From positions 62,001-126,000 of the forward strand of contig MTLP01000032.1 of assembly GCA_002009975.1 (NCBI GenBank): 64,000 bases of DNA, read 5' to 3'. The DNA is from Thermococcus sp. JdFR-02 (GTDB taxonomy: Archaea; Methanobacteriota_B; Thermococci; Thermococcales; Thermococcaceae). Each line of letters begins with the position of its first letter. Within the stretch, counting starts at the first letter, position 1. The position numbers and the translations under genes are program-made. This document shows, one piece after another, positions 1-64,000 of this stretch. Under the pieces are notes generated by a model. The model was not told the origin of the DNA. It did not search any database and saw only the letters and a program-made list of their open reading frames with translations.

Positions 1-719
1 TCAAAGTTGGGCTTGTTAAGGTCTCCCCTCATTTTATGATAAGCTAATCTTTCTTCAATGTATGGCACATCAAACTTCCGCCCGTTGAATGTTACAAAAG
101 CACTCTTATCCTTTAAATTGGGCAAAAATGCAGCTAAAAGAGCAGGTTCTTCTTCCAAATTCCTCGCAAAATATTGGTTTATCAATAATTTGTCGTTCAT
201 AATCTCCGCAACTCCAATCAATATAACAGGCTTTGCATAGAGTCCTAAGGTCTCTATGTCCAAAATCATGAAATCTTCTTTTCTGTGAAAAGCGGATGCA
301 TACAAAATTAGCGGATGAGATTTTTGAAATCTGCTGCTAATCCACTCAATAATACTATAGATATCGCGTTTATCTAAGAGTTCTAAAAACTTTGAAGCTT
401 CACGACCAAATCGGGGATGCCTTGTAAGGTCTTCGATCGTTTTGTACCCCTTCTTTTTTAGCTTAGCCTCTGTTGCTTTTCCTATCCCATGGATTAGCTT
501 TAAGTCTGACAGTATTTCCTCTCTCGCCTTTTTTGGGTCGATTGTTTTTAGGCTTATCCTTTCTTCGCTTCTTATGAGGTAACAAGTACCTTTCTCAGTC
601 TCAAGCTCCTCTCCAGGAATTACATCTTCTAAGCTTTTCCCTCTATATTCTTTTAACAATCTCCGCTCTAATCTCTGAGCTTCCACATATCCCCAATCGT
701 AAATGTCCATGTAAATCAT
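1..719 (-). CDS. RNase H-like exonuclease domain protein (partial, C-terminus off window)
   Basis: Only 239 codons are present; the gene runs off the left edge. It has an N-terminal region with a helix-hairpin-helix-like stretch (LIHGIGKATEAKLKKKGY), then an RNase H-fold exonuclease segment with MILDIETLGL and later TFNGRKFDVPYIEERL. These look like the first two acidic motifs of the DEDD exonucleases, as in the YprB-type RNase_H_2 family. A role in DNA repair or end processing is inferred. The start ATG at 719 has a second in-frame ATG three codons later. The remaining DEDD residues would lie outside the window. Confidence 0.75.
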   Translation of the reverse strand, partial: MIYMDIYDWGYVEAQRLERRLLKEYRGKSLEDVIPGEELETEKGTCYLIRSEERISLKTIDPKKAREEILSDLKLIHGIGKATEAKLKKKGYKTIEDLTRHPRFGREASKFLELLDKRDIYSIIEWISSRFQKSHPLILYASAFHRKEDFMILDIETLGLYAKPVILIGVAEIMNDKLLINQYFARNLEEEPALLAAFLPNLKDKSAFVTFNGRKFDVPYIEERLAYHKMRGDLNKPNF

Positions 720-926
720 TATGTTTGTCCTCCTAGAATAGGTGTTTCAAGGTTAATTGTATAAATTGTTTGTTGTTTTGATAGGAAGATTCTTTGGCTT
801 TGCGAGAAGCACGGAATTGAGGATCCAGTCTTTCGTGAGTTTGAGAACATAGTATGGGTTAATTTAATAAGTATTGGAACATTTGCTGTTTCTTTGCAAA
901 AATTAGAAAATCTTCAAAGAGCTTGT

Positions 927-1880
927 CTACGTCTTTTTCACACTTATCTCCGTGTTAAGGATTTTTGGGATTAATCTCATTAAAAACACTCCCAAGCCAT
1001 CAATAAACCTCCAAAACTCTTTTTCTGGTTCTTTAGCAAACAGGACAAGCTCCTCTTTGAAAGCAATCTTATCTTTCAACCCCTCAAGTTCTCCCACGTT
1101 GTCTCTTATTATTTTTTCCACATTTGGATTATACTTTCCTGTGAACTCAACCTTTTCAAGTATCTCCTGTTCAAAATCCCTGTAATCATAGCCCACCTTT
1201 GAGAGCATGAACACATCATAAAAGTCCCTTGCTTTCTGGAACTTCCTTGTTAAAATTGCCCTTACCTTTTCCGTTAGAATCTCCCTTGGGTCATAAGCGA
1301 AGACCTCAACTGGTGAGTATTCTAGGAGTTCTTCTTCATAAAATGCTCTCTCCTCTGGTGAGAGTGAAGTCTCGCTAAGCAGAGTTCTCGCAGTAACAAT
1401 TTTGGGCTCAAAGAACAGTTTTTCAAAGAATATCACCTCAACCTTAATTATCTCCCCTTTCTCGGTTCTCAATTCAAAGAACACTATTTTGCGATTCTCA
1501 TTCCCCTCAAAATGAAGGAATTCATTGTCAAACTTCTTTCCCAAGTATGGCTCAAAAATTAGGCCTTGCTCTCCCGCTATCCTCTTCAGCAAATTAGCCA
1601 CGTATTTAACTTCCTTAGTTATTAGCTCCCTTCGCTTTGCCCTTGAGAGCCACTCACCTCTGTAGTAATACGTAAAGTCCAAATCGATGCTGAAGCGGTA
1701 GTAGCCGAGATAGCACTTAACTAAGCAAGTGCCACCCTTGAAAAGGTAGTTTTCCTTAAAGTGCTCGTCAGAGTAAAGTCTTCTCAAAATCATGTGAAGG
1801 AGAATGTCTCTCTCAATCAGCTCAAGACTTTTAACGCCTGTCTTCTTTGAGACAAAGGCTACAAGCTCCTTAAGGTTCAT
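927..1880 (-). CDS. AbiEii/AbiGii-family nucleotidyltransferase toxin
   Basis: This 317-residue protein is the toxin half of a type IV (AbiE-type) toxin-antitoxin pair. The nucleotidyltransferase signature is visible: GGT at about residues 49-51, followed by SIDLDF with two metal-binding aspartates at 66 and 68. A later helix with EKVRAILTRKFQKARDFYDV matches the conserved K/R-RD-x2-D pattern of the AbiEii family. Known members transfer nucleotides to target RNAs such as tRNA. The start ATG overlaps the end of the upstream antitoxin gene by 11 bp and has the SD GGTGGTGGA inside that gene, so the two are translationally coupled. Confidence 0.88.
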   Translation of the reverse strand: MNLKELVAFVSKKTGVKSLELIERDILLHMILRRLYSDEHFKENYLFKGGTCLVKCYLGYYRFSIDLDFTYYYRGEWLSRAKRRELITKEVKYVANLLKRIAGEQGLIFEPYLGKKFDNEFLHFEGNENRKIVFFELRTEKGEIIKVEVIFFEKLFFEPKIVTARTLLSETSLSPEERAFYEEELLEYSPVEVFAYDPREILTEKVRAILTRKFQKARDFYDVFMLSKVGYDYRDFEQEILEKVEFTGKYNPNVEKIIRDNVGELEGLKDKIAFKEELVLFAKEPEKEFWRFIDGLGVFLMRLIPKILNTEISVKKT

Positions 1881-2499
1881 AAGCTTCCACCACCTTGAGA
1901 ACTGACCTAGGGTAATCTTTAACGTATCTTTTCAGCACCCTCTTGTCTGCACGTGGAAGATACTCTTTAAAGGTTTTTAAGGCAAGCTCCTTTGAAATAG
2001 AGCGGTAATTTGCCAAATAAATGAAGTCCAAGAGCGTTTTTTCAAGGTTAGAATATTTTATCACACCTTGCTGCTTGATTCCAAATTTTGTAAGAGCAGG
2101 TTTAATTTTAATGAACTCCACGGTCTCGCCAGCTATTTTGATTGGCTTTGTCTTCTTCACCGTATCGCTGATGACAAAAATCTTAGTGAAGTACTCATGA
2201 GTCACTCCATTGAACCTCAGGGCTGTAAAGAGTCCAAAATACCATCCCAAAGTTCCCTTTTCCATAACCATAGCAATTAGCTCGTAAACACTTGGCTGGC
2301 TGTTTGAGAGGAACTCCTCCAAAGTCTTAACATAATAAACTCCCCTAAAAATCCTAATTACATAGCCTTTGAATTGGAGGTAGTTGAGCCACTTGTCAAT
2401 ATCTCTTACACCGAACTTCTCACCAACAGCTTTTAGTTCATCCTTTGAAATTATCTTCCCACCAAATTTTTTGAGAAGATACTTATTTACAAGCTTCAT
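1870..2499 (-). CDS. AbiEi-type antitoxin / transcriptional repressor
   Basis: This 209-residue protein has an N-terminal winged-helix region (about residues 15-60, including DKWLNYLQFKGYVIRIFRGVYYV) and a C-terminal domain of the kind that neutralises AbiEii toxins. It lies immediately upstream of the toxin and overlaps it. AbiEi proteins bind inverted repeats in their own promoter. A near-perfect 19-bp inverted repeat brackets the TATA box here, so autorepression is likely. The start is only a few bases from the predicted transcription start, suggesting a leaderless or nearly leaderless message. Confidence 0.82.
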   Translation of the reverse strand: MKLVNKYLLKKFGGKIISKDELKAVGEKFGVRDIDKWLNYLQFKGYVIRIFRGVYYVKTLEEFLSNSQPSVYELIAMVMEKGTLGWYFGLFTALRFNGVTHEYFTKIFVISDTVKKTKPIKIAGETVEFIKIKPALTKFGIKQQGVIKYSNLEKTLLDFIYLANYRSISKELALKTFKEYLPRADKRVLKRYVKDYPRSVLKVVEAYEP

Positions 2500-2504
2500 G
2501 CCTT

Positions 2505-2553
2505 AAATTTAGTTCATAATCACTAATAAAATTTGTGGTTGTGAACTAAATTT
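2505..2553 (-). promoter_or_regulatory. AbiE promoter with large inverted-repeat operator
   Basis: Two 19-bp arms, 2505-2523 and 2535-2553, are inverted repeats of each other with 17 of 19 matches (core AAATTTAGTTC / GAACTAAATTT). The 11-bp spacer reads AAATTTTATTA on the minus strand and contains the likely TATA box. A start site about 25 bp downstream falls near 2503, just before the AbiEi ATG at 2499. A dimer on both arms would block TBP access. A smaller repeat, GTTCC-N6-GGAAC, lies just upstream at 2554-2569. Confidence 0.8.
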
Positions 2554-2599
2554 GTTCCAATAACGGAACTATTATACCTATTCCACAAAATAATGGAAA

Positions 2600-3031
2600 T
2601 TATAACAAGCTTGCAATTAACTTGTAATCTTCCTCTGGTAACTCTCTCATAGCTTTGCCCATCAAGTGACCGCTCCACTTCTTCTTGTTTGTAATGAACT
2701 TGAGTTTTGGAATTAAGGGCTTAAATTCAACTTCTCCAAGCTTTGTTGGTTTAACTTTCACTCTTAAGGGATAAGTCTCATTCAAATGTGGTGGAGACTT
2801 GAAAATTTTTGTTGAGTCCTGATAAGGCTCACTTACGACTTCAAAAATACCAACGATTTTTGGCTCTAGAATTTGTTTATCCCTTCTCTCTTGCTTTACA
2901 TAAATGACAAGCTTATCACCAGGCTTAACTTTGGCGATGGTATTCTTGTGTCTCTTTGGTACACCCCAAACGTTCTTCCTTTTAATAACCTCCCAATTAT
3001 CACGGTTTGTAATGCAGAGCCAGTAGGTCAT
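2600..3031 (-). CDS. EVE domain protein
   Basis: The protein is 143 residues when started at the ATG at 3031, which follows the SD GGTGATCCCT. The longer frame to 3091 would run through the promoter. It begins [16 protein letters not shown], typical of EVE domains of the PUA-like fold, followed by [11 protein letters not shown] and [15 protein letters not shown] and YTH-like domains bind modified bases in DNA or RNA and are common beside restriction systems. A TATA-like TTTTAAAAAG at about 3073-3084 fits this start. Sensing bases made by the nearby methyltransferase is an inference. Confidence 0.8.
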
Positions 3032-3107
3032 AGGGATCACCAAAGTATTTTTGGGGATTCTTTGTAAATAAAACTTTTTAAAACCTAGCAATCGAACAAA
3101 AACCTAG

Positions 3108-4166
3108 TCACCGGTTAGCTTTTATTTTAACCCACGTGTCCAGATATTTTGTTCCAATACTCTCTATTCGTAATGGTATATCAGTGTAAAATAAGTCATT
3201 AAGCTTGATTATAATATTATATCCTTGGTTTCCATCCTCTAAGACGTTATCTAGTCGCTCTTGGATTGAAAGTAATTTAATTTTGTTTTCAATCTTTTCT
3301 TTAGGAAAGAATGCTATTTGCTGCCTTCGATAATAATTAAAGGAACTATTTTTATTTTTCGGATGTCGAATAATCCGCCATACCAGTGGATACATAAGTT
3401 TAGAGAGAGTATATTTAGCTTTTCCTTTTTTGGTTTTAACATTATAAGGCGCGTGTATATTTCCGTAGACTGTTCCTAATATCAAGTCTATGAATTGCAG
3501 CAAATTAGAAGCCCCATATAAGTCATTGTTATCTTTATAGGAATGATGATTAGAATCAACAAAGATCACGTTGCTGTTCTTTATATGTAATCCCTTTCTT
3601 AACATTATAGGGACTTGTCTTTGAAAATTGGGACTTTTTGATTGGGCCCCCTTATCGTGGTATATGTTTCTAATTATAACATCACCACCAAAAAAGAATT
3701 TTGCACCTCCTATAATAGTTGTACGGAAAAATCTAGAATAAATTGGAAGCAGGCTTCGTTTTCCTCCGAATTTTTTGTAGTCAATGTTGTTTAAATTAAT
3801 TCCTAAAATATTAAAATAAACTAAATCTAGCCCCCTTTTATTGTTTTCTTCAATCAGAAATTCTATCCAGCTTTTTGCAATTTGATATTTGCGAGAACCG
3901 ATTTTACCCATTTCGGTATAGTGTATCCGATCATCGCTCCTATAGTGGAGTCTTTTACAATCAGTATTTTTGTGAAAATTCGAACATAATTTTGGATCAA
4001 CATGCCACTTACTCGACATTATGCATCTTTTCTTAAGAAGTTGCTCCACCAGTTCGTTTCTTTTGTTGACAGGAACAAATAATGCCCCAATATACATGAA
4101 ATTTATTCTCTTATTAGGGTCTGGTTGTATTTCATCAACAAAAACATCAACTTCTAAAGATGACAA
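3108..4166 (-). CDS. DUF3800-like hypothetical protein
   Basis: This 352-residue protein opens with VDVFVDEIQPDPNKRINFMYIGALFVP and ends with a LLQFIDLILGTVYGN segment. The pattern (early acidic VDE, later aspartate in a Q-x-D-L-x-x-G-x-V helix) resembles DUF3800, a predicted RNase H-fold family often found in defence islands. I recognise it only by these two motifs. The start is TTG at 4166, chosen because GGTGGTGAGACA lies directly before it. The coding sequence is markedly AT-rich, suggesting recent acquisition. Confidence 0.5.
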   Translation of the reverse strand: MSSLEVDVFVDEIQPDPNKRINFMYIGALFVPVNKRNELVEQLLKKRCIMSSKWHVDPKLCSNFHKNTDCKRLHYRSDDRIHYTEMGKIGSRKYQIAKSWIEFLIEENNKRGLDLVYFNILGINLNNIDYKKFGGKRSLLPIYSRFFRTTIIGGAKFFFGGDVIIRNIYHDKGAQSKSPNFQRQVPIMLRKGLHIKNSNVIFVDSNHHSYKDNNDLYGASNLLQFIDLILGTVYGNIHAPYNVKTKKGKAKYTLSKLMYPLVWRIIRHPKNKNSSFNYYRRQQIAFFPKEKIENKIKLLSIQERLDNVLEDGNQGYNIIIKLNDLFYTDIPLRIESIGTKYLDTWVKIKANR

Positions 4167-4360
4167 TGTCTCACCACCAACTATTATATTAAGTAATTAA
4201 AATTTTGACTAAGAAAGTTATAAATATATTTGTGAAAATTATTACATAAACTACCAATATACAAGTTAAGTTTTATCACTTTGTTAATTAAAAATGCTAC
4301 ATATTAACGACGGTTCAAATCTCTTAAAAGAAACAGAAAAATTGGATGTTGTTGTATCTA

Positions 4361-4870
4361 CTATTCTGACGGAAGGTACAAAATAATGGAACAATTATCC
4401 AAGTTATATCCCAAAATGTAAATTTCCTTGCTTTCTTCCCTTTCAAGAATCTTATTTAATCTATTTCTTAGAATTTTCTCTGTCCCGAAGAGAATCAACA
4501 CTGGAATAACATAGTCTAACTTTTCCTTAAAACACTTTAACTTCATTATATCCGCCAAAATGTCATCGAAAGATCTCGATGCCAGTTTGATCTCAATAAT
4601 AGCATAATTCTTGTCTTTCCTATTGGGAACATGAATTAGGAAATCAGGCATCTTTCTAGCACACTTTGGATAATAATACTGAAAACGTTTATCGAACTCT
4701 CCATGAAATGCTATCTTGCCTTCTCGTATTTCACTTTCTAAAAGCTTTCTCAATTGATAATAAAACTCATACGCTATTGGTCTTTCTTGAAATCTTACTT
4801 TCCCATTCTTATCTTTAGGAAGAGTGTAATTTCTTTTATCCATCATGCAAAGTGCTTTTATTACAAGCAT
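4361..4870 (-). CDS. PD-(D/E)XK nuclease-like protein
   Basis: The protein has 169 residues from the ATG at 4870, which is served by AGAGGTAA; a GTG at 4888 is an alternative overlapping the upstream gene. The central part reads KMPDFLIHVPNRKDKNYAIIEIKLAS, which gives PD, a 15-20 residue spacer and E-I-K, the core of the PD-(D/E)XK fold. Two strands and helices follow. It is the last gene of the methyltransferase operon and is the best candidate there for a DNA-cutting subunit, although catalysis is inferred from the motif only. Confidence 0.55.
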   Translation of the reverse strand: MLVIKALCMMDKRNYTLPKDKNGKVRFQERPIAYEFYYQLRKLLESEIREGKIAFHGEFDKRFQYYYPKCARKMPDFLIHVPNRKDKNYAIIEIKLASRSFDDILADIMKLKCFKEKLDYVIPVLILFGTEKILRNRLNKILEREESKEIYILGYNLDNCSIILYLPSE

Positions 4871-4877
4871 CAGATAT

Positions 4878-5549
4878 TTACCTCTCACGTTTTTCACCTT
4901 GAATAATCAATTTAAATTGCTCAATTAGGGATTTCACAATATTTTCAACGAGAACCTCATCCTCTATTTCAAAAAGTTTCTCACCAATGTAATTAGAAAA
5001 CACCACTAAACCGTGCTTCTTGTTAAATTCATCCAGTTCTTTCCCAAGAGCTTCCGAGAAACGCTTCTGTTTCTCTTTAATCTCATTTAAACGTCCAGAT
5101 TCCCCAGCTTTTTCAATGATATAGGGAAAATAATCAACAAAAAGATTGTAATCTGGCTTTTCTTCTTTAAAAGATTCGATCATCATTTTTATTATTCTCC
5201 AGTCTTCTTTTGAGAAATACTGTTTGAAATCCTCTTCATTCAGTTTAATAATCTTTAAAGTCTCTTTCATAGCATTTGTAAAACCAATGTAGCTCTTTTC
5301 GAGTTGATCAACGATTTTCTTTGCCTTTTCTTCCGGATCTTGGGCCTCAGTTATAAATCCATATACCGATATACTCCCAACAGCATAAGCCAAAGAATCT
5401 GCCAACTGCTCATAAGACCTAATTAGCTTTTTAGACGCTTCAGATAATAAAAGTTGCAAATCTTCCTCAAGCTCTTTCTTTTTAAGAATTTCAGTGATTT
5501 TTCCATAAAGAAAACCAAGAAGACGCAAATAAATTGATTGTTCTATCAA
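4878..5549 (-). CDS. hypothetical helical protein of the methyltransferase operon
   Basis: I do not recognise a family. The protein has about 223 residues, is rich in Lys, Glu and Leu, and is predicted to be almost entirely helical, with likely coiled-coil stretches near residues 15-45 and 150-185 (EIKEKQKRFSEALGKELDEF). The start is probably TTG at 5549, because the GTG at 5558 belongs to the SD AGAGGTGAC. It sits 12 bp after the 135-residue gene and just before the PD-(D/E)XK gene. A scaffold or regulatory subunit of the same complex is a guess. Confidence 0.6.
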   Translation of the reverse strand: MIEQSIYLRLLGFLYGKITEILKKKELEEDLQLLLSEASKKLIRSYEQLADSLAYAVGSISVYGFITEAQDPEEKAKKIVDQLEKSYIGFTNAMKETLKIIKLNEEDFKQYFSKEDWRIIKMMIESFKEEKPDYNLFVDYFPYIIEKAGESGRLNEIKEKQKRFSEALGKELDEFNKKHGLVVFSNYIGEKLFEIEDEVLVENIVKSLIEQFKLIIQGEKRER

Positions 5550-5561
5550 AAGAGTCACCTC

Positions 5562-5969
5562 TCAAAGCTTAACAATAGTCAGCTCTATTCCAGCATCCTC
5601 CTTGTATTGCTGCATTTCATAAACTTCCACTCCGCTTATCTCCATCACAATTCCGCAAAATTCTATCTGGTCTCCAAGCTCGGTTATCCTTGGCACCTCT
5701 AAGACCTTCATGCAATTGACCTTTGTTAAAGCGGTCTTAAGCATTGACAGTGCCAAGTCCAGATCCACAAACTCTTCGTTAAGGAACTTGCAGACATCTT
5801 CAATGATGATGCATTTCAAGCCCGATGAGTTTATTTTTCCCAGTTGTGCTTTCCTTATAAACTCTAAAGGCTTCATTGACTCAACATCATAACCTAAACT
5901 TTCCATGAAAGCTTTAAATTTTGAAAGATGTTTAGAGGGAAGAAAATAGAGCTTTGAAGCGCTCGTCAT
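5562..5969 (-). CDS. hypothetical protein of the methyltransferase operon
   Basis: This 135-residue protein is of no family I recognise. It has an alternating strand and helix pattern and no cysteines in a metal-binding arrangement. Its ATG overlaps the end of the DUF1156 methyltransferase gene by 4 bp and follows the SD AAGGTGAGG. It is therefore translated with the methyltransferase and is probably a small partner of it. No catalytic motif is visible. Confidence 0.65.
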   Translation of the reverse strand: MTSASKLYFLPSKHLSKFKAFMESLGYDVESMKPLEFIRKAQLGKINSSGLKCIIIEDVCKFLNEEFVDLDLALSMLKTALTKVNCMKVLEVPRITELGDQIEFCGIVMEISGVEVYEMQQYKEDAGIELTIVKL

Positions 5970-8821
5970 TTCTTCCTCACCTTTATGAATTCATCCAATC
6001 TTTTCTGTTCCTTAGCTTCCTCCATTTTCTCAATTGCAATTTCATGCAAACCTACATTGCATATTCCCACAAGGATGTCTTTTAGTCTGAGTTTTTCCTT
6101 TTGTAGATTCTTGTTCTTCGTTTCTTCTGGAAGAACCTCGTATAATGCTTTTGCAACTTCGCAGATGTAATGTCCGCCTTTTGCCAAGATGGTTGCTACC
6201 TTGTCTATACTTTCACCATCTTCGAGGGCTCTTATTGCTCTGTGGAGAATGTTGATCATTAAGTCCTCTTTTAATGACTTTTCGTCTCTCTCAAATGCGT
6301 TATAAAGCTTAACTGCTTTCGTTCTCTTTCCTTCCACATCAACTTTCTGGAACTTTCCAATGTTATGTTTGATCACTATTTCCTCCACTGGGTCTCCTTC
6401 AGTTGTGCCTAAAGCTAATGCTATCCTTCTTGCATCGTCATAGTCAATTATATCTCCATAACCTAAGCTGTAAGCCAATACATAGAACTTCGTTGGAGCA
6501 TCGACATCACCTATATGCGGAGCAACTTTCTTGAGTGTGTGATTGATAACTATTCCAACAGCCCTGTTTAGTGCTTCATCAAGTATTTGCTCTGGTGTTC
6601 TTTCACCACTTGGATCTTTTACTGGCCATCCTTCACTGACTATTCTTAATGCCTCTGCCTGAGCACCCATAACCAAATCTGGACCAAATAAACCATAGCT
6701 TTCCAACTCTTCAATTCTCTCGAGGATTTTTTCGTCGAAGTCTCTCATGACGTCAGGGAGCCATGCCCCTTCTCCTTGCCTCTTTCTGCATACGAAGAGA
6801 ATTGACGTTCTTAGTGCAGCTTTTCCTGCTATATGTAGGCTCCGTTCCATCTCACTTCTAACGCTCCACATTGCAGATATTGAGTAGCCCGCATCTAACA
6901 GAGCTTTAACTGTCTTAATCCAAGCTTCACCTGCTTTGTGAGCGAACCAGATTAATAATAGACCATCATCTGCTAAAGCATCTCTCATGTTTTTGAAAAT
7001 TCTCTTAATCTTGTCCTCGTATCTCTTTTCTGCCAATTTTTTCCATCTAACTTCGTTGTAAACTGCTTCTTCGCTCTTTGGAACTTCAAGGAATTGATAA
7101 GCCTCTGGGTAAATATCCTTTAGAATCAGCCTAAACCACACATAGAAATAGTCTGAAAGCTCTCCATGCTGAACTGCTCCATAGTATGGTGGATCTATGA
7201 AGATCACATCCAAATCTTTGTATTTTTGAGTTGTTTCTTCAGCGTCCCCGTAAACAACTTCAACCTGAGAATTTGAGTCTTTGAGACGTTTAACAATTCC
7301 CCTAAGTGCCTTAATAGAGTTTCTTAATGCCCATTCTGCACTTGCATTAGAAGAAAGCATATCGAATTCTCCATAATCCCAAGTCCATGCATAAGCATGA
7401 CTATCAAAAGTCCCTCTAATAACTCCTCTCGGTCTATTCCAGCTTGTTAAAGTTGAATTATAGTTTATTATCTTACCAAGCATTAATGTCAAATAAGCAA
7501 TTATTGCCTTTGCATAGTCTTCTGCTTCTTCTCTGCTCTTTCCTTTTCTCAATTCTTCATTAAGGATTTCATTGTATGTTTCTTTAATCAGTTCAACCAA
7601 CTTTGCATGAACTAAGAGCTGTCTTGCATTGAAGAGTTGGTAGAAGTGCTGAATTCCTTTAAGCATTGGTTCTTTTGTCTTTTCTCCAACAGGAATTTGC
7701 TGAATTGGAACTAACTCCTTCGCAACTAATTCATCCCATTGATTTTTCAGATCTTCCTCAGCTTTCTTGTAAGCTTCTATCATTTCTGGAGTTGGCTCGT
7801 AGTATTTTCTATTCTTACCTCCACCCATAACAACGGCAACCATTTTGTGAGGATGTACCCCTTTGTATTCTTGGGCTTCCCTCTCTTCAATGAATATTTT
7901 GTATTGCTCTTTCACTTTCTCTGGTTTGAGCACATACCCACAGCCCATACATTTGACTGCTCCTCTTGCTTGATTCCCTTCAGTCTCGAATTGAACACCT
8001 TTAAATGGTCCATCAGTTACTTCAACCAAGTCAATAGTGGTGTTCCCTTTCTTACGAGAACTTATTTTCTTGACTTTAACAACATGGAGCTCAATGTTAT
8101 TCCCTTTAACTTCTGGATACAAAGCGTAACCCCGTTCCCTATCGAGCCATTTGCTCATTAGAATTGGTATCTCCCTTCCACAGTGAGTACACTTTACTGT
8201 TTTAACCCAAATATAACCATCTGGTTGTCCCCCAATTGGGTGAGGAGGATAATATTCCTTAACTTCTTCCTTCAGCTTTTTAATGAGCTTTTTGCCATAC
8301 TTTTCGACATCAACAACTAATTTTTCACCATATTTCACAGGATACTCAAGAGAAGCCTTTAGAATTGTGAATGCAACTGGATTGTACTCTCCGGCAATTA
8401 CTTTTTCATAGCCAACTCTAATCATTTCAAAGGGTATAGATCCACCCCCAGCCATAAAGTCTGCCCCAGTTAGGATTTTGACAGGCTTAATCTCAATATC
8501 ATCAACATTAATATTGAACTTTGATAAAGGAGTAGGGTTCTGTCTTTCGGCAATTGAGTAATCAAATCGTTTACCAATAACTTTTAAAGGATCCCCTTTT
8601 ATTCCCATGTGATAAAGAAGTTGTTTCCTAATTTCATCATTTATTTCAATTTCAGGCAGAACAGCTAAATAAGAAGCAATTCTTGAAGGAATTAGAGGTT
8701 TTCTTGTCCAATATACATGGAGGAAATAAATTGGGGGCAGTATATTTGGTCCTCCTCTTTCCCTACTTGCCTCAACACTTGCTTCAACAACTGGGAACCA
8801 TTTTTCAATTAAACGCCTCAT
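5966..8821 (-). CDS. DUF1156 (COG1743-type) adenine-specific DNA methyltransferase
   Basis: This 951-residue protein has the SAM-binding motif DFMAGGGSIPFE at about residues 119-130 and the catalytic motif IV VIFIDPPYYG at about 538-547. Between them lie two CxxC pairs (CTHC near 210, CMGC near 290) that probably form a zinc ribbon. The N-terminal part (RRLIEKWFPV...YWTRKPL) is the DUF1156 hallmark. The reaction inferred is N6-adenine or N4-cytosine methylation of DNA. It faces the DUF499 ATPase gene across a divergent promoter and heads a four-gene operon. The ATG at 8821 follows GGTGAAAAC. Confidence 0.9.
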   Translation of the reverse strand: MRRLIEKWFPVVEASVEASRERGGPNILPPIYFLHVYWTRKPLIPSRIASYLAVLPEIEINDEIRKQLLYHMGIKGDPLKVIGKRFDYSIAERQNPTPLSKFNINVDDIEIKPVKILTGADFMAGGGSIPFEMIRVGYEKVIAGEYNPVAFTILKASLEYPVKYGEKLVVDVEKYGKKLIKKLKEEVKEYYPPHPIGGQPDGYIWVKTVKCTHCGREIPILMSKWLDRERGYALYPEVKGNNIELHVVKVKKISSRKKGNTTIDLVEVTDGPFKGVQFETEGNQARGAVKCMGCGYVLKPEKVKEQYKIFIEEREAQEYKGVHPHKMVAVVMGGGKNRKYYEPTPEMIEAYKKAEEDLKNQWDELVAKELVPIQQIPVGEKTKEPMLKGIQHFYQLFNARQLLVHAKLVELIKETYNEILNEELRKGKSREEAEDYAKAIIAYLTLMLGKIINYNSTLTSWNRPRGVIRGTFDSHAYAWTWDYGEFDMLSSNASAEWALRNSIKALRGIVKRLKDSNSQVEVVYGDAEETTQKYKDLDVIFIDPPYYGAVQHGELSDYFYVWFRLILKDIYPEAYQFLEVPKSEEAVYNEVRWKKLAEKRYEDKIKRIFKNMRDALADDGLLLIWFAHKAGEAWIKTVKALLDAGYSISAMWSVRSEMERSLHIAGKAALRTSILFVCRKRQGEGAWLPDVMRDFDEKILERIEELESYGLFGPDLVMGAQAEALRIVSEGWPVKDPSGERTPEQILDEALNRAVGIVINHTLKKVAPHIGDVDAPTKFYVLAYSLGYGDIIDYDDARRIALALGTTEGDPVEEIVIKHNIGKFQKVDVEGKRTKAVKLYNAFERDEKSLKEDLMINILHRAIRALEDGESIDKVATILAKGGHYICEVAKALYEVLPEETKNKNLQKEKLRLKDILVGICNVGLHEIAIEKMEEAKEQKRLDEFIKVRKK

Positions 8822-8844
8822 GTTTTCACCATCCCAAGAATAAT

Positions 8845-8887
8845 TTATAACAACCCTTATAAGTTTGCATCATCAATAGTTATAAGA
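8845..8887. promoter_or_regulatory. divergent promoter of the modification operons
   Basis: The 91-bp gap between the methyltransferase and the DUF499 ATPase holds TATA-like elements for both directions. On the minus strand these are CTTATAAGGG (8857-8866) and GTTATAAATT (8845-8854), which place starts just before 8821. On the plus strand GTTATAAGAG (about 8878-8887) places a start just before 8913. The closeness suggests the two operons are expressed together. Confidence 0.55.
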
Positions 8888-8912
8888 GTATTGGCTGAAA
8901 TGGGTGGTTATC

Positions 8913-11900
8913 ATGAAAAGAGTATGGGAGGTTCTTGTTCCTCATGATGAAGTTATCCAAGGAAAGCTCACCGAGAATAGTTTTGTTGGAAACTTGGGAA
9001 GCGTTTGGGAGAAGAGAGAACTCGGTAAAGATGTTAACGTTGAGGAGAGATACTATAACCCAAGAATGTTCATTGAGAGAACTTATCTCACATCCAAGAT
9101 GAGAGAAGTTGTAACAGAAATATTCCAACGTTTAAACGGAGCCAATGGAAGACCAATTTATCATTTAAGGGTTGGACTCGGTGGAGGTAAGACTCACACA
9201 TTGCTCTTGCTCTATCACTTAACAAAAAGCTGGAATGAAATAGGCCCAATCTTTGCCTCGAAATTTGGATTAAATCTTTGGTTGCCTCCAAATGTTAGAA
9301 CTGTTGTAGTAGATGGGACAAAACTTGAAATCTTCGGTTATCCTTTCCCTGATGGCACTGAGGTAAAAACCATCTGGGGCATGATACTGAAGCAACTCGG
9401 AGAATACGATGAAAAATATGACTCTTGGGACTATGTTCCCTCTACAACAGTCTTAAAAGAAGCATTCAACAAAGCTCCAACGCTCATTCTCATAGACGAG
9501 CTAACTCTATACATTGAAAGACTTGACGAAGATAAACAAGAGAAAGTTAAGGCATTTATTCAAAACTTGACAACTGCAGTTGAAGAAACTTATACGACAG
9601 CATTGCTCATAGCCACTCCCGAGGGAGAATTTGAGAAAGCATTTAGAAAAATCAAGAACATTCTCGAAAGATACAGCTCAATCAAAATAGTAACCTCTCC
9701 TGATGAGTCAAAACACATTAGGAGAATAGCCCTCTTCAAAGGCAATTATTTCTTGGAAACTGCAAAAGAAGTTGCTCAGGCATATAAAGAAGCATATTTG
9801 AGAGAAAACATAACGCTTTCTACTGATATAATGGATATTATAGTTAAGAGCTATCCCTTCCATCCGGCCGTTGATATGCTTCTGGAAAAGCTCAAAGGCA
9901 GCAAAGAGTTCCAGTTAGTTAGGGATGAATTGAGATTCCTTGCAAGTTTAGTTTATTCAGTATATAAGAACAAACCCAAAGATGCTTACTTGATAACTCC
10001 TTCTCACATTGATATCACAGATGATTATGTAATGGCAGGAACGATAGCAAAAATTGGAGATGTTTTCCTAGTTAGCAGATTAAAAGGAGATTGGAATAGG
10101 CTCAATACAATTGAAGACAAAGAAATTGGAGATTTGGCAAAGAAAGTTCTAGGATTTATTGTGCTGAATTCTCTTGTTGAAACTGTTCCGGGTGAAAGTG
10201 GAACCGATAGAAATGCCATATACTTTGCTCTCCTATCTCCGAAAGTCAGCAAAAGCCTCCTTGACTCTGCAATTAACGAAGTCTTAAAACGCACTTGGTT
10301 CGTTTCAGTTGATCCAAACACTGGAAGACTATTCTATGGAAAACCAAACATCAACAAGATAATCAGTGATTACACAGAGACCATCAAAAACAAGAATCCA
10401 GAAATCTGGAAGGATATAATAAAAGAAACCCTCGATAAATGGCTTGATGATAATTTCAAAAAGTACATGAGGCATTCCAAGGAAAGAATCTTCCAAAAGA
10501 ATAAAATCATAATGTGGGCCTCTTCATCAGACATGATACCTGACTCCAACGATTATGCTCTAAAACTTGCCTTTGTGAGTTGGGATAGAGCAGCCAATGA
10601 TAAAGAAGAGGTGATCAAACAAGTAAAAGAATTCTTTGAATACTATGGAACCAGACCCAGAGAATATAAAAATACGGTTGTATTCCTAGTCCCAGATATA
10701 GAAACAACTGAAAAAGCAAAGGAGGTAGCATATAGGCTTAAAGCAATTGAACTCATCGAAGAGGAAAAGGAAAAGAATCCCGATCTGAAGACAAAAACCA
10801 TAGAAAGATCACTGGAGCTTGAAAAGGCTAGAAATATTACACATTTAAGCCAACTAACTATATTGAGCTACAAATATCTTGTCTATCCCTATGGAGACCT
10901 AAAAGTAGATGAACTTGAAACTACTGAACTGTTACATGAGAACATACTTCTGAAAGTCGAAGAAAAGCTCCTAAATCGTGGAAAGGTCCTGAGAAACTTA
11001 TCTCCTTCCGCATTAGTGGAAAGATACTGGCCCAAAGATAAGAAAAAAATAGAAGTACGTGAACTAAAAGAGTACTTCTACAAAGTCCCAAGCTTTGAAT
11101 ATGTCCCTAAACCAGAGATAATAGAAAAGGCAATAATTGAAGCTGTGAAATTGGGATTGATTGCATATATTGATGAAAGTGGAAAAGCGTACACAAAAAC
11201 TTCAATCTTTAAGCTTTCAGACAGGGGTGTTTTAACAAAAGACGTAAGGATGATAAAATTAACAATAACGGTTAGAGACAAAGAAGGAAAACCTGCAGAC
11301 AATATCGGAATATATGTGGACGGAAAAAGAATACGCTCAGGAGAAGCTTTAGAAGACCTTCCCGGTTCCAAACATGTGATCAAAATAGAGCTTCCCAAAG
11401 ACTATGAATTCTTAGGATGGAGCGATGGAGCAAAAGAGCTTGTCAGAGAAGTTACACTTGAAAAGGACATTCATTTAGAGGCCCTCGTGAAAAAGAAAGA
11501 AAAGAAACCCAAAATAAAAATCACAATAAAAACTGTTGATTTAGATGGAAATGTCATAAATGCTCCAATAATAGTGGAATCCGAAGAAATTGGAAAAGAA
11601 AGCGGGTTTGGACATCTTGAAATTTCAATTTCAGAAGAAACCCCGATTAGGATCATAGTACATTCAACTGGAAATTACAGGTTCGTTTCATGGCAAGGAG
11701 GAGGAAGTAGTGAGGAAGTTACACTACGTCCACGTAGTAATCTGGAGCTAGTTGCACTGTTCAAAAAAGTAAGTAAGCCACCAGAAGGTCCAGAAGGTCC
11801 TATTGAGAGATGGGAATTAATTAGAGAATCTGGAACAATTGAGAAGGTTATAAGAACGATCCGTTCTAACCTAAAGAAAGAGACCAGATACGTTAAAATA

Positions 11901-12230
11901 ACCATAAAACTATCCCTGAAGGAATTTATTGAGAACATAAATATCCTAACATCCCTAATAAAAGGAGGAAAGTGTACAATATCCTTACAATCCTCAATGC
12001 CACACTTAGGATTTGAAAAGCTGTTAATGGAAGCCGAGGGAGATCTAAGCAAGATAACTAATTTAAGACAGTTACTAACACAGGCTGGGTTCTTCTTTAA
12101 GGAGATTACGTTGAGAATAGAAAGAGAACTGGAGACACTTGAGATAGTAAAAGAAGTCATTGACATAGATGTCTTGGAAATTCTCCCCGCCTCTTCGGAG
12201 ACGACTGTTGAAATGGAGGTGAAAACATGA
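8913..12230 (+). CDS. DUF499 (COG1483-type) ATPase of a DNA modification/defence system
   Basis: The protein has 1105 residues from the ATG at 8913 (SD GGGTGGTTATC). An AAA-type core near the N-terminus has the Walker A motif VGLGGGKTHTLLLL and Walker B PTLILIDELTLYIE. The C-terminal third holds two tandem beta-rich modules, each with a GW-type or SW-type motif (EFLGWSDGAKE and RFVSWQGGGSSEE), before a final alpha/beta tail. DUF499 ATPases are known companions of DUF1156 methyltransferases. It overlaps the PglZ gene by 4 bp (ATGA). It probably powers assembly or translocation, which is inferred. Confidence 0.88.
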   Translation: MKRVWEVLVPHDEVIQGKLTENSFVGNLGSVWEKRELGKDVNVEERYYNPRMFIERTYLTSKMREVVTEIFQRLNGANGRPIYHLRVGLGGGKTHTLLLLYHLTKSWNEIGPIFASKFGLNLWLPPNVRTVVVDGTKLEIFGYPFPDGTEVKTIWGMILKQLGEYDEKYDSWDYVPSTTVLKEAFNKAPTLILIDELTLYIERLDEDKQEKVKAFIQNLTTAVEETYTTALLIATPEGEFEKAFRKIKNILERYSSIKIVTSPDESKHIRRIALFKGNYFLETAKEVAQAYKEAYLRENITLSTDIMDIIVKSYPFHPAVDMLLEKLKGSKEFQLVRDELRFLASLVYSVYKNKPKDAYLITPSHIDITDDYVMAGTIAKIGDVFLVSRLKGDWNRLNTIEDKEIGDLAKKVLGFIVLNSLVETVPGESGTDRNAIYFALLSPKVSKSLLDSAINEVLKRTWFVSVDPNTGRLFYGKPNINKIISDYTETIKNKNPEIWKDIIKETLDKWLDDNFKKYMRHSKERIFQKNKIIMWASSSDMIPDSNDYALKLAFVSWDRAANDKEEVIKQVKEFFEYYGTRPREYKNTVVFLVPDIETTEKAKEVAYRLKAIELIEEEKEKNPDLKTKTIERSLELEKARNITHLSQLTILSYKYLVYPYGDLKVDELETTELLHENILLKVEEKLLNRGKVLRNLSPSALVERYWPKDKKKIEVRELKEYFYKVPSFEYVPKPEIIEKAIIEAVKLGLIAYIDESGKAYTKTSIFKLSDRGVLTKDVRMIKLTITVRDKEGKPADNIGIYVDGKRIRSGEALEDLPGSKHVIKIELPKDYEFLGWSDGAKELVREVTLEKDIHLEALVKKKEKKPKIKITIKTVDLDGNVINAPIIVESEEIGKESGFGHLEISISEETPIRIIVHSTGNYRFVSWQGGGSSEEVTLRPRSNLELVALFKKVSKPPEGPEGPIERWELIRESGTIEKVIRTIRSNLKKETRYVKITIKLSLKEFIENINILTSLIKGGKCTISLQSSMPHLGFEKLLMEAEGDLSKITNLRQLLTQAGFFFKEITLRIERELETLEIVKEVIDIDVLEILPASSETTVEMEVKT

Positions 12231-13141
12231 TCCCAGAAGCATTGCTGAAAAAAATAATCACAACAGAGAATCCAACAAAAGAAATAGGAAAGTTCATAGT
12301 AAAAGAATTCTCCAAATTCCTTACTTTCCCGGATTTTCAATATTATTCTGAATTTGAACAAAAAATGTCTTCATTTGAACAGTGGCTCTATGAAAATTGG
12401 GAAACAGAAGTTTATGAGTTACTAATTCCAGAGAACAAAGACGAGATAAGCATTATCCAAGCATTCCAAAGAGCATCCGAAATAAATGCAAATGTATTAA
12501 TTGCGGATGGATTTAGTATAAGAGAGCTTATCTTCTTAATAAACGAATTTGGAGAAGATAGAGTCACGTATGAGTTCTCATATGCATATCCCCCCACAAT
12601 AACTTCCAAAGCGGCTACAATAGTTTTTGGTAGCCCCACTATGAAAGAGTACTTCAATAACAAGGAGATCATCATAACCGGAAAACAATGGAAAACAAGG
12701 CTTATTGAAAATCCCATGGATCCTCCGAGAATAGGTCACGAAACTGGATTTGCATTTTATTCATACTACCCCGATGCCCCTTTGCATAACGCCCAGATTC
12801 ATGGAACTACACTACAAAATATCGGCGAAGTCATAAAGAAGTTAATTAATATGATAAAAGAGCTTTCCAGATACACAGATTTAGTTATTACTGGGGATCA
12901 CGGATACATCTTTTTAGGAAATAATCCAAACTTGTATTTATGGAAGCCTATAAAAAGTCCTCGATTCGGAGAAAACCTCAAAAAATCACCATATTTAATT
13001 GTGGAAAATGAAGCGGTTGCAATTGGTAGGTTCCATGCACTAAAAAGCAGGGATTCATTTATAACTCATGGAGGAATAAGCATTATGGAATCATTAGTGC
13101 CTGTTGTAATAATTAGGAGGGAGATCAATGGCACAGTTTAA
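12227..13141 (+). CDS. short PglZ-domain protein
   Basis: This 304-residue protein has the alkaline phosphatase-like PglZ motifs: VLIADGFSIRE with Asp94, DLVITGDHGYIF with Asp224 and His225, and THGGISIMESLVPV with His281 and Glu288. PglZ proteins occur in BREX and related defence systems. Canonical ones are usually much longer, so this is a compact version consisting of little more than the core domain. Its ATG overlaps the DUF499 stop codon and follows GGAGGTGAAAAC. Metal-dependent hydrolase activity is inferred from the retained residues. Confidence 0.85.
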   Translation: MIPEALLKKIITTENPTKEIGKFIVKEFSKFLTFPDFQYYSEFEQKMSSFEQWLYENWETEVYELLIPENKDEISIIQAFQRASEINANVLIADGFSIRELIFLINEFGEDRVTYEFSYAYPPTITSKAATIVFGSPTMKEYFNNKEIIITGKQWKTRLIENPMDPPRIGHETGFAFYSYYPDAPLHNAQIHGTTLQNIGEVIKKLINMIKELSRYTDLVITGDHGYIFLGNNPNLYLWKPIKSPRFGENLKKSPYLIVENEAVAIGRFHALKSRDSFITHGGISIMESLVPVVIIRREINGTV

Positions 13142-13508
13142 ATTGAGCCTTTCACCAAGACCGTCACTTAGAGTGTATCGAAAATCTGAAAATGGGGAAA
13201 GAGTATATTACACTAAATTAAAAGGATGGAAAGTTATCATCCTCAAAGAAACTCTCTTAAGTAGAATACCCGCAAAAACCGTGAAACAATATAAGAATGG
13301 CTTAATATTTTTTGAGATAGATGAAGAGAATGCTCTCAGAATCATTTTAGCTGCTCAAACAGTTAAGACTGTTATAAATCGAGAAAAAGTCAGAAAGATA
13401 GCCAATGGAATAGCAGAACTTCCTTCAGATGAAATCTATTGGTGGTATAGATTATACTTAAAATATGAAAGAAAGGCATTGAATGCTTTAAAGAGTGTTC
13501 TTGTTTAA
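13128..13508 (+). CDS. small hypothetical protein linked to PglZ
   Basis: This 126-residue protein is of a family I cannot name. It overlaps the end of the PglZ gene by 14 bp and has the strong SD GGAGGGAGATCA before its ATG, so it is the third gene of the rightward operon. The middle part (RIILAAQTVKTVINREKVRKIANGIAEL) is helical and the end is rich in Trp and Tyr (EIYWWYRLYLKY). It converges with the leftward operon with a 4-bp overlap. Confidence 0.7.
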   Translation: MAQFKLSLSPRPSLRVYRKSENGERVYYTKLKGWKVIILKETLLSRIPAKTVKQYKNGLIFFEIDEENALRIILAAQTVKTVINREKVRKIANGIAELPSDEIYWWYRLYLKYERKALNALKSVLV

Positions 13509-13864
13509 CTTTCTATGTATCTCTTAATATCAAATCTACCATTTGCAATTACATCCTCGTATATAATCCTAATTCCTGCTTCTGCATATTTTTCTAACTC
13601 TTCTAATCTTTGTTCTGGCGTTAAATTTGGATATTTGATTTTCATAAGAAGTTCCAATGTTCCATCTTTGTCTATAGAGTAGGTATTTATCAGTTCCTCT
13701 TTTTTGGATAATTCCTCTTTCTCTTCAAATATTATTCCAATTGCTGCTGCTATTTGGAATAAAATACTGAAAGAGGGAAAATACTCTTTGTATTTATTTA
13801 TAAGTTCTTCATATTTATCTTTTGAACTTGTATAAATTTTTGGTTTAGTTCCTTCCCATACCAT
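13505..13864 (-). CDS. small accessory protein of the SMC-like/helicase operon
   Basis: The protein has 119 residues from the ATG at 13864 (SD GGGTGAGTGAAG). A helical core has ILFQIAAAIGIIFEEKEEL, then EELINTYSID, similar in pattern to small proteins that accompany Dnd-type DNA modification operons. I cannot assign it to a family with confidence. It is the last gene of the leftward operon and starts right after the stop codon of the DndD-like ATPase. Confidence 0.6.
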   Translation of the reverse strand: MVWEGTKPKIYTSSKDKYEELINKYKEYFPSFSILFQIAAAIGIIFEEKEELSKKEELINTYSIDKDGTLELLMKIKYPNLTPEQRLEELEKYAEAGIRIIYEDVIANGRFDIKRYIES

Positions 13865-13866
13865 CT

Positions 13867-15897
13867 TCACTCACCCACTAAAACATTTGCTTCAAAAATA
13901 GATGATTCTCTGTTAACCTGATTTCTTACTATTATAAACTCCTTACAGATCTTGTCTTTAAAAATAGGAGCTATAGAATCAATTTCTGTTTTTCCATTTG
14001 GTCTTTCGTCTTTTAAAACTAAGAGAATTATTTGGTTCTCCATTTCTGAAAATAGCTTTGCTATATTTTCTTGGACATAAGGGCTTAACCTACCAAATAA
14101 CGTATCTGTTATTATAGGTGCTTTAACTTGGGAATACTTATTAAGACCTAGAATAAAGCTCAAAGCGACAACTTCCATTTCTCCATATGAAATAGTGTCC
14201 ATATTAGGTCTTGAACCATCTTTACAGACTATTTGGAACTTATAATTGTTTTTACTACTAAATTCAAAACCAGCGTATTCATCTTTTTTATTTGTTAGCT
14301 CTAAAAATATATCTGAAGAAGTCCTTATAATATCTTGTCTTCTTTTTTCAACTACTATATCCAAATACTCCTTTAATGCATTTTTTAAAGTGTCTACTAA
14401 TCCAATTTTTGCTTCAATTTCTGATAATTCTGAGCCAGAAGAAATACGTCGCTTTAATTTTTTCTCGATCTTATTTTTCTCACTAGTTAATTCCTCAATT
14501 CTTTCAGTGACTTTCTGAAGTTCTTTTTCAAGCTTCCCAATTTCCCTCTCTAATTGAGATATCTTCTTCTCAATTTGATTGATTATTGCTATTCCTACAT
14601 TTTTGAGCTTTTCACTAATCTGCTTAATTTGCCTTTTAACTTGATTTATTTCCTCTTCAGTTTCTTTTAGTTTAATACGAGATTCGTAAACACTGCTAAT
14701 AGCTATTCTCTCAATTTTTCTAAGTTTTTCGAGCAATTGGGAATAAATATGGTTGTAGTATGCATGCTTTTTGTCAATTTCTTTTAACTTATCAACAACT
14801 TGAGGATGTTCCTCTTTTAATTCCTTCAGCTGTTCTTGTAACTGTCTAATTTCATATTCCTCAAAAATTATTCTTCCACATACAGAGCATTTGGATTCAT
14901 TTAGTGTTTCTTCCAGAGACTTAATTATAAAATTAAGTTTCCTGAGTTTTTCTTGTTCTCTTTGTAATTCTGAAAGCTTCTTTTCTAATTGTTCCTTTGC
15001 ATCAAGTAATTCCGGTTTAAGTATTAGTAGATGTAAACTTGTGCTATTCTCCTCAATCTCTTTTTTAATGTTCTCTCTGATTTTTTCTAGTCTTTCTAAC
15101 TTTTCTTCCAACTTTTGTCGGGTATCTTCAAGATTTCTAATTTCTTCATAACTAGATTGAGCTAATTCTCTTCTTAATTCTGCTAGTCTTGCCTTTTTAT
15201 CTGCAAGCTCTTTTTTAATTTCCTCTTTCCTTTTTTTGTAATGTCCTAGTTGAGTATTTATCCTATCTAATTCCTCAGATAATGATCTCAAGTGTTTTTC
15301 ATTATCCAATTGCTTCTTCCTAAGTTTTTCTAGATCCCATCTAACATTTTCAAGATCATTAATTGCCTCACGGATTGATTTTAGTCCAAGAAGTAATTCA
15401 ACAGAATCTCGTACCATCTCACCCCCTTGTTCTCTAGCAAGTGTTTTGACATCCTCTGCGTCAAAGAAAAAGAACCTACTAATTTCATAAGGTATTAACT
15501 GATCGATAAAATCCTGTTTATAAAGGACGTCACTGATTATTGCCTCTCCATCTACAAGTACCTCTAGGCTTTCTTTTATATTATGACCTTTTTTAATAGC
15601 TTTGCGTATAATGATATAAGTTTTCTTAAGTACCTCATCGTAGAAAGTTAACTCGACAAACATTTCCGCATCTTTTTCATTTAAAGCTTTATCATTAAAT
15701 ACTAGCTTTGTATTTCTTCCCCTTGAACCATATAATCCCCAGTATATAGCATCTAAAATTGAGGTTTTACCAAATCCATTGTCTCCATATATCCCAAAGA
15801 TATGTTTTCTTTTTTGAGAACAAGTTTGTTCAAATATTATTTCTGTTAGTCCTCTGTATGGTTTAAAGTTTTTCATTGCAATTCTTTGTAACCACAC
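13867..15897 (-). CDS. DndD/Rad50-like SMC-type ATPase with zinc hook
   Basis: The protein has 676 residues from GTG at 15897, served by AGGGGGGAT; a TTG two codons earlier lies inside that SD. The Walker A motif YGDNGFGKTS is near residue 39. Long coiled coils run from about 180 to 540 and are interrupted by KCSVCGR near 327, a CxxC zinc hook as in Rad50. The C-terminal lobe has the signature SYGEMEVVAL and the Walker B PIITDTLFGRLS, with Asp-Thr where most ABC proteins have Asp-Glu, as in DndD. DNA sensing or bridging is inferred. No dndA, dndC or dndE is present nearby. Confidence 0.82.
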   Translation of the reverse strand: MWLQRIAMKNFKPYRGLTEIIFEQTCSQKRKHIFGIYGDNGFGKTSILDAIYWGLYGSRGRNTKLVFNDKALNEKDAEMFVELTFYDEVLKKTYIIIRKAIKKGHNIKESLEVLVDGEAIISDVLYKQDFIDQLIPYEISRFFFFDAEDVKTLAREQGGEMVRDSVELLLGLKSIREAINDLENVRWDLEKLRKKQLDNEKHLRSLSEELDRINTQLGHYKKRKEEIKKELADKKARLAELRRELAQSSYEEIRNLEDTRQKLEEKLERLEKIRENIKKEIEENSTSLHLLILKPELLDAKEQLEKKLSELQREQEKLRKLNFIIKSLEETLNESKCSVCGRIIFEEYEIRQLQEQLKELKEEHPQVVDKLKEIDKKHAYYNHIYSQLLEKLRKIERIAISSVYESRIKLKETEEEINQVKRQIKQISEKLKNVGIAIINQIEKKISQLEREIGKLEKELQKVTERIEELTSEKNKIEKKLKRRISSGSELSEIEAKIGLVDTLKNALKEYLDIVVEKRRQDIIRTSSDIFLELTNKKDEYAGFEFSSKNNYKFQIVCKDGSRPNMDTISYGEMEVVALSFILGLNKYSQVKAPIITDTLFGRLSPYVQENIAKLFSEMENQIILLVLKDERPNGKTEIDSIAPIFKDKICKEFIIVRNQVNRESSIFEANVLVGE

Positions 15898-16148
15898 TAC
15901 CAATCCCCCCTCATTTGGTTAAAGTATCTATTTATGATCTCTGTTAAGTCTCTTTTAATTCCCCGTTTTTTTCCGATTTTTACGGCTTTTTCTTCTCTTA
16001 TGACTACTTCAAGCAAGAGTTCTAGTGGGAGAGAATACTTGTTTGCTACTCCCTTTAATATCTCATAGACATCTTTTGAAAGTTCAAAATCCCCATCTTC
16101 ATCAGAAACAATTACAAAGTTCTCATATTCATATATTTCAATAGGCAT
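15897..16148 (-). CDS. small acidic protein of a DNA modification-type operon
   Basis: This 83-residue protein starts at the ATG at 16148, after GGAGGTACTTGACA inside the helicase gene end. Its C-terminal half (ILKGVANKYSLPLELLLEVVIREEKAV) resembles small proteins found between DndD-like ATPases and PLD helicases, where they probably bridge the two. I base this on position and the helical pattern only. It is tightly coupled to both neighbours: its stop codon overlaps the next start by one base. Confidence 0.6.
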   Translation of the reverse strand: MPIEIYEYENFVIVSDEDGDFELSKDVYEILKGVANKYSLPLELLLEVVIREEKAVKIGKKRGIKRDLTEIINRYFNQMRGDW

Positions 16149-16150
16149 TG

Positions 16151-18331
16151 TCAAGTACCTCCTAATACGTTAATCCTTCTATATAACCTCGAAAGCTTAA
16201 TTAATGTATCTTCAGAATCTATAGCACTTTCTAAAAATATCAAACTCCTATTAAGTTCCCTTTCAAAGATCTCAATCTCTGTAGGCTCGATCTCGTAATT
16301 ATATGTCTCATCGTAGGGAAAAACAAAGAGATCATAGATGATAGCCCTATCTTTATTAGGAGCTTTTCTAAGTACCCTTCCCCTTCTTTGTATAAATTCT
16401 CTCGGATTTGTGCTACTTGCCAAAATTATTGCTGAGTCGCTTGCTGGAATATCAACGCCTTCATCCAGACATTTAATTGACAATAGAAACTTGACAGCTC
16501 CTTCCTCAAAAAGACGCAAATGTTCAATCTTTTTCTCCTTTTCTTGGATACCTAAGTATTTTAGGAACTTATATCCTCTTTTTGCCATTTCCTTTGCCAA
16601 GATATCTAACTGCTCCGTATCTTGGCAATAAATAAGGCATCTACCCAACTTATCTCTATTTTTCTCAATGATTTCTATTGTTTTCTGGATTTTATTCTCT
16701 GCTTTTTTGATTATTTTAGCTCGCTTTAGTAATAAGTTCTGGAGTAACATTGCCTCACTCTTGTCCTCCAGAATATCAAGAGCTTCCTTAAGTGAAGTGT
16801 CTTCTGACAAGTTGTACTTGGCAAGTATCCGTTTATAAGTACTGTAAATTTTTCTTGAGATCTCTTTGTATTGATATAATTCTTCATCTGTAAGAGGGAC
16901 TATTTCAATGTGATATTCATAGGGAACTATCCTTTCATCCCTAATTGCATCTTTTAGAGAATATTCATAAATTATGCCTCCAAAATAATCCATAATCATT
17001 TTAGTTCCGACATCATCCCAGATCCTTATAGGAGTGGCACTTAATCCAAGTCGTCCCAAAGCGGGATCAAGTTCTTTCATGATTTCTCTGCTCTTTCGAG
17101 CACCAAGCCTATGAACTTCATCCACTACAAGAACATATTGCCCTCTAAGCTCCTGATTTATGACTTCTATGAATGTATCTGAACTAGCAGAACGAATTGT
17201 TGCTATTATGAATTTTTTACCATGTTTCTTTTGATATGCCCATATAAACTCTCTCAAAAGGACCTTCCAGTTTGGATTTTGACTTGAACAAATTATTATT
17301 GGTACATCCACAAAAACTCTTTTGATTTCCCTTATCCACTGGATTACAAGCTCTTTTGATGGAACCAATAATACTACAAATGTATCTTCAGGCAGGCGCT
17401 TGACTGCAAATAACGCTGTTAAAGTTTTTCCACTACCAGTTGCCATAGAGAGAATACCACACCTATTATTTTTATACCATTTTTGAATTGCCTCTTCTTG
17501 ATGCTGCCATAATGTAATCTGCGATTTGGAAGCTGGATATTCAACAAAAACTTCTTCTGGATCAACTATTTCCTTAATCTCTGGAGGTGCAATTTTTATT
17601 AGTTCTCTTTTTACAGCCTCAGGGATTGTGTAAGTTCTCACTTTAGGGTTTGCATTGTTCCACGTAGCCCAAAATTCTTCCTCAGCTGAAGTTATATATT
17701 CTTTCTCAGCTTCTATCCAGCTTCTATGAACAGAAAAGGACTCTGCATTGTCAATCCATCCCCTTGCAGTTTCATTTATTGATCCTTCAATATGTAATTT
17801 GTTTCCGTTAAAATCCTCAAAAATCGCAAATTTACTATGCCAGATTGCTTCACTCTTGGTATCCTCATATATGATATCAATGTCATGGGGTATGGCTAAC
17901 CTAATTTCCAGTTTTCCCTTTGAAACCAACCATGCAAGAACCTCAAGTCTCTTTCGTACTATAAGATCTTCAAGATTTATATTCTTAAGTTCTTCCAAGA
18001 GTTTTTGTTCGATTATCTCTGGAGGTGTTTTTAATCCTCTGTTAATTGCTTCAACATCTTCTTTAGATAACAAAACTCCTGTTATAAGATACATTTTTTC
18101 ACCTTGATTAATAAAATAAGCAAGACCCCTTGCTGCTGCAGCTAATACTGAAGAAGAAAAGTACCCACTTGCTCTATAATAATATTTGGAATTTGCTATC
18201 ACCGGAATAAAAAATTCAGTGAGGGTGTTATCTAAGGAAGTATACCTTTTTTTCAATTCTAATCTTTTGAAGTTTCCATCAGACTTAAATGGTGTTATCA
18301 AAATTATCCCCACTGAGAAAATAGAGTTCAT
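16151..18331 (-). CDS. PLD nuclease-SF2 helicase fusion
   Basis: This protein of about 726 residues has two parts. The N-terminal phospholipase D-like nuclease has YYRASGYFSSSVLAAAARGL and the catalytic HSKFAIFED (HxK-x4-D) followed by GSINET. The SF2 helicase has MATGSGKTLTAL (Walker A), VVDEVHRLG (DEVH), GLSATPIR and RGRVLRKA. Such fusions are typical of defence and DNA modification loci. The start is uncertain: ATG at 18331 is listed, but a possible TATA at 18336-18344 would favour TTG at 18301 or 18256, and a TTG at 18379 extends the frame. It heads the leftward operon. Confidence 0.85.
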   Translation of the reverse strand: MNSIFSVGIILITPFKSDGNFKRLELKKRYTSLDNTLTEFFIPVIANSKYYYRASGYFSSSVLAAAARGLAYFINQGEKMYLITGVLLSKEDVEAINRGLKTPPEIIEQKLLEELKNINLEDLIVRKRLEVLAWLVSKGKLEIRLAIPHDIDIIYEDTKSEAIWHSKFAIFEDFNGNKLHIEGSINETARGWIDNAESFSVHRSWIEAEKEYITSAEEEFWATWNNANPKVRTYTIPEAVKRELIKIAPPEIKEIVDPEEVFVEYPASKSQITLWQHQEEAIQKWYKNNRCGILSMATGSGKTLTALFAVKRLPEDTFVVLLVPSKELVIQWIREIKRVFVDVPIIICSSQNPNWKVLLREFIWAYQKKHGKKFIIATIRSASSDTFIEVINQELRGQYVLVVDEVHRLGARKSREIMKELDPALGRLGLSATPIRIWDDVGTKMIMDYFGGIIYEYSLKDAIRDERIVPYEYHIEIVPLTDEELYQYKEISRKIYSTYKRILAKYNLSEDTSLKEALDILEDKSEAMLLQNLLLKRAKIIKKAENKIQKTIEIIEKNRDKLGRCLIYCQDTEQLDILAKEMAKRGYKFLKYLGIQEKEKKIEHLRLFEEGAVKFLLSIKCLDEGVDIPASDSAIILASSTNPREFIQRRGRVLRKAPNKDRAIIYDLFVFPYDETYNYEIEPTEIEIFERELNRSLIFLESAIDSEDTLIKLSRLYRRINVLGGT

Positions 18332-18480
18332 GAATCTAATATACCTTTCGACTCGTAATAATGAGTAAACACCACACAACGAATATTAAATATTGTTCAT
18401 TGAAATTTTGTGTAGTTTTATTAATGTCTTAGTGAAACATTGAAGACCGATTAACAGATCTCACTACAAAAACCAGATGC

Positions 18481-18502
18481 ACAGCTAATAATATATAGCT
18501 GT
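18481..18502. repeat. small inverted repeat between helicase and MNT genes
   Basis: ACAGCTA at 18481-18487 and TAGCTGT at 18496-18502 form a 7-bp stem with an 8-base AT loop. It lies 25 bp past the stop codon of the MNT gene and upstream of the helicase, in a 195-bp gap that holds no other feature. It could be a weak terminator for the toxin-antitoxin operon. Confidence 0.3.
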
Positions 18503-18526
18503 AGGAATTGTGTGATTCTACTCCTC

Positions 18527-19129
18527 TCACAACTCTCCAAACTTTCTCTTAAACTCACCCAAAAGTATTGGGGCATATTCATATTTAATTCCCCACCTTG
18601 ATAAAAACTCCTTGAACTCGAATGTCGCATCTATTGGAACCAAAACTATTCCCGCGGCAAGCTCCAGGGCATTGAGCGTTTGGATGATTCCTTCACTCTT
18701 ATTTCTCCCTCTCAGGCTGTATATGAAGCGCACCTTCTCACTGCTTGTGAGATTAGAGTAGGAGAATTTGAAGAGGGTGTAGCCCTTAACATTAAGCTCC
18801 TCATAAAAGAACTTACCTCTTGTTAGAGAATATCCCTCGGCAAGAAGTGCAAAGCTGATTAAGTTGTTCTCACTGAACAGTTCCTCTAAAAGAAAGCCCT
18901 TAACATCTAGCTCCTCAGGAGAAAAGCCACTATTCTCGAGCATCTGTTTAAATTGGAATGCCGCTTTGAAAGGATTGCCATTTTTTAAAATAACCGCGAT
19001 GTCTATATCATTTGGCGCTTCTTTTCCTTTAACAATGGAACCATAGAGAAGGATATCCCAAACATCTGGATTTTTTTCTTTAAATTTCTTGGCAAGCTTA
19101 CTCAACTTTTTCTTTAAGTCTGATAACAT
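18527..19129 (-). CDS. MNT-type nucleotidyltransferase antitoxin
   Basis: The protein has 200 residues from the ATG at 19129. The nucleotidyltransferase motif is intact: LLYGSIVKGKEAPNDIDIAV (GS-x9-DxD). In HEPN/MNT pairs this protein modifies and silences the HEPN toxin. The gene overlaps the HEPN gene by 32 bp, with ATG ATG preceded by AGGA; a longer frame to 19183 is possible but would add an unlikely N-terminus. The C-terminal half (FIYSLRGRNKSEGIIQTL) is helical. Confidence 0.8.
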   Translation of the reverse strand: MLSDLKKKLSKLAKKFKEKNPDVWDILLYGSIVKGKEAPNDIDIAVILKNGNPFKAAFQFKQMLENSGFSPEELDVKGFLLEELFSENNLISFALLAEGYSLTRGKFFYEELNVKGYTLFKFSYSNLTSSEKVRFIYSLRGRNKSEGIIQTLNALELAAGIVLVPIDATFEFKEFLSRWGIKYEYAPILLGEFKRKFGEL

Positions 19130-19430
19130 CATTCCTAATCGCCACCAAAATCCTATCATCAACTTTTCTCGTATAGGTGTCACGGTAGTAAGGAAAGTAA
19201 TAATTTAAAATTTCATAAAAGTCTGGATAGCGGAGCTTTAAAACTCTAAAGCGTTCTCCATGATTATCAGGGAGAGTTCTTAGGTCTCTCCAGAGAATAT
19301 AATCACAAATAGCCACAATGGTCTTGAAGTACATCATGAAAGCGGCGTTACTTAACCCTTGCTTAAACAAAAGCTCAGCACTCTGGAAGTATTCATCTAT
19401 GTTGCTTTTCAGGTCTTCAAGTCTGCTCAT
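19098..19430 (-). CDS. HEPN-domain toxin partner
   Basis: This 110-residue all-helical protein is of HEPN size and sits directly upstream of the MNT gene, the usual order. It has DYFQ/AELLF-like first-helix residues (EYFQSAELLFKQGLSNAAFMMYFKTIVA) typical of HEPN domains. An R-x5-H pair (Arg51, His57) fits the RX4-6H spacing but lies mid-protein rather than near the C-terminus, so RNase activity is uncertain. The promoter carries three palindromic operators, consistent with autoregulation. Confidence 0.75.
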   Translation of the reverse strand: MSRLEDLKSNIDEYFQSAELLFKQGLSNAAFMMYFKTIVAICDYILWRDLRTLPDNHGERFRVLKLRYPDFYEILNYYFPYYRDTYTRKVDDRILVAIRNDVIRLKEKVE

Positions 19431-19438
19431 ATTATCAC

Positions 19439-19530
19439 GTTAATGGATTAACAACAAAGCTGTATAAAAGGGTTGTGGTTAATGAATTAACATCTATCCT
19501 TGATTACACCGAATTTGTTAATCCATTAAC
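19439..19530 (-). promoter_or_regulatory. triple palindromic operator of the HEPN/MNT operon
   Basis: Three copies of the palindrome GTTAATNNATTAAC lie at 19439-19452, 19478-19491 and 19517-19530, with centres exactly 39 bp apart. The likely TATA box (CTTTTATA on the minus strand, 19463-19470) falls between the first and second copies, and the first copy covers the predicted start site near 19440. This is the layout of a repressor-controlled promoter. Confidence 0.82.
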
Positions 19531-19565
19531 AAGTTGGATATTTGAAGGTGATTAACCCGGCACAT

Positions 19566-19609
19566 ATTTGAATAACAACCCATAAAAAATTGATAGTTGT
19601 TATTCAAAT
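19566..19609. repeat. perfect 14-bp inverted repeat
   Basis: ATTTGAATAACAAC at 19566-19579 and its exact complement GTTGTTATTCAAAT at 19596-19609 are separated by 16 bp. It differs in sequence from the nearby GTTAAT palindromes. It is the only notable structure between the HEPN/MNT promoter and the small winged-helix gene that ends at 19690. It may be an orphan operator left by a lost toxin-antitoxin gene. Confidence 0.65.
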
Positions 19610-19689
19610 CCACTAAGAATCACTCAAATTTATCCGAAGTATCTCCTGCCCAGTATTTCTTCTATGTGGCATTCCTCTTTCAGTTAAGG

Positions 19690-19902
19690 TTAGATCCTTA
19701 AATGTTGTGTAACTAACCTATAAAACTCCCCTTCTTCTCTAATATATCCTCTCCTTTTGGCAATCTCCAGCAAAGGCTTCAAATCTAAAAGAGAGATGTT
19801 GTATTTGCTGGAATTGTTCACAAGCTCTGGCCAGGTTGCCTTTCCTCCTAAATCTTTAATCATTTTTAACAAAGCCTTAAGCTCAGAAGACTCACCTTCC
19901 AT
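19690..19902 (-). CDS. small winged-helix-like protein
   Basis: The protein has 70 residues from the ATG at 19902, fixed by the very strong SD GGGGGAGGG. The sequence (LKMIKDLGGKATWPELVNNS, then LLEIAKRRGYIREEGEFYRLV) fits a single winged-helix DNA-binding domain with a C-terminal beta wing. Target and role are unknown. It marks the boundary between the defence island and the housekeeping genes. Confidence 0.65.
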   Translation of the reverse strand: MEGESSELKALLKMIKDLGGKATWPELVNNSSKYNISLLDLKPLLEIAKRRGYIREEGEFYRLVTQHLRI

Positions 19903-20042
19903 ATACCCTCCCCCGCAATAGTAAAGCTGATTTAAAGAATAGCCCACTAAAAAATCGCAAACAAAATATTAAAACCTATTGATGCCCAAAAAACCTAAAA
20001 GAATTAAAAATTTAGAACTCTAATAGGATAAAAGAAACAAAA

Positions 20043-20657
20043 TTATCCCTTAAATTCAACCATCTCCTCTTTTATACCTTCTTTCGTTATTATAACTACC
20101 TGGATTTTTCTCTCACCTGTGTAAACATCTCTCTTCCCAGCAGCCCTTACTGCCCTTATTGCGAGGTCTTTTGCCTCTTCTAAGCTCATCTCTTTTTTAT
20201 ATTGATCCTCTAAAACGGCAATTGCAAATGGTGAACCAGAGCCAGTTGCTGTAAATGTATCCTCAAATATCAGCCCTCCAAGAGGATCTAAATTTGCCAG
20301 TGTAGGCTCATCAACATAACCGCCTATGATAATTTGGACTATAAATGGAAACCACTTGCTTTCATTTAAGATGTTGCTCAAAAGATTCGCCATAGCCTTG
20401 GCACTCATTGGCTTTCCCCATGTGAACTGGTAATACCTTGCTTCAGCCTCTAGCATTCTAGCGAGCATTTGAACATCTCCAACGCTTCCCGCCGTTGTTA
20501 TTGCTATTCTATCAGTTATTGGGATAATCTTCCTTATGTTGGTCGTCTCCACCATGTGATCAAGAGAAGCTTGAGTGTCAGCCGCTAAAACAACACCATC
20601 TTTAACTTTAATCCCAATAGTGGTTGTTCCAGTTTTTTTCATCTCCATGTTTTTCAC
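20043..20657 (-). CDS. psmB: proteasome beta subunit
   Basis: This 204-residue protein is the catalytic subunit of the archaeal 20S proteasome. A short propeptide of about 10 residues ends in TG, before [18 protein letters not shown], so Thr11 becomes the N-terminal nucleophile after self-cleavage. The conserved Asp and Lys (DTQAS; RKIIPI) and the GSG segment ([14 protein letters not shown]) are present. The start ATG follows GAGGTGAAAAAC. Thermococcales usually carry two beta subunits; which one this is cannot be settled here. Confidence 0.95.
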
Positions 20658-20785
20658 CTCACTACACTATGCTACGTAAGAGAGGCTATTTAAAGTTGAC
20701 CCAAAGAACAATCTAAAACACAAACTTAAACCATCACGAAGATGCAAAATAACCTAAAAAGGAGACATTTAAGGAAATGCTAGAC

Positions 20786-21310
20786 TCACTGTTCTTCCAA
20801 TAAATCTTTGCAGCTCTCACAGACCCACTTACCCTTTATTTCAAATAGGGTTCCATATTGACCACAAACTTCACAGAATCCATAAACCTCGGGCTCTTCT
20901 ACTTCTTCCTCTTCCTCACGGCTGTTGAAATTTGCCAGTGCAGCCAATAAATCAGCGGCAGTTATGAATCCCACTGGTCTGCCAAGTTTAGTTACCAAAA
21001 GCCTTCTAATGCCCTTGTCCATCATTAAGTCAATTGCATCCTGTATCTCATAATCGTACTCTATTTTTACTGGATTCTTGCTCATTATCTCTTCTATTTT
21101 AACTTCCTTTGGATTTTTACCGACCGCAACTACCTTGTCCAGAATATCTCTATCCGTGACGATTCCTACAATGTCTTCCCCTTTCATAACAACTGCACTA
21201 CCAACCTTAGCCCTAGCTAAAACTTTAGCAGCCTTATCGACGGTATCGGTTGGTTTTACAACCACTGCCTTTCTCCTAAGCACTTGCTCCACAGTAATTC
21301 TTGCCCTCAT
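20786..21310 (-). CDS. CBS-domain pair protein with C-terminal zinc ribbon
   Basis: This 174-residue protein has two CBS domains (about residues 5-60, VDKAAKVLARAKVGSAVVMKG...IVTDRDIL; and 68-125, DLMMDKGIRRLLVT...GFITAADLL). These form a nucleotide-binding Bateman module. The tail has CEVCGQYG and CESC about 17 residues apart, a likely zinc ribbon. Such proteins sense adenine nucleotides, and the zinc ribbon may bind nucleic acid or a partner. The start follows GGAGGGAATTAACA. Confidence 0.88.
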   Translation of the reverse strand: MRARITVEQVLRRKAVVVKPTDTVDKAAKVLARAKVGSAVVMKGEDIVGIVTDRDILDKVVAVGKNPKEVKIEEIMSKNPVKIEYDYEIQDAIDLMMDKGIRRLLVTKLGRPVGFITAADLLAALANFNSREEEEEVEEPEVYGFCEVCGQYGTLFEIKGKWVCESCKDLLEEQ

Positions 21311-21374
21311 TGTTAATTCCCTCCACTATTCTACATGGGCTTTTATGGAAATAAATTTTAAAAACATTTTGGGA

Positions 21375-22013
21375 CTAGAGATTTCTTCTCGATAAATAAT
21401 ATGTAAGCAAAAATGCTATGCTAAAAAACGCCACAATTGCCAATATTACTGAAATACCTGCTGGTAACTCGGCACCTTTTGATACTACTTCAGTTGAAGT
21501 GGGTGTAGTTGTAGTAGGGACTGGTGAAGCTGTCTTTTCTATCGCCATCTTCCTTATTTCCTCAGCAGTTTGTGTTATATTTTCTTGAACGCCCCATTCT
21601 CCAACAGGCTTCACAAGAGAATTCACAACCCTATAAACACCATAAGCTATAAACCCAGCGATGCTTAAGCTTATGATCTGTATCTTTTCAATTGTCCTTA
21701 AAATACGCTTTTTAAAAGAAGTTCTTGCAGGCATTAAAAGAATGGGCTTTGGAGAGGCTCTATAAAGTTTTACCTCCTGCAGTCTCTTCCCATACTTCTT
21801 TCCAGCAATTTCGATTAACCCAACACGTGACATTTTGTCAAGATGATACACGACCGTAGAAAGGGGCAAATTCAATCTATCTGCAACCTCAGAAGCGGAC
21901 AAGCTTTCTTCCTGAAGAAGTTTAAGAATAGATAAAGCTTTATCATTGATTAAAATCTGAGCGAGCTCTTTAGCCCTCTCATCATCAACGCTAATTGTCT
22001 CAAATTCAACCAT
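21375..22013 (-). CDS. membrane-anchored ArsR-like winged-helix regulator
   Basis: The protein has 212 residues from the ATG at 22013 (SD GGTGAGTTT). The N-terminal ArsR-like domain has LSILKLLQEESLSASEVADRLNLPLSTVVYHLDKMSRVGLIE, split here as helix, recognition helix and wing. A hydrophobic segment follows at about 120-140 (IISLSIAGFIAYGVYRVV), then a Thr/Pro-rich linker (TTTTPTSTEV) and a C-terminal membrane segment (VILAIVAFFSIAFLLTYYL). It may couple an extracytoplasmic signal to transcription; the ligand is unknown. Confidence 0.8.
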   Translation of the reverse strand: MVEFETISVDDERAKELAQILINDKALSILKLLQEESLSASEVADRLNLPLSTVVYHLDKMSRVGLIEIAGKKYGKRLQEVKLYRASPKPILLMPARTSFKKRILRTIEKIQIISLSIAGFIAYGVYRVVNSLVKPVGEWGVQENITQTAEEIRKMAIEKTASPVPTTTTPTSTEVVSKGAELPAGISVILAIVAFFSIAFLLTYYLSRRNL

Positions 22014-22137
22014 AAACTCACCTAAAAGAAAGTGAACAAACAAACTATTAAACTTTGCTTTTCACTTCAACTGAGCTTGAAGTAAAAATTTCTTAAATTA
22101 AAGATGATAGTGAAAAGGAGAGAAAAGCTAAATCAAA

Positions 22138-22410
22138 TCATGGCTTCTCCAAGATTATCTCAATTGTTGATGTGTTTGCTGTCCTGCCGTCAGCTGTTGG
22201 TAGCTCCTCTGTGCCGATCTTGATTTCCTTAACTCTAACCTCTGGCAAGAATCTGTTCCTGACGATCTCTGCAACGTCTACTGCCCTGCTAATGGCTCTA
22301 CCCCTTGCCTTAACACTAACTTCCTTTGCGCCCTCGTTGAATTGGGTTATAACGGCTAAAACATAGTTCATAACAGGCTTCTTTCCAATGTATACAACAT
22401 GTTCCTCTGC
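22138..22410 (-). CDS. albA: Alba DNA/RNA-binding chromatin protein
   Basis: The protein has 90 residues from the ATG at 22410, set by the strong SD GAGGAGGTC. The sequence begins [20 protein letters not shown], typical of Thermococcales Alba, and includes the [14 protein letters not shown] loop and helix. Alba is an abundant dimeric nucleic acid-binding protein of the chromosome. A TATA box (about 22478-22487) lies on the minus strand upstream. The longer reading frame to 22443 is not supported by an SD. Confidence 0.95.
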
Positions 22411-22619
22411 CATCTTTTTGACCTCCTCGAAAAGTTTTGTCATAGCACTTTCGTAGTTATCTTATTAAATACTTTTCGGTTTATATACCAACTAAACCCT
22501 CAATTTTTCCATAAAATTATCAATTTTGTTAATTTTTCACATTACCCTGATGATATATGCATAAAAATGGCAAAAGAAAACAATTTTAAACCCTATTCTT
22601 ACACTTATTTGGTGATACA

Positions 22620-23975
22620 ATGGCTGTTCATCCTATTGATTATCGCTACGGTAGTGAAGAAATGAGGAAAATCTGGGAAGAAGAGACAAAACTCCAAAAG
22701 CTTTTAGATGTTGAAGCTGCTTTAGCTAAAGCTCACGCAAAAATTGGCAACATTCCTCTGGAAAGTGCCCAAGTAATAAGTGAGAAAGCAAGCACTAAGT
22801 ACGTAAAGCTCGAGAGAGTGAAGGAAATTGAAGCAGAGATACATCATGATATAATGGCTGTTGTTAAGGCTTTAAGCGAAGTGTGTGGTGAACATGGGAA
22901 ATACGTCCATTTAGGAGCAACCTCAAACGACATAATAGATACCGCCACCGCCCTACAAATAAGAGATGCTTTAAACATAGTTCTCAAGGATTTGAGAGAG
23001 ATTAGGACGATTTTAAAAGAACTGGCTAAAGAGCACAAATACACGGTCTGCATTGGAAGAACCCATGGTCAGCATGCAGTTCCCACCACCTATGGAATGA
23101 AATTCGCCATATGGTTAGACGAAATTCAAAGGCACATAGATAGACTGGAACAAGCAAAAGAGAGAATTTTGGTTGGACAGATGAGTGGCGCCGTTGGAAC
23201 AATGGCTTCTTTTGGTGACAAAGGTCTTGAGATTCAACATTTGGTCATGGAAGAGCTAAAACTGAAACCTGCAAGAATTAGCAATCAAATAATCCAAAGA
23301 GACGTTTATGCTGAATTGATAAGTATATTAGCCCTGATAGCCTCAACGCTTGACAAGATGGGATTGGAGATTAGAAACCTTCAAAGGACAGAAATTCTCG
23401 AAATCAGCGAACCTTTTGGTAAAAAACAAGTCGGCTCTTCAACTATGCCCCACAAGAGAAATCCAATAAGAACTGAAAAGATCTGCGGCTTAGCGAGAAT
23501 TATTTACTCAAACGTTCTCCCTGCTCTACTGAACAATCCACTATGGCATGAGAGAGATTTAACAAACTCATCAGCTGAAAGAGTTTTATTACCAGAAACC
23601 TTTATGCTCTTAGATGAAATGCTCAAAAACATGAAAAAAGTTCTTAGTGGCTTGGAGTTTTTCCCAGAGAACATTAAACGCAACTTATACTTAACAAACA
23701 ACCTAATCATGGCAGAGCCTTTAATGTTAAAGCTCACTGAAAAGGGCATGGGGAGGCAGGAGGCACACGAATTGGTTAGACAGCTGGCTATGAAAGCTTT
23801 TTATGAAAAGAGAGACCTCTTAGATGTTATTAAGGAGAGCGGAGAAGCGATGCAGTATTTAAGCAAAGAAGACGTCGAAAACCTAAAGCCAGAGAACTAC
23901 ATTGGCTTAGCCCCACAGATAGTGGATAACGTTATTGCGTACATAGAAGAGAAGGAAAAGCAAGAAAAGAATTAA
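22620..23975 (+). CDS. purB: adenylosuccinate lyase
   Basis: This 451-residue enzyme of the fumarase/aspartase superfamily cleaves SAICAR and adenylosuccinate in purine synthesis. The signature loop GSSTMPHKRNP is present at about residues 272-282, with the catalytic region GRTHGQHAVPTTYG near 141 and TSNDIIDTA near 88. The length is normal. The ATG follows GGTGATACA, and a TATA-like TTTTAAA lies about 35 bp upstream. It ends 4 bp inside the convergent small membrane protein gene. Confidence 0.97.
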   Translation: MAVHPIDYRYGSEEMRKIWEEETKLQKLLDVEAALAKAHAKIGNIPLESAQVISEKASTKYVKLERVKEIEAEIHHDIMAVVKALSEVCGEHGKYVHLGATSNDIIDTATALQIRDALNIVLKDLREIRTILKELAKEHKYTVCIGRTHGQHAVPTTYGMKFAIWLDEIQRHIDRLEQAKERILVGQMSGAVGTMASFGDKGLEIQHLVMEELKLKPARISNQIIQRDVYAELISILALIASTLDKMGLEIRNLQRTEILEISEPFGKKQVGSSTMPHKRNPIRTEKICGLARIIYSNVLPALLNNPLWHERDLTNSSAERVLLPETFMLLDEMLKNMKKVLSGLEFFPENIKRNLYLTNNLIMAEPLMLKLTEKGMGRQEAHELVRQLAMKAFYEKRDLLDVIKESGEAMQYLSKEDVENLKPENYIGLAPQIVDNVIAYIEEKEKQEKN

Positions 23976-24205
23976 ACGCTCAACTCTTCCGTTTCTTCAT
24001 ATTTTCCTGACTTTTTGACAATTAGATAATAAATCACCGCTCCAATTATTCCAAGGAAGAAAGCCACTAAGACCCAAATCAATTTTTCTATGTCAGGCAT
24101 TTTCTTTTGAGCTGTTAGGACATCGTATATAACCCAAATTGTCGCTATCAACCCAATTAATCCCCAAAGCATGAACCATATACCTAACATGGCAATTCCT
24201 AACAT
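23972..24205 (-). CDS. small two-helix membrane protein (PLDc_N-like)
   Basis: This 77-residue protein has two membrane segments (about 8-28, GIWFMLWGLIGLIATIWVIY; and 44-63, WVLVAFFLGIIGAVIYYLIV) joined by a short loop with KKMPDIEK. The pattern matches the PLDc_N/membrane domain found alone in many archaea. The function is unknown. The start follows CAGGAGGGAAAAAG. It overlaps purB by 4 bp at the 3' end. Confidence 0.75.
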   Translation of the reverse strand: MLGIAMLGIWFMLWGLIGLIATIWVIYDVLTAQKKMPDIEKLIWVLVAFFLGIIGAVIYYLIVKKSGKYEETEELSV

Positions 24206-24506
24206 CTTTTTCCCTCCTGAAGTTGTATATCATAACTGTATTTTGAAGTAATATAAAAGATTTTTGCCAATATGTTAAAGAAATGCCCAAAAAGTTTTTA
24301 TATTGACTGCGCAATTTAAAGCTTTGGTGTCTTTAAATGTTCAGGAGTGAGGGTCTTTGGATTAAGTATTGCTAAAATAAGGAAAATCGCTTTTGAGTTA
24401 TCTTTTTCTATCGAAAATCAACTTCTGAATAGAATTCTCTCCAGTAATTGGCAGCTCAAAAATGCTGTTTTTGCTCTTACACTAACAACTATCGGAGGTG
24501 TTTTGT
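24206..24506. other. 300-bp gap before the NSS transporter
   Basis: TATA-like elements occur at about 24294-24303 (TTTTTATATT) and near 24315 (AATTTAAAG), both able to drive the rightward transporter operon. The leader is long, roughly 160-180 bases. It contains an open stretch from GTG at 24347 to TAG at 24514 that overlaps the transporter start (55 residues, hydrophobic end). No other structure is evident. Confidence 0.4.
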
Positions 24507-25805
24507 TTGGCTAGAGAAACTTGGGGAAGTAGAGTAGGTTTTGTTGCAGCAGCTGTAGGAAGTGCAGTAGGTTTAGGAAACATTTGGATGTTTCCATGGA
24601 GAGCAGGGACCTTAGGAGGAGCAGCGTTCTTGATACCATACTTGATTTTGCTTTTTGCGATTGGTGTTATAGCACTGACTGTGGAATGGACATTAGGAAG
24701 ATCAACAAAAGGCGGACCTATAGTGGCGTTTCAAAAAGCAGGACTTCCAGGAGGCAAATATCTCGGCTTGCTCGTAAACATTGTTATGGTAATGATATTT
24801 GCATTCTATTCGCTCGTGCTAGGATGGATACTAAGATACTTCATAGCAGCATTAACAGGAGAGCTCTTAAAGACCCACCCAGGAGCGTTCTTCGAAGGCT
24901 TAGCCTTTAGCAAAGAAGCCATGATATGGCAGTTTGTAGTCATAATGCTGACCGTCGCAATAGTAGCACTGGGAGTTCAAAAAGGAATAGAAAAAGCAAA
25001 CAAGATAATGATGCCCGCACTGTTTGCACTATTAATCATACTCGCTGTAAGAAGCGTAACTTTACCAAATGCCTATGAAGGTCTAAAGTTTTATCTATTG
25101 CCAGACATAAGCAAGGCATTAGCTCCAAAGACTTGGATGATAGCTCTATCCCAAATGTTCTTCTCATTAAGCGTTTTGGGTAACACAATGGTAGTTTATG
25201 GAAGCTATCTTAAAGAAAAGGATGATATTCCCCTTTCAGCAGTTGCAACAGCTTTTGGGGATACAGCAGTCGCTGTTACGGCAGGATTTTTGATCTTCCC
25301 AGCAGTATTTGCATTTGGTCTTGAGCCCGGAGCAGGTCCAGGGTTAGTCTTTGTCACACTACCAATGGTCTTCCAAAAAATGAGCGGAGGAACTTTCTTT
25401 GCTACGCTATTTTTCCTACTGCTGCTCTTTGCAGGGCTCTCATCAACGGTCTCAATGCTTGAAGTTTACGTTGACTCGGCAATAACAAAGCTAAACATGG
25501 ATAGGAAGAAAGCAGCGATCCTCTTAGGTCTGTTAACATTCATAATTGGAGCACCATCAGCCCTAAGCCCATATTACTTTGAGAGTATTCTAATAAACAT
25601 CTCAACAGTCTACATAGGACCCTTGGGAGCATTGATAGCGGCATTAGCTCTAATCAAGTTTGGAATTGAAAAAGCATACGAAGAGGTCAAGAAAGGCGCA
25701 TTATTTGAGGTTCCAACCTTCTGGAAGCCTTGGGTGAAATATGTATATCCAGCCGTGATAGTGCTGATATACCTGTACACAATATATGGAATGTTGGGAG
25801 GGTGA
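24507..25805 (+). CDS. sodium-dependent transporter, NSS/SNF family
   Basis: The protein has 432 residues from TTG at 24507; the GTG at 24498 is part of the SD GGAGGTG. It begins ARETWGSRVGFVAAAVGSAVGLGNIWMFPW, the first transmembrane helix of the NSS family with the unwound Na+ and substrate site. About eleven membrane segments follow. Substrates of archaeal members are amino acids such as tryptophan or methionine; the specificity here is unknown. A 34-residue partner gene follows 3 bp downstream. Confidence 0.92.
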   Translation: MARETWGSRVGFVAAAVGSAVGLGNIWMFPWRAGTLGGAAFLIPYLILLFAIGVIALTVEWTLGRSTKGGPIVAFQKAGLPGGKYLGLLVNIVMVMIFAFYSLVLGWILRYFIAALTGELLKTHPGAFFEGLAFSKEAMIWQFVVIMLTVAIVALGVQKGIEKANKIMMPALFALLIILAVRSVTLPNAYEGLKFYLLPDISKALAPKTWMIALSQMFFSLSVLGNTMVVYGSYLKEKDDIPLSAVATAFGDTAVAVTAGFLIFPAVFAFGLEPGAGPGLVFVTLPMVFQKMSGGTFFATLFFLLLLFAGLSSTVSMLEVYVDSAITKLNMDRKKAAILLGLLTFIIGAPSALSPYYFESILINISTVYIGPLGALIAALALIKFGIEKAYEEVKKGALFEVPTFWKPWVKYVYPAVIVLIYLYTIYGMLGG

Positions 25806-25808
25806 AAA

Positions 25809-25913
25809 ATGGATGCAGTCTACATAATTGCGGCAATAGTCTTAGTAATAGTCTATGGCCCTTTAATATGGGCTTTAAACAAACTAATGAAGGCTGAGCG
25901 AGCCTCTTCTTAA
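25809..25913 (+). CDS. MetS-like small subunit of the NSS transporter
   Basis: This 34-residue protein consists of one membrane helix (AVYIIAAIVLVIVYGPLIWA) and a short basic tail (LNKLMKAERASS). It starts 3 bp after the transporter stop, with GGGTGAAAA overlapping the transporter end. In bacteria, MetP-type NSS transporters need a tiny one-helix subunit (MetS). Size, topology and position match. It is too short for routine gene calls. Confidence 0.8.
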   Translation: MDAVYIIAAIVLVIVYGPLIWALNKLMKAERASS

Positions 25914-25936
25914 TTTTTTATTTTTAGGTGAAACCC

Positions 25937-26998
25937 ATGATAGCTTCAAAACTAAAAGATCTCTCAAAGATAAAACACGATTATGGAAAAGAACCTATCA
26001 AAAACAAACTTTTAGACTGCTCTCTTGGAAGTAATCCTTTTGGATGCTCACCAAAAGTTATAGAGGTTTTGGAAAGCATTAGGCTTGAGGACATATACAG
26101 ATATCCCCAATCTAATTACAAAACTCTAAAGGAGAGATTAGTCGAATATTGGGATAACGAATTCAAAGTTGATGACTTATTCATTGGGAACGGCTCTATG
26201 GGATGCTTAGAGAAAATTAACAAATTATTAAAGCCCAATTCAACAGTTCTCGGCTATTCGCCCCAATTTCTGCCATATATAAACGATGTTATTGCCAATG
26301 GTGCTGTTTATAAATATGTCCCATTAAAAAAGGAGGAAGATTTTGAGATAAGAATAGATAAGATAATTGAGAGACTGTCAGAGAATGTTGCTTTTCTTTA
26401 TGTTGATAATCCAAACAACCCAACTGGACAAGTTATAAAGCTTAAGGACATAGAAGAGCTTGTAAAGGAAGCCGAGAGAAAAAACATCGTTGTTATTGTA
26501 GACGAAGCTTATGGAGACTTTATGCCAAAAAAGAACTCTGCAATAAACTTAAACTATGAAAATCTTGTGGTTGTTAGATCATTCTCAAAAGGATTTGGAT
26601 TGGCTGGAGTTAGGATTGGTTATTGTGTTGTTAAAGGCAAAGTTTTGAAGAGACTAATTTCAAAAGTAGATATCCCTTTCTCAGTCACAGCAATCTCTGA
26701 AAAAATTGCTATAAAAGCGCTGGAGGATAGAGGATTTGTGAAAAACTCAATAAGAGAAGTGAGAAAAAGGAAGATTAAGCTGTTAAAAGCCTTAAGTAGG
26801 AAATTCCACATAGGAAAAACAAGCTTTAGCACGCCAATATTTCTCTGCGGTGGAAGAGATGCTACTTACTCCTATTTTCTTAAGAGGGGGATACTAACAG
26901 TTAGCGGAAAAGAATATTTGAATTTAGATGATTCCTATGTTCGCATAAGAGTTCCCAAGGAAGTTGATGAACTTCTAAGGAAAATCTCGCTGTTTTAA
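25937..26998 (+). CDS. PLP-dependent aminotransferase, histidinol-phosphate/CobD-like
   Basis: The protein has 353 residues from the ATG at 25937 (SD AGGTGAAACCC; the GTG at 25928 is within it). Fold type I aminotransferase features are present: LGSNPFGCSPKV, DNPNNPTGQV, VDEAYGDF, and the PLP lysine in RSFSKGFGLAGVRIGY. It resembles the HisC and CobD group. Without his or cob neighbours the substrate is unclear; it may act on an amino acid handled by the upstream transporter. Confidence 0.82.
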   Translation: MIASKLKDLSKIKHDYGKEPIKNKLLDCSLGSNPFGCSPKVIEVLESIRLEDIYRYPQSNYKTLKERLVEYWDNEFKVDDLFIGNGSMGCLEKINKLLKPNSTVLGYSPQFLPYINDVIANGAVYKYVPLKKEEDFEIRIDKIIERLSENVAFLYVDNPNNPTGQVIKLKDIEELVKEAERKNIVVIVDEAYGDFMPKKNSAINLNYENLVVVRSFSKGFGLAGVRIGYCVVKGKVLKRLISKVDIPFSVTAISEKIAIKALEDRGFVKNSIREVRKRKIKLLKALSRKFHIGKTSFSTPIFLCGGRDATYSYFLKRGILTVSGKEYLNLDDSYVRIRVPKEVDELLRKISLF

Positions 26999-27443
26999 TT
27001 TTTAGTTACCTTTTGTTATCTTATTGAAACTGTTGGCTATCTCTCAGTTAATTCCATAAATCGCTACGCAATTAAGTTTTTTAATTGTTACTTTATAATT
27101 TTTTAATTTAAAACCCTTATTAATCTTAATTATTAACAAATTATAAAGGTAATTTAATATGTTCTAAAGTTTTATAAACCTACAATAATAGAAAATTAAA
27201 TACATAAACACATCAATAGTATAAAATCAAAAAAGTTTACTACTTAAATGCTTAATAAAAAATCGGATGAACAATAGTGGGCATAGCCCAAAGATAAGCA
27301 GGGTACGAAAGATAAGAGTTTTTTTCCTATTTATGCCCGACTTAGCAATACAATTTCCTATTACAATTCATGGTGGTAAAGAAATGCTCTTAACTTTGAA
27401 CAACAAGTATGTAAGTATGAAGGGATCATAGTGCGATTGAAAA
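26999..27443. other. 445-bp AT-rich gap
   Basis: The left half is very AT-rich with no clear signal. Around 27280-27345 there is a short patch with GGGCATAGCCC and GGGCATAAAT on opposite strands, which could fold weakly. At 27383 an ATG with the SD GGTGGTAAAGAA opens a 15-codon frame that stops at 27430, just before the next predicted membrane protein in another frame. No known RNA was recognised. Confidence 0.35.
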
Positions 27444-27812
27444 GTGTCCTTTTGTCTTGGAATACTTATCACAGCTTTAATTATCTTATCAATAAGTATG
27501 AGTGTTTCCCTATCAACTTCATTGCTAAATTCACTGGACAAGCTTGTTCTAATTTATTCTGTTGTTTTATCTCTCCTTTCTATTGTATTTTTTTCTCTGC
27601 TTTTTCTTAGAAAGAATGTTAGAGAGCAGTATTCTCAGGATATAAAACAAATATCTAACCTAGAAAGGGAGTTCTTAAGTGTGGCAGGCATTTGGGGAAT
27701 ATTCTTATTCTTTATTGCCTTAATTTTAGTAATTGTTAAATTGCTTAGGGAGTTTTGGAGGTTCATAACCCACTTTTTAATGCTCATTCTTGTACACGAA
27801 TTTTGGATATAA
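27444..27812 (+). CDS. hypothetical membrane protein, 5' end doubtful
   Basis: This 122-residue frame begins at GTG 27444 without a good SD. It has three hydrophobic segments (about 5-24, 34-54, 80-102) and a charged loop with REQYSQDIKQISNLEREF. The only good SD lies before the ATG at 27383 in a different frame, so the gene may have lost its original start by a frameshift. No family was recognised. Confidence 0.45.
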   Translation: MSFCLGILITALIILSISMSVSLSTSLLNSLDKLVLIYSVVLSLLSIVFFSLLFLRKNVREQYSQDIKQISNLEREFLSVAGIWGIFLFFIALILVIVKLLREFWRFITHFLMLILVHEFWI

Positions 27813-27904
27813 GGTTCATTATATCCAAAAACTATGAACAAATGAATACAAAGAAACAAACCCAATCATGTGAGAGTTTGAACTAAAAAATGAGAGAAAG
27901 GATA

Positions 27905-28234
27905 TTAAGATCCTTTATAACTCCTCCACAAGCCAATTATGAATGCTGGACCAAGAAGCAATACTGGTGTAGCAATGCTTTTCATGTATAGGTAGAATGA
28001 TGTTGCCCCCATTCCAAAGGATGCAATATTCAGCAATGCCATAAGCCTTTTGTCCCTCTTATTTCTCGTTATTATATCTGAACCTACTTGCTCTATTGAC
28101 CAAAATGCCAGGAGGATGTATCCAAGAGCTGCTGGAATAGCTAAGAGTTTTGAAACACCACCTGAGAATGCCCCAATAAATAGGATCACCAATGCTCCTC
28201 CTGCATAGAATATAAATCCTAACAACTCTATCAT
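27905..28234 (-). CDS. hypothetical membrane protein
   Basis: The protein has 109 residues from the ATG at 28234 (SD GGAAGGGATAAC). It has three to four membrane segments, starting IELLGFIFYAGGALVILFIGAF and ending IATPVLLLGPAFIIGLW, with a basic loop TRNKRDKRL between helices. The function is unknown. The promoter contains a palindrome over the TATA box. Confidence 0.65.
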   Translation of the reverse strand: MIELLGFIFYAGGALVILFIGAFSGGVSKLLAIPAALGYILLAFWSIEQVGSDIITRNKRDKRLMALLNIASFGMGATSFYLYMKSIATPVLLLGPAFIIGLWRSYKGS

Positions 28235-28612
28235 GTTATCCCTTCCTATATTGTTACCAATAAACATTTTTAAATGTTTTTCGAGAACATGTTGGCTTAC
28301 CATCTTTAATTGTAATAGTATCTGTGATTCTAATTCTCGAGCTTAATTGAGTATTTTTATCAAAACATTATCTTTCACTTTCTGCATGCATATTTACAAC
28401 CATAAATAGTCAAAATTTTGAATTTTTTACAATTCATAATCTTAATAAAAAACTTTTTGATATCATAAAATGAAAATCTATATGCGAAGCAGTATTACAA
28501 GCATCAATATTTGTCATAATTATAAACATCAACAAATCTAAAATTCTTAACATTATAATAAGTAACAAATTCATCAATAAATTGAGAGATAAAGCAAGAG
28601 AGGTGTTAATAT
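28235..28612. other. AT-rich gap between divergent genes at 28234 and 28670
   Basis: The gap holds the promoter of the leftward membrane protein gene (inverted repeat AAACATTT-TT-AAATGTTT at 28262-28279, with TTTAAA inside it serving as TATA) and, further right, about 300 bp of AT-rich sequence leading to the minD promoter at 28613. I see no gene or RNA in the middle. Confidence 0.45.
28262..28279 (-). promoter_or_regulatory. palindrome over the TATA box of the 28234 gene
   Basis: AAACATTT and AAATGTTT are perfect inverted arms around TT. The TATA element ATTTAAAAA on the minus strand lies within, about 30-45 bp before the ATG at 28234. It could be a repressor site or simply a symmetrical AT-rich TATA region. 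Confidence 0.4.
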
Positions 28613-28653
28613 TTGCATATGCACAAAATTTTTAAAGTATTAGGTAAGCCTAA
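28613..28653 (+). promoter_or_regulatory. minD promoter with two operator motifs
   Basis: TTGCATATGCACAAAA (28613-28628, core palindrome TGCATATGCA) lies directly upstream of the TATA box TTTTTAAAG (28629-28637). TTAGGTAAGCCTAA (28640-28653), close to the DtxR-type iron box, lies between TATA and the expected start near 28657. The same two motifs in the same order recur at nifX2 and, in weaker form, on the hef side at 47339. Upstream placement suggests an activator site; downstream placement suggests a repressor site. Confidence 0.7.
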
Positions 28654-28669
28654 TAATAGAGGTGAGGAA

Positions 28670-29530
28670 ATGCAAATAGCAGTTAGTGGAGGAAAAGGAG
28701 GAACAGGGAAATCAACTATTGCCATTAACTTAGCCATAGCTTTGAAAGAGCATTTTGACCTTGTTTTAGCAGATTTAGATGTAGAAGCACCAAATGATCA
28801 CTTGCTTTTGGGAGTTGAACTTCAAAATGAAAGTCCAGTGAATTCATTCATACCACACTTTGATTATTCAAAATGTATAAGGTGTAAAAAGTGCGCAGAA
28901 GTTTGTGAAGAAAACGCCATAATAACAATGAGAGATGGAACGCCTTTTCTAATGCCCACTTTATGCTCTGGCTGTAGGGCTTGTGAAATAGTTTGCCCAG
29001 TTCATGGAGCTATTTTAGAAGGACAAAAACTTATGGGTTATACTTACGAAACCCAAACTCCCTATGAATTCCCCTTAGTTACGGGTAAACTTCTTGAAGG
29101 TGAAGAAAGGGCAATGCCTATTGTTGTTGCTGCAAAAAGAAGAGCAAAGAAACTCAACAAAGAGCTTTTAGTAGTCGACACTGCTGCTGGAACTAGTAAT
29201 ACAGTTTCAAAAGCTTTGGAGGACTCCCAATTAATAATAGCTGTTACTGAACCAACGCCTTTAGGTTTACATGATTTAGGGTTAATTTTAGAGTTAGCGA
29301 AAATTATGGACATTGAAGCGTGGATAATTATTAACAGATCTGATTTAGGACCAAAAGAACCTATAAAAGAGCTTGCTGAGAAGTACAGTGCCAAAATTGT
29401 TGGTGAAATTCCATATAGTGAGCGCATAATCAAAAGCTACGTTGAGGGAAAACCCATTATTCTAACTGGATGTGAAGAGTCTGAAATTTTCAGGGGATTA
29501 GCTAAAAAGGTTATCAAATACTTGAGGTGA
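28670..29530 (+). CDS. MinD/Mrp-type ATPase with inserted ferredoxin domain (first copy)
   Basis: The protein has 286 residues from the ATG at 28670 (SD GGTGAGG); the longer frame to 28613 would translate the operator and TATA box. It has the deviant Walker A GGKGGTGKST and two ferredoxin-like clusters, CIRCKKCAEVC and CSGCRACEIVC, inserted at about residues 65-110. This is the COG1149 architecture. Such pairs are thought to bind or transfer Fe-S clusters and are linked to NifX-like proteins in archaea. The second copy starts 6 bp after its stop. Confidence 0.88.
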   Translation: MQIAVSGGKGGTGKSTIAINLAIALKEHFDLVLADLDVEAPNDHLLLGVELQNESPVNSFIPHFDYSKCIRCKKCAEVCEENAIITMRDGTPFLMPTLCSGCRACEIVCPVHGAILEGQKLMGYTYETQTPYEFPLVTGKLLEGEERAMPIVVAAKRRAKKLNKELLVVDTAAGTSNTVSKALEDSQLIIAVTEPTPLGLHDLGLILELAKIMDIEAWIIINRSDLGPKEPIKELAEKYSAKIVGEIPYSERIIKSYVEGKPIILTGCEESEIFRGLAKKVIKYLR

Positions 29531-29535
29531 TGAAG

Positions 29536-30426
29536 ATGCAAATTGTCATTGCGAGCGGCAAAGGAGGAGTTGGAAAATCAACGGTAAGTTCATCATTGAT
29601 ATACCTCCTTAAAGATAAGCATAAAATTATAGCAGTTGATGCCGATGCTGATGCACCTAACTTAGATTTGCTCTTTGGTGTCGAAACGTGGGAAGAGAAA
29701 AAAGAACTAACAGGGGCTAAAGTAGCTAGAATTAATCATGACAGATGTATCAAATGTGGTATCTGTGCTGAGAGATGCCCTTATGAGTGTATAAAGCTTA
29801 TTAACGGGAACTATGTTGTTAGTGACATAACCTGTGAAGGATGTGGAGTTTGTGCTTTGGTTTGTCCTGTTAAAGGGACAATAACTCTTGAAGAGGTCCG
29901 CTCTGGAGTAATAAAGAAGACGACAACTAAGTATGGTTTTCCCTTAATTTCCGCTCAATTAGACGTTGGAAGACCAAATTCTGGTAAATTAGTTACAGAA
30001 GAAAAGAATTGGGCAAAAAGAATTATGGAAAAGCAAAGATTAGAACATATGATAGTTGACTCTGCCGCTGGTATAGGCTGTCAGGTTATAGCGAGCGTTG
30101 GGGGGGCAGATGTAGCAATACTTGTTGCTGAGCCAACGCCAGCATCGTTAAGTGACTTAAAGAGGATTTACAAAGTTGTACAACACTTTAGAGAGCCCGC
30201 ATACATTGTAATCAACAAAGCTGACCTAAACCCCGGGTTTAAAGGCATTCATGAGTTTGCAGAGCAAGAGGGAATACCAATTTTAGGCGAGATTCCTTAT
30301 GATAGAGCCATTCCAGAGAGTATGATAAAAATGAAGCCAGTTGTTGAAGCCTTTCCAGATTCGAAGGCAAGCAAAGCTCTAAAAGAAATTGCAAAGACTG
30401 TTGAGGAAGAGATTCTAAAAAAATGA
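29536..30426 (+). CDS. MinD/Mrp-type ATPase with inserted ferredoxin domain (second copy)
   Basis: The protein has 296 residues from the ATG at 29536 (SD GAGGTGAT). The Walker A is SGKGGVGKST; cluster motifs are CIKCGICAERC and CEGCGVCALVC at about residues 71-115. It is a diverged tandem partner of the upstream gene and probably forms a heterodimer with it, as MinD-type ATPases dimerise. It belongs to the same operon under the dual-motif promoter. Confidence 0.88.
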   Translation: MQIVIASGKGGVGKSTVSSSLIYLLKDKHKIIAVDADADAPNLDLLFGVETWEEKKELTGAKVARINHDRCIKCGICAERCPYECIKLINGNYVVSDITCEGCGVCALVCPVKGTITLEEVRSGVIKKTTTKYGFPLISAQLDVGRPNSGKLVTEEKNWAKRIMEKQRLEHMIVDSAAGIGCQVIASVGGADVAILVAEPTPASLSDLKRIYKVVQHFREPAYIVINKADLNPGFKGIHEFAEQEGIPILGEIPYDRAIPESMIKMKPVVEAFPDSKASKALKEIAKTVEEEILKK

Positions 30427-30502
30427 ATATCCAAATTTTGCGGTTTATGATTTTCCGGAGGTGATGTCCAGCTTATCTCGACAGTCTCCTATCAATCAAA
30501 AT

Positions 30503-30541
30503 CCTTAAATAACATAATCACGATTATATAATCATGATTAT
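30503..30541 (+). promoter_or_regulatory. leaderless promoter with tandem palindromes
   Basis: Two abutting 14-bp palindromes, ATAATCACGATTAT (30514-30527, one mismatch) and ATAATCATGATTAT (30528-30541, perfect), fill the space between a TATA-like CTTAAATA (30503-30510) and the ATG at 30534. The second palindrome covers the start codon itself. A start site about 25 bp from TATA falls near 30532, so the message is probably leaderless. This suggests tight repression by a dimeric regulator. Confidence 0.65.
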
Positions 30542-31910
30542 GCAAAAGTTTGTGAACAGAGAAAATGAACTCAAAGTCATAAGAGATAACATCAAAAAAG
30601 GAGCTTTTATAATCATTTATGGAAGGAGAAGAGTTGGAAAGACCAGACTCATAGTTGAAGCTACTAAAGATCTCACAACTATCTACCATTTATGTATGGA
30701 AGAAGAGCTCAGCGAAGCCTTAAGAAGACTCAACTTGAAGCTTTTTGAACTCTTCAAGGACGAAAGCTTGATAAAGAAGCCAATAGCATCTTTTGAAGAT
30801 TTCTTTGATTACATAGCTGACAAAGACTTAATCCTAATCTTCGACGAGTTCCCCATCTTGGTGAAGAACTATTCTAGAATCTTAGGACTTTTGCAGGAGT
30901 TTTGGGACTTCAAGAGGAAGGCTAACAACAGTATAATCCTCTGTGGTTCAAGTATCTCAATGATGGAGGAAATTCAGAGCTATAAAAGCCCTATTTACGG
31001 AAGGAGAACATTATCTCTAAAGGTTCACCCTTTAAAGTTTAAGAACCTTAGAGAATTCTTCCCAAAATACTCAACTGAAGATTTAGTAAAAACCTATGCC
31101 GTTTTGGATGGAATTCCTGAATACCTATTGCGCTTTGATCCAAACGAGGGCTTCATGGAGAATCTCACAGAGAACTTTTTTAAAAAAGGCTTTTTATATG
31201 AGGAAGCAGAGCATTTGCTTAGATATGAACTTAGAGACTTAAGCACCTATAACACAATTCTTGAAGCCATATCCTTTGGATATAGAAGTTTCTCAGAGAT
31301 TAAGACCAAAACAGGCTTAGATAGTGCAAAGCTTTCAAGATACTTGAGCATATTGGAAAACCTTGGTCTAATCAAGAGAGAGACTCTAATAACACTCACT
31401 CAAAAAGAGAAGCTAAAGAAAAGAAACGCGTTATATCAAATTAATGACAATTACTTCAACTTTTACTATTCGTTTATATATCCTTTTAAGGAGGAAATAG
31501 AGATTGACCTACTCGATGAGCCATTGAGGAATTTTGAGAGGAACTTTAACAGATATCTCGGCTTCATCTTTGAGAAAGTGGCTAAAGAATTCTTAATTGA
31601 GCTTAACAAACAAGAAGCCTTACCATTTAGATTCACTAAAATTGGTAAGTGGTGGCACAAGGGTGAAGAAATTGACATTGTAGCTCTCAACGAGAGGGAG
31701 AAGAAAGCTCTCTTTGTTGAAGTCAAATGGAAAGAGCTAAACCTCAGGGAGGCAAAAGGCATTTTGAAAGACTTAAAAAGAAAAGCAGAACTTGTAAAAG
31801 AGCTCAAAGACTACACGAAGCACTTCACTATTGTTGCTAAACGCATCAAGGGAAAAGAAAAACTTGATACTTTGACTTTTGACCTAAAGGATTTGGAAAG
31901 TGTTCTCTGA
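30534..31910 (+). CDS. archaeal AAA ATPase with C-terminal DUF234 nuclease-like domain
   Basis: This 458-residue protein is of the COG1672 group common in Thermococcales. It has FVNRENELKVI, then Walker A IIYGRRRVGKTRL and Walker B LILIFDEFPIL, a winged-helix region (SFGYRSFSEIKTKTGLDSAKLSRYLSIL, in two parts), and a C-terminal DUF234 domain with EIDIVALNEREKKALFVEVKW, a PD-(D/E)XK-like core. The cellular role is unproven; links to mobile or defence elements are suspected. The start codon (or an ATG two codons on) sits inside a palindrome. Confidence 0.85.
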   Translation: MIMQKFVNRENELKVIRDNIKKGAFIIIYGRRRVGKTRLIVEATKDLTTIYHLCMEEELSEALRRLNLKLFELFKDESLIKKPIASFEDFFDYIADKDLILIFDEFPILVKNYSRILGLLQEFWDFKRKANNSIILCGSSISMMEEIQSYKSPIYGRRTLSLKVHPLKFKNLREFFPKYSTEDLVKTYAVLDGIPEYLLRFDPNEGFMENLTENFFKKGFLYEEAEHLLRYELRDLSTYNTILEAISFGYRSFSEIKTKTGLDSAKLSRYLSILENLGLIKRETLITLTQKEKLKKRNALYQINDNYFNFYYSFIYPFKEEIEIDLLDEPLRNFERNFNRYLGFIFEKVAKEFLIELNKQEALPFRFTKIGKWWHKGEEIDIVALNEREKKALFVEVKWKELNLREAKGILKDLKRKAELVKELKDYTKHFTIVAKRIKGKEKLDTLTFDLKDLESVL

Positions 31911-31920
31911 GGAGATATAA

Positions 31921-32709
31921 ATGTCAAGAGAGAACTCACCAAGCAGAAAGACAACGAGCATCATGATATTTTACTTGCTCGTCTATCTAATTGTCTACGG
32001 ATCGACGTTTGTTATAAACTCCTATTTGAAAACCTCTCACGTTCTTTTATATCTCACAACAACGATTGGAACTATATTAGCAGGGATGTTTTTAGTTGCT
32101 CTTCTCATATTAAAGCTAAATAACGAAAAATTAACTCCCTCAGTTTTTGGAATTAGAAGGTACAACTTAGGTAGCAGTTTTTTATTGGCTGCAGCCCTTT
32201 CAATGCCCATTTCTCTGCTCTGGCTCATAGGCATGAAAATTGTGGGTATTGATACATTATTAGTTGCTGCTAAACCCTCTTGGGTGACTTTTCCAATTTC
32301 GTTAGGAATCTTGATCTTTGCAGTTCTATTTTGGGTTTTAGTTGGCACCGTTGCTTTTGCTTTTTGGCAGGCTTTTCCCTATGAGCTCATGCATGGTATT
32401 TCTCCTAAATTTGCAATACTTTTGATAGCGATTTTATGGTCTGGACTATACAATACGCCCTTACTAACTGAAAAGCTTGATCCCGCTGACATTCTCTTCT
32501 TTGGCTTCCTGTTCACTTGGGTTTATCACAAAACAAGAAACAGCGTAGGGATTGTGATAGCGTATCTTTTGAATGAAAATCCCTTGTGGTGGGTAATAGC
32601 GGCAATATTTGGAACAAATATCAGAATAGCATTCGTGATTTTTCTTATTTTTAGAGCCTTGATATGTGCTATATCGCTGATATTAATATTTGAGAGACTT
32701 TACCGATAA
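31921..32709 (+). CDS. hypothetical polytopic membrane protein (possibly CPBP-like)
   Basis: This 262-residue protein has about seven membrane helices. The order of helices and the segment AFAFWQAFPYELMHG faintly recall CPBP intramembrane proteases, but the Glu-Glu-x3-Arg motif is absent, so no protease function is claimed. It lies 10 bp after the AAA ATPase stop with GAGGAGATATAA before its ATG, so the two may form an operon. Confidence 0.55.
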   Translation: MSRENSPSRKTTSIMIFYLLVYLIVYGSTFVINSYLKTSHVLLYLTTTIGTILAGMFLVALLILKLNNEKLTPSVFGIRRYNLGSSFLLAAALSMPISLLWLIGMKIVGIDTLLVAAKPSWVTFPISLGILIFAVLFWVLVGTVAFAFWQAFPYELMHGISPKFAILLIAILWSGLYNTPLLTEKLDPADILFFGFLFTWVYHKTRNSVGIVIAYLLNENPLWWVIAAIFGTNIRIAFVIFLIFRALICAISLILIFERLYR

Positions 32710-32744
32710 GCATAAAGCTAAGCAACTTGTTAGTATCTTTTAAG

Positions 32745-33845
32745 ATGGCGAAGTGTGAACTATGTGGTTGTGAGTTTGAAGAAATTAGCAAGTCAATTGG
32801 AGTATGTGTTAACTGCCTTAGGAGAAACCCTCAAAAAGCTTTAGAAAAAGTTATAAAGTCTCATTTCAGATGGCGCGAGCTGATAAACCTACCTCCTCTT
32901 CCTCCTCAAGAAGGAGAACTTTCCTGCAAAATCTGCGTTAATGAGTGCAAAATTCCAAGAGATGGCTCCGGCTACTGTGGTATAATATGGAACAAAGGGG
33001 GAAGGCTAACAACGATAACTGGAAGCTTTAACAAAGCTTACCTGCATTGGTATCTTGATCCTCATCCAACCAACTGCGTTGCTGAGCCCGTTTGCCCAGA
33101 GAGAAAACATTATGGCTTTTACAATTTGGCTGTTTTCTTTGCAGGCTGTAACTTAGATTGCCTCTTTTGCCAGAACGTTCAGCACAAATACATGATAAAG
33201 GATGGGAAAGTAGACCTCCAAGAAGGCATTGTTTTAAGTTTTAATGACCTTTCAAATGTAGCGATGAGGAATAGAGTTTCCTGCATCTGCTATTTTGGAG
33301 GAGATCCAACGCCGCACAGCATCTATGCACTTAAAGTTTCGAGAGAAGTGCTAAAGCGTTCAAAAGAAGGCAATGTAACTAAAAGGATTTGCTGGGAAAC
33401 AAATGGCTTGGAGAATCCAAAGATAATGAAGGAAATGGCAAAGCTTAGCCTTGAAAGTGGGGGGATTGTTAAGATTGACTGGAAAGCTTACACACCAAGC
33501 ATTTACCAAGCTTTAACAGGCATAAACGGAGAAAAAGCTCTAAAGAGAGTTAAAGAGAATGCTAAACTTGTCTTAGAAATGGGTAAAGAAAGAGAACTTC
33601 CTCTTTTAGTCGTTAGCACTTTAGTTGTTCCGCACTACATTGATGAATTTGAAGTGTATAATATAGCTAAATACATAGCTGATCTAAATCCAGAGACGCC
33701 TTATGTGCTGCTGGCTTTTGCTCCCCAGCACTTAATGTATGATGTCCCAACAACAAGCAGAAGACAGATGGAAAGTGTTTACAAAGCCGCATTAGAGGCT
33801 GGATTAAAAGAAGTTTACATTGGAAATATCTGGCTACTCAGATAA
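32745..33845 (+). CDS. radical SAM protein with N-terminal zinc ribbon
   Basis: The protein has 366 residues from the ATG at 32745. The N-terminal ribbon is CELCGCEF and CVNC; a second set of cysteines, CKICVNECKIPRDGSGYCG, precedes the radical SAM motif GCNLDCLFCQN (CxxxCxxC). The layout is that of PflA-like activating enzymes of COG1180/COG1313 type, which produce a 5'-deoxyadenosyl radical. The substrate is unknown. It overlaps the DUF134 gene at the convergent end by 12 bp. Confidence 0.82.
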   Translation: MAKCELCGCEFEEISKSIGVCVNCLRRNPQKALEKVIKSHFRWRELINLPPLPPQEGELSCKICVNECKIPRDGSGYCGIIWNKGGRLTTITGSFNKAYLHWYLDPHPTNCVAEPVCPERKHYGFYNLAVFFAGCNLDCLFCQNVQHKYMIKDGKVDLQEGIVLSFNDLSNVAMRNRVSCICYFGGDPTPHSIYALKVSREVLKRSKEGNVTKRICWETNGLENPKIMKEMAKLSLESGGIVKIDWKAYTPSIYQALTGINGEKALKRVKENAKLVLEMGKERELPLLVVSTLVVPHYIDEFEVYNIAKYIADLNPETPYVLLAFAPQHLMYDVPTTSRRQMESVYKAALEAGLKEVYIGNIWLLR

Positions 33846-34169
33846 TTCCTCTCCTTTTGGAACTTCGTTCCCCTGAGCTAAAATTATCAGCTCTCTTCCC
33901 TCAACGAGCATTTGAGCAACTTTCTTCCTTGCTGAGCTTAAAGCTCTCCAAATTGTTCCTCTCGAAACACCCATTCTTTTTCCAGCCTCTTCTTGCGTTA
34001 AGCCCTCATAATCCACCAATCTTAAAGCCTCAAACTCCTCATAACTCATAAAAATCGGTGGTTGAGGAGGTCCAATAGGTGGGCGGGCTGGATAAAAGTG
34101 CTTAATTTCTGGAATAAGACCTATGAAGCGTCGCTTTCTTCTCCTTCCTCTACCTCTTCCCCAAGGCAT
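33834..34169 (-). CDS. DUF134 putative DNA-binding regulator
   Basis: The protein has 111 residues from the ATG at 34169 (SD AGGTGTTAAA). A basic start MPWGRGRGRRRKRRF precedes the DUF134 region with SYEEFEALRLVDYEGLTQEE and a sigma-like helix-turn-helix, AGKRMGVSRGTIWRALSSAR. DUF134 genes commonly sit near NifX-like and MinD-ferredoxin genes, both found elsewhere in this window. Its start MPWGRGR is also that of the 52-residue protein at 46614-46772. A TATA-like CCTATAAAC lies at 34202-34210. Confidence 0.82.
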   Translation of the reverse strand: MPWGRGRGRRRKRRFIGLIPEIKHFYPARPPIGPPQPPIFMSYEEFEALRLVDYEGLTQEEAGKRMGVSRGTIWRALSSARKKVAQMLVEGRELIILAQGNEVPKGEELSE

Positions 34170-34294
34170 TTTAACACCTAAATTAAACTTTCGGAGGTTT
34201 AGTTTATAGGGTTTTGCCCTCACCTCAACCTTAACCTGAGTCTTTCTGTAGTATGGAAGCAACGCGATAAGTAAATTTATGAAGCATCGGAAAC

Positions 34295-34879
34295 ATGAAA
34301 ATATTCGGGATGATGAGATTGAGCAGGACATTCAATCCAAAACATAAGCATGTTCTAGAAAGCTCCGAGAGAAAAGCAATACAACCTCAAGAACCATTAA
34401 TTGAGGTCATCATGAAAGAGATAGGTAATAGGGGTTCAGCTATTGACTTTGGTGCAGGGACTGGATATTACACCATTCACTTAGCCAAAATCTTCGAAAA
34501 AGTTTATGCTGTGGATCTAAGCTGGGAAATGCTGGAAATCCTCAAAGAAAAGCTTGAAAAGGAGGGAATTACAAACGTTGAGCTTATCCAAAGCAGTTCC
34601 TTACCAAATATAAAATCTGATCTAATCTTTCTCTCAAATGTTCTCCATGAACTCTCCAATCCTATGAAACTTCTGAAAAAAGCATCGAAGTTAGGAAAGT
34701 ATATTTTAATCGTTGACTGGAAGAAGGAAAAAACTCCTTTTGGACCACCGTATGAGCACAGAATCAGCAAGAAAGAAGCAGTAAAGATGATGAGCGAGTT
34801 CTTTAGAGTTGAAAGTTTTGAAATTTACAACCATCACTATGTTCTTTTAGGGCAAAGCAAATTAGAGGATAATCCTTGA
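34295..34879 (+). CDS. class I SAM-dependent methyltransferase
   Basis: The protein has up to 194 residues; starts at 34295, 34310 or 34313 are possible, and the last two fit homologues beginning MRLSRTFNPK better. Motif I is AIDFGAGTGYYT, followed by VYAVDLSWEMLEIL and LIFLSNVLHEL. It looks like a small UbiE/COQ5-like methyltransferase acting on an unknown small molecule. It is divergent from DUF134 and converges with the DUF998 gene with an 18-bp overlap. Confidence 0.8.
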   Translation: MKIFGMMRLSRTFNPKHKHVLESSERKAIQPQEPLIEVIMKEIGNRGSAIDFGAGTGYYTIHLAKIFEKVYAVDLSWEMLEILKEKLEKEGITNVELIQSSSLPNIKSDLIFLSNVLHELSNPMKLLKKASKLGKYILIVDWKKEKTPFGPPYEHRISKKEAVKMMSEFFRVESFEIYNHHYVLLGQSKLEDNP

Positions 34880-35488
34880 AGATGATGGAATTCCGAACTT
34901 TCTCCAAAATATCAGCGCATAAGTCCAGAAAACTATTCCCAATACGCCAATAAGCTCTGGAATTGCAACGCCTTTAAACACACGTATCGCCCAGAGTGCT
35001 AGAATCCAAACAATCAGAAAGTCAAGCACAGTGAAGATTCCAAACTTTCTCGTCTCTACTTTCATAAGTGCATCAATTCCAATGATCAAGATTCCAAAGC
35101 CCGTTAAGAGGAAGAATCCCAGGCTAACATTGTTGTGTGGTGGAGTTCCCTCTGGAAAGACTCCTATTAAAATTAGCGAGACTAATCCCGCAGCGAAGAC
35201 ACATGCACCAAGCTTTTTAAGGATGCTTTCACTCTCTTTGAGCAAACCATAGGCAAAGAACACACCCAGAATGCCTGCTAAGATTAAGCTCATGTTTAAA
35301 ATGTAGTTCTTTTCCAAGCCAAGCCTTCCAAGGTCGCTTATGGCGTTATTTTGAAAGGAAAACCAAGAAGAGTGAATTATAACAGCCAATGTAACTCCAC
35401 TGAGACCAACCAAAGGTGCTAGAAGTCCAGCATAGAGGTATTTGCGCTCCATAATGTTCATCAATTTATCTATACTCTCATCCTTCAT
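34862..35488 (-). CDS. DUF998 membrane protein
   Basis: This 208-residue protein has six membrane helices. The DUF998 hallmarks are an early helix followed by NNAISDLGRLGLEKNY and, later, GVFPEGTPPHNN before the fourth helix. The function is unknown. The start is uncertain: ATG at 35488 has no strong SD, and ATG at 35452 lies just before the first helix. Confidence 0.75.
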   Translation of the reverse strand: MKDESIDKLMNIMERKYLYAGLLAPLVGLSGVTLAVIIHSSWFSFQNNAISDLGRLGLEKNYILNMSLILAGILGVFFAYGLLKESESILKKLGACVFAAGLVSLILIGVFPEGTPPHNNVSLGFFLLTGFGILIIGIDALMKVETRKFGIFTVLDFLIVWILALWAIRVFKGVAIPELIGVLGIVFWTYALIFWRKFGIPSSSRIIL

Positions 35489-35572
35489 TAGTCTTTTGTT
35501 CTCCCATCGATAAAATAGCTAGTACAAAAAGAAAAACTATGTGGTCTTTTCGTAATATGCTATTGAAAAGTC

Positions 35573-35872
35573 TCACTTTTCGTAGAACACCTGATACATC
35601 TGCACGTACTTCTCCTTTTCCAGCAGAAATTCATCGTCTTCTGGATAATACTTTGCAAGTTCGGGCTCATCGCCCGCGAACTTTTTAATTGACTCCATTG
35701 AGTCCCAGATAGTTACGAGAAGGAAATGAGCCACTTTGCCCTCATCTTTTCGTGTGAAATATAGTTTTAGTAAACCATCAACAGAACTATAATCCGGCAC
35801 TACCCTTTCAATCAAGAACCTCTCGTAATCATCTGCTTTCTCAATAGGAACTCTCCCGTGCCACAACCTCAT
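35573..35872 (-). CDS. antibiotic biosynthesis monooxygenase-like (ABM fold) protein
   Basis: The protein has 99 residues from the ATG at 35872. The sequence (MRLWHGRVPIEKADDYERFL; VAHFLLVTIWDSMESIKKF) fits the ferredoxin-like dimeric alpha-beta barrel of ABM proteins. Its substrate is unknown. A minus-strand TATA (GTTTATAAAG, about 35899-35908) puts the start near 35877, so the message is almost leaderless, which excludes the longer frame to 35935. Confidence 0.75.
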   Translation of the reverse strand: MRLWHGRVPIEKADDYERFLIERVVPDYSSVDGLLKLYFTRKDEGKVAHFLLVTIWDSMESIKKFAGDEPELAKYYPEDDEFLLEKEKYVQMYQVFYEK

Positions 35873-35985
35873 AATTGCCAAAATACCACATCTCTTTACT
35901 TTATAAACATTACATGATATATGAACATTGTGCATTCAAATAATTAGGATTGATAAATTGGAGTTCTGATGATTTTACCATCCAA

Positions 35986-36948
35986 TCATACTTTCAATGC
36001 CCATTTAGCACTTTTCCAAAAGCTGATTATCCCTATACCGCTTCCCACAAGCCAAAGAACGGCGAATATAACGAACTTGAGCTCATGAAATTGCACTTCA
36101 AGGATTGAGAACAACACTGCCGAGATCGTGAAAATGAGAGAAAGGACAAACAGCTGATAAAAATCAAGCTCACACTCAAGTCTTTCTATGTCTTCTCTCT
36201 TTGACCTCTTCAGTGCTCTGTAGATTAAACAGAATGTCAAAGCATAGAGTAACCAGATAACAGCCTGAGGCCCTATTTCTGGTATTGCTGCTGGATTTAT
36301 CCCAAAACCTAAAACTCCGTAGTATAACAGCAACACCGGAATTAAGAACTTAAGCTCCCTCTTTGTAGGAAGAAGTTCTTCCATATCACCGTCTCTACCG
36401 AATTTTTGCCTCCAAATGTAGATTAAAAGAAGAATAACTCCAAGCGTACTTACAGCAGATGTGAAAGATGCAAATGGTGATGGAGAGTTAGAGCTTTCGA
36501 GCATCCCAAATATAAAGGCAAAAAAGTAGGGTCTTTTGAGTAGTGTGCTTGGCAACACCTTCCTCTTAGATGTTAGCAGTTCAGCAACGCCTATAGGGAG
36601 TATAAAGGACATAAATGGGTGCCAGAAGAGTACTATTACAAGAACCTCAAAGATGCCTATGCCTCCAACGTGAATTGGCGACTCCCACTCGGGATTCCAC
36701 ACGACTTTGGTTATGTATGCCTCGTAGAGTCCAAAAATAACACCTGCTAAGTAGAGTGTTTCGAATCTTGGTTTCCCAAAGCGGTAAACAATTGAACCTA
36801 AAATTAGAGTGTGGAGTCCATAGAGGGGAAGAATTACAAGTAGTCCCCAGAAAGTAAAGAAAGGATAAAGAGTTGCTCCTATCGTAACTTCACCAAAGAA
36901 AGCTGAGAATGAAGCAATGATGAGCCAGAAAAAAGCCCTTCTCACCAT
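35986..36948 (-). CDS. hypothetical polytopic membrane protein
   Basis: The protein has 320 residues from the ATG at 36948, set by GGAGGTGAA; the frame to 37065 is not supported. About nine to ten membrane helices are visible, beginning RAFFWLIIASFSAFFGEVTI. Conserved-looking polar spots include YEAYITKVVWNPEW and FWHPFMSFILPIGVAELL. No family was recognised and no transport motif was seen. Confidence 0.7.
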   Translation of the reverse strand: MVRRAFFWLIIASFSAFFGEVTIGATLYPFFTFWGLLVILPLYGLHTLILGSIVYRFGKPRFETLYLAGVIFGLYEAYITKVVWNPEWESPIHVGGIGIFEVLVIVLFWHPFMSFILPIGVAELLTSKRKVLPSTLLKRPYFFAFIFGMLESSNSPSPFASFTSAVSTLGVILLLIYIWRQKFGRDGDMEELLPTKRELKFLIPVLLLYYGVLGFGINPAAIPEIGPQAVIWLLYALTFCLIYRALKRSKREDIERLECELDFYQLFVLSLIFTISAVLFSILEVQFHELKFVIFAVLWLVGSGIGIISFWKSAKWALKV

Positions 36949-37145
36949 TTCACCTCCACAACTCACCAACTCTTTTTTCAAGCCACCTCTTCTTTTTACT
37001 TTATGAGTTTTGACATATAAGAGGGTTATGGGTGTGAGAGTAGGACAAGGATAAAAATGAAACAATATGCAATTCTACTCTCCGACTGCTTTCTGTGCGA
37101 TAAACAGTACAATTTTGGAATAGTGTTCCATTTCATGCATTTTTT

Positions 37146-37163
37146 CTCGTCCTGAGAGGCGAG
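37146..37163. repeat. short hairpin in the 36949-37189 gap
   Basis: CTCG-T-CCT and AGG-CGAG pair around a GAG loop, with a one-base bulge. It follows a T-run on the plus strand (37141-37145). This is the most GC-rich spot in a 240-bp gap that otherwise shows nothing. It could help end transcription of the leftward gene at 37190, but there is no T-run on the correct side. Confidence 0.25.
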
Positions 37164-37189
37164 GCTTTCAGAAGAGTAATTATTGAGAA

Positions 37190-37774
37190 TTATAATAATT
37201 GTGGATTTTTCACTTTATATCTTGGTGATTGCAGAGGATTTACAAGTTTTATTTTGTGTGAACGGGTTATCCTAACAAGTTCTTCAATAGCACTTATCAG
37301 TTGAACGGATGCTTTTTTAGATTCATCCCAAGGCTCTGAGATAATAACCTCAAGTTGAATTGTTTCTTCACCTGAGCTTTTGATATCTTGGAGAATTGCC
37401 TCTTCTTGAGATGGAGATGGATAAAAATTGTGTGTAAAGTCTTTTCCTCCGTATATTTGAATCTGTGGGAATTTCTTAATGACTTCTTTCAAAAATTCTG
37501 CGGAAATCGATGAGACTTCTATAGCCATTACAAAATAAAGACCATCAAGTGTATATCCAACAACTCCATAAGGAAACCCAAATTCAGGTGTTGGATAATG
37601 TGCTGGCTCAAATTTACCATCAATAAGGATATAATTCTCAATTCCATACACTAATGGTCCTACAGAATATCCTTGTTCTGCAAGTTGTTTTCGTACATCT
37701 TCTGTGGTTTCCCACATTAAGTTAAATAATTGATGAATGCTTTTTTTGTGCTCCTTAACAAATTTAGTAAACAT
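37190..37774 (-). CDS. hypothetical protein, possibly DUF3201-like
   Basis: This 194-residue soluble protein has alternating strands and helices, with SVGPLVYGIENYILIDGKFE and HYPTPEFGFPYGVVGYTLDG. It may belong to DUF3201, a small Thermococcales family without known function; this is from memory of the pattern and is uncertain. The start ATG follows GGGGATATGCCAA. Confidence 0.6.
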   Translation of the reverse strand: MFTKFVKEHKKSIHQLFNLMWETTEDVRKQLAEQGYSVGPLVYGIENYILIDGKFEPAHYPTPEFGFPYGVVGYTLDGLYFVMAIEVSSISAEFLKEVIKKFPQIQIYGGKDFTHNFYPSPSQEEAILQDIKSSGEETIQLEVIISEPWDESKKASVQLISAIEELVRITRSHKIKLVNPLQSPRYKVKNPQLL

Positions 37775-37840
37775 TTGGCATATCCCCTTTGTTCTAATTC
37801 TTGTTGCCTCTTTATCAATATAATTTTCCTCATTTGGTTT

Positions 37841-37966
37841 TTACCTAAGATTTGGTGGTAAAATAATAATGGCTCCCCAAAACACAGACTTCCTTTCCTT
37901 TAACGTCTCTTCATAGACTTTTCTCCATATTTTTCTACCCTCTTTTGTTAGCCTTGTGATATTTGT
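37841..37966 (-). pseudogene. remnant of a winged-helix regulator (C-terminal fragment)
   Basis: An open stretch of 41 codons on the minus strand has no start codon and is preceded directly by TGA. Its product begins TNITRLTKEGRKIWRKVYEE, which looks like the wing and last helix of a PadR/MarR-type regulator. The rest of the domain is missing, so this is probably a decayed gene. Confidence 0.4.
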
Positions 37967-37992
37967 TCATGAAACACCTTAAACAATCCCCT

Positions 37993-38895
37993 TCAAATAG
38001 GTAATCTGCCAAACTCAACCTCTAAGGTTTGTGTAGTTCTCCATATAAACGCTCCCTCTCCCTTAAGAACATGCTTTCTCATATCTCCCTGTGGAACACC
38101 GTTTGCTTCATAAATCATGCTCTGCATGTCCGGATCGTTGTAAAGTACAAGTGTTGGACCGGGGGTGTTGAGAAGATTCTCCACAACGTACCTAGTTCCT
38201 AAAAGGGTGACTCTTCCCCTCATCGGCTGGGTCAACAGTGGAATAGCGGCGCTTCCAGGAGTTGTGTAGAACAGAACTGCAGCATCGTCAATTCCAATTA
38301 GGGTATTTCTTCTATCTCTCACCGCCGCTGCAAGAATCAAAAATGCCATTCCCACTAATGTTATGCTGTAAGCATTGCCAAAGTCCACTAAAATACTCTT
38401 TCCAAGCTCTGGAGGTTCACCTTTAAAGAAGACCTCATCCAGAAAAGTGTAGCTCTCCCGTATTACCTCTCCATAATGCGCCTTAGATGTAGCAACCTCT
38501 GAGGTGCTTTTAATCTTGCCCGCCAGTATATCTGAGTAAAGTTTATCCGTGAGCGATCGATCCAGTCCATAAATTGTTTGAATTATTGTTGCCGCAGTGT
38601 AGAAATCCTTTATCAGCCCTTTAGCCACCATTTTTATAGGATCCAAACCTGTTTCTTTATTGTCCTCTATCTTTATTACAGTATCAAACTTCTCTTTGGG
38701 ATGTTTTCCCCTTGTGTCAAAGAAGATCAGACCATAACCCTTCTCCAAGAACTTGTCTCCAATATAGTCTATGATTTTGGTGGGGTCATCATCGATGCCA
38801 AAAATCTTCAGTGTTCTACCGTGATAGGCAGGATCATAGTATATCTCCTTTTCTTCGTACTCCAGAATTTTTACAGCAAGTTTGCTGTATTTCAT
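37993..38895 (-). CDS. hypothetical protein with P-loop-like fold features
   Basis: This 300-residue protein is of no family I can name. The segments GLIFFDTRGKHPKEKFDTVIKI and a C-terminal ARG/GTRYVVENLLNTPGPTLVLY region recall HerA/FtsK-like ATPases, but no Walker A lysine is seen, so it may be a degenerate member. The start ATG at 38895 follows GGTGAGACTTT. The promoter has a perfect palindrome right after the TATA box, so it is probably regulated by its own or a nearby repressor. Confidence 0.6.
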   Translation of the reverse strand: MKYSKLAVKILEYEEKEIYYDPAYHGRTLKIFGIDDDPTKIIDYIGDKFLEKGYGLIFFDTRGKHPKEKFDTVIKIEDNKETGLDPIKMVAKGLIKDFYTAATIIQTIYGLDRSLTDKLYSDILAGKIKSTSEVATSKAHYGEVIRESYTFLDEVFFKGEPPELGKSILVDFGNAYSITLVGMAFLILAAAVRDRRNTLIGIDDAAVLFYTTPGSAAIPLLTQPMRGRVTLLGTRYVVENLLNTPGPTLVLYNDPDMQSMIYEANGVPQGDMRKHVLKGEGAFIWRTTQTLEVEFGRLPI

Positions 38896-38911
38896 AAAGT
38901 CTCACCAAGTT

Positions 38912-38937
38912 TTCATATGACATATGAAGTATAAACA
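38912..38937 (-). promoter_or_regulatory. promoter with palindromic operator
   Basis: TTCATATG-A-CATATGAA (38912-38928) is a perfect palindrome with 8-bp arms. On the minus strand it follows the TATA-like GTTTATA (38931-38937) and precedes the predicted start near 38908. Binding there would block initiation of the gene at 38895. Confidence 0.6.
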
Positions 38938-39006
38938 GTTTTTCATTAACTTCATCACGTCACTTTCAAGAGTTACTTCTTAATTCTGGTATAAAAAAGA
39001 AAAACA

Positions 39007-39795
39007 TCAAAATACAGAGTTTAATCTCCCACCATCAACGGGTATCATTGCACCATTTATGTACGAGCCGTATTCACTTGCCAAGAAAGCCACGAGATAG
39101 CCAATTTCTTCTGGCTCTCCCAAACGACCAAGGGGTATAGACTTAGTATATTCGCTTAATGCTTCCTCGAGTGTTTTTCCTTCCCTTACTGCTCTATCCT
39201 TTGCTAATTGTACTACCCTATCCGTTCTTATTATACCCGGCAGTATGCCATTTACGGTTATTCCATATTTTCCAACTTCTTTGGCTAAAGTTTTCACAAG
39301 CCCAGCCATTGATATTCTAACAACGTTGCTTAATGCTATGTTTGGAATTGGCTCTTTTATGGCAACACTTGTAGAATAAATTATTCTCCCCCATTTTTTC
39401 TCAATCATTTTTGGCAAAAGTGCTTTTGTTAGGTAAACAGCGGGATAGAGAAGTAAGTTTACAGCTTTTTCCCAATCCTCCATTCCCATCTCCATAAAGT
39501 ACCCGGGTTTAGGACCTCCAGTTGAGAAGAAGAAAATATCTATATCTCCAATATCTGCTATTTCTTTCACGCTTTTCTCTAAATCTTTCCTCTTTGTTAG
39601 GTCTGCGACAATATAAAAGGGCTTTCTTCCAGTAAGCTCTTTAATCCTTGCTTGAGCTCTCTTCAAGTTTTCCTCGCTTCTTGAAAGTAGTATAACATCA
39701 GCCCCAGCCATTGCTAAAACTTTTGCAACACCAAAGCCAATCCCTTTAGAAGAAGCAGTTGTAAAAGCTAACTTTCCATTAAGTCTTATCTCCAT
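39007..39795 (-). CDS. short-chain dehydrogenase/reductase with altered catalytic residues
   Basis: This 262-residue protein has a Rossmann fold with the cofactor loop TASSKGIG (residues 13-20) and ends SEYGSYINGAMIPVDGGRLN. The catalytic YxxxK is replaced: the aligned stretch reads LSNVVRIS, with Ser156 at the Tyr place and Arg160 at the Lys place. An atypical SDR subfamily with SN-x-x-R is known in archaea and bacteria. Classical oxidoreductase activity is therefore doubtful. The ATG follows GGTGATATT. Confidence 0.85.
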   Translation of the reverse strand: MEIRLNGKLAFTTASSKGIGFGVAKVLAMAGADVILLSRSEENLKRAQARIKELTGRKPFYIVADLTKRKDLEKSVKEIADIGDIDIFFFSTGGPKPGYFMEMGMEDWEKAVNLLLYPAVYLTKALLPKMIEKKWGRIIYSTSVAIKEPIPNIALSNVVRISMAGLVKTLAKEVGKYGITVNGILPGIIRTDRVVQLAKDRAVREGKTLEEALSEYTKSIPLGRLGEPEEIGYLVAFLASEYGSYINGAMIPVDGGRLNSVF

Positions 39796-39847
39796 AATAT
39801 CACCAATAAAATTTCATTCTTAAAGAATTATAAAGTTTTCACAACCA

Positions 39848-40810
39848 TTATTTCCTCGAAGAGTTTCTACTGGGTAATTTCCTCATGTAGAACCTTTTCC
39901 CTTCATACTCAAGTTCAATAAGCTTTCCCTCATTCAAAAGCTTTTCAACGATTCTCCAATCAACATTTGCTTTCCTTAAAAGTTCCTTCACAGCCTCTTC
40001 TCTCATCGGATGGACGCTTGTAATACTTAACAAGTCTTCTTCAATGTTTCCCGTAAAAGTGAAGGCATTTCCTTCGTAGCCAATTAAATATTCAACTCTA
40101 TCAACGACTTTTGCAAAAGTTTGAAATGCTTGGTTGATAATTTCTTCTTTTGCTGGCTTAACCCATTTTTCCGTTGGGGGTCTAGTGGGAATTGAGATAT
40201 ACGCTATATCGGGCTTTAACTCTTTCAAGAATTCTGCTATCTTCCCAAACTCATCTCCATAATTTATTCCATCAATTAGCATAGTTTCCGTTACAAGTTT
40301 ACCTTTGAACTCTTTTCTAAACTCTATCATGCTCTCCAAAATCATATCAAGCCTCAGACTTTTATGAGGTCTGTCTATTTTTCTCCACAGCTCTTCACTA
40401 ACAGCATCAATCTTTAAAGAGACAAAATTAAACCTTAGTAACTCTTCTCTAACATCATCACGCCAGATTAGAGAGGAGTTCGTTAAAATTGCAAGGGGAA
40501 TTTCAAGTTCTTTTAAAAGCTCAGCCTCCTTTCCAAGGTTTACATCCAATGTTGGTTCACCATCTGGAACAAAGGTAATATAGTCAATTCTCTCATTCCT
40601 TGCCTTTGCTTCTTCAACTTTTTTCTTAACATCTTTAAAAATAACTTCTGGCTTATAGAACTCTTTCCTTTTAACCTCCATCCTTAGGGTCTTCCCAACT
40701 TGACAATAAACACAAGCATAAGAACAAAACTTGTCGGGAATGTTGTTTACTCCAAGACTTTTTCCAAGTCTGCGAGAAGGAACAGGACCAAAGGCAATTA
40801 AAGTTTTCAT
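39848..40810 (-). CDS. radical SAM protein (COG0731-like)
   Basis: The protein has 320 residues from the ATG at 40810 (SD GGTG); the frame to 40822 overlaps this SD. The cluster motif is CSYACVYC, preceded by FGPVPSRRLGKSLGVNN, typical of this group. FVPDGEPTL and IDYITF follow. A C-terminal winged-helix-like region (VKELLRKANVDWRIVEKLLNEGKLIEL, in two helices) is present. The substrate is unknown. It lies behind a DtxR-type box, so iron control is likely. Confidence 0.82.
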   Translation of the reverse strand: MKTLIAFGPVPSRRLGKSLGVNNIPDKFCSYACVYCQVGKTLRMEVKRKEFYKPEVIFKDVKKKVEEAKARNERIDYITFVPDGEPTLDVNLGKEAELLKELEIPLAILTNSSLIWRDDVREELLRFNFVSLKIDAVSEELWRKIDRPHKSLRLDMILESMIEFRKEFKGKLVTETMLIDGINYGDEFGKIAEFLKELKPDIAYISIPTRPPTEKWVKPAKEEIINQAFQTFAKVVDRVEYLIGYEGNAFTFTGNIEEDLLSITSVHPMREEAVKELLRKANVDWRIVEKLLNEGKLIELEYEGKRFYMRKLPSRNSSRK

Positions 40811-40825
40811 GATGAGCACCAAAAT

Positions 40826-40853
40826 TAGGTTAATCTAACACTCTTTAAGGTTT
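40826..40853 (-). promoter_or_regulatory. promoter with DtxR-like box
   Basis: TTAGGTTAATCTAA (40826-40839) lies between the minus-strand TATA element CCTTAAAGA (about 40845-40853) and the start near 40824. It matches the boxes in front of feoA, nifX2 and minD. Confidence 0.7.
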
Positions 40854-40891
40854 TTGTTTCAATTATTACCCTTTCAACTCAATTCTTCGCT

Positions 40892-42097
40892 TTACTTTTT
40901 ATTTTTTGATAACATATTTTGAGACAGAGAAGAAAAATAAAGTCTAAGAAAATCTAACGTCATTAGATGGGCAAGAGTATTTGCCCAGAACAAGCCTCTT
41001 GGTGTTAAAATTAACCTGTTCCTCTTTATCTCAATCCATTTCCTTTCAAGTGCTAAGCTTATTGATGATGCAAAGTTTGTGATCTCAGCCTTCTTAATGG
41101 AAATTTCTCCCTCAAATAGCTTTGATATTATCTTTTCACCTTTATAAAGCTCTTCCGATAGTAGGAAAGTAATGGGAGTATAAGGACTCTTGATGTAGTG
41201 TCTTGTATGATGCGGATGAAAGATAGAGTGATTCTCTACATGACCCCCTGCTCCAGGACCAATACCTAAGAGCGGTTTTTCGAGACGCGTAAAGTATTTC
41301 GAGTAGTGAAATTCATCTTTTCCATTAGAGAAATGATTTATTGAAAGATGTCTGTAACCGTGTTCTAGTAAGTAGTTATAGGCTTCTAAAAAGTCTCGTT
41401 CGTTCTCCTCTACACTTGGATGTGGATATGAGTTCATAGCTTTGTTATAAACAAGAGGGTAAATCGATATCCCATCAACACCAACTTTAATAGCTTTCTT
41501 AACATCATCTAGCAAGATATTCTCATATGGTGTGTTATAAAGCAGATCAACTGAAACAACTTCAAAATACTCCTTTGCCAGCTCAAGCTTTTTAATCACT
41601 TCCTTTTCCTTGTTCCACCTTCCCAATATTGCTCTCATCTTATCATTAAAACTTTGTACTCCAAAACTTATCCTGTTAATACCAAATGATGCTAGGATCT
41701 CAGCTTTGTCTTTATTAAACTCGTTTATTGTGCTTTCAACGCTTATTTCTATAGGTTTATTGCTGTTTTCATAAATAAAATTCAATATTCTTTTAAACTC
41801 CTGAGTGGGTAAAAGAGTTGGAGTTCCCCCGCCAAAATATAAGACTTCAACTTTAAAGCTTCTAAACTTCCTCAATTCTCTCAAAATTGCACTAACATAA
41901 TGTTCATAGGGAAGTGTTGGATATTCCTTATAGAGTATGCAAAATCTACAATTTTGTAAGCAAAAAGGAACATGAATATACATTGCACCCTTTCTATTCT
42001 TAAATAACTGTGTCGGCTTAGTATCAACTTTCCTTCTAAAGTTATTGAATGGTGCTAATGCATGATGATGGGTTTTTATCCATACGATGTCTTTCAT
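40892..42097 (-). CDS. HemN/HemW-like radical SAM protein
   Basis: This 401-residue protein resembles oxygen-independent coproporphyrinogen oxidase: YIHVPFCLQNCRFC, then VEVLYFGGGTPTLL, RISFGVQSFND and VSVDLLYNTPYE. The cluster motif has three cysteines (CxxxCxxC); the fourth cysteine of true HemN is a leucine here, so it is more like HemW or another family member. No heme biosynthesis genes are nearby. The ATG follows AGGAGGAGC. Confidence 0.8.
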   Translation of the reverse strand: MKDIVWIKTHHHALAPFNNFRRKVDTKPTQLFKNRKGAMYIHVPFCLQNCRFCILYKEYPTLPYEHYVSAILRELRKFRSFKVEVLYFGGGTPTLLPTQEFKRILNFIYENSNKPIEISVESTINEFNKDKAEILASFGINRISFGVQSFNDKMRAILGRWNKEKEVIKKLELAKEYFEVVSVDLLYNTPYENILLDDVKKAIKVGVDGISIYPLVYNKAMNSYPHPSVEENERDFLEAYNYLLEHGYRHLSINHFSNGKDEFHYSKYFTRLEKPLLGIGPGAGGHVENHSIFHPHHTRHYIKSPYTPITFLLSEELYKGEKIISKLFEGEISIKKAEITNFASSISLALERKWIEIKRNRLILTPRGLFWANTLAHLMTLDFLRLYFSSLSQNMLSKNKK

Positions 42098-42152
42098 CCT
42101 GAGCTCCTCCTAGTAATTAAAAAAGATAGAGAAAGCGTGATGCTCATGGTCA

Positions 42153-42581
42153 CTAAACTTTTACTGGTTTCTTTGAAACATCCTTAACTGACAAGTACGC
42201 AAAGATTGAAAGAAGCCCTAGTACTAGATAAGATGTTACATCATCCAATGGAGTCCATCCAATGAAGTCTTCGCTCTTTAGGAGATATGCTTCAATCGCA
42301 TCAGCACTAATAACAAGCAAAGCTAGTATGGCTAGTCCAATGCTTAAAATTGAGCCGGCATAAAGATAGGATGTTGCTTTAAAGTCATTTTTCAATGCCT
42401 TTTTGAACCCTGTTAAGTAAATTGCACTTATTGTTAACAATACAAAACCAACAAATAAATCTCCTGTTGGGGACACTATCACTGTCGTTTCTCTTCCAAA
42501 GTAGCTTAAGCTTTCTATCATGCTGTAAATAAGATAGAGAAAGCCAAAGATTAAGGTTAAATATTTAACGGTTTTTTTCAT
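42153..42581 (-). CDS. four-helix membrane protein of the feo operon
   Basis: This 142-residue protein has four hydrophobic helices (about 7-27, 36-57, 71-92, 115-132). Its ATG overlaps the end of feoB by 4 bp, so it is cotranscribed with iron transport genes. No family was recognised. A helper role for FeoB is inferred from position alone. Confidence 0.7.
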   Translation of the reverse strand: MKKTVKYLTLIFGFLYLIYSMIESLSYFGRETTVIVSPTGDLFVGFVLLTISAIYLTGFKKALKNDFKATSYLYAGSILSIGLAILALLVISADAIEAYLLKSEDFIGWTPLDDVTSYLVLGLLSIFAYLSVKDVSKKPVKV

Positions 42582-44590
42582 AGTAATGCACCTCCCATTA
42601 ACACTATCACTAATGCCACTAAGTAAGCTAACAGCAATTCATAGAGAAGAGCAAAGAGTGCCCATTTTGTTCCAGCTTCCTGCTTAATTACACCAATTGT
42701 AGCAACACAAGGGACGTAAATTAGAACAAAAGCCATGAAAGCAAAAGCGGCTACTGGAGTAAAAGCACTACTTGATGCTAAAGCATAAGGTAAGCTCTCT
42801 TCTCCAACCCCATAAAGTATTCCCATTGTTCCAACAACAACCTCCTTAGCAAGAAAACCAAAGAACAAAGCCACTCCAGCTTTCCAGTCCCATCCAAATG
42901 GTTTGAATATTGGTTCCAAGGCACGTCCTATTGTTGCAACCCACGACTTTGCTAATAATTCACCACTTTCAAGTGCGTTTGAACCAAGATATCCACTTGG
43001 TCCAGTGACTGATAAAAGCCAGACTATAATCATCGTTGCAAAGATTATCGTTCCAGCTTTTTTCAAGAATTTTTCTGTCCTTGTCCAAGTAACTCCAAAT
43101 ATTGTTCTCCAATTGGGTTTGTTATATGGAGGCAATTCCATGACAAAATGCGAAGGCTGTCCTTTGAATATAAACCCCCTAAAGAGCCAAGCAAGGATTA
43201 AAGCTAAGAGTATGCCCAAGATATACATGCTTGTTATCACCGTTCCTTCTCTTCCCATAAAAAATGCCCCTGCGAACAGAGCATAAACAGGTAAACGTGC
43301 ACTACATGACATTAAGGGATTAATTAAGATTGTTAATATTCTGTCCTTCTCATCTTCAAGTGTTCTTGTTGCCATTATTGCTGGAACATTACATCCAAAG
43401 CCCATTATCATTGGTACAACGGATTTTCCATGTAATCCAAATCTGTGCATCACTCTATCCATAACAAAAGCTGCCCTTGCCATGTATCCGCTATCCTCAA
43501 GCCAAGAAAACACTAGGAATAGAAAGGCAATCGGAGGTAAAAACACTAAAACACTCCCCAGCCCTGCTAGTATTCCATCTCTTAAAAGTGAAGCTAAAGC
43601 ATCATTGCCTATACCACTTCCAACTACACCACCAAGCCATCCAAAGAATGCGTCTATTATATCGCTAAACGGTGCTGAAACGTCAAAAGTAAATTTAAAT
43701 GCCATCCACATTAGGCTGAAAAATACTGGAATGCCTAGATACTTGTGAGTGAATACTTCATCAAGCATTTCAGTAAAGGTAATTCTTTCTTCTTTCTTAG
43801 TAACAGCTTTTTTTGCAATTTCACTAATTATTTTATACCTCTCATCAGCTAACGCGAGTTCGATATCATCATATTTTTTGTGCAAATCGTTGAACACATC
43901 AATTAAGGTTTTTAGTACATCATCTCTCATTTTACTCTTTTCAATTATTGCTCTTACATCGCTATCTTCTTCTAATAGTTTTATTGCAAGCCATCTCAAG
44001 TTATACTGTCTAGTTAATTTCTCATCTTTTTCCAAAACCTTAATTAGCTTCTTTATATAAGGTTCGAAGTTTGGATATTCGACTATCGGTGGTTTTTTGT
44101 CAAGAGATTTTGCGATTCTTTCTTTTAATTTATCAATGCCTTCTCCTTTTGAAGCAATTGTTGGAACAACAGGAACACCTAATAACTCTTCAAGTTTTTC
44201 TGGATTTACATTATACCCTTTCTCTTCTGAAATATCAATTTTGTTTAAGGCTATAACAACATTTGCCCCAATTTCAAGAAGCTGTAAAGCCAAATAGAGA
44301 TTTCTTTCGAGATTTGACGCATCTATAATGTCAACAACAACTTTTGGTTTCTCTTGGACAATAAAATTTCTTGCAATCTTTTCATCAATAGAATAGGCGG
44401 TTAAACCGTAAACTCCAGGTAAGTCAACAACCCTAAACTTTATTCCTTTGTGCTCAAGTTCTCCTTCTTTTTTCTCAACTGTTACTCCAGGCCAATTACC
44501 AATGTGTTGCCTTAAACCAGTTAAAGCATTGAAGATAGTAGTCTTACCAGTATTGGGATTCCCAATTAAAGCTATTACTACTTCTTTCAT
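42578..44590 (-). CDS. feoB: ferrous iron transport protein B
   Basis: This 670-residue protein has an N-terminal GTPase domain (GNPNTGKTTIFN as G1; VDLPGVYGL as G3; ALNKIDI as G4), a helical linker and a C-terminal membrane part with Gate motifs such as GYMARAAFVMDR and GFGCNVPAIMATRT. It imports Fe2+. The ATG follows GGAGGTGAAAGA and overlaps the feoA2 stop. Control through DtxR-like boxes upstream of feoA1 is likely. Confidence 0.95.
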   Translation of the reverse strand: MKEVVIALIGNPNTGKTTIFNALTGLRQHIGNWPGVTVEKKEGELEHKGIKFRVVDLPGVYGLTAYSIDEKIARNFIVQEKPKVVVDIIDASNLERNLYLALQLLEIGANVVIALNKIDISEEKGYNVNPEKLEELLGVPVVPTIASKGEGIDKLKERIAKSLDKKPPIVEYPNFEPYIKKLIKVLEKDEKLTRQYNLRWLAIKLLEEDSDVRAIIEKSKMRDDVLKTLIDVFNDLHKKYDDIELALADERYKIISEIAKKAVTKKEERITFTEMLDEVFTHKYLGIPVFFSLMWMAFKFTFDVSAPFSDIIDAFFGWLGGVVGSGIGNDALASLLRDGILAGLGSVLVFLPPIAFLFLVFSWLEDSGYMARAAFVMDRVMHRFGLHGKSVVPMIMGFGCNVPAIMATRTLEDEKDRILTILINPLMSCSARLPVYALFAGAFFMGREGTVITSMYILGILLALILAWLFRGFIFKGQPSHFVMELPPYNKPNWRTIFGVTWTRTEKFLKKAGTIIFATMIIVWLLSVTGPSGYLGSNALESGELLAKSWVATIGRALEPIFKPFGWDWKAGVALFFGFLAKEVVVGTMGILYGVGEESLPYALASSSAFTPVAAFAFMAFVLIYVPCVATIGVIKQEAGTKWALFALLYELLLAYLVALVIVLMGGALL

Positions 44591-44814
44591 TCTTTCACCT
44601 CCACGTAGATTTTCATAGCTATACCTCTTCCAAGAGCAATTTGTCCTCCTTTGACTGAAATAATTAAAGGGCCAGCCATTTGATTCCTAACAACGAAAAT
44701 TTCACTTCCTGGATTTAGTCCCATATCAACGAGTTTTCTAAAAATTCCATGTCCTCCAGCGAAGTATTTTAGGATCACTCTCTTTCCTTCTCCTACAAAA
44801 GCTAATGGAAACAT
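44587..44814 (-). CDS. feoA: FeoA-domain protein 2
   Basis: This 75-residue SH3-like FeoA protein is recognised by KLVDMGLNPGSEIFVVRNQMAGPLII-type layout and the closing GIAMKIYVEV. It follows feoA1 with no gap (TGA then ATG) and overlaps feoB by 4 bp. It probably binds the FeoB GTPase region. Confidence 0.9.
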   Translation of the reverse strand: MFPLAFVGEGKRVILKYFAGGHGIFRKLVDMGLNPGSEIFVVRNQMAGPLIISVKGGQIALGRGIAMKIYVEVKE

Positions 44815-45027
44815 TCACTCCACCTCTATATATCCAGCTTCTTCAAGTCGGAGCGAAAGTTTATACCCTCTAACTTCAATTTCTATAGGATCTCCGAGTG
44901 GGGCTCTCTTAATTACCCTAATTTTAGTTCCTGGTGTAAGCCCCATGTCTAAAAGACGAGTCTTAGGACCTCCAGCAATTCTCCTAACTTTTACAACTTC
45001 TCCAGGCATAACTTCATTCAATCTCAT
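44815..45027 (-). CDS. feoA: FeoA-domain protein 1
   Basis: The protein has 70 residues from the ATG at 45027 (SD GGGGTGGG); the frame to 45057 is not supported. It has MRLNEVMPGEVVKVRRI and LLDMGLTPGTKIRVIKR, typical of FeoA. It is the first gene of the iron operon and lies downstream of several DtxR-like boxes. Two feoA genes in tandem are common in Thermococcales. Confidence 0.9.
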   Translation of the reverse strand: MRLNEVMPGEVVKVRRIAGGPKTRLLDMGLTPGTKIRVIKRAPLGDPIEIEVRGYKLSLRLEEAGYIEVE

Positions 45028-45062
45028 ATGCCCACCCCCATGGACACTTTCATACATATCTG

Positions 45063-45173
45063 TTAGGTTTTCCTAATAATCTGTGATTAGTCTAATCTAA
45101 CAATCTTTAAATAGTTTTCTGTTTGTAAAGGAAACATACCCTATATGAAAACATGATTTTTAGGTTAGTCTAA
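45063..45173 (-). promoter_or_regulatory. feo operon promoter with DtxR-like boxes
   Basis: TTAGGTTTTCCTAA (45063-45076) and a GATTAGTCTAATC palindrome (45085-45097, extended to CTAA at 45100) surround the predicted start near 45082, about 25 bp from the TATA-like CTATTTAAAG (around 45104-45114). A further box, TTAGGTTAGTCTAA (45160-45173), lies about 50 bp upstream of TATA. The sites resemble DtxR-family operators, so iron-dependent repression is inferred. Confidence 0.75.
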
Positions 45174-45320
45174 CATGATTAGGAATTCCAAATAACATAC
45201 TATCTAAAATACAATTTGTACAAAATAGTTTGAAAAACAAAAATTTAGATTTCCTTTTCAAAATATTGTCCTGAAATCATTCAATATTTAGTTTCTGTGC
45301 ATATGCCTATAAGCGCTACT

Positions 45321-46136
45321 CTAAAACTCTATCACCTTTCCAACATATAGGGGCTCAACGTTTTTTCCAAAGGTGTGCATAAATGATGCAATTGCTTCAA
45401 AGCCCGTGCAATGTCCTGCATAAAGTTTTTGAACACCTAACTCCTTTAGACCCCTTATTGCATCCTTCAGCAATTTCTCGTTAGAGCCTATCAAATGAAA
45501 ACCTCCTATTAGAGCTTTAACAGGTTTATTCAACAAGTTTTGAGCATGCATTATTATATTTAAGATTCCACTATGGCCACAACCCGTTATTACTCCCATA
45601 ACATCTCCTAAGTCTAAAATTAATGCCATATCATCTCTAACATCATCTTTGATTAACTTTCCATTCTTAACCCTATATCCAACCTCTCTGCTCCAAGTCT
45701 TTCTTTCTATTTCTCCGCTACTCCAAATATTTTCAACTATTTGAAACGGTTCTTTAACCAAAATAAATTCTGCACCAAGAGCTTCAAGTTCTTCTTTAGA
45801 GAATGGCAAGCTAATATTTCTTAAATGTGGCTTTAAAGCAACTCTTTTGACAAAAATGTCTGGATGGGCAACTATTGGTAGGCTTTTGCTTCTTCTCTCT
45901 AATAATGCTTTTATTCCACCTGTATGATCATAATGTCCATGAGTTAAAAAGAGGTAATCTATTTTGTTTGGGTTTATATTTAATGCCTCCATATTTTTAA
46001 GTAAAGTTTCTCCATCTGTGCCAGTGTCAACTAAAATTCTGTAATTTTTATGCTCTATTAAAGCGGAAAATCCATGTCCACCAAGAAAGCCTTTTTTGAA
46101 TCCGCTGTGGTTCTCAAAGAGGATTTTTATTTCCAC
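45321..46136 (-). CDS. metallo-beta-lactamase fold hydrolase, DHPPS-like (COG1237)
   Basis: The protein has 271 residues from GTG at 46136 (SD GGTGATT; the TTG at 46148 is upstream of it). The metal motif THGHYDHTGG and later GCGHSGILN and AGHCTG match the COG1237 group, whose methanogen member acts in methanopterin synthesis. The substrate here is unknown. It follows nifX2 by about 13 bp and shares its promoter, suggesting a link to metal or cofactor handling. Confidence 0.82.
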   Translation of the reverse strand: MEIKILFENHSGFKKGFLGGHGFSALIEHKNYRILVDTGTDGETLLKNMEALNINPNKIDYLFLTHGHYDHTGGIKALLERRSKSLPIVAHPDIFVKRVALKPHLRNISLPFSKEELEALGAEFILVKEPFQIVENIWSSGEIERKTWSREVGYRVKNGKLIKDDVRDDMALILDLGDVMGVITGCGHSGILNIIMHAQNLLNKPVKALIGGFHLIGSNEKLLKDAIRGLKELGVQKLYAGHCTGFEAIASFMHTFGKNVEPLYVGKVIEF

Positions 46137-46149
46137 TGGAATCACCAAA

Positions 46150-46527
46150 CTAAAACTTTGCTTTATTTCCTGCCCTCTTTCCTAAAATTGCTTGAGTTAG
46201 TTTCCCTTCCAAATAGGCCCTAATAGCTTGCTCTACTCTCATGTTAGCTGGTGCTGAAACAAACTTTATTCTAGCTGCTTGAAGAACTTGGGATGAATTT
46301 GGACCAAAGACTCCGGCTATTACAACATTGGCACCTTGGTTAATACAAAATTGAGCCGCTTGAATACCAGCACCCTTTGGAGCACTATATCCTGGATTTT
46401 GGACAACCTGAACATTTATAATATCTCTATTTTCAATGTCAACAACTGTAAAAGTTGGTGTTCTTCCAAAATGCTGATTAACAAAATCATCTAATCCACC
46501 TTTTACAGTAGCTACTATGAAGCGCAT
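46150..46527 (-). CDS. NifX/NifB-type dinitrogenase cofactor-binding domain protein 2
   Basis: The protein has 125 residues from the ATG at 46527 (SD GAGGTGAG). It is of the PF02579 fold: RFIVATVKGGLDDFVNQHFG, then FTVVDIENRDIINVQ and GANVVIAGVFGPNS. Nitrogenase genes are absent, so it more likely binds or carries Fe-S or another metal cluster. It has its own promoter with both operator motifs and precedes the MBL gene. Confidence 0.85.
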   Translation of the reverse strand: MRFIVATVKGGLDDFVNQHFGRTPTFTVVDIENRDIINVQVVQNPGYSAPKGAGIQAAQFCINQGANVVIAGVFGPNSSQVLQAARIKFVSAPANMRVEQAIRAYLEGKLTQAILGKRAGNKAKF

Positions 46528-46558
46528 CTTACTCACCTCATAAAAATATCAAAGAAAG

Positions 46559-46599
46559 TTAGGGAAATCTAACTTAAAAGTTTTTGCTTATGCACAAAA
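46559..46599 (-). promoter_or_regulatory. nifX2 promoter with two operator motifs
   Basis: On the minus strand, in order of transcription: TTTTGTGCATAAGCAA (46584-46599), TATA-like CTTTTAAGT (46573-46581), and the DtxR-like box TTAGATTTCCCTAA (46559-46572), followed by the predicted start near 46552 and the ATG at 46527. The order and spacing match the minD promoter. Confidence 0.7.
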
Positions 46600-46613
46600 T
46601 GGTTGATGAGACC

Positions 46614-46772
46614 TTAATAATAGCCCCAATAAGGTCTAACTCTTCTCCAATAGAATCTGCAATATCCCCTGCCATAAAGCCATCCAGGTCTTTGCCAAGG
46701 TGGAAGATAGCTAAATGGACCATTTCCAGGCCAAGATTTCCACATCCACCATCTTCCTCTTCCCCATGGCAT
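46614..46772 (-). CDS. tryptophan/arginine/tyrosine-rich 52-residue protein
   Basis: The ATG at 46772 has a near-ideal SD, AAGGAGGTGATTTCA. The product of 52 residues contains 9 Trp, 7 Tyr and 8 Arg and begins MPWGRGRWWMWKSWPG. The start MPWGRGR is the same as that of the DUF134 protein at 34169, and the tail of nifX1 is also rich in Gly, Arg and Trp. It lies between nifX1 and nifX2. The composition suggests a small metal- or nucleic acid-binding or partner-recognition peptide; this is a guess. DUF5320-like short proteins are a possible family. Confidence 0.7.
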   Translation of the reverse strand: MPWGRGRWWMWKSWPGNGPFSYLPPWQRPGWLYGRGYCRFYWRRVRPYWGYY

Positions 46773-46815
46773 TGAAATCACCTCCTTAAAGGAATAAATG
46801 AGAGAAAAATTTTCA

Positions 46816-47322
46816 CTAAAACCACCATCTTCTACCTCTTCCTCTCCTACGTCCTCTTCCAAAGCCTCTCATCCCTGCACCAAAACCATAGGTGGGATAT
46901 GGAGGCATAGGTACGGTAGTTTGTTGTGAGTAATCAGGGAAATACATTGGTGGTACATAAGGAGTTGCTGTTGAAACTTGTTCCTGTGGGATTTCGCCTT
47001 TAATGATTTTTTCAATGGCTTTTTTTATTGATGTTCCAGCGGGGAACGTGTAAATCCTAATTCCAGATGCTTGTAGAGCATCGTAAGCGTTAGGGCCATA
47101 TTGACCTGCTATTACCGTGTCAATGCCTTCATTTATGAGCATTTGCACAGCCATTATTCCAGCTCCTCTTGGAGCACTCATAGCTTGATTTTGGATTATT
47201 TTAACATTTTTTATTTCTCCATTTTCAACATCAACGATTGTAAAAGCAGGAGCTCTTGCAAAGACTGCTGAAATAGTATCTTCCAAGCCTCCTCCATTTG
47301 AACTAGCAACTGCTATCCTCAT
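46816..47322 (-). CDS. NifX/NifB-type domain protein 1 with Gly/Arg-rich tail
   Basis: The protein has 168 residues from the ATG at 47322 (SD GAGGTGAT). A PF02579 domain (RIAVASSNGGGLEDTISAVF; GIDTVIAGQYGPNA) fills the first 110 residues. A Pro/Tyr-rich linker (YVPPMYFPDY) and a basic tail, GFGRGRRRGRGRRWWF, follow. The tail is unusual for this family and resembles the N-terminus of DUF134. It is divergent from hef and leads the nifX1-52aa-nifX2-MBL group. Confidence 0.85.
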   Translation of the reverse strand: MRIAVASSNGGGLEDTISAVFARAPAFTIVDVENGEIKNVKIIQNQAMSAPRGAGIMAVQMLINEGIDTVIAGQYGPNAYDALQASGIRIYTFPAGTSIKKAIEKIIKGEIPQEQVSTATPYVPPMYFPDYSQQTTVPMPPYPTYGFGAGMRGFGRGRRRGRGRRWWF

Positions 47323-47338
47323 CTTTATCACCTCATTA

Positions 47339-47381
47339 TGTGCATATGCACAAAATGTTTATAAATTTTTCGGGCAGCCTA
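47339..47381. promoter_or_regulatory. nifX1/hef intergenic operator region
   Basis: TGTGCATATGCACA (47339-47352) is a perfect palindrome. To its right lies TTTATAAA (47358-47365), usable as TATA in both directions: leftward it puts the start near 47337, with the palindrome between TATA and start. Rightward, a degenerate DtxR-like box, TTCGGGCAGCCTAA (47368-47381), follows TATA, so this side copies the layout of the minD promoter. The rightward message would lead into hef with a leader of some 40 bases. Confidence 0.65.
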
Positions 47382-47426
47382 ATTTACATTGGGATTTATA
47401 AACCAAAAGAACAAAAAATAAAAACG

Positions 47427-49739
47427 ATGTACCTGAAGAAAGAGCTAATTGAACCAAGGATTTATCAAGAGGTAATCTTTGCAAAGTGTAAAGATAAAAA
47501 CAGCTTAGTTGTTTTGCCAACTGGACTAGGTAAAACATTAATAGCTCAAATGATTGCTGATTACAGGCTTTCAAAATATGGTGGAAAAGTTCTAATGCTT
47601 GCTCCTACAAAACCTTTAGTCTTGCAGCATAGGGAAAGCTTTGTAAGGCTCTTTGATATTCCTCCCGAGAAAATCAATGCTCTAACTGGTGAGAGCAATC
47701 CAAAAGAAAGGCAAAAAATTTGGGAGAGGAGTATTATAATAACCGCAACTCCCCAAACTATTGAAAACGACTTAGTTGTAGGAAGAATAAGCCTCGAAGA
47801 TGTTGTTCTGCTAATCTTTGATGAAGCCCACAGAGCTGTTGGAAACTACGCTTATGTTTACATAGCAAAGGAATACATGAGACAAGCAAAGCATTCACTA
47901 ATTTTGGGTTTAACAGCGTCTCCTGGAAGTGAAGAAGGGAAAATAAAGGAAATATTGAAAAATCTATACATAGAACATGTGGAAGTTAGGACTGAAAATT
48001 CTCCCGATGTTAAGCCTTATGTTCAAGGCATCAAGTTTGAATGGGTTAGAGTTGACTTACCAGAGCTTTATAAGGAAGTTAGAAAACTTTTAAGGGAAAT
48101 GCTCAAAGATTCTCTAAAGCCATTGGCACAAGCTGGGTTAATTGATAGTTATTCTCCAGATATTCCAAAAAAAGAGGTGTTAAAAGCGGGGCAAATAATA
48201 AATGCAGAAATTTCAAAAGGCAATTATGATGTTTCGCCTCTCCTAGTTCCTCAAGCAAAAGCAGTGAAACTCCATCACGCTATAGAGCTTTTAGAAACCC
48301 AAGGTTTAACAGCTCTAAGGGCTTATTTGAAGAAACTCTATGACGACGCAAAAAGAGGAAGAGTGAAGTCCAACAAGGAATTGATGAGTGACTCCAGAAT
48401 GAAAAAGGCAATTTCTCTTTTGATTCAAGCAAGGGAGCTTGGCTTAGACCATCCGAAGATTGATAGACTTAAAGAACTTGTAAAAGAACAGTTAGAAAAG
48501 AAGTCGAACTCAAAAATAATTGTTTTCACAAACTACAGGGAAACAGCAAAGAAGCTTGTTAAAGAGCTTAATTCAATGGGTGTGAAAGTTTCTCGTTTTG
48601 TTGGACAAGCGAGTAAAGAGAACGATGTTGGAATGACCCAAAGAAAGCAGAAAGAAACCCTTGAACTCTTTAGTCAAGGAGTTTTCAACGTATTAGTTGC
48701 AACAAGCGTTGGCGAAGAAGGTTTGGATGTTCCGGAGGTTGATTTGGTAATTTTCTATGAGCCTGTTCCATCAGCAATAAGGAGCATACAAAGGAGAGGA
48801 AGAACTGGGAGACATAAACCTGGAAGAGTCATAATTTTAATGGCAAAAGGAACAAGAGACGAGGCATATTATTGGAGTTCTAGGAATAAGGAGAAAGTTA
48901 TGATTTCTCTTCTCAAAAGGGTGAGTGAGATGGTTAAAAAAGAAAAGCAAAGCTCTCTCTTAAGTTTTGTTAAAAAGGAGGAGAAGTCACCTAAAGAAAG
49001 TGAAGAAAAGACTGAAAAAGAGAGGCAAATTTCATTGGAAAGCTTACCGATAAAACCCGTAGTTGTTAAGAAAAAGAAGGGAAAAATTGTTGTTTATATT
49101 GACAGTAGGGAACTAAAGAGTGAAGTTCCAAAAGTTTTGAAAGAATTAGGAGCTGAGATTGAAGTTAAAACACTTGATGTTGGAGATTATGTCGTAAGTG
49201 AAGAGGTTGCAATAGAGAGGAAATCCGCTAATGATTTTATCCAGTCAATAATTGATGGTCGCTTGTTTGAGCAAATGAAACGTCTAACAGAAGCTTATAG
49301 AAGACCTATCCTTATAATTGAGGGACAGCTTTATGGGATTAGAAATGTGCATCCAAATGCTATTAGAGGTGCTTTAGCTGCAGTTGCTCTTGATTGGGGA
49401 GTTCCCATTTTATTTGCACAAGATGCCAAAGAAACGGCGAATTATATTTACTTAATAGCAAGAAGGGAACAGGAGGAAAAGAAAAAGGAGGTAGCCTTAA
49501 GGGGAGAGAAGAAAGCGTTAACTTTAGCCGAAAGACAACGTCTAATCGTCGAAGGATTACCAAATGTTTCTGCTACTTTAGCTAAAAGGCTCTTGAGGCA
49601 TTTTGGAAGTGTTGAGAGGGTTTTCACGGCAAAAGAGAGCGAGCTTATGGAAGTTGAAGGAATTGGAGAATTAAAGGCAAGAGAAATTAGAAAAGTAATA
49701 ACGGCACCTTATGTTGAAGATGATGAGCAAATTGGATAA
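47427..49739 (+). CDS. hef: Hef helicase-nuclease
   Basis: The protein has 770 residues from the ATG at 47427; the frame from 47340 would translate the operator. It matches Pyrococcus Hef: an SF2 helicase (LVVLPTGLGKTLIA, FDEAHRAVG, GLTASPG, RSIQRRGRTGRH), an XPF-type nuclease (IDSRELKSEVPKVL...VAIERKSANDFIQSIIDGR) and a C-terminal helix-hairpin-helix pair (IVEGLPNVSATLAKRLLRHFG, split over two hairpins). It resolves stalled forks. The A-rich leader has no clear SD. Confidence 0.95.
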   Translation: MYLKKELIEPRIYQEVIFAKCKDKNSLVVLPTGLGKTLIAQMIADYRLSKYGGKVLMLAPTKPLVLQHRESFVRLFDIPPEKINALTGESNPKERQKIWERSIIITATPQTIENDLVVGRISLEDVVLLIFDEAHRAVGNYAYVYIAKEYMRQAKHSLILGLTASPGSEEGKIKEILKNLYIEHVEVRTENSPDVKPYVQGIKFEWVRVDLPELYKEVRKLLREMLKDSLKPLAQAGLIDSYSPDIPKKEVLKAGQIINAEISKGNYDVSPLLVPQAKAVKLHHAIELLETQGLTALRAYLKKLYDDAKRGRVKSNKELMSDSRMKKAISLLIQARELGLDHPKIDRLKELVKEQLEKKSNSKIIVFTNYRETAKKLVKELNSMGVKVSRFVGQASKENDVGMTQRKQKETLELFSQGVFNVLVATSVGEEGLDVPEVDLVIFYEPVPSAIRSIQRRGRTGRHKPGRVIILMAKGTRDEAYYWSSRNKEKVMISLLKRVSEMVKKEKQSSLLSFVKKEEKSPKESEEKTEKERQISLESLPIKPVVVKKKKGKIVVYIDSRELKSEVPKVLKELGAEIEVKTLDVGDYVVSEEVAIERKSANDFIQSIIDGRLFEQMKRLTEAYRRPILIIEGQLYGIRNVHPNAIRGALAAVALDWGVPILFAQDAKETANYIYLIARREQEEKKKEVALRGEKKALTLAERQRLIVEGLPNVSATLAKRLLRHFGSVERVFTAKESELMEVEGIGELKAREIRKVITAPYVEDDEQIG

Positions 49740-50467
49740 TCCCACGCATCAAACTCCTCTGGGATAACTCCGGGTTTAATCCCTATAACCCTCGCACATA
49801 CATTAGCCCTTCTTTCATTAAGCCTTTTGGTGCTGTTAAATACCAAAGTAAAGGCTCCATTTCGTTTAAAGAGTTTAATTTTGATAGCTCCTTTTGTGCT
49901 GGTTAAAAAAGGATAATCTTCATACACCACATCTGGATAAACATTGGTTAAATTCCAACCTATTGGATAGTAAATCCACAATTCCTTGGGAGTTAGGTTG
50001 GCTAAATAGTGAGCAAAGACAACTTTTTGAGTTCCCAAATTAATTACCGCATGATCAACAAGAATTCCAAGAGGTTCATCAGGTGGAGTTATCACAAGGT
50101 TATCTCTTTTTAAAGTCCTATTCCAGATACTTCCGCTACCGTATCCATGACCTTTCATTGTTTTATAGTAAAAGAACATTTCAATCTGATAGCCTCTAAT
50201 CCTGAAGACCTTTTCTGCAACAGTCCACACATAATTTGGATTTCTTGTTTCTTCATAAGCTTTCAGTAACATCTTAGCAACATCATCTCCATTAAAGTCA
50301 ACAGGTAGTTGAGAAATGTACCTTTCCACCGTTTCAGATAAAGTGTAGGGACATAAATCAATTCTAGGGGTGAGAGTTGAAGTGGGAAAAACTGCAATGC
50401 CAATAACAATCCCAATAAGAATACCAACTGTAAATTGCAATAATCCTTTCATATTTATCCCCATCAT
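49709..50467 (-). CDS. membrane-anchored or secreted hypothetical protein
   Basis: This 252-residue protein has an N-terminal hydrophobic helix (LLQFTVGILIGIVIGIAVF) and a beta-rich outer domain with four cysteines spread through the chain, possibly forming disulfides. It is presumably exposed outside the membrane. No family was recognised. The start is either the ATG at 50467 (SD AAGGAAG) or the ATG at 50452 (SD GGGGAT). It overlaps the 3' end of hef by 31 bp. Confidence 0.65.
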   Translation of the reverse strand: MMGINMKGLLQFTVGILIGIVIGIAVFPTSTLTPRIDLCPYTLSETVERYISQLPVDFNGDDVAKMLLKAYEETRNPNYVWTVAEKVFRIRGYQIEMFFYYKTMKGHGYGSGSIWNRTLKRDNLVITPPDEPLGILVDHAVINLGTQKVVFAHYLANLTPKELWIYYPIGWNLTNVYPDVVYEDYPFLTSTKGAIKIKLFKRNGAFTLVFNSTKRLNERRANVCARVIGIKPGVIPEEFDAWDYPICSSSST

Positions 50468-50501
50468 TTTTACTTCCTTGAGTTATATAAACTCTTCTAA
50501 A

Positions 50502-50573
50502 AAGTGTACCCCGGGGGGAGCGGAGGGAACTCACAGCTCGCCTCTCGCTCATTCCCCACGGTTGCCCGGGGCA
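50502..50573 (-). ncRNA. predicted H/ACA guide RNA with kink-turn
   Basis: This is a strikingly GC-rich island in AT-rich sequence. On the minus strand CCCCGGG (50571-50565) pairs with CCCGGGG (50515-50509), plus a G-U pair. Above it is an internal loop with arms CAACCGU and CCGCUCCC, then a stem GGGGAA/UUCCCU. Next is a kink-turn with a three-base bulge UGU (50535-50533) and tandem G-A pairs (50550/50531, 50549/50532), capped by a small loop. The 3' end has ACA (50507-50505), 16 nt from the pocket, as the archaeal H/ACA rule requires. A TATA-like region at 50591-50605 and a T-run after ACA agree. Confidence 0.75.
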
Positions 50574-50617
50574 TTAATAAGTAGAGTGAATAAAAATTAA
50601 ATTTTTTGTTGATGATA

Positions 50618-52780
50618 CTAACCAATCCTCCTTTCAAGCACTATTATCAACACTAGGATTCCCAAAAGTCCAAGAACTGCTAAGTACAGCTTTTTAGTTC
50701 TAAGTTCTTCAACGATTAAAACTCCTTCCTTGACCTCAAAGCTTAATTTAACATCTCCCTCCCCTTTAACTGCTATCGCTAAGAAGTCTTCATCACTTCT
50801 CACATTTATTTCCCCATTAACATCTTTCCCTTTTAAAGCAAAAAGGGCTTTTTTCAAATCTGTTGACAGTGGATCAAATTCCTCTTTTTCGCTATTTGGT
50901 GTAAAATAGTAAGCCCTTAATTCAACCTCTTTATCTGCTTCAAGTTTTATTCCAAGCGCTTTACCCCTTAAGTATGTCGCGTTAATAATAAAAACTTTAA
51001 GTCCCTCTCCAAATTCCTTCTTTTTAAGGCTGAATGAAAGGTTTTTTGGATAATTAAGGTAATCCGCAACCAGTAAAATGGAATTAAAGTATCCTCTCCC
51101 CTCAACCATTATCATATAATCACTTGCATTGAAAATAACATAATCACTTTGTCCTTTAGGCTGTTGTGAAGAGACCAAAATTTTCCCATAGCTATTTAAA
51201 ATGTGGAGGGTTAGATCTTTCCCCTGTCTAACATATCTCCCATAAAGAAAGGCTATTAAAGTCCTATTGTCGCTTTCAAAGATATATGGTGGGGTTATAT
51301 CGCTTCCAACTACTCTATAAGGCACGCCTATATGGTGAATTTCACTCGTGTAGTTCATCTTCAAAAGCCAATTGTCGCCATATACTGGTAAAACTCCCCC
51401 ACCTCTTATCTCAAGCCTTAGCGGAAGCTTAATCCCTCCAATTGTCAAATTGAAATCTAATACATCATTAATTCTAAAACCTTGAGGAAAGGTAGGCAAG
51501 GTTAAGAGCAGAAGCACCTGAGTTTCTCCCAAAACTTGAAGTTCATTTATTTGCACATCTTTATAATAAAAGCTCACCTTTATTGATTCTGGAATCCCTT
51601 CAATGCCTAACTCTACTTTCTCGTTTCCCTTTATGTTTATAATATAACTTGCACTTCCTCCCAAGTATGTCTTTGCATAAGTATTAACAGCTTTAACTTC
51701 CAACTTTTGTTCTAAGGCTATTGGAATAGTTGCAGAAAACTCTTTTGATGATACTAAAACACTTAAATACAAGGCATCTTCTGGAACTTTAAACTCAACA
51801 ACAACTTTTTCATTTGGCTCAATTTTGACGTAGTGATAATATGGATCTCCAATGATTACGGAATTCTGCATGATGCTTATTTTCCCACTAAAGGGCGTTT
51901 TACCTTCGTTTTCAAGCCATAACTTAACCTTATTTCCCTCCTTTTCAGCTTTAACAAGAGAAACCTCTGGAGGTTCGAAATAAAAGCTCTCCTGTGTTAT
52001 AACTCCATAATCGAGCAATATTGTACCCTGATTTATATCACTTTCAAATTCAACTTCCCTGATCTCTTTACCTTGAAGTGTCATTCTTCTTGTTTCAATT
52101 GTTAAACCATTGAAAAGAAGCTTTAAAGTAATATTCACACTTTCTTTTCCGTGATTTTTCAGGAGAACATTAATTTTCTCATCTTTCCAGATTTTCTCAA
52201 TTGTCACAAGCTCCTCAAGTGTTTCAATAAAAATCGTTTTGCTTATCTTTGATCTAATAAGAGAGAAGGTCAAAATGTTTGAAGGAGGATTTTTTAGGAT
52301 TATAGTATATTCCTCACCATTTTTCAACCTCAAAGGAGTTTCTTTCAGCAAAATATTTCCTGCAGTTATCTTTAGTGTATCATTTAGATCAAAGTAGCCG
52401 GTGTTTTTAATCCTGACTTTTAAATAAGCGTTAAAGCTCTCTAGAACTTCCACGCTAAAGTCTCTTTTCTTCAAAACTTCGATCTTAGAATAGTTGCCAA
52501 AGATGTGTAGAGTTAAGAGCAATTTTTCAATATCAAGTCTTCCAATGGTGTAGTTCACTCCATCTATACCTAATGTCTCCCCAAAAGCCAGGGGTCTTGA
52601 GAAGGTTTCATTTGGAGTTTCAACACTTAGAAGAACTAAGCTTGGATCATTTTGAGCAACATCAAATGTCACTATGCTATCATCTACAAGCAAAACTTCA
52701 TCTATCCCAAACTCGATAGTGTAAGCATAAACGTTTCCTATCAAAAGTGTAAAGAGAGTAAAGAGCAATATTTTCTTCAT
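50618..52780 (-). CDS. large extracytoplasmic protein of an ABC-2 type transporter operon
   Basis: This 720-residue protein has a signal peptide (KKILLFTLFTLLIGNVYA), a long beta-rich ectodomain with several NEW3/CARDB-like repeats (for example IKNTGYFDLNDTLKI, LLKNHGKESVNITLKL, LENEGKTPFSGKISI) and a single C-terminal helix (LYLAVLGLLGILVLIIVLERR). It follows the permease gene by 3 bp. It is likely an anchored partner of the transporter; the substrate is unknown. The ATG follows GGGGTGAGAA. Confidence 0.8.
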   Translation of the reverse strand: MKKILLFTLFTLLIGNVYAYTIEFGIDEVLLVDDSIVTFDVAQNDPSLVLLSVETPNETFSRPLAFGETLGIDGVNYTIGRLDIEKLLLTLHIFGNYSKIEVLKKRDFSVEVLESFNAYLKVRIKNTGYFDLNDTLKITAGNILLKETPLRLKNGEEYTIILKNPPSNILTFSLIRSKISKTIFIETLEELVTIEKIWKDEKINVLLKNHGKESVNITLKLLFNGLTIETRRMTLQGKEIREVEFESDINQGTILLDYGVITQESFYFEPPEVSLVKAEKEGNKVKLWLENEGKTPFSGKISIMQNSVIIGDPYYHYVKIEPNEKVVVEFKVPEDALYLSVLVSSKEFSATIPIALEQKLEVKAVNTYAKTYLGGSASYIINIKGNEKVELGIEGIPESIKVSFYYKDVQINELQVLGETQVLLLLTLPTFPQGFRINDVLDFNLTIGGIKLPLRLEIRGGGVLPVYGDNWLLKMNYTSEIHHIGVPYRVVGSDITPPYIFESDNRTLIAFLYGRYVRQGKDLTLHILNSYGKILVSSQQPKGQSDYVIFNASDYMIMVEGRGYFNSILLVADYLNYPKNLSFSLKKKEFGEGLKVFIINATYLRGKALGIKLEADKEVELRAYYFTPNSEKEEFDPLSTDLKKALFALKGKDVNGEINVRSDEDFLAIAVKGEGDVKLSFEVKEGVLIVEELRTKKLYLAVLGLLGILVLIIVLERRIG

Positions 52781-52783
52781 TTC

Positions 52784-53560
52784 TCACCCCTCGTACTCCT
52801 TTCTGTAGATGGCTAAAAGTGTGAAAATTATCCCCAAAATAATCACGCTCAAAAAGAATGTCGCACTAACATTTGGATCTCCTTTGTAAATATCCAAGCC
52901 TGTGTGCAGAGTAAAGCTCTTTTTAAGCAAAACCCCAATTTGATAGCTCAAATTAAAGCGTTCTGGATCATCAAAGAAAGGCAAATTTGGGAGTATGTAC
53001 TGCACTACAAAAATTACTGCAAAGCTTGCTAAGGATGCATACAAAGGTCTTGCTATTGCAACAGATAGAAGCATTGAAAAAGCTCCTAAGCTTCCAAGAA
53101 GAAGCAAAGTAACCCCTAAAGCAAACAAAAGATCATTAAAAGTTGTTGTAATTCCTTCAAAACCTGCTTTATAAAGCAAGGTTGAGTAGATTTGCATTAC
53201 TAAAAAAGGCAACCCATACAGAATCGCTAGACTACTCATTCCAGCAAAAAATTTTCCCAGGACAATCTCGCTCTTTTTTATCGGCTTTACTAAAAGCAAC
53301 CTCATTGTTCCCCTATCAATTTCACTCGCTAAAAGGTCACTCATTATGATTATCGCTATTAATTGCCCTATAATGCTAACCCAGAAATTTATGAGTGATG
53401 AGGACATGACAATTTGGAATTCCCTCTCAAGTGGCTTTGCACCGTATTCTGTAATCTCGCCATGGGTGAAGAAGTAAACTACCACTGGGAGAAACATTAT
53501 CGCGAGCATTATCTTAAATCTCCTTGACTTTAAGAGCCTTAGGACTTCATTTTGATACAA
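52784..53560 (-). CDS. ABC-2 type permease
   Basis: This protein of about 258 residues has six membrane helices, an N-terminal EVLRLLKSRRFKIMLAIM segment and LASEIDRGTMRLLLVKPIKKSEIVLGKFFAG, the coupling region typical of ABC-2 permeases (NosY/ABC-2 membrane family). The first standard start is TTG at 53560 with a poor SD. A strong SD (GAGGTGGGG, 53598-53590) lies nine bases before an in-frame ATT at 53584, giving an N-terminus IREPKIWILYQNEV, which looks native; see findings. Confidence 0.85.
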   Translation of the reverse strand: MYQNEVLRLLKSRRFKIMLAIMFLPVVVYFFTHGEITEYGAKPLEREFQIVMSSSLINFWVSIIGQLIAIIIMSDLLASEIDRGTMRLLLVKPIKKSEIVLGKFFAGMSSLAILYGLPFLVMQIYSTLLYKAGFEGITTTFNDLLFALGVTLLLLGSLGAFSMLLSVAIARPLYASLASFAVIFVVQYILPNLPFFDDPERFNLSYQIGVLLKKSFTLHTGLDIYKGDPNVSATFFLSVIILGIIFTLLAIYRKEYEG

Positions 53561-54519
53561 AATCCAAATCTTAGGTTCTCTAATCGTGTCCCCACCTCTA
53601 TGTTGAACTTCTCCATCAGTATTCTCTCAAGAGGGCTTGTATGTGGCTTAAAGAGCTTTAGCTTAATTCCTTCGCTTGCTAAATAATGCGGAAACTGGAG
53701 GAAAAATTCTTCTAAAAAACGAGGCTCTATTCTTGCATGCAAAATATTATCTTCTTCCCATAGTTCTCTAACATAAGATTTTTCACTCAAAAAATCTATG
53801 ACCCTTTCATTATCAGATGTTAGGATGTCATATTCATTCTCCTCTATTCTTGTGAGCTCTGAAATTTTTCCTTGGGCAATTAGTCTCCCTTGATTTATTA
53901 TCCCAACATAGTTGCACATCCTCTCAATTTCACTTACTATGTGGGAGCTTATGAAGATAGTTTTCCCTTCTTTTTTAGCAAGTTCAATAAGCTTCCCTAT
54001 AAACTCTATTCTTCCTAGGGGATCTAAATTTGCTGTTGGTTCATCTAAGATTAGAAGTTCTGGTTCACCAATTAAAGCTGCAGCAAAAGAAACTCTCTGC
54101 TTTTGACCAGAGGATAGCTCTTTGATTTTGTTGAATGCCAGCTTTCCAACACCAACATAAGCTAAAAGCTCCTTTGTTTTTTCTCTCGCCTCTTCTTTGC
54201 TTAAGCCAGATAATCTTCCAATGTAGATTAGAAATTCAAAAATATTCATCTCCTCATAAGCTATAGGAACCTCTGGCATATAGCCAACTCTCTCCATGAT
54301 CCTAATTCTATCCCGCGGCATGTCTAATCCAAAAATCTTTATCTCACCATAAGTCGGTCTCAGGGCATTTGTGAGCATTTTTATTGTGGTTGTTTTTCCA
54401 GCACCATTTGGACCTAAAAATCCATAAATAGAACCTTTTGGAACCTTTAAGTCAAGATGATAAACAACATTACGCTTTCCAAAGAACTTAGTGAGCTTAT
54501 GGGTTTCTATGATATACAT
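53539..54519 (-). CDS. ABC transporter ATP-binding protein
   Basis: The protein has 326 residues from the ATG at 54519. Walker A is GPNGAGKTT, the signature is LSSGQKQRVSF, Walker B is LLILDEPTANLD, and the switch histidine is in FISSHIVSEIERM. A C-terminal regulatory extension of about 110 residues is present, as in DrrA/NatA-like proteins. It overlaps the permease gene and leads the operon with permease and ectodomain protein. An export or signalling role is likely. Confidence 0.92.
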   Translation of the reverse strand: MYIIETHKLTKFFGKRNVVYHLDLKVPKGSIYGFLGPNGAGKTTTIKMLTNALRPTYGEIKIFGLDMPRDRIRIMERVGYMPEVPIAYEEMNIFEFLIYIGRLSGLSKEEAREKTKELLAYVGVGKLAFNKIKELSSGQKQRVSFAAALIGEPELLILDEPTANLDPLGRIEFIGKLIELAKKEGKTIFISSHIVSEIERMCNYVGIINQGRLIAQGKISELTRIEENEYDILTSDNERVIDFLSEKSYVRELWEEDNILHARIEPRFLEEFFLQFPHYLASEGIKLKLFKPHTSPLERILMEKFNIEVGTRLENLRFGFCIKMKS

Positions 54520-54680
54520 CTCAACCACACGATAAAAATCTGAAAGGGAAGTATAAATATTCTTTGTTTTAAAACTTTCATGAATATAACTGTAAGGAAT
54601 ACTCCCTTCTGAGATTAATTACTCTCACTCATGAAAAAGGTTATATATTGCCTTATTTCTAATATAAAGCGGTGAAAGAT

Positions 54681-54920
54681 ATGAAAATTGTTGAATTGGA
54701 TATAAAATTGCCATATAATGAAAGAGGAAAAGTTTTGAGTAAGATTTGTGAAAAAGTCAGAGGTAAAATTAAAGACATACGCTTCCTACCTCCTACCCTT
54801 CTAGGAATCAGCGAAATTAGAATGGAAATTGAAGAGGAGAACATATCAAAGCTCCTTGAAGATTTGAGAAAAATAGTTAAAGAAGGAAATCTCAGCTTCA
54901 AGGTTCTTGCTGAGGCTTAA
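54681..54920 (+). CDS. small hypothetical alpha/beta protein
   Basis: The protein has 79 residues from the ATG at 54681 (SD GGTGAAAG; the GTG at 54672 lies in it). The pattern KIVELDIKLPYNERGKVLSK, a strand pair, then ISKLLEDLRKIV suggests a ferredoxin-like or ACT-like fold. It is conserved-looking but unnamed. A TATA-like GGTTATATATT lies about 30-40 bp upstream. Confidence 0.65.
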   Translation: MKIVELDIKLPYNERGKVLSKICEKVRGKIKDIRFLPPTLLGISEIRMEIEEENISKLLEDLRKIVKEGNLSFKVLAEA

Positions 54921-55759
54921 CGCTGGACTATCGCTCTAACTCCAGCAGATGCAAGCACCAATAGTTCGAAAATCTTGTAGGCTTCTATTATATCTTTTGT
55001 TTCATATTCAACTGTTTTTCCATCTATGCGCTTCACCATTGGCAAAAGCTCTGCTGCATCAGCCATTTCACTTCCTAAAAATCTAATCTTCACTTTTACG
55101 GGATAGCTTGTTTTTAGTGGCTTAGTTTCACCAGCCTTAAACTTTTCTACTCCTCTTTTAACTGCTTTCCTAATTTCTTTTTCTAATTTTGAAAGACTTG
55201 GACTTTTTGCCGAATATCTTGATAGGGAAGTTTTGAGAACAACTCCTTCTGCCCAAGGTGTAAACTTCCTGACATCTTCCTCAATCAACTTTGCATCTCC
55301 CGCAACCAAAATAGCGGGAACATTGTAATGCCCAGCAACATAAGCGTTGAGTAAAAACTCACTCACCGGAATGCTGTTTATTTCAATCCTATCTATTGAT
55401 GCTCCGCTGTAAGTGTGGTCAAAAGTCGACTTTGGAGTTCCTGCTTTTGAGTGATAGCCTAAGAAAAGGGCGACATCACATTCTTCAACATAAGCAACCA
55501 TGCTTAAAGGTCTTGGAAAGCCTCTAACGATCTCAACGTACTCTGGAAGTTCATCAATTAACAGATTTACCATAGGACCATGGCTATCGGCTATTATTAC
55601 TTCATCGAAACCGTTTTCCTTCAAAGATTCAGCCGCTACAAGGGTAATTTTAGTCGCTATTTTTCTCGCTTCGTTGTAAAGAGTGCCTTTAACAAAGAGA
55701 TGCTCTCTACTAACAATATAGGGCATTCCTTCTAAATCAATTGAGATAAACACTCTCAT
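54917..55759 (-). CDS. DppA-type D-aminopeptidase (M55 family)
   Basis: This 280-residue protein has the M55 start RVFISIDLEGMPYIV (SxDxEG) with zinc ligands, then VIIADSHGPMVNLL, LFLGYHSKAGT and FDHTYSG. These enzymes cleave short peptides with D-amino acids, though archaeal substrates may differ. The length matches DppA. The ATG follows GGTGATATT. It converges with the small gene on the plus strand by 4 bp. Confidence 0.88.
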   Translation of the reverse strand: MRVFISIDLEGMPYIVSREHLFVKGTLYNEARKIATKITLVAAESLKENGFDEVIIADSHGPMVNLLIDELPEYVEIVRGFPRPLSMVAYVEECDVALFLGYHSKAGTPKSTFDHTYSGASIDRIEINSIPVSEFLLNAYVAGHYNVPAILVAGDAKLIEEDVRKFTPWAEGVVLKTSLSRYSAKSPSLSKLEKEIRKAVKRGVEKFKAGETKPLKTSYPVKVKIRFLGSEMADAAELLPMVKRIDGKTVEYETKDIIEAYKIFELLVLASAGVRAIVQR

Positions 55760-55800
55760 AATATCACCAAAAGGATTTAAGAAAAGGGAGGATATAAACT

Positions 55801-56571
55801 TTAAGGCTTAACTTCTTTAACGCCCTTTACAAGATTTTCAAGAATCTTTTGAGCTTTTTCTAAAGAGCCAGCTTTTTCCACAGCTGTTCCTGTAACCACT
55901 ATATCAGCACCACTTTGGGCAACTTCTCTAGCATCTTGATAAGTCCTTATTCCTCCACCAACAATTAGAGGAACGTCTAAAACGCTTTTAACCGCTTTAA
56001 TCATCTCATTTGGAACATGCTTTGGTGCCCCGCTTCCAGCTTCTAAATAAATTAAACGCATTCCCATGTATTGACCAGCTAATGCATAAGCAGCTGCAAT
56101 TTTTGGCTTATGTCTCGGAATTGGCTTTGCATCACCAACCCATCCTACTGCCTCACCGGGCTCAACAATAAGATAAGCCATTGGAATCGGTTCTAATTTA
56201 TACTGCTTAACTCTAAAAGCTCCTAAAGCTTGAGCGCCTGTAATAAAGAAAGGATTTGTTGAATTTAAGAGACTCATGAAAAACAAAGCATCTGCATATT
56301 TACTTAATCCTCCATGAGAACCTGGGAAGAGTATAACTGGCAGATTTGAATTCTCTTTTATTGATTTTACAACATTGTCCAAAATTTCTCCTTCGGCACC
56401 TGTAGAGCCACCCACCATTATTGCATCAACACCAAGCTCTTCACTCATTTTAGCCAGTTCAGCCGCTACCTCTGGAGAAACATCATCTGGATCAAGCAAA
56501 ACAAAGTGAAGCTTTTCCTTTTCAAGTTTTTCATAAATATAACTTTCAACTTTTCCTATTTTTATCCTCAT
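55801..56571 (-). CDS. geranylgeranylglyceryl phosphate synthase
   Basis: This 256-residue TIM-barrel enzyme makes the first ether bond of archaeal lipids from sn-glycerol-1-phosphate and GGPP. Visible marks are HFVLLDPDDVSPE, MVGGSTGAEGEI, VILFPGSHGGLSKYADA, RLIYLEAGSGAP and VPLIVGGGIRT with the phosphate-binding loop. The ATG follows GGAGGGTAGGAA and overlaps the GIY-YIG gene by 4 bp. Confidence 0.95.
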   Translation of the reverse strand: MRIKIGKVESYIYEKLEKEKLHFVLLDPDDVSPEVAAELAKMSEELGVDAIMVGGSTGAEGEILDNVVKSIKENSNLPVILFPGSHGGLSKYADALFFMSLLNSTNPFFITGAQALGAFRVKQYKLEPIPMAYLIVEPGEAVGWVGDAKPIPRHKPKIAAAYALAGQYMGMRLIYLEAGSGAPKHVPNEMIKAVKSVLDVPLIVGGGIRTYQDAREVAQSGADIVVTGTAVEKAGSLEKAQKILENLVKGVKEVKP

Positions 56572-57014
56572 TTCCTACCCTCCAAATTTTTAATCTCATC
56601 CCTATTTTTAACTATTTTCCACGTTAAGTTCAACTTTTTCAAAATGTCTCTCAAAGCTTCATTAGGCTCCTTTCTACCAAAATAATACAGATTTGAGCTA
56701 ATTTTTAAATCACTCGCTCCAAAGCCCTTAACAGCTTTTCCAAATTTTGAAAGTTCATTTGAAAGCTTTTCCTCTAAACGTTCTTCACAGGGTATTAAAT
56801 AAGCACTTAAAAGTTTGCTCTCCTTTAAGAGGAAATCAATGTGCCAATGACTCCTTTTTTCTTTTTTGAAGTGCCTTTCAACCCTTTTTTCAACAGAATT
56901 CATTGCAGAACCAACATAAACATAATAGCCCTTTTTAAGTTCGAAAGTTTTCCTCTTTGTTTTTATTCTCTTATCTTCATCCAGCCAAATTACAAGGAAA
57001 TATGAACCTTTCAT
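56568..57014 (-). CDS. DUF123 GIY-YIG nuclease-like protein
   Basis: This 148-residue protein begins MKGSYFLVIWLDEDK and has GYYVYVGSAMNSVEKRVERHF and HWHIDFLL, the DUF123 version of the GIY-YIG fold. The tyrosine pair, arginine and histidine are all present. Some relatives are fused to endonuclease III. A DNA repair role is likely but unproven. It overlaps the GGGP synthase gene, forming a two-gene operon. Confidence 0.85.
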   Translation of the reverse strand: MKGSYFLVIWLDEDKRIKTKRKTFELKKGYYVYVGSAMNSVEKRVERHFKKEKRSHWHIDFLLKESKLLSAYLIPCEERLEEKLSNELSKFGKAVKGFGASDLKISSNLYYFGRKEPNEALRDILKKLNLTWKIVKNRDEIKNLEGRK

Positions 57015-57112
57015 GGAGCAAACTTAGGAGAATGTGAACTTAATTTTTGTGGTCTCTTCACTATCCCTATATTTATAAAGCTAATTGAGTAACTTCAACT
57101 GAGGTGCAATTA

Positions 57113-57511
57113 ATGGATAAAAAGAAGAAGCCCAAAAGAGCCATAGAGGAGTTCCCATGGCAGGAATATGAGAAAGAGGAATTTGAAGAGAGGTTCCCTT
57201 ACTTGGCTAAAGAACTTAAGGAGACTAAAGGTGTTGCCATTACCAGATATCGCGAGAGTGAAGAGGAATTCCTTAAAGAGGAAGAATTCGAGAAAATTGA
57301 CTTTTCCGAGTATACTCCTACTGTGATTGACTTTTTAAGGCGCTGTGAAACAGATGAGGAAGCTTTAGAGATTATAAATTGGCTTGAAGAAAGGGGAGAA
57401 ATAAGCCACGAATTAGCTAAGGAATTAAGGATTAAACTTGTAAAAGAGGGAGTTAGATCATTTGGACCTAAGAAAGAATGGGGATGGTATGAGAGACATG
57501 GAAAGCATTAA
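57113..57511 (+). CDS. DUF2095-like conserved protein
   Basis: The protein has 132 residues from the ATG at 57113 (SD GAGGTGCAATTA). It is highly charged, with RAIEEFPWQEYEKEEFEERF and a C-terminal FGPKKEWGWYERHGKH. It appears to be a Thermococcales family of unknown function, probably DUF2095. TATA-like ATATTTATAAAG lies about 40 bp upstream. Confidence 0.7.
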   Translation: MDKKKKPKRAIEEFPWQEYEKEEFEERFPYLAKELKETKGVAITRYRESEEEFLKEEEFEKIDFSEYTPTVIDFLRRCETDEEALEIINWLEERGEISHELAKELRIKLVKEGVRSFGPKKEWGWYERHGKH

Positions 57512-57616
57512 CTGAAAAGCTCTTTTCATTTGGACAAAATATCCAATGTAAAGCACCACCTTTCTCTTTGACAATGTTTAAATAGTGTTTCATGCTAAGA
57601 AAATTCGGTGGTGAAA

Positions 57617-58042
57617 ATGGAGCGTTCAAAAGTTAGGATTCTCATTGCCAAGCCAGGTTTAGATGGTCACGATAGAGGGGCTAAGGTAATTGCAAGAGCT
57701 TTAAGAGATGCTGGTTTTGAAGTCATTTATACTGGAATTAGGCAAACTCCAGAACAGATCGTTGAAAGCGTAATCCAAGAAGACGTAGATGTTTTAGGAT
57801 TGAGCATTCTTTCCGGTGCTCACATGGTTCTAATTCCAAAGATTCTAAAGCTTTTAGAAGAGAAAGATCTTAAGCCAAATGAAGATGTTTTGGTAATTGC
57901 TGGTGGGATTATTCCACCAGATGATGCTCAAGCTCTCGAAAATATGGGTGTTGCAAAGGTTTTTGGTCCTGGAAGTCCAATTGAAGAGATAATTGGGTTC
58001 ATAGATGAAAATGTTGCGAAGCTTAAGAAATTTAGAGCATAA
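57617..58042 (+). CDS. methylmalonyl-CoA mutase, B12-binding subunit
   Basis: The protein has 141 residues from the ATG at 57617 (SD GGTGGTGA). It has the cobalamin motif [15 protein letters not shown] (DxHxxG), then [16 protein letters not shown] and [11 protein letters not shown]. It is the small cobalamin-binding chain; the large substrate-binding chain is elsewhere. MeaB and the epimerase follow, so the three genes form a methylmalonyl-CoA unit interconverting succinyl-CoA and methylmalonyl-CoA. Confidence 0.94.
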
Positions 58043-58096
58043 AATCCAATACGTTTATAATTTATTTTGGACAAATAATCCAAGTTGGGGTTAGAG

Positions 58097-59056
58097 ATGA
58101 TCAAAGATTTGATAGAAAGAATGCTCAAAGGGGATAAAAAAGCAACTGCTCGCCTAATAACTCTTGTTGAAAACGATGAAGAAAAAGCAAGGGAAATTGT
58201 TAAAAAAATTTATCCTTTTACAGGAAAAGCATACATAGTAGGTATAACCGGCCCTCCTGGTTCTGGGAAATCAACACTCCTAGATAAGCTCATCAAAAAA
58301 GCAAGGCAAGAGGGAAAGATAGTTGGAGTTATAGCTATTGACCCAACCTCCCCTTTTACTGGAGGAGCTTTATTGGGGGATAGAATCAGAATGCAAAGAC
58401 ATTCTACCGATCCAGGGGTTTTTATACGGAGTATGGCTACAAGAGGTTCTTTGGGGGGCTTAGCAAAAGCAACCAATGATGCAATTAAAGTTTTAGATGC
58501 CTATGGTTGTGATGTTATTTTTGTCGAGACAGTTGGAGTTGGACAAATTGAAGTAGATATAGTTAAAACAGCAGACACAGTTGTTTTAGTCACTGTACCA
58601 GGTTTAGGAGATGACATTCAAGCAATAAAAGCAGGATTAATGGAGATTGCAGATATATTTGTAATAAACAAAGCAGATAAAGAAGAGGCTGATAAAACCC
58701 TATTTGAGCTTGAACTAATGTTAGATCTTGAGAGAGAGAAGTTTGAAAAGAGAGGATGGAGACCAAAGGTTATTAAAACTGTTGCAACCTTGAATAAGGG
58801 GATAGATGAACTTTGGAGTGTAATAAAAGAGCATGAAAAGTGGCTTAAATCTGCAGATAAGCTAAAAGAAAAAAGACGTTTTAGAGCAGAGGAGGAAGTA
58901 AAAACTATAGTTTCTGATTTTATTGTGAGTAAAGTGAGCAAAGAATTAAAGAATAATGAATTGTATGAACTAGTTGGAAAAGTTGCCAATAGGGAGCTTG
59001 ACCCTTACACTGCTGCTGAATTGATTATGGAGAAGACTTTGGGGGTGAAGGTATGA
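58097..59056 (+). CDS. meaB: methylmalonyl-CoA mutase-associated GTPase MeaB
   Basis: The protein has 319 residues from the ATG at 58097 (SD GGGGTTAGAG). It is a G3E-type GTPase: Walker [48 protein letters not shown] and the G4 motif NKADKEEA. MeaB protects and reloads the mutase with B12. The gene overlaps the epimerase start by 4 bp. Confidence 0.95.
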
Positions 59057-59454
59057 TAAAGAAGGTTGACCATGTTGGAATTGCTGTTAAAAATTTAGAT
59101 GAGGCGGTTAAGCTTTGGGAGGCTTTGGGATTAAAGGTTGATGAAATTGAAGAAGTTCCAGAGCAAAAAGTTAGAACTGCAATATTCCACGTTGGAGAAA
59201 GCAGAATAGAGCTTTTAGAGGCTACAAGCGAAGATTCACCAATAGCTAAGTTCATAGCAAAGAGAGGAGAAGGAATTCACCACATAGCTTTAGGTGTTGA
59301 TAACATAGAAGAGCATTTAGAAAAGCTAAAAGAGCAAGGATTCAGGCTTATTGATGAGAAACCAAGAATTGGTGTTGGTGGAGCAAAGATAGCCTTTATC
59401 CATCCAAAGAGCGTTAATGGTGTTTTACTCGAACTTTGTGAAAGGGAAGAATAA
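59053..59454 (+). CDS. mce: methylmalonyl-CoA epimerase
   Basis: This 133-residue glyoxalase-fold protein has metal ligands visible in [12 protein letters not shown] (His), GIHHIALGV (His) and NGVLLELCE (Glu). It converts between the R and S forms of methylmalonyl-CoA. The ATG overlaps the end of meaB and is preceded by GGGGGTGAAGGT. The length is normal. Confidence 0.95.
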
Positions 59455-59598
59455 CATTGTTTAACTGTTCCATTTTGTAAGTATTAAGTTGATTTTCTTC
59501 ACTCTCTTTTTCATGCGTTACATTAGTAAAGGGTAAAATTTATATAGGGGCAAGCACAACATAACGTCAAAATTGTTGTCCCACAGCAATATTGTTTC

Positions 59599-59625
59599 TA
59601 ATAAGCAATTGCTTATTATTTAAAT
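59599..59625 (+). promoter_or_regulatory. 20-bp perfect palindrome by the DUF835 promoter
   Basis: TAATAAGCAATTGCTTATTA (59599-59618) is a perfect palindrome directly upstream of, and overlapping, a TATA-like ATTTAAATA (59617-59625). The predicted start near 59647 leads to the ATG at 59664. A second TATA-like TTTATATAGG at 59537-59546 lies further up. An activator or repressor site for the DUF835 gene is likely; a terminator for mce is less so, as there is no T-run. Confidence 0.5.
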
Positions 59626-59663
59626 AAGTTACCGGGTTACAACAGATCTTTCGGGTGGTGTTT

Positions 59664-60101
59664 ATGTTAAGAATTATGCATAATAATTATCCCTTAAAAA
59701 AGTCTCTTCTGTCAGTTGTGATTCCCTACTCTGAGCTTGATAATTTTATCAAAACTCACAACGGTAGAAAGAAGCTTGTCATAACTCGAAAGCCTCTAAC
59801 GGATAATAAAGATGCAAAATACATTTGGGTTAGTAAAGTTAAGCATCCTAATGCTATCCATCCATCCGATCTACACATAATTGAGCAAAAGGTTTTGGAA
59901 ACTTTGAATAAAGAGTCAGTAATTGTTGTATTAGATGCCTTTGAATACATTATGATGGAGCAAGGACTAGATACAGCGCTTAAATTTGCCTGCAAGCTTA
60001 GAGATATGGCACTTTTAAACAACTCTAACTTTGTTGTGACAGTAGGTGAAGGATTGGAAGAAAAAGAACTCGCCCTTCTTAAGAGAGTCATTGAAGGATG
60101 A
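59664..60101 (+). CDS. DUF835 domain protein
   Basis: The protein has 145 residues from the ATG at 59664 (SD GGGTGGTG). It resembles the DUF835 domain of Thermococcales (KLVITRKPL; KYIWVSKVKHPNAIHPSDLHII, split by a loop; VIVVLDAFEYIMMEQGLDTALKF), a RecA/KaiC-like fold without a P-loop. Such domains often accompany signalling or regulatory modules. The function is unknown. Confidence 0.72.
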   Translation: MLRIMHNNYPLKKSLLSVVIPYSELDNFIKTHNGRKKLVITRKPLTDNKDAKYIWVSKVKHPNAIHPSDLHIIEQKVLETLNKESVIVVLDAFEYIMMEQGLDTALKFACKLRDMALLNNSNFVVTVGEGLEEKELALLKRVIEG

Positions 60102-60247
60102 GCCATTGTTTTTTAAACAATTACCTTATGTGTCTTTTAAGATCGTTTAAACATTGTATTAGTCTTTTTTGGCTAAAGAGTAAGTGGACAAACTGGAAGG
60201 TAACATATATATAAGACTCCAGCGTTGTAATTTTTTAGGTGTGAAAG

Positions 60248-63200
60248 ATGCCTTATATTGAGAAACTTGAAATGAAAGGCTTCAAATCATACGGAAATAA
60301 GAAAGTAGTTGTTCCATTCTCCAAAGGATTTACAGCAATTGTTGGAGCAAATGGAAGTGGAAAAAGCAACATTGGAGATGCTATTCTTTTTGTTTTAGGT
60401 GGTCTCTCTGCAAAAGCTATGAGAGCTTCAAGAATTAGTGATTTGATATTTGCAGGGGCTAAAAGAGAATCCGCAGCAAAGTATGCCGAAGTTAGCATTT
60501 ATTTCAACAATATGGATAGGGGGTTCCCGAGAGACGAAGATGAAATTATCATATCGAGAAGAGTTTATCCAGATGGTAGAAGTGTTTATTGGATAAATAG
60601 GAAAAGAGCAACTAGGAGCGATATTTTGGACTTGCTTAGTGCTGCAATGATCTCACCAGAGGGATATAACTTAGTCTTACAGGGAGATATTACGAAGTTC
60701 ATCAAAATGAGTCCTATTGAGAGAAGATTAATAATCGATGAGATTTCTGGAGTAGCTGAGTATGATACTAAGAAAGAAAAAGCTATGAAGGAATTGAAGC
60801 AGGCAGAAGAGAACTTAGCAAGAGTTGATTTGCTCATTAGAGAAGTTAAGAAACAATTGGATAAACTTGAGCAGGAAAGGAATGATGCTTTAAGGTATTT
60901 GGATTTAAAAGACCGCTTAGAAAAGGCAAAAGTCACCTTACTTGTTGGAGAAATTAAAAGGCTTGAAAATTTCATAAAAGAAAGTAAGGAAAGAGATGCT
61001 GAGATAGAAAGCGAGATAAAACAGATAGAAAGCCAGCTGAGTAACATTGTAAAGGAGATAATAGAGAAAGAGAGGACTTTAACAGAAGTTGAAGCTAGGC
61101 TCGAAAGCGAAAGTGGAGAGGAGCTTTTGGAGATTACAAAGGCAATAAGCGAAGTTCATTCAAAAATTGAGATGGCAAAGAAAAACATTGAAATCGCTAA
61201 AAAGGAGATAGATGACAGCCAAATTAGACTCATTAAGGCTAAAGATGAGCTTAAAAGAGTTTCAGAAGAAATTGAAAAGAGTAAGTCTGCTATAGAAAGA
61301 TGGAGCAAGAGAAGAGAACAGTTAAAGGTGAAAATACAGGAAAAAGAAGCGGAAAGAAACGAGCTAATTGTAAGGCTTGGAGAGATTGATAAGAACTTTA
61401 CGATAGCAAAGCAGGAATTTGACTCTTTAACTGAAGAACTTGAAAATGCGAGGAAGGAGTACTATATAAAGCAGGGAGAGATAGAAAGGTTAAGTGAGGA
61501 GATAGAGCGTCTTAAGGCTAAAATCTCTCAAAATAACACAAAGAAACTTACACTAAAAGGAAGAATCGCTGAATTAAAGGAGAAGCTCGAAGAGAAAAGG
61601 AGTGAACTTGGAGAGATAGAGAATAAAATGCAAAAAGGGGAGCAAAGACTCAGAAAGATCGAAAAAGAAGTTGAAGAAAAGCAAAGGCAACTTCAAAAAG
61701 TTGTCGCTGAGCTTGATAAGTTGAAGCAGGAACTAATAAAGCTTGAAGCAAGAAAAGAGGTTGAAAGAAATAAAGCAATAGAGGCTTTAAAGAAAGCCAA
61801 TATCCCTGGTATTTACGGCTCTTTAGGAGAATTAATCTCCGTTAAAGATGACACCTATTTTACAGCAATTGATGTTGCCCTTGGTTCTCATGCCGATAAT
61901 ATAGTAGTGGAAGATGATAAAGTCGCTGAAAAGGCAATAAAGTTCTTAAAAGAGAAGAGGCTTGGAAGATTAACATTTCTACCTTTAAACAAGATAAAGC
62001 CAAGGGGTTTAAAAGAGAAGCCTATGCTTGGCATTCCAGCAATAGAGATGGTTAGTTATGATGGCAAATTCAAGAATGCTGTAGCCTTTGCGTTGGGAGA
62101 TACTTTAGTAGTTAATGACATGCAAGAGGCGAGAGAGATAGGAATTGGAAAAGTAAGGATGGTAACGCTGAGTGGAGAACTATTGGAGAGAAGCGGAGCC
62201 ATTGTTGGCGGTTACTATAGACCAAGACAAAGGATTAGTGTTAATACTGAAGATCTTAAGAAAAAGGTGCAGAGCTTAGAGCTTGAAAAGGAAAAACTTG
62301 AAAGCGAAGTCAATGCCCTTAAAGTTGAATATAAAGGCTTGGAGAGAGAGTTGTTTGAGCTTAGGATGAAAAAGAGCGATGCAAGTAAGGATTTAAGCAT
62401 TTTACAGAGCGAACTCCAAAGGGCTATCAATGAGGATAAGCTATTAAAAGAGGAAATAGAGGAAAGTGAAGCACTAATCAAAGAACTTGAGAAGAAGATA
62501 TACACTATTAAAGGTGAAATAGCAAAGCTTAGTGGAAAAATAGAGCGCTTAGAAAAGAGAAAAGAAAAGCTGAGGAAAGCGTTGGACAATCCCGAAGCAA
62601 GAGAAGTTAACCAAAAGATCAGGGAAGTTGAGCACGAGATAGGGAAGCTTAAGGAAGAGCTAAGCAAAATTGAATCAAAGCTTGAGAATTTGGAGATAAG
62701 GATAAATGAGGAGCTAATACCAAGAAAGGCAAACCTTGAAGAGGAAATTGAGGGACTTGTAAATAGGATAAACGCATTTAAGCAGAGTATTGCAAAGAAC
62801 GAAGAAGATATTGAGAAGCTTAAGGAGGAGCTTGAAAAGTTAAAGCAAAAGGAAGAGTCGATTAAAGCGGACTTAAAGGCTCTAAAAGACGAGAGAGATA
62901 GATTAAGACTGGAAATATCCAAGTTAAGAGATAAGAAAGAGAGCTTAAGAGAGCAAATACAAAAGCTTAGCATAGAGGCAAACACCCTAAAAGTTAAAAT
63001 TGCTCAATACACTGCTCAACTCCAAGAACTTAACAGAGAGCTCAAGCACCATGATGTAAAGCTCGTGAGGGAGATACCTCTCGATTTAGAAGCATTGAGG
63101 GAAGAGATTGATAGAATGGAAGAGGAGATCAAAGAATTAGAACCCGTGAACATGAAAGCAATTGAAGACTTTGAAGTTGTTGAAAGAAGGTATTTAGAGC

Positions 63201-63778
63201 TTAAATCCAAGAGGGAACAGCTTGAAGCTGAAAAGGAGAGCATCTTAGAGTTCATTGAGGAAATAGAAAGTCAAAAGAGAAACGTCTTTATGGCAACATT
63301 GAATGCAATAGCAAGGAACTTCTCAGAGCTATTCGCAAAACTCAGCCCCGGAGGAGAGGCAAGGTTAATTCTTGAGAATCCAGATGATCCATTTAGCGGT
63401 GGATTGGAAATTGAAGCAAAGCCAGCAGGAAAGGATGTTAAAAGAATAGAAGCAATGAGTGGTGGAGAAAAAGCATTGACAGCTTTAGCCTTTGTTTTTG
63501 CAATCCAGAGATATAAGCCAGCACCATTCTATTTGTTCGATGAAATAGATGCCCACTTAGATGATGCAAACGTCAAAAGAGTTGCCGATTTGATAAAAGA
63601 AGCATCACAAAAGAGCCAGTTTATAGTTATTACACTAAGGGATGTCATGATGGCAAATGCAGACAAAATCATTGGTGTTTCAATGAGGGAAGGTATTTCG
63701 AGAGTTGTAAGTTTAAGCTTGGAGAAGGCTATGGAGTACTTAGAGAAAGCAAGACAGAGAAATGCTTTAGGTGTTTAA
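60248..63778 (+). CDS. smc: chromosome segregation protein Smc
   Basis: This 1176-residue SMC ATPase has Walker A VGANGSGKSNIGDA at about residues 32-45, two long coiled coils, a hinge around residues 520-650 (GIYGSLGELISVKDDTYF, and a Gly-rich IVGGYYRPR at its end), the signature AMSGGEKALTALAF and Walker B FYLFDEIDAHLDD. It organises the chromosome with ScpA, whose gene follows by one base. A TATA-like CATATATATAAG lies at 60202-60213 and the ATG follows AGGTGTGAAAG. Confidence 0.97.
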   Translation: MPYIEKLEMKGFKSYGNKKVVVPFSKGFTAIVGANGSGKSNIGDAILFVLGGLSAKAMRASRISDLIFAGAKRESAAKYAEVSIYFNNMDRGFPRDEDEIIISRRVYPDGRSVYWINRKRATRSDILDLLSAAMISPEGYNLVLQGDITKFIKMSPIERRLIIDEISGVAEYDTKKEKAMKELKQAEENLARVDLLIREVKKQLDKLEQERNDALRYLDLKDRLEKAKVTLLVGEIKRLENFIKESKERDAEIESEIKQIESQLSNIVKEIIEKERTLTEVEARLESESGEELLEITKAISEVHSKIEMAKKNIEIAKKEIDDSQIRLIKAKDELKRVSEEIEKSKSAIERWSKRREQLKVKIQEKEAERNELIVRLGEIDKNFTIAKQEFDSLTEELENARKEYYIKQGEIERLSEEIERLKAKISQNNTKKLTLKGRIAELKEKLEEKRSELGEIENKMQKGEQRLRKIEKEVEEKQRQLQKVVAELDKLKQELIKLEARKEVERNKAIEALKKANIPGIYGSLGELISVKDDTYFTAIDVALGSHADNIVVEDDKVAEKAIKFLKEKRLGRLTFLPLNKIKPRGLKEKPMLGIPAIEMVSYDGKFKNAVAFALGDTLVVNDMQEAREIGIGKVRMVTLSGELLERSGAIVGGYYRPRQRISVNTEDLKKKVQSLELEKEKLESEVNALKVEYKGLERELFELRMKKSDASKDLSILQSELQRAINEDKLLKEEIEESEALIKELEKKIYTIKGEIAKLSGKIERLEKRKEKLRKALDNPEAREVNQKIREVEHEIGKLKEELSKIESKLENLEIRINEELIPRKANLEEEIEGLVNRINAFKQSIAKNEEDIEKLKEELEKLKQKEESIKADLKALKDERDRLRLEISKLRDKKESLREQIQKLSIEANTLKVKIAQYTAQLQELNRELKHHDVKLVREIPLDLEALREEIDRMEEEIKELEPVNMKAIEDFEVVERRYLELKSKREQLEAEKESILEFIEEIESQKRNVFMATLNAIARNFSELFAKLSPGGEARLILENPDDPFSGGLEIEAKPAGKDVKRIEAMSGGEKALTALAFVFAIQRYKPAPFYLFDEIDAHLDDANVKRVADLIKEASQKSQFIVITLRDVMMANADKIIGVSMREGISRVVSLSLEKAMEYLEKARQRNALGV

Positions 63779-63779
63779 A

Positions 63780-64000
63780 ATGGAGCGCAGATATGAGGAA
63801 GAGATAACTCCAGTGGATATACTTTTACAACTCGTCATGATGGGAAAGGTTGACCCATGGAATATTGACATAGTTGACCTGACCGAGAAATACCTTGAAA
63901 GGCTTAGAGAAATGAAGGATTTAGATTTGAGGATTTCAGCTAGAGCAATTCTTGCCGCTTCAATTCTTTTGAGGATGAAAACTGAGGCATTACTTTATTC
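63780..64000 (+). CDS. scpA: segregation and condensation protein ScpA (partial)
   Basis: The first 73 codons are present before the window ends. The product starts MERRYEEEITPVDILLQLVM and continues with VDPWNIDIVDLTEKYLERL and ASILLRMKTEALLY, the N-terminal kleisin pattern of ScpA. The ATG is one base after the smc stop, with AGGTG in the smc tail as SD, so the two are cotranslated. Confidence 0.92.
   Translation, partial: MERRYEEEITPVDILLQLVMMGKVDPWNIDIVDLTEKYLERLREMKDLDLRISARAILAASILLRMKTEALLY

Follow-up and report, generated by a model that had tools for sequence, protein, structure and literature searches.

A BREX-related core and a PbeABCD-type module joined in a defence block of Thermococcaceae

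Whether neighbouring defence genes act as one modification-restriction system is the question raised by the locus at 4361-18379 of the window, the 64,000-nucleotide stretch of the heat-loving archaeon Thermococcus sp. JdFR-02 (genome G000) analysed here. The original prediction had seen ten genes in a methyltransferase operon, a divergent DUF499-PglZ operon and a convergent helicase/DndD operon, and this layout was borne out with all genes present and every frame intact, except that the genes number 11 (Table 1). The methyltransferase operon on the minus strand (REase178, h226, s135 and the DUF1156 methyltransferase; 4361-8821) is followed after 82 nt by the divergent plus-strand operon (DUF499, PglZ and DUF7680; 8904-13508) and by the convergent minus-strand operon (PbeA, PbeB, PbeC and PbeD; 13505-18379), with overlaps of 4-20 nt between most adjacent genes. 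The block is two known modules joined, a BREX-related (BR, alias Hma) core and a complete PbeABCD-type module.

Table 1. Features of the defence block and its margin, in window coordinates, with the basis for each assignment. G111 and G081 are the other two genomes that carry the block.
Feature	Position	Strand	Basis
EVE-domain protein	2600..3091	-	PF01878 1.7e-25; 87-90% identity in G111 and G081, adjoining the block there too
352-aa protein, optional member	3108..4166	-	G081 counterpart 72% identical, same position; no Pfam match
REase178, small PD-(D/E)XK-like nuclease (PDFLI..AIIEIK)	4361..4897	-	weak nuclease-family matches; in all three genomes
h226, helical protein	4878..5558	-	G111 96% identical; absent in G081
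s135, small protein	5562..5969	-	99%/88% identical in G111/G081
DUF1156 adenine-type DNA methyltransferase (HmaB/BR MTase)	5966..8821	-	HmaB 1.1e-69 (PADLOC); PF06634 over cut-off
Divergent intergenic region, 82 nt; putative promoter	8822..8903	.	TTATAA-like boxes in the sequence
DUF499 AAA+ ATPase (HmaC/BR ATPase)	8904..12230	+	PF04465 5.4e-36 over cut-off; HmaC 6e-64
Standalone PglZ (alkaline-phosphatase superfamily), 304 aa	12227..13141	+	relatives' profile; conserved metal-site residues
DUF7680 protein, BR-operon component	13128..13508	+	PF24728 3.1e-11 over cut-off
Stop-end overlap of the convergent operons (DUF7680/PbeD), 4 nt	13505..13508	.	also in L042 (8116-8119) and L043 (8845-8848)
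PbeD-position small protein	13505..13870	-	match to archaeal PbeD by hhalign (E 1.3e-4, 54% probability)
PbeC/DndD-like ABC ATPase, CxxC zinc hook	13867..15903	-	PADLOC PbeC 7.4e-75 vs DndD 1.5e-63; TIGR03185 below cut-off
PbeB-like small protein	15897..16154	-	PbeB 6.1e-5 (weak), expected position; PF20306 small Dnd protein 0.018
PbeA, HKD-nuclease/SF2-helicase fusion	16151..18379	-	PbeA 4.8e-209

Evaluating the core revealed a methyltransferase whose GGG motif and DPPY (543-546) are invariant in 7 homologues, and a PglZ that the Pfam genome search missed and a profile of its relatives recovered. Single-sequence matches of this PglZ are weak (1e-4 to 3e-3, below cut-offs); the profile of its relatives matches a solved BREX PglZ in the PDB at 6.8e-7, and also PorX, and D94, S97, D224-H225 and H281 are invariant in alignment A2. 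REase178 gave weak matches to PD-Lambda-3_A (1.5e-4) and TnsA-like nucleases (0.049), and its G111 homologue an AHJR-like one (0.0026). The small protein s135 yielded no profile match and a single-sequence model of low confidence (pLDDT 40), and is a positional candidate for an inactive STAND (iSTAND, BrxB/BrxF-like) component; a protein of about 131 aa, a possible counterpart by position, occupies the same place in haloarchaeal and G021 loci.

The module predicted as BREX-like belongs to the BREX-related (BR/Hma) kind, in which DUF499 replaces BrxC, rather than to BREX itself. BREX proper was rejected, as PADLOC, Pfam and NCBIfam gave no BrxC/DUF6079, BrxA or BrxL match in the block. HmaB and HmaC are the top PADLOC matches, and the block differs from HmaABC in being without the HmaA helicase. 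It resembles type-3 BR (Rakesh and Krishnan 2026, PMC12839542) in its DUF499 ATPase, DUF1156 N6-methyltransferase, standalone PglZ and small protein (s135) at a possible iSTAND place, and differs from it in that the BrxHII-like SNF2 helicase is missing, DUF7680 is present and PbeABCD is attached. With type-2 BR and the DUF7680-type BR operons (L147-L149) it shares DUF499, an adjoining small protein, a DUF1156 methyltransferase and an HKD-helicase effector; unlike type-2 BR it has DUF7680 (PF24728) replacing DUF3780, and unlike both its HKD-helicase is PbeA rather than an orthologous SNF2 helicase, with PglZ and PbeB-D added.

The SNF2 helicase typical of BR systems is absent from the block, as is HmaA. 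Supply of a BR helicase in trans was considered and rejected, since the sole other SNF2 helicase over cut-off in G000 is the DrmD of a DISARM-like locus and no helicase of BrxHII/HmaA type was detected elsewhere in G111. That DISARM-like locus lies on a separate contig (C25) of G000.

PbeABCD is known as a restriction module that acts with sulfur-marked (phosphorothioate) DNA and needs that mark. In the block, the HxK motif and DEVH of PbeA are conserved across homologues, and its N-terminal part resembles the BR PLD-helicase family (NF042964, 1.2e-24); a tree placed it with PbeA proteins, apart from BR helicases, with support 100/100, a grouping by which we rejected the reading of PbeA as a modified BR helicase. 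The annotated TTG (18379) probably lies upstream of its real start, because the first ~35 codons are unconserved. PbeC carries the zinc hook KCSVCG (CxxC) at residues 337-345 and falls in its tree between sampled PbeC and DndD sequences, close to DndD. A DndE cognate is expected in PbeD, and the low-confidence single-sequence model of the protein at its position suggests that it is probably DndE-like, as all six of its best PDB fold matches are DndE 4LRV (E 0.44-2.3, mean pLDDT 57). These weak model matches, with DndE first, make the predicted absence of DndE doubtful; BrxA, BrxL and DndC had likewise been called absent, and none was found.

The second module, predicted as Dnd- or DISARM-like, is thus Dnd-related in its restriction part and of the PbeABCD/CxC-ATPase type, with neither a Dnd modification module nor DISARM. 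It resembles PbeABCD (the CxC-ATPase/DndE system; Xiong 2019, Rakesh 2024) in its A-B-C-D order, HKD motif and zinc hook, with profile likeness clear for PbeA and PbeC and weak for PbeB, and differs from it in having no DndCDEA partner and a CxxC rather than a CxC hook. DISARM was rejected because DrmABC is not among the block's matches listed and its markers appear only at contig C25. No DndC over cut-off was found in G000, G111 or G081, and because the genome is without DndC, phosphorothioation cannot be the self-mark and was rejected. Profile searches show the Pbe part to be an already named type.

Among 115 genomes of the phylum, the same block and gene order were found in all three Thermococcaceae carrying this PglZ (G000, G111 and G081). 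These represent three genera and three unrelated chromosomal sites, with flanks that differ in all, and the 4-nt stop-codon overlap of the two operons is kept in each such that the identical junction at differing sites argues for operons moved together and a block travelling as a unit. DUF7680 exceeded its cut-off in just these three carriers among 396 archaea; the three bacterial plasmids examined encode it between DUF499 and a DUF1156 methyltransferase, with a PLD-SNF2 helicase next in line. Because the usual setting of DUF7680 is a bacterial BR operon ending with an HKD-SNF2 helicase, PbeA appears to fill that helicase slot. PbeABCD loci elsewhere also adjoin methyltransferases, as Xiong et al. 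2019 likewise reported (PMC6459918). Viral contigs held no relatives of the methyltransferase or PbeA, and no composite locus was seen in the plasmid tblastn records opened, which were part of the 121 DUF499 and 30 PbeA records searched separately; a genome-wide DUF499-alignment scan drifted to cyanobacterial BR systems owing to the chosen patterns. The association of core and Pbe is that of one lineage with three members, and may reflect a single historical event.

Comparing alleles revealed a mosaic in which two genera share a near-identical core but differ strongly in the Pbe genes and in the part of the methyltransferase that bears its specificity. Between G000 and G111, third-codon identity is 0.86 for DUF499-PglZ-DUF7680, 0.61 for methyltransferase residues 1-700, 0.58 for PbeD and 0.43 for both PbeC and PbeB, the last value equalling housekeeping background (purB 0.46). 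Shared sites in PbeC favour G111 with G081 (382) over G000 with G111 (213), a pattern unlike that of DUF499 in the core (636:83). Read from the sequences, the mosaic fits a joint change of specificity in methyltransferase and Pbe; resting on one genome pair, it could instead record recent homogenisation of the core.

We lean, with some reserve, towards the block being a single restriction system that is based on methylation and has Pbe as its effector, and that probably tells own from viral DNA by methyl marks. The DUF1156 methyltransferase would mark host DNA, probably with N6-methyladenine, at a site set by its N-terminal/zinc-finger part, and DUF499, PglZ, DUF7680 and s135 would form the BREX-related scanning machinery. 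PbeC and PbeD would scan DNA for the methyltransferase's sites, PbeB would regulate the effector, and PbeA, with its HKD nuclease and helicase, would attack DNA without the methyl mark or block its replication. PbeA would thereby replace the HKD/SNF2 helicase-nuclease of ordinary BR systems, and methylation the phosphorothioate mark that PbeABCD needs. The joint action of the proteins, the mark read by Pbe and the biochemistry are what we infer. We put forward more tentatively, as possible, that Pbe draws its self/non-self distinction from the DUF1156 methylation, that the methyltransferase exchanges its specificity part together with PbeBCD, as matched modules, and that a scanner of DndD/DndE type can thus read methylated bases just as well as phosphorothioates.

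Against a single system stand the placement of its two parts on separate convergent operons and the existence of BR-like cores that lack both helicase and Pbe, since such a core may do without Pbe; published analyses also found that Pbe co-evolves little with modification genes (PMC6459918). The block might then be two independent systems sharing a mobile island, a helicase-less BR/PglZ system restricting through PglZ and a self-sufficient Pbe, co-travelling without cooperation. PbeABCD usually occurs with no such core, as at 8 or more other loci in archaea, DUF499-PglZ-methyltransferase-small protein sets occur without helicase or Pbe in G021 and in haloarchaea, on plasmids, and the G000 island also holds an AbiE pair. 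We nevertheless think this unlikely, though still worth serious weight: Pbe without DndC would lack any known self-mark, the place of the helicase in the DUF7680-type BR operon would stand empty, and the exact junction, stop overlap included, is kept in three genera and sites where other flanking genes are not. The original prediction would have taken the operons as separate neighbours if the helicase/DndD operon routinely occurred without the core and never next to it; the first half of this holds, and in three genomes they do adjoin.

Pbe might also be an add-on backup to a core restricting by PglZ, firing only once phage counter-defence disables that core and so guarding it with no shared mark. 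Auxiliary nucleases are common in BREX and BR systems (PMC12839542) and a negative regulatory role has been proposed for PbeB (PMC10853773); however, Pbe diverges jointly with the methyltransferase specificity part and no trigger element is visible, and we consider the backup role improbable. That the block is a degenerating remnant is hardly credible: the methyltransferase and PbeC of G081 are each read in two frames, whereas none of the 11 frames is interrupted in G000 or G111, the core has a dN far below its dS and catalytic motifs are kept. As to the claim of one modification-restriction system, what stands is a block that has been kept together and has moved as a whole in all three Thermococcaceae with this PglZ, mixing methylation with Dnd-related restriction modules; its working as a single system we infer.

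Phosphorothioation genes are missing from the neighbourhood of more than half of the known PbeAC pairs, and methylation has been guessed in their place (Xiong et al. 2019, PMC6459918). The block offers a concrete, compact case in which a defined methyltransferase and BREX-related machinery are physically locked to PbeABCD in hosts without DndC. If the single-system reading is true, Dnd-type effectors and BREX-type modification machinery would be interchangeable parts; the G000/G111 alleles form a natural pair for asking which protein reads the mark, and the hitherto unassigned DUF7680 family gains a role as a BR component.

An AbiE pair lies at one end of the island in G000, and none was seen in the stretches read in G111 and G081. 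The EVE-domain protein beside the block is a probable member of it and a possible reader of modified bases, EVE domains being known partners of DUF499/COG1743 operons (PMC7641849).

Eleven genes in three operons fill the block on contig C4 of the 2.36-Mb Thermococcus sp. JdFR-02 genome (G000; see table), such that the three-operon layout of the original prediction stood and its count of ten genes did not. By profile search, the first two operons, the core, belong to the BREX-related (BR) or Hma family built around DUF499 (HmaB 1.1e-69, HmaC 6e-64), and the third matches PbeABCD (PbeA 4.8e-209, PbeC 7.4e-75, PbeB 6e-5); PglZ was assigned weakly from its single sequence, but a profile match to a solved PglZ (6.8e-7) made the assignment firm. 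The hook of the ATPase is of the CxxC form, and in a small, long-branched tree the protein branches with DndD (98/97), so the name "PbeC" is truer to its operon place than to its precise clade. When the predicted PbeD model (pLDDT 57) was compared with PDB folds, the six top matches were all DndE 4LRV (E 0.44-2.3), which is only suggestive of kinship with DndE.

Features of the block, its surroundings and related loci
Feature	Position	Strand	Remarks
AbiEi/AbiEii toxin-antitoxin pair	window 927-2499		beside EVE gene; not seen in G111 and G081 stretches read
Block	window 4361-18379		11 genes
REase178-h226-s135-MTase		minus	first operon
DUF499-PglZ-DUF7680		plus	second operon, beyond 82-nt divergent gap
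PbeA-B-C-D		minus	third operon, convergent on DUF7680; stop ends overlap 4 nt
Nucleotidyltransferase-fold protein (Polbeta 5.7e-8)	window 18527-19183		beyond PbeA; not common to G111 and G081 loci
PbeC and MTase of G081	L043:6453-8487; 13222-16385		each spread over two overlapping frames; sequencing error and decay indistinguishable
DISARM-like locus, G000	C25:8000-20986 (L134)		DrmD-type helicase (7e-140), 1382-aa methyltransferase, large DEAD-like helicase
B12-binding radical SAM protein	L098:4907-6178; L099:11621-13159; L100:14151-15431		adjoins PbeABCD

Both modules match named families. DUF499-methyltransferase-helicase systems comprise BR types 1-3, with a standalone PglZ in type 3 and DUF3780 plus an HKD-helicase in type 2 (PMC12839542), and PbeABCD, equivalent to the CxC-ATPase/DndE system (PMC10853773), was discovered in haloarchaea as a phosphorothioate-dependent defence (Xiong et al., PMC6459918); the same study noted candidate genes for base modification close to 155 of 320 PbeAC pairs lacking dndCD. 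The 2026 BR paper mentions neither Pbe nor DndD (PMC12839542), and no work uniting a BR core with PbeABCD was found among open-licence papers, so the combination of these known components is apparently not previously described.

Among 115 phylum genomes, where relatives of G000 are mostly of a single family (Thermococcaceae, judging from genes and sizes), block-type PglZ occurred in G000 and two others, G111 and G081; G021 has a more distant PglZ (23% identical). The full block kept its order and stop overlap in all three (h226 is missing from G081), and an EVE-domain gene adjoins each; EVE domains are known to accompany DUF499 operons (PMC7641849). Other flanking genes are unrelated: a DNA2-like helicase and kinase in G111 and an amino-acid ABC transporter and Tyw3-like gene in G081 (both named by reading the sequences), and the AbiE pair and a proteasome-subunit-like gene ~1.7 kb beyond PbeA in G000. 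Apart from one 90-aa ORF in G111, the loci have no genes in common within ~10-20 kb outside the block. Because order and overlap persist amid unrelated flanks, the block operons move together. Full-length PbeA occurred in ~11 of 396 archaea, and the core was absent from all PbeA loci read except these three. The core and PbeABCD are adjacent in 3/3 genomes with this PglZ, but PbeABCD without the core is common; on balance, the block probably acts as one system.

BR systems require a helicase, and no BR helicase was found within the block; outside it, the SNF2 helicase that passed the cut-off in G000 is part of the DISARM-like locus. DUF7680 lies between DUF499 and the DUF1156 methyltransferase in Nostoc, Pseudanabaena and Aminobacter plasmids (E 1e-44 to 1e-47), whose operons end in a PLD (HKD)-SNF2 helicase, whereas the G000 block lacks this and carries the HKD-SF2 helicase PbeA instead. 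These HKD-helicase operons of cyanobacterial and rhizobial-order plasmids (L147-L149) differ from type-2 BR in having DUF7680 in DUF3780's place, giving a role to a family previously without assignment. PbeA groups with other PbeA proteins (100/100), which rules out descent from a BR helicase and argues for replacement by an unrelated module; its nearest sampled relatives include an Aurantiacibacter PbeA overlapping a methyltransferase gene (84/83). Haloarchaeal plasmids (L050, L051, L052, L053) carry DUF499-PglZ-MTase-~131-aa sets with no adjacent BR helicase, so helicase-less PglZ-type BR cores also exist without Pbe.

Divergence between G000 and G111, which belong to different genera (purB third positions 46% identical), was mosaic. 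Third-position identity reached 86% in DUF499-PglZ-DUF7680 and 83-88% in s135, h226 and the MTase tail, versus 61% in MTase codons 1-700, 62-71% in PbeA, 58% in PbeD and 43% in both PbeB and PbeC (lowest chi-square p 1e-98). Core dS was 0.2-0.3, and PbeB/C had reached saturation. The divergent MTase part takes in the DUF1156 end, zinc-finger insert and catalytic motifs, and its amino-acid substitutions are concentrated away from the catalytic core. The machinery is thus common to both genomes, whereas the Pbe module and the MTase's likely specificity part differ, and the simplest functional reading, from this single genome pair, is that these two must match. Alternatively, gene transfer may have homogenised the core recently, which would account for its low divergence but leaves unexplained the different tree of PbeC, in which G111 is closer to G081 than to G000 (382 vs 213 sites), the opposite of the core (636 vs 83 sites in DUF499).

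Methylation is the sole self-mark the block can make, since DndC was absent (none over cut-off in G000, G111 or G081). In the proposed mechanism, DUF499 and PbeC-PbeD would scan DNA, and PbeA (HKD nuclease, DEVH helicase), possibly with PglZ, would act on what is unmethylated. That Pbe reads the methylation mark and that specificity parts are exchanged as a matched set is a tentative proposal, less likely than not. At other Pbe loci, the B12-binding radical SAM protein, adjacent to PbeABCD in three archaeal genomes of two families, may represent a modification partner of Pbe not yet described.
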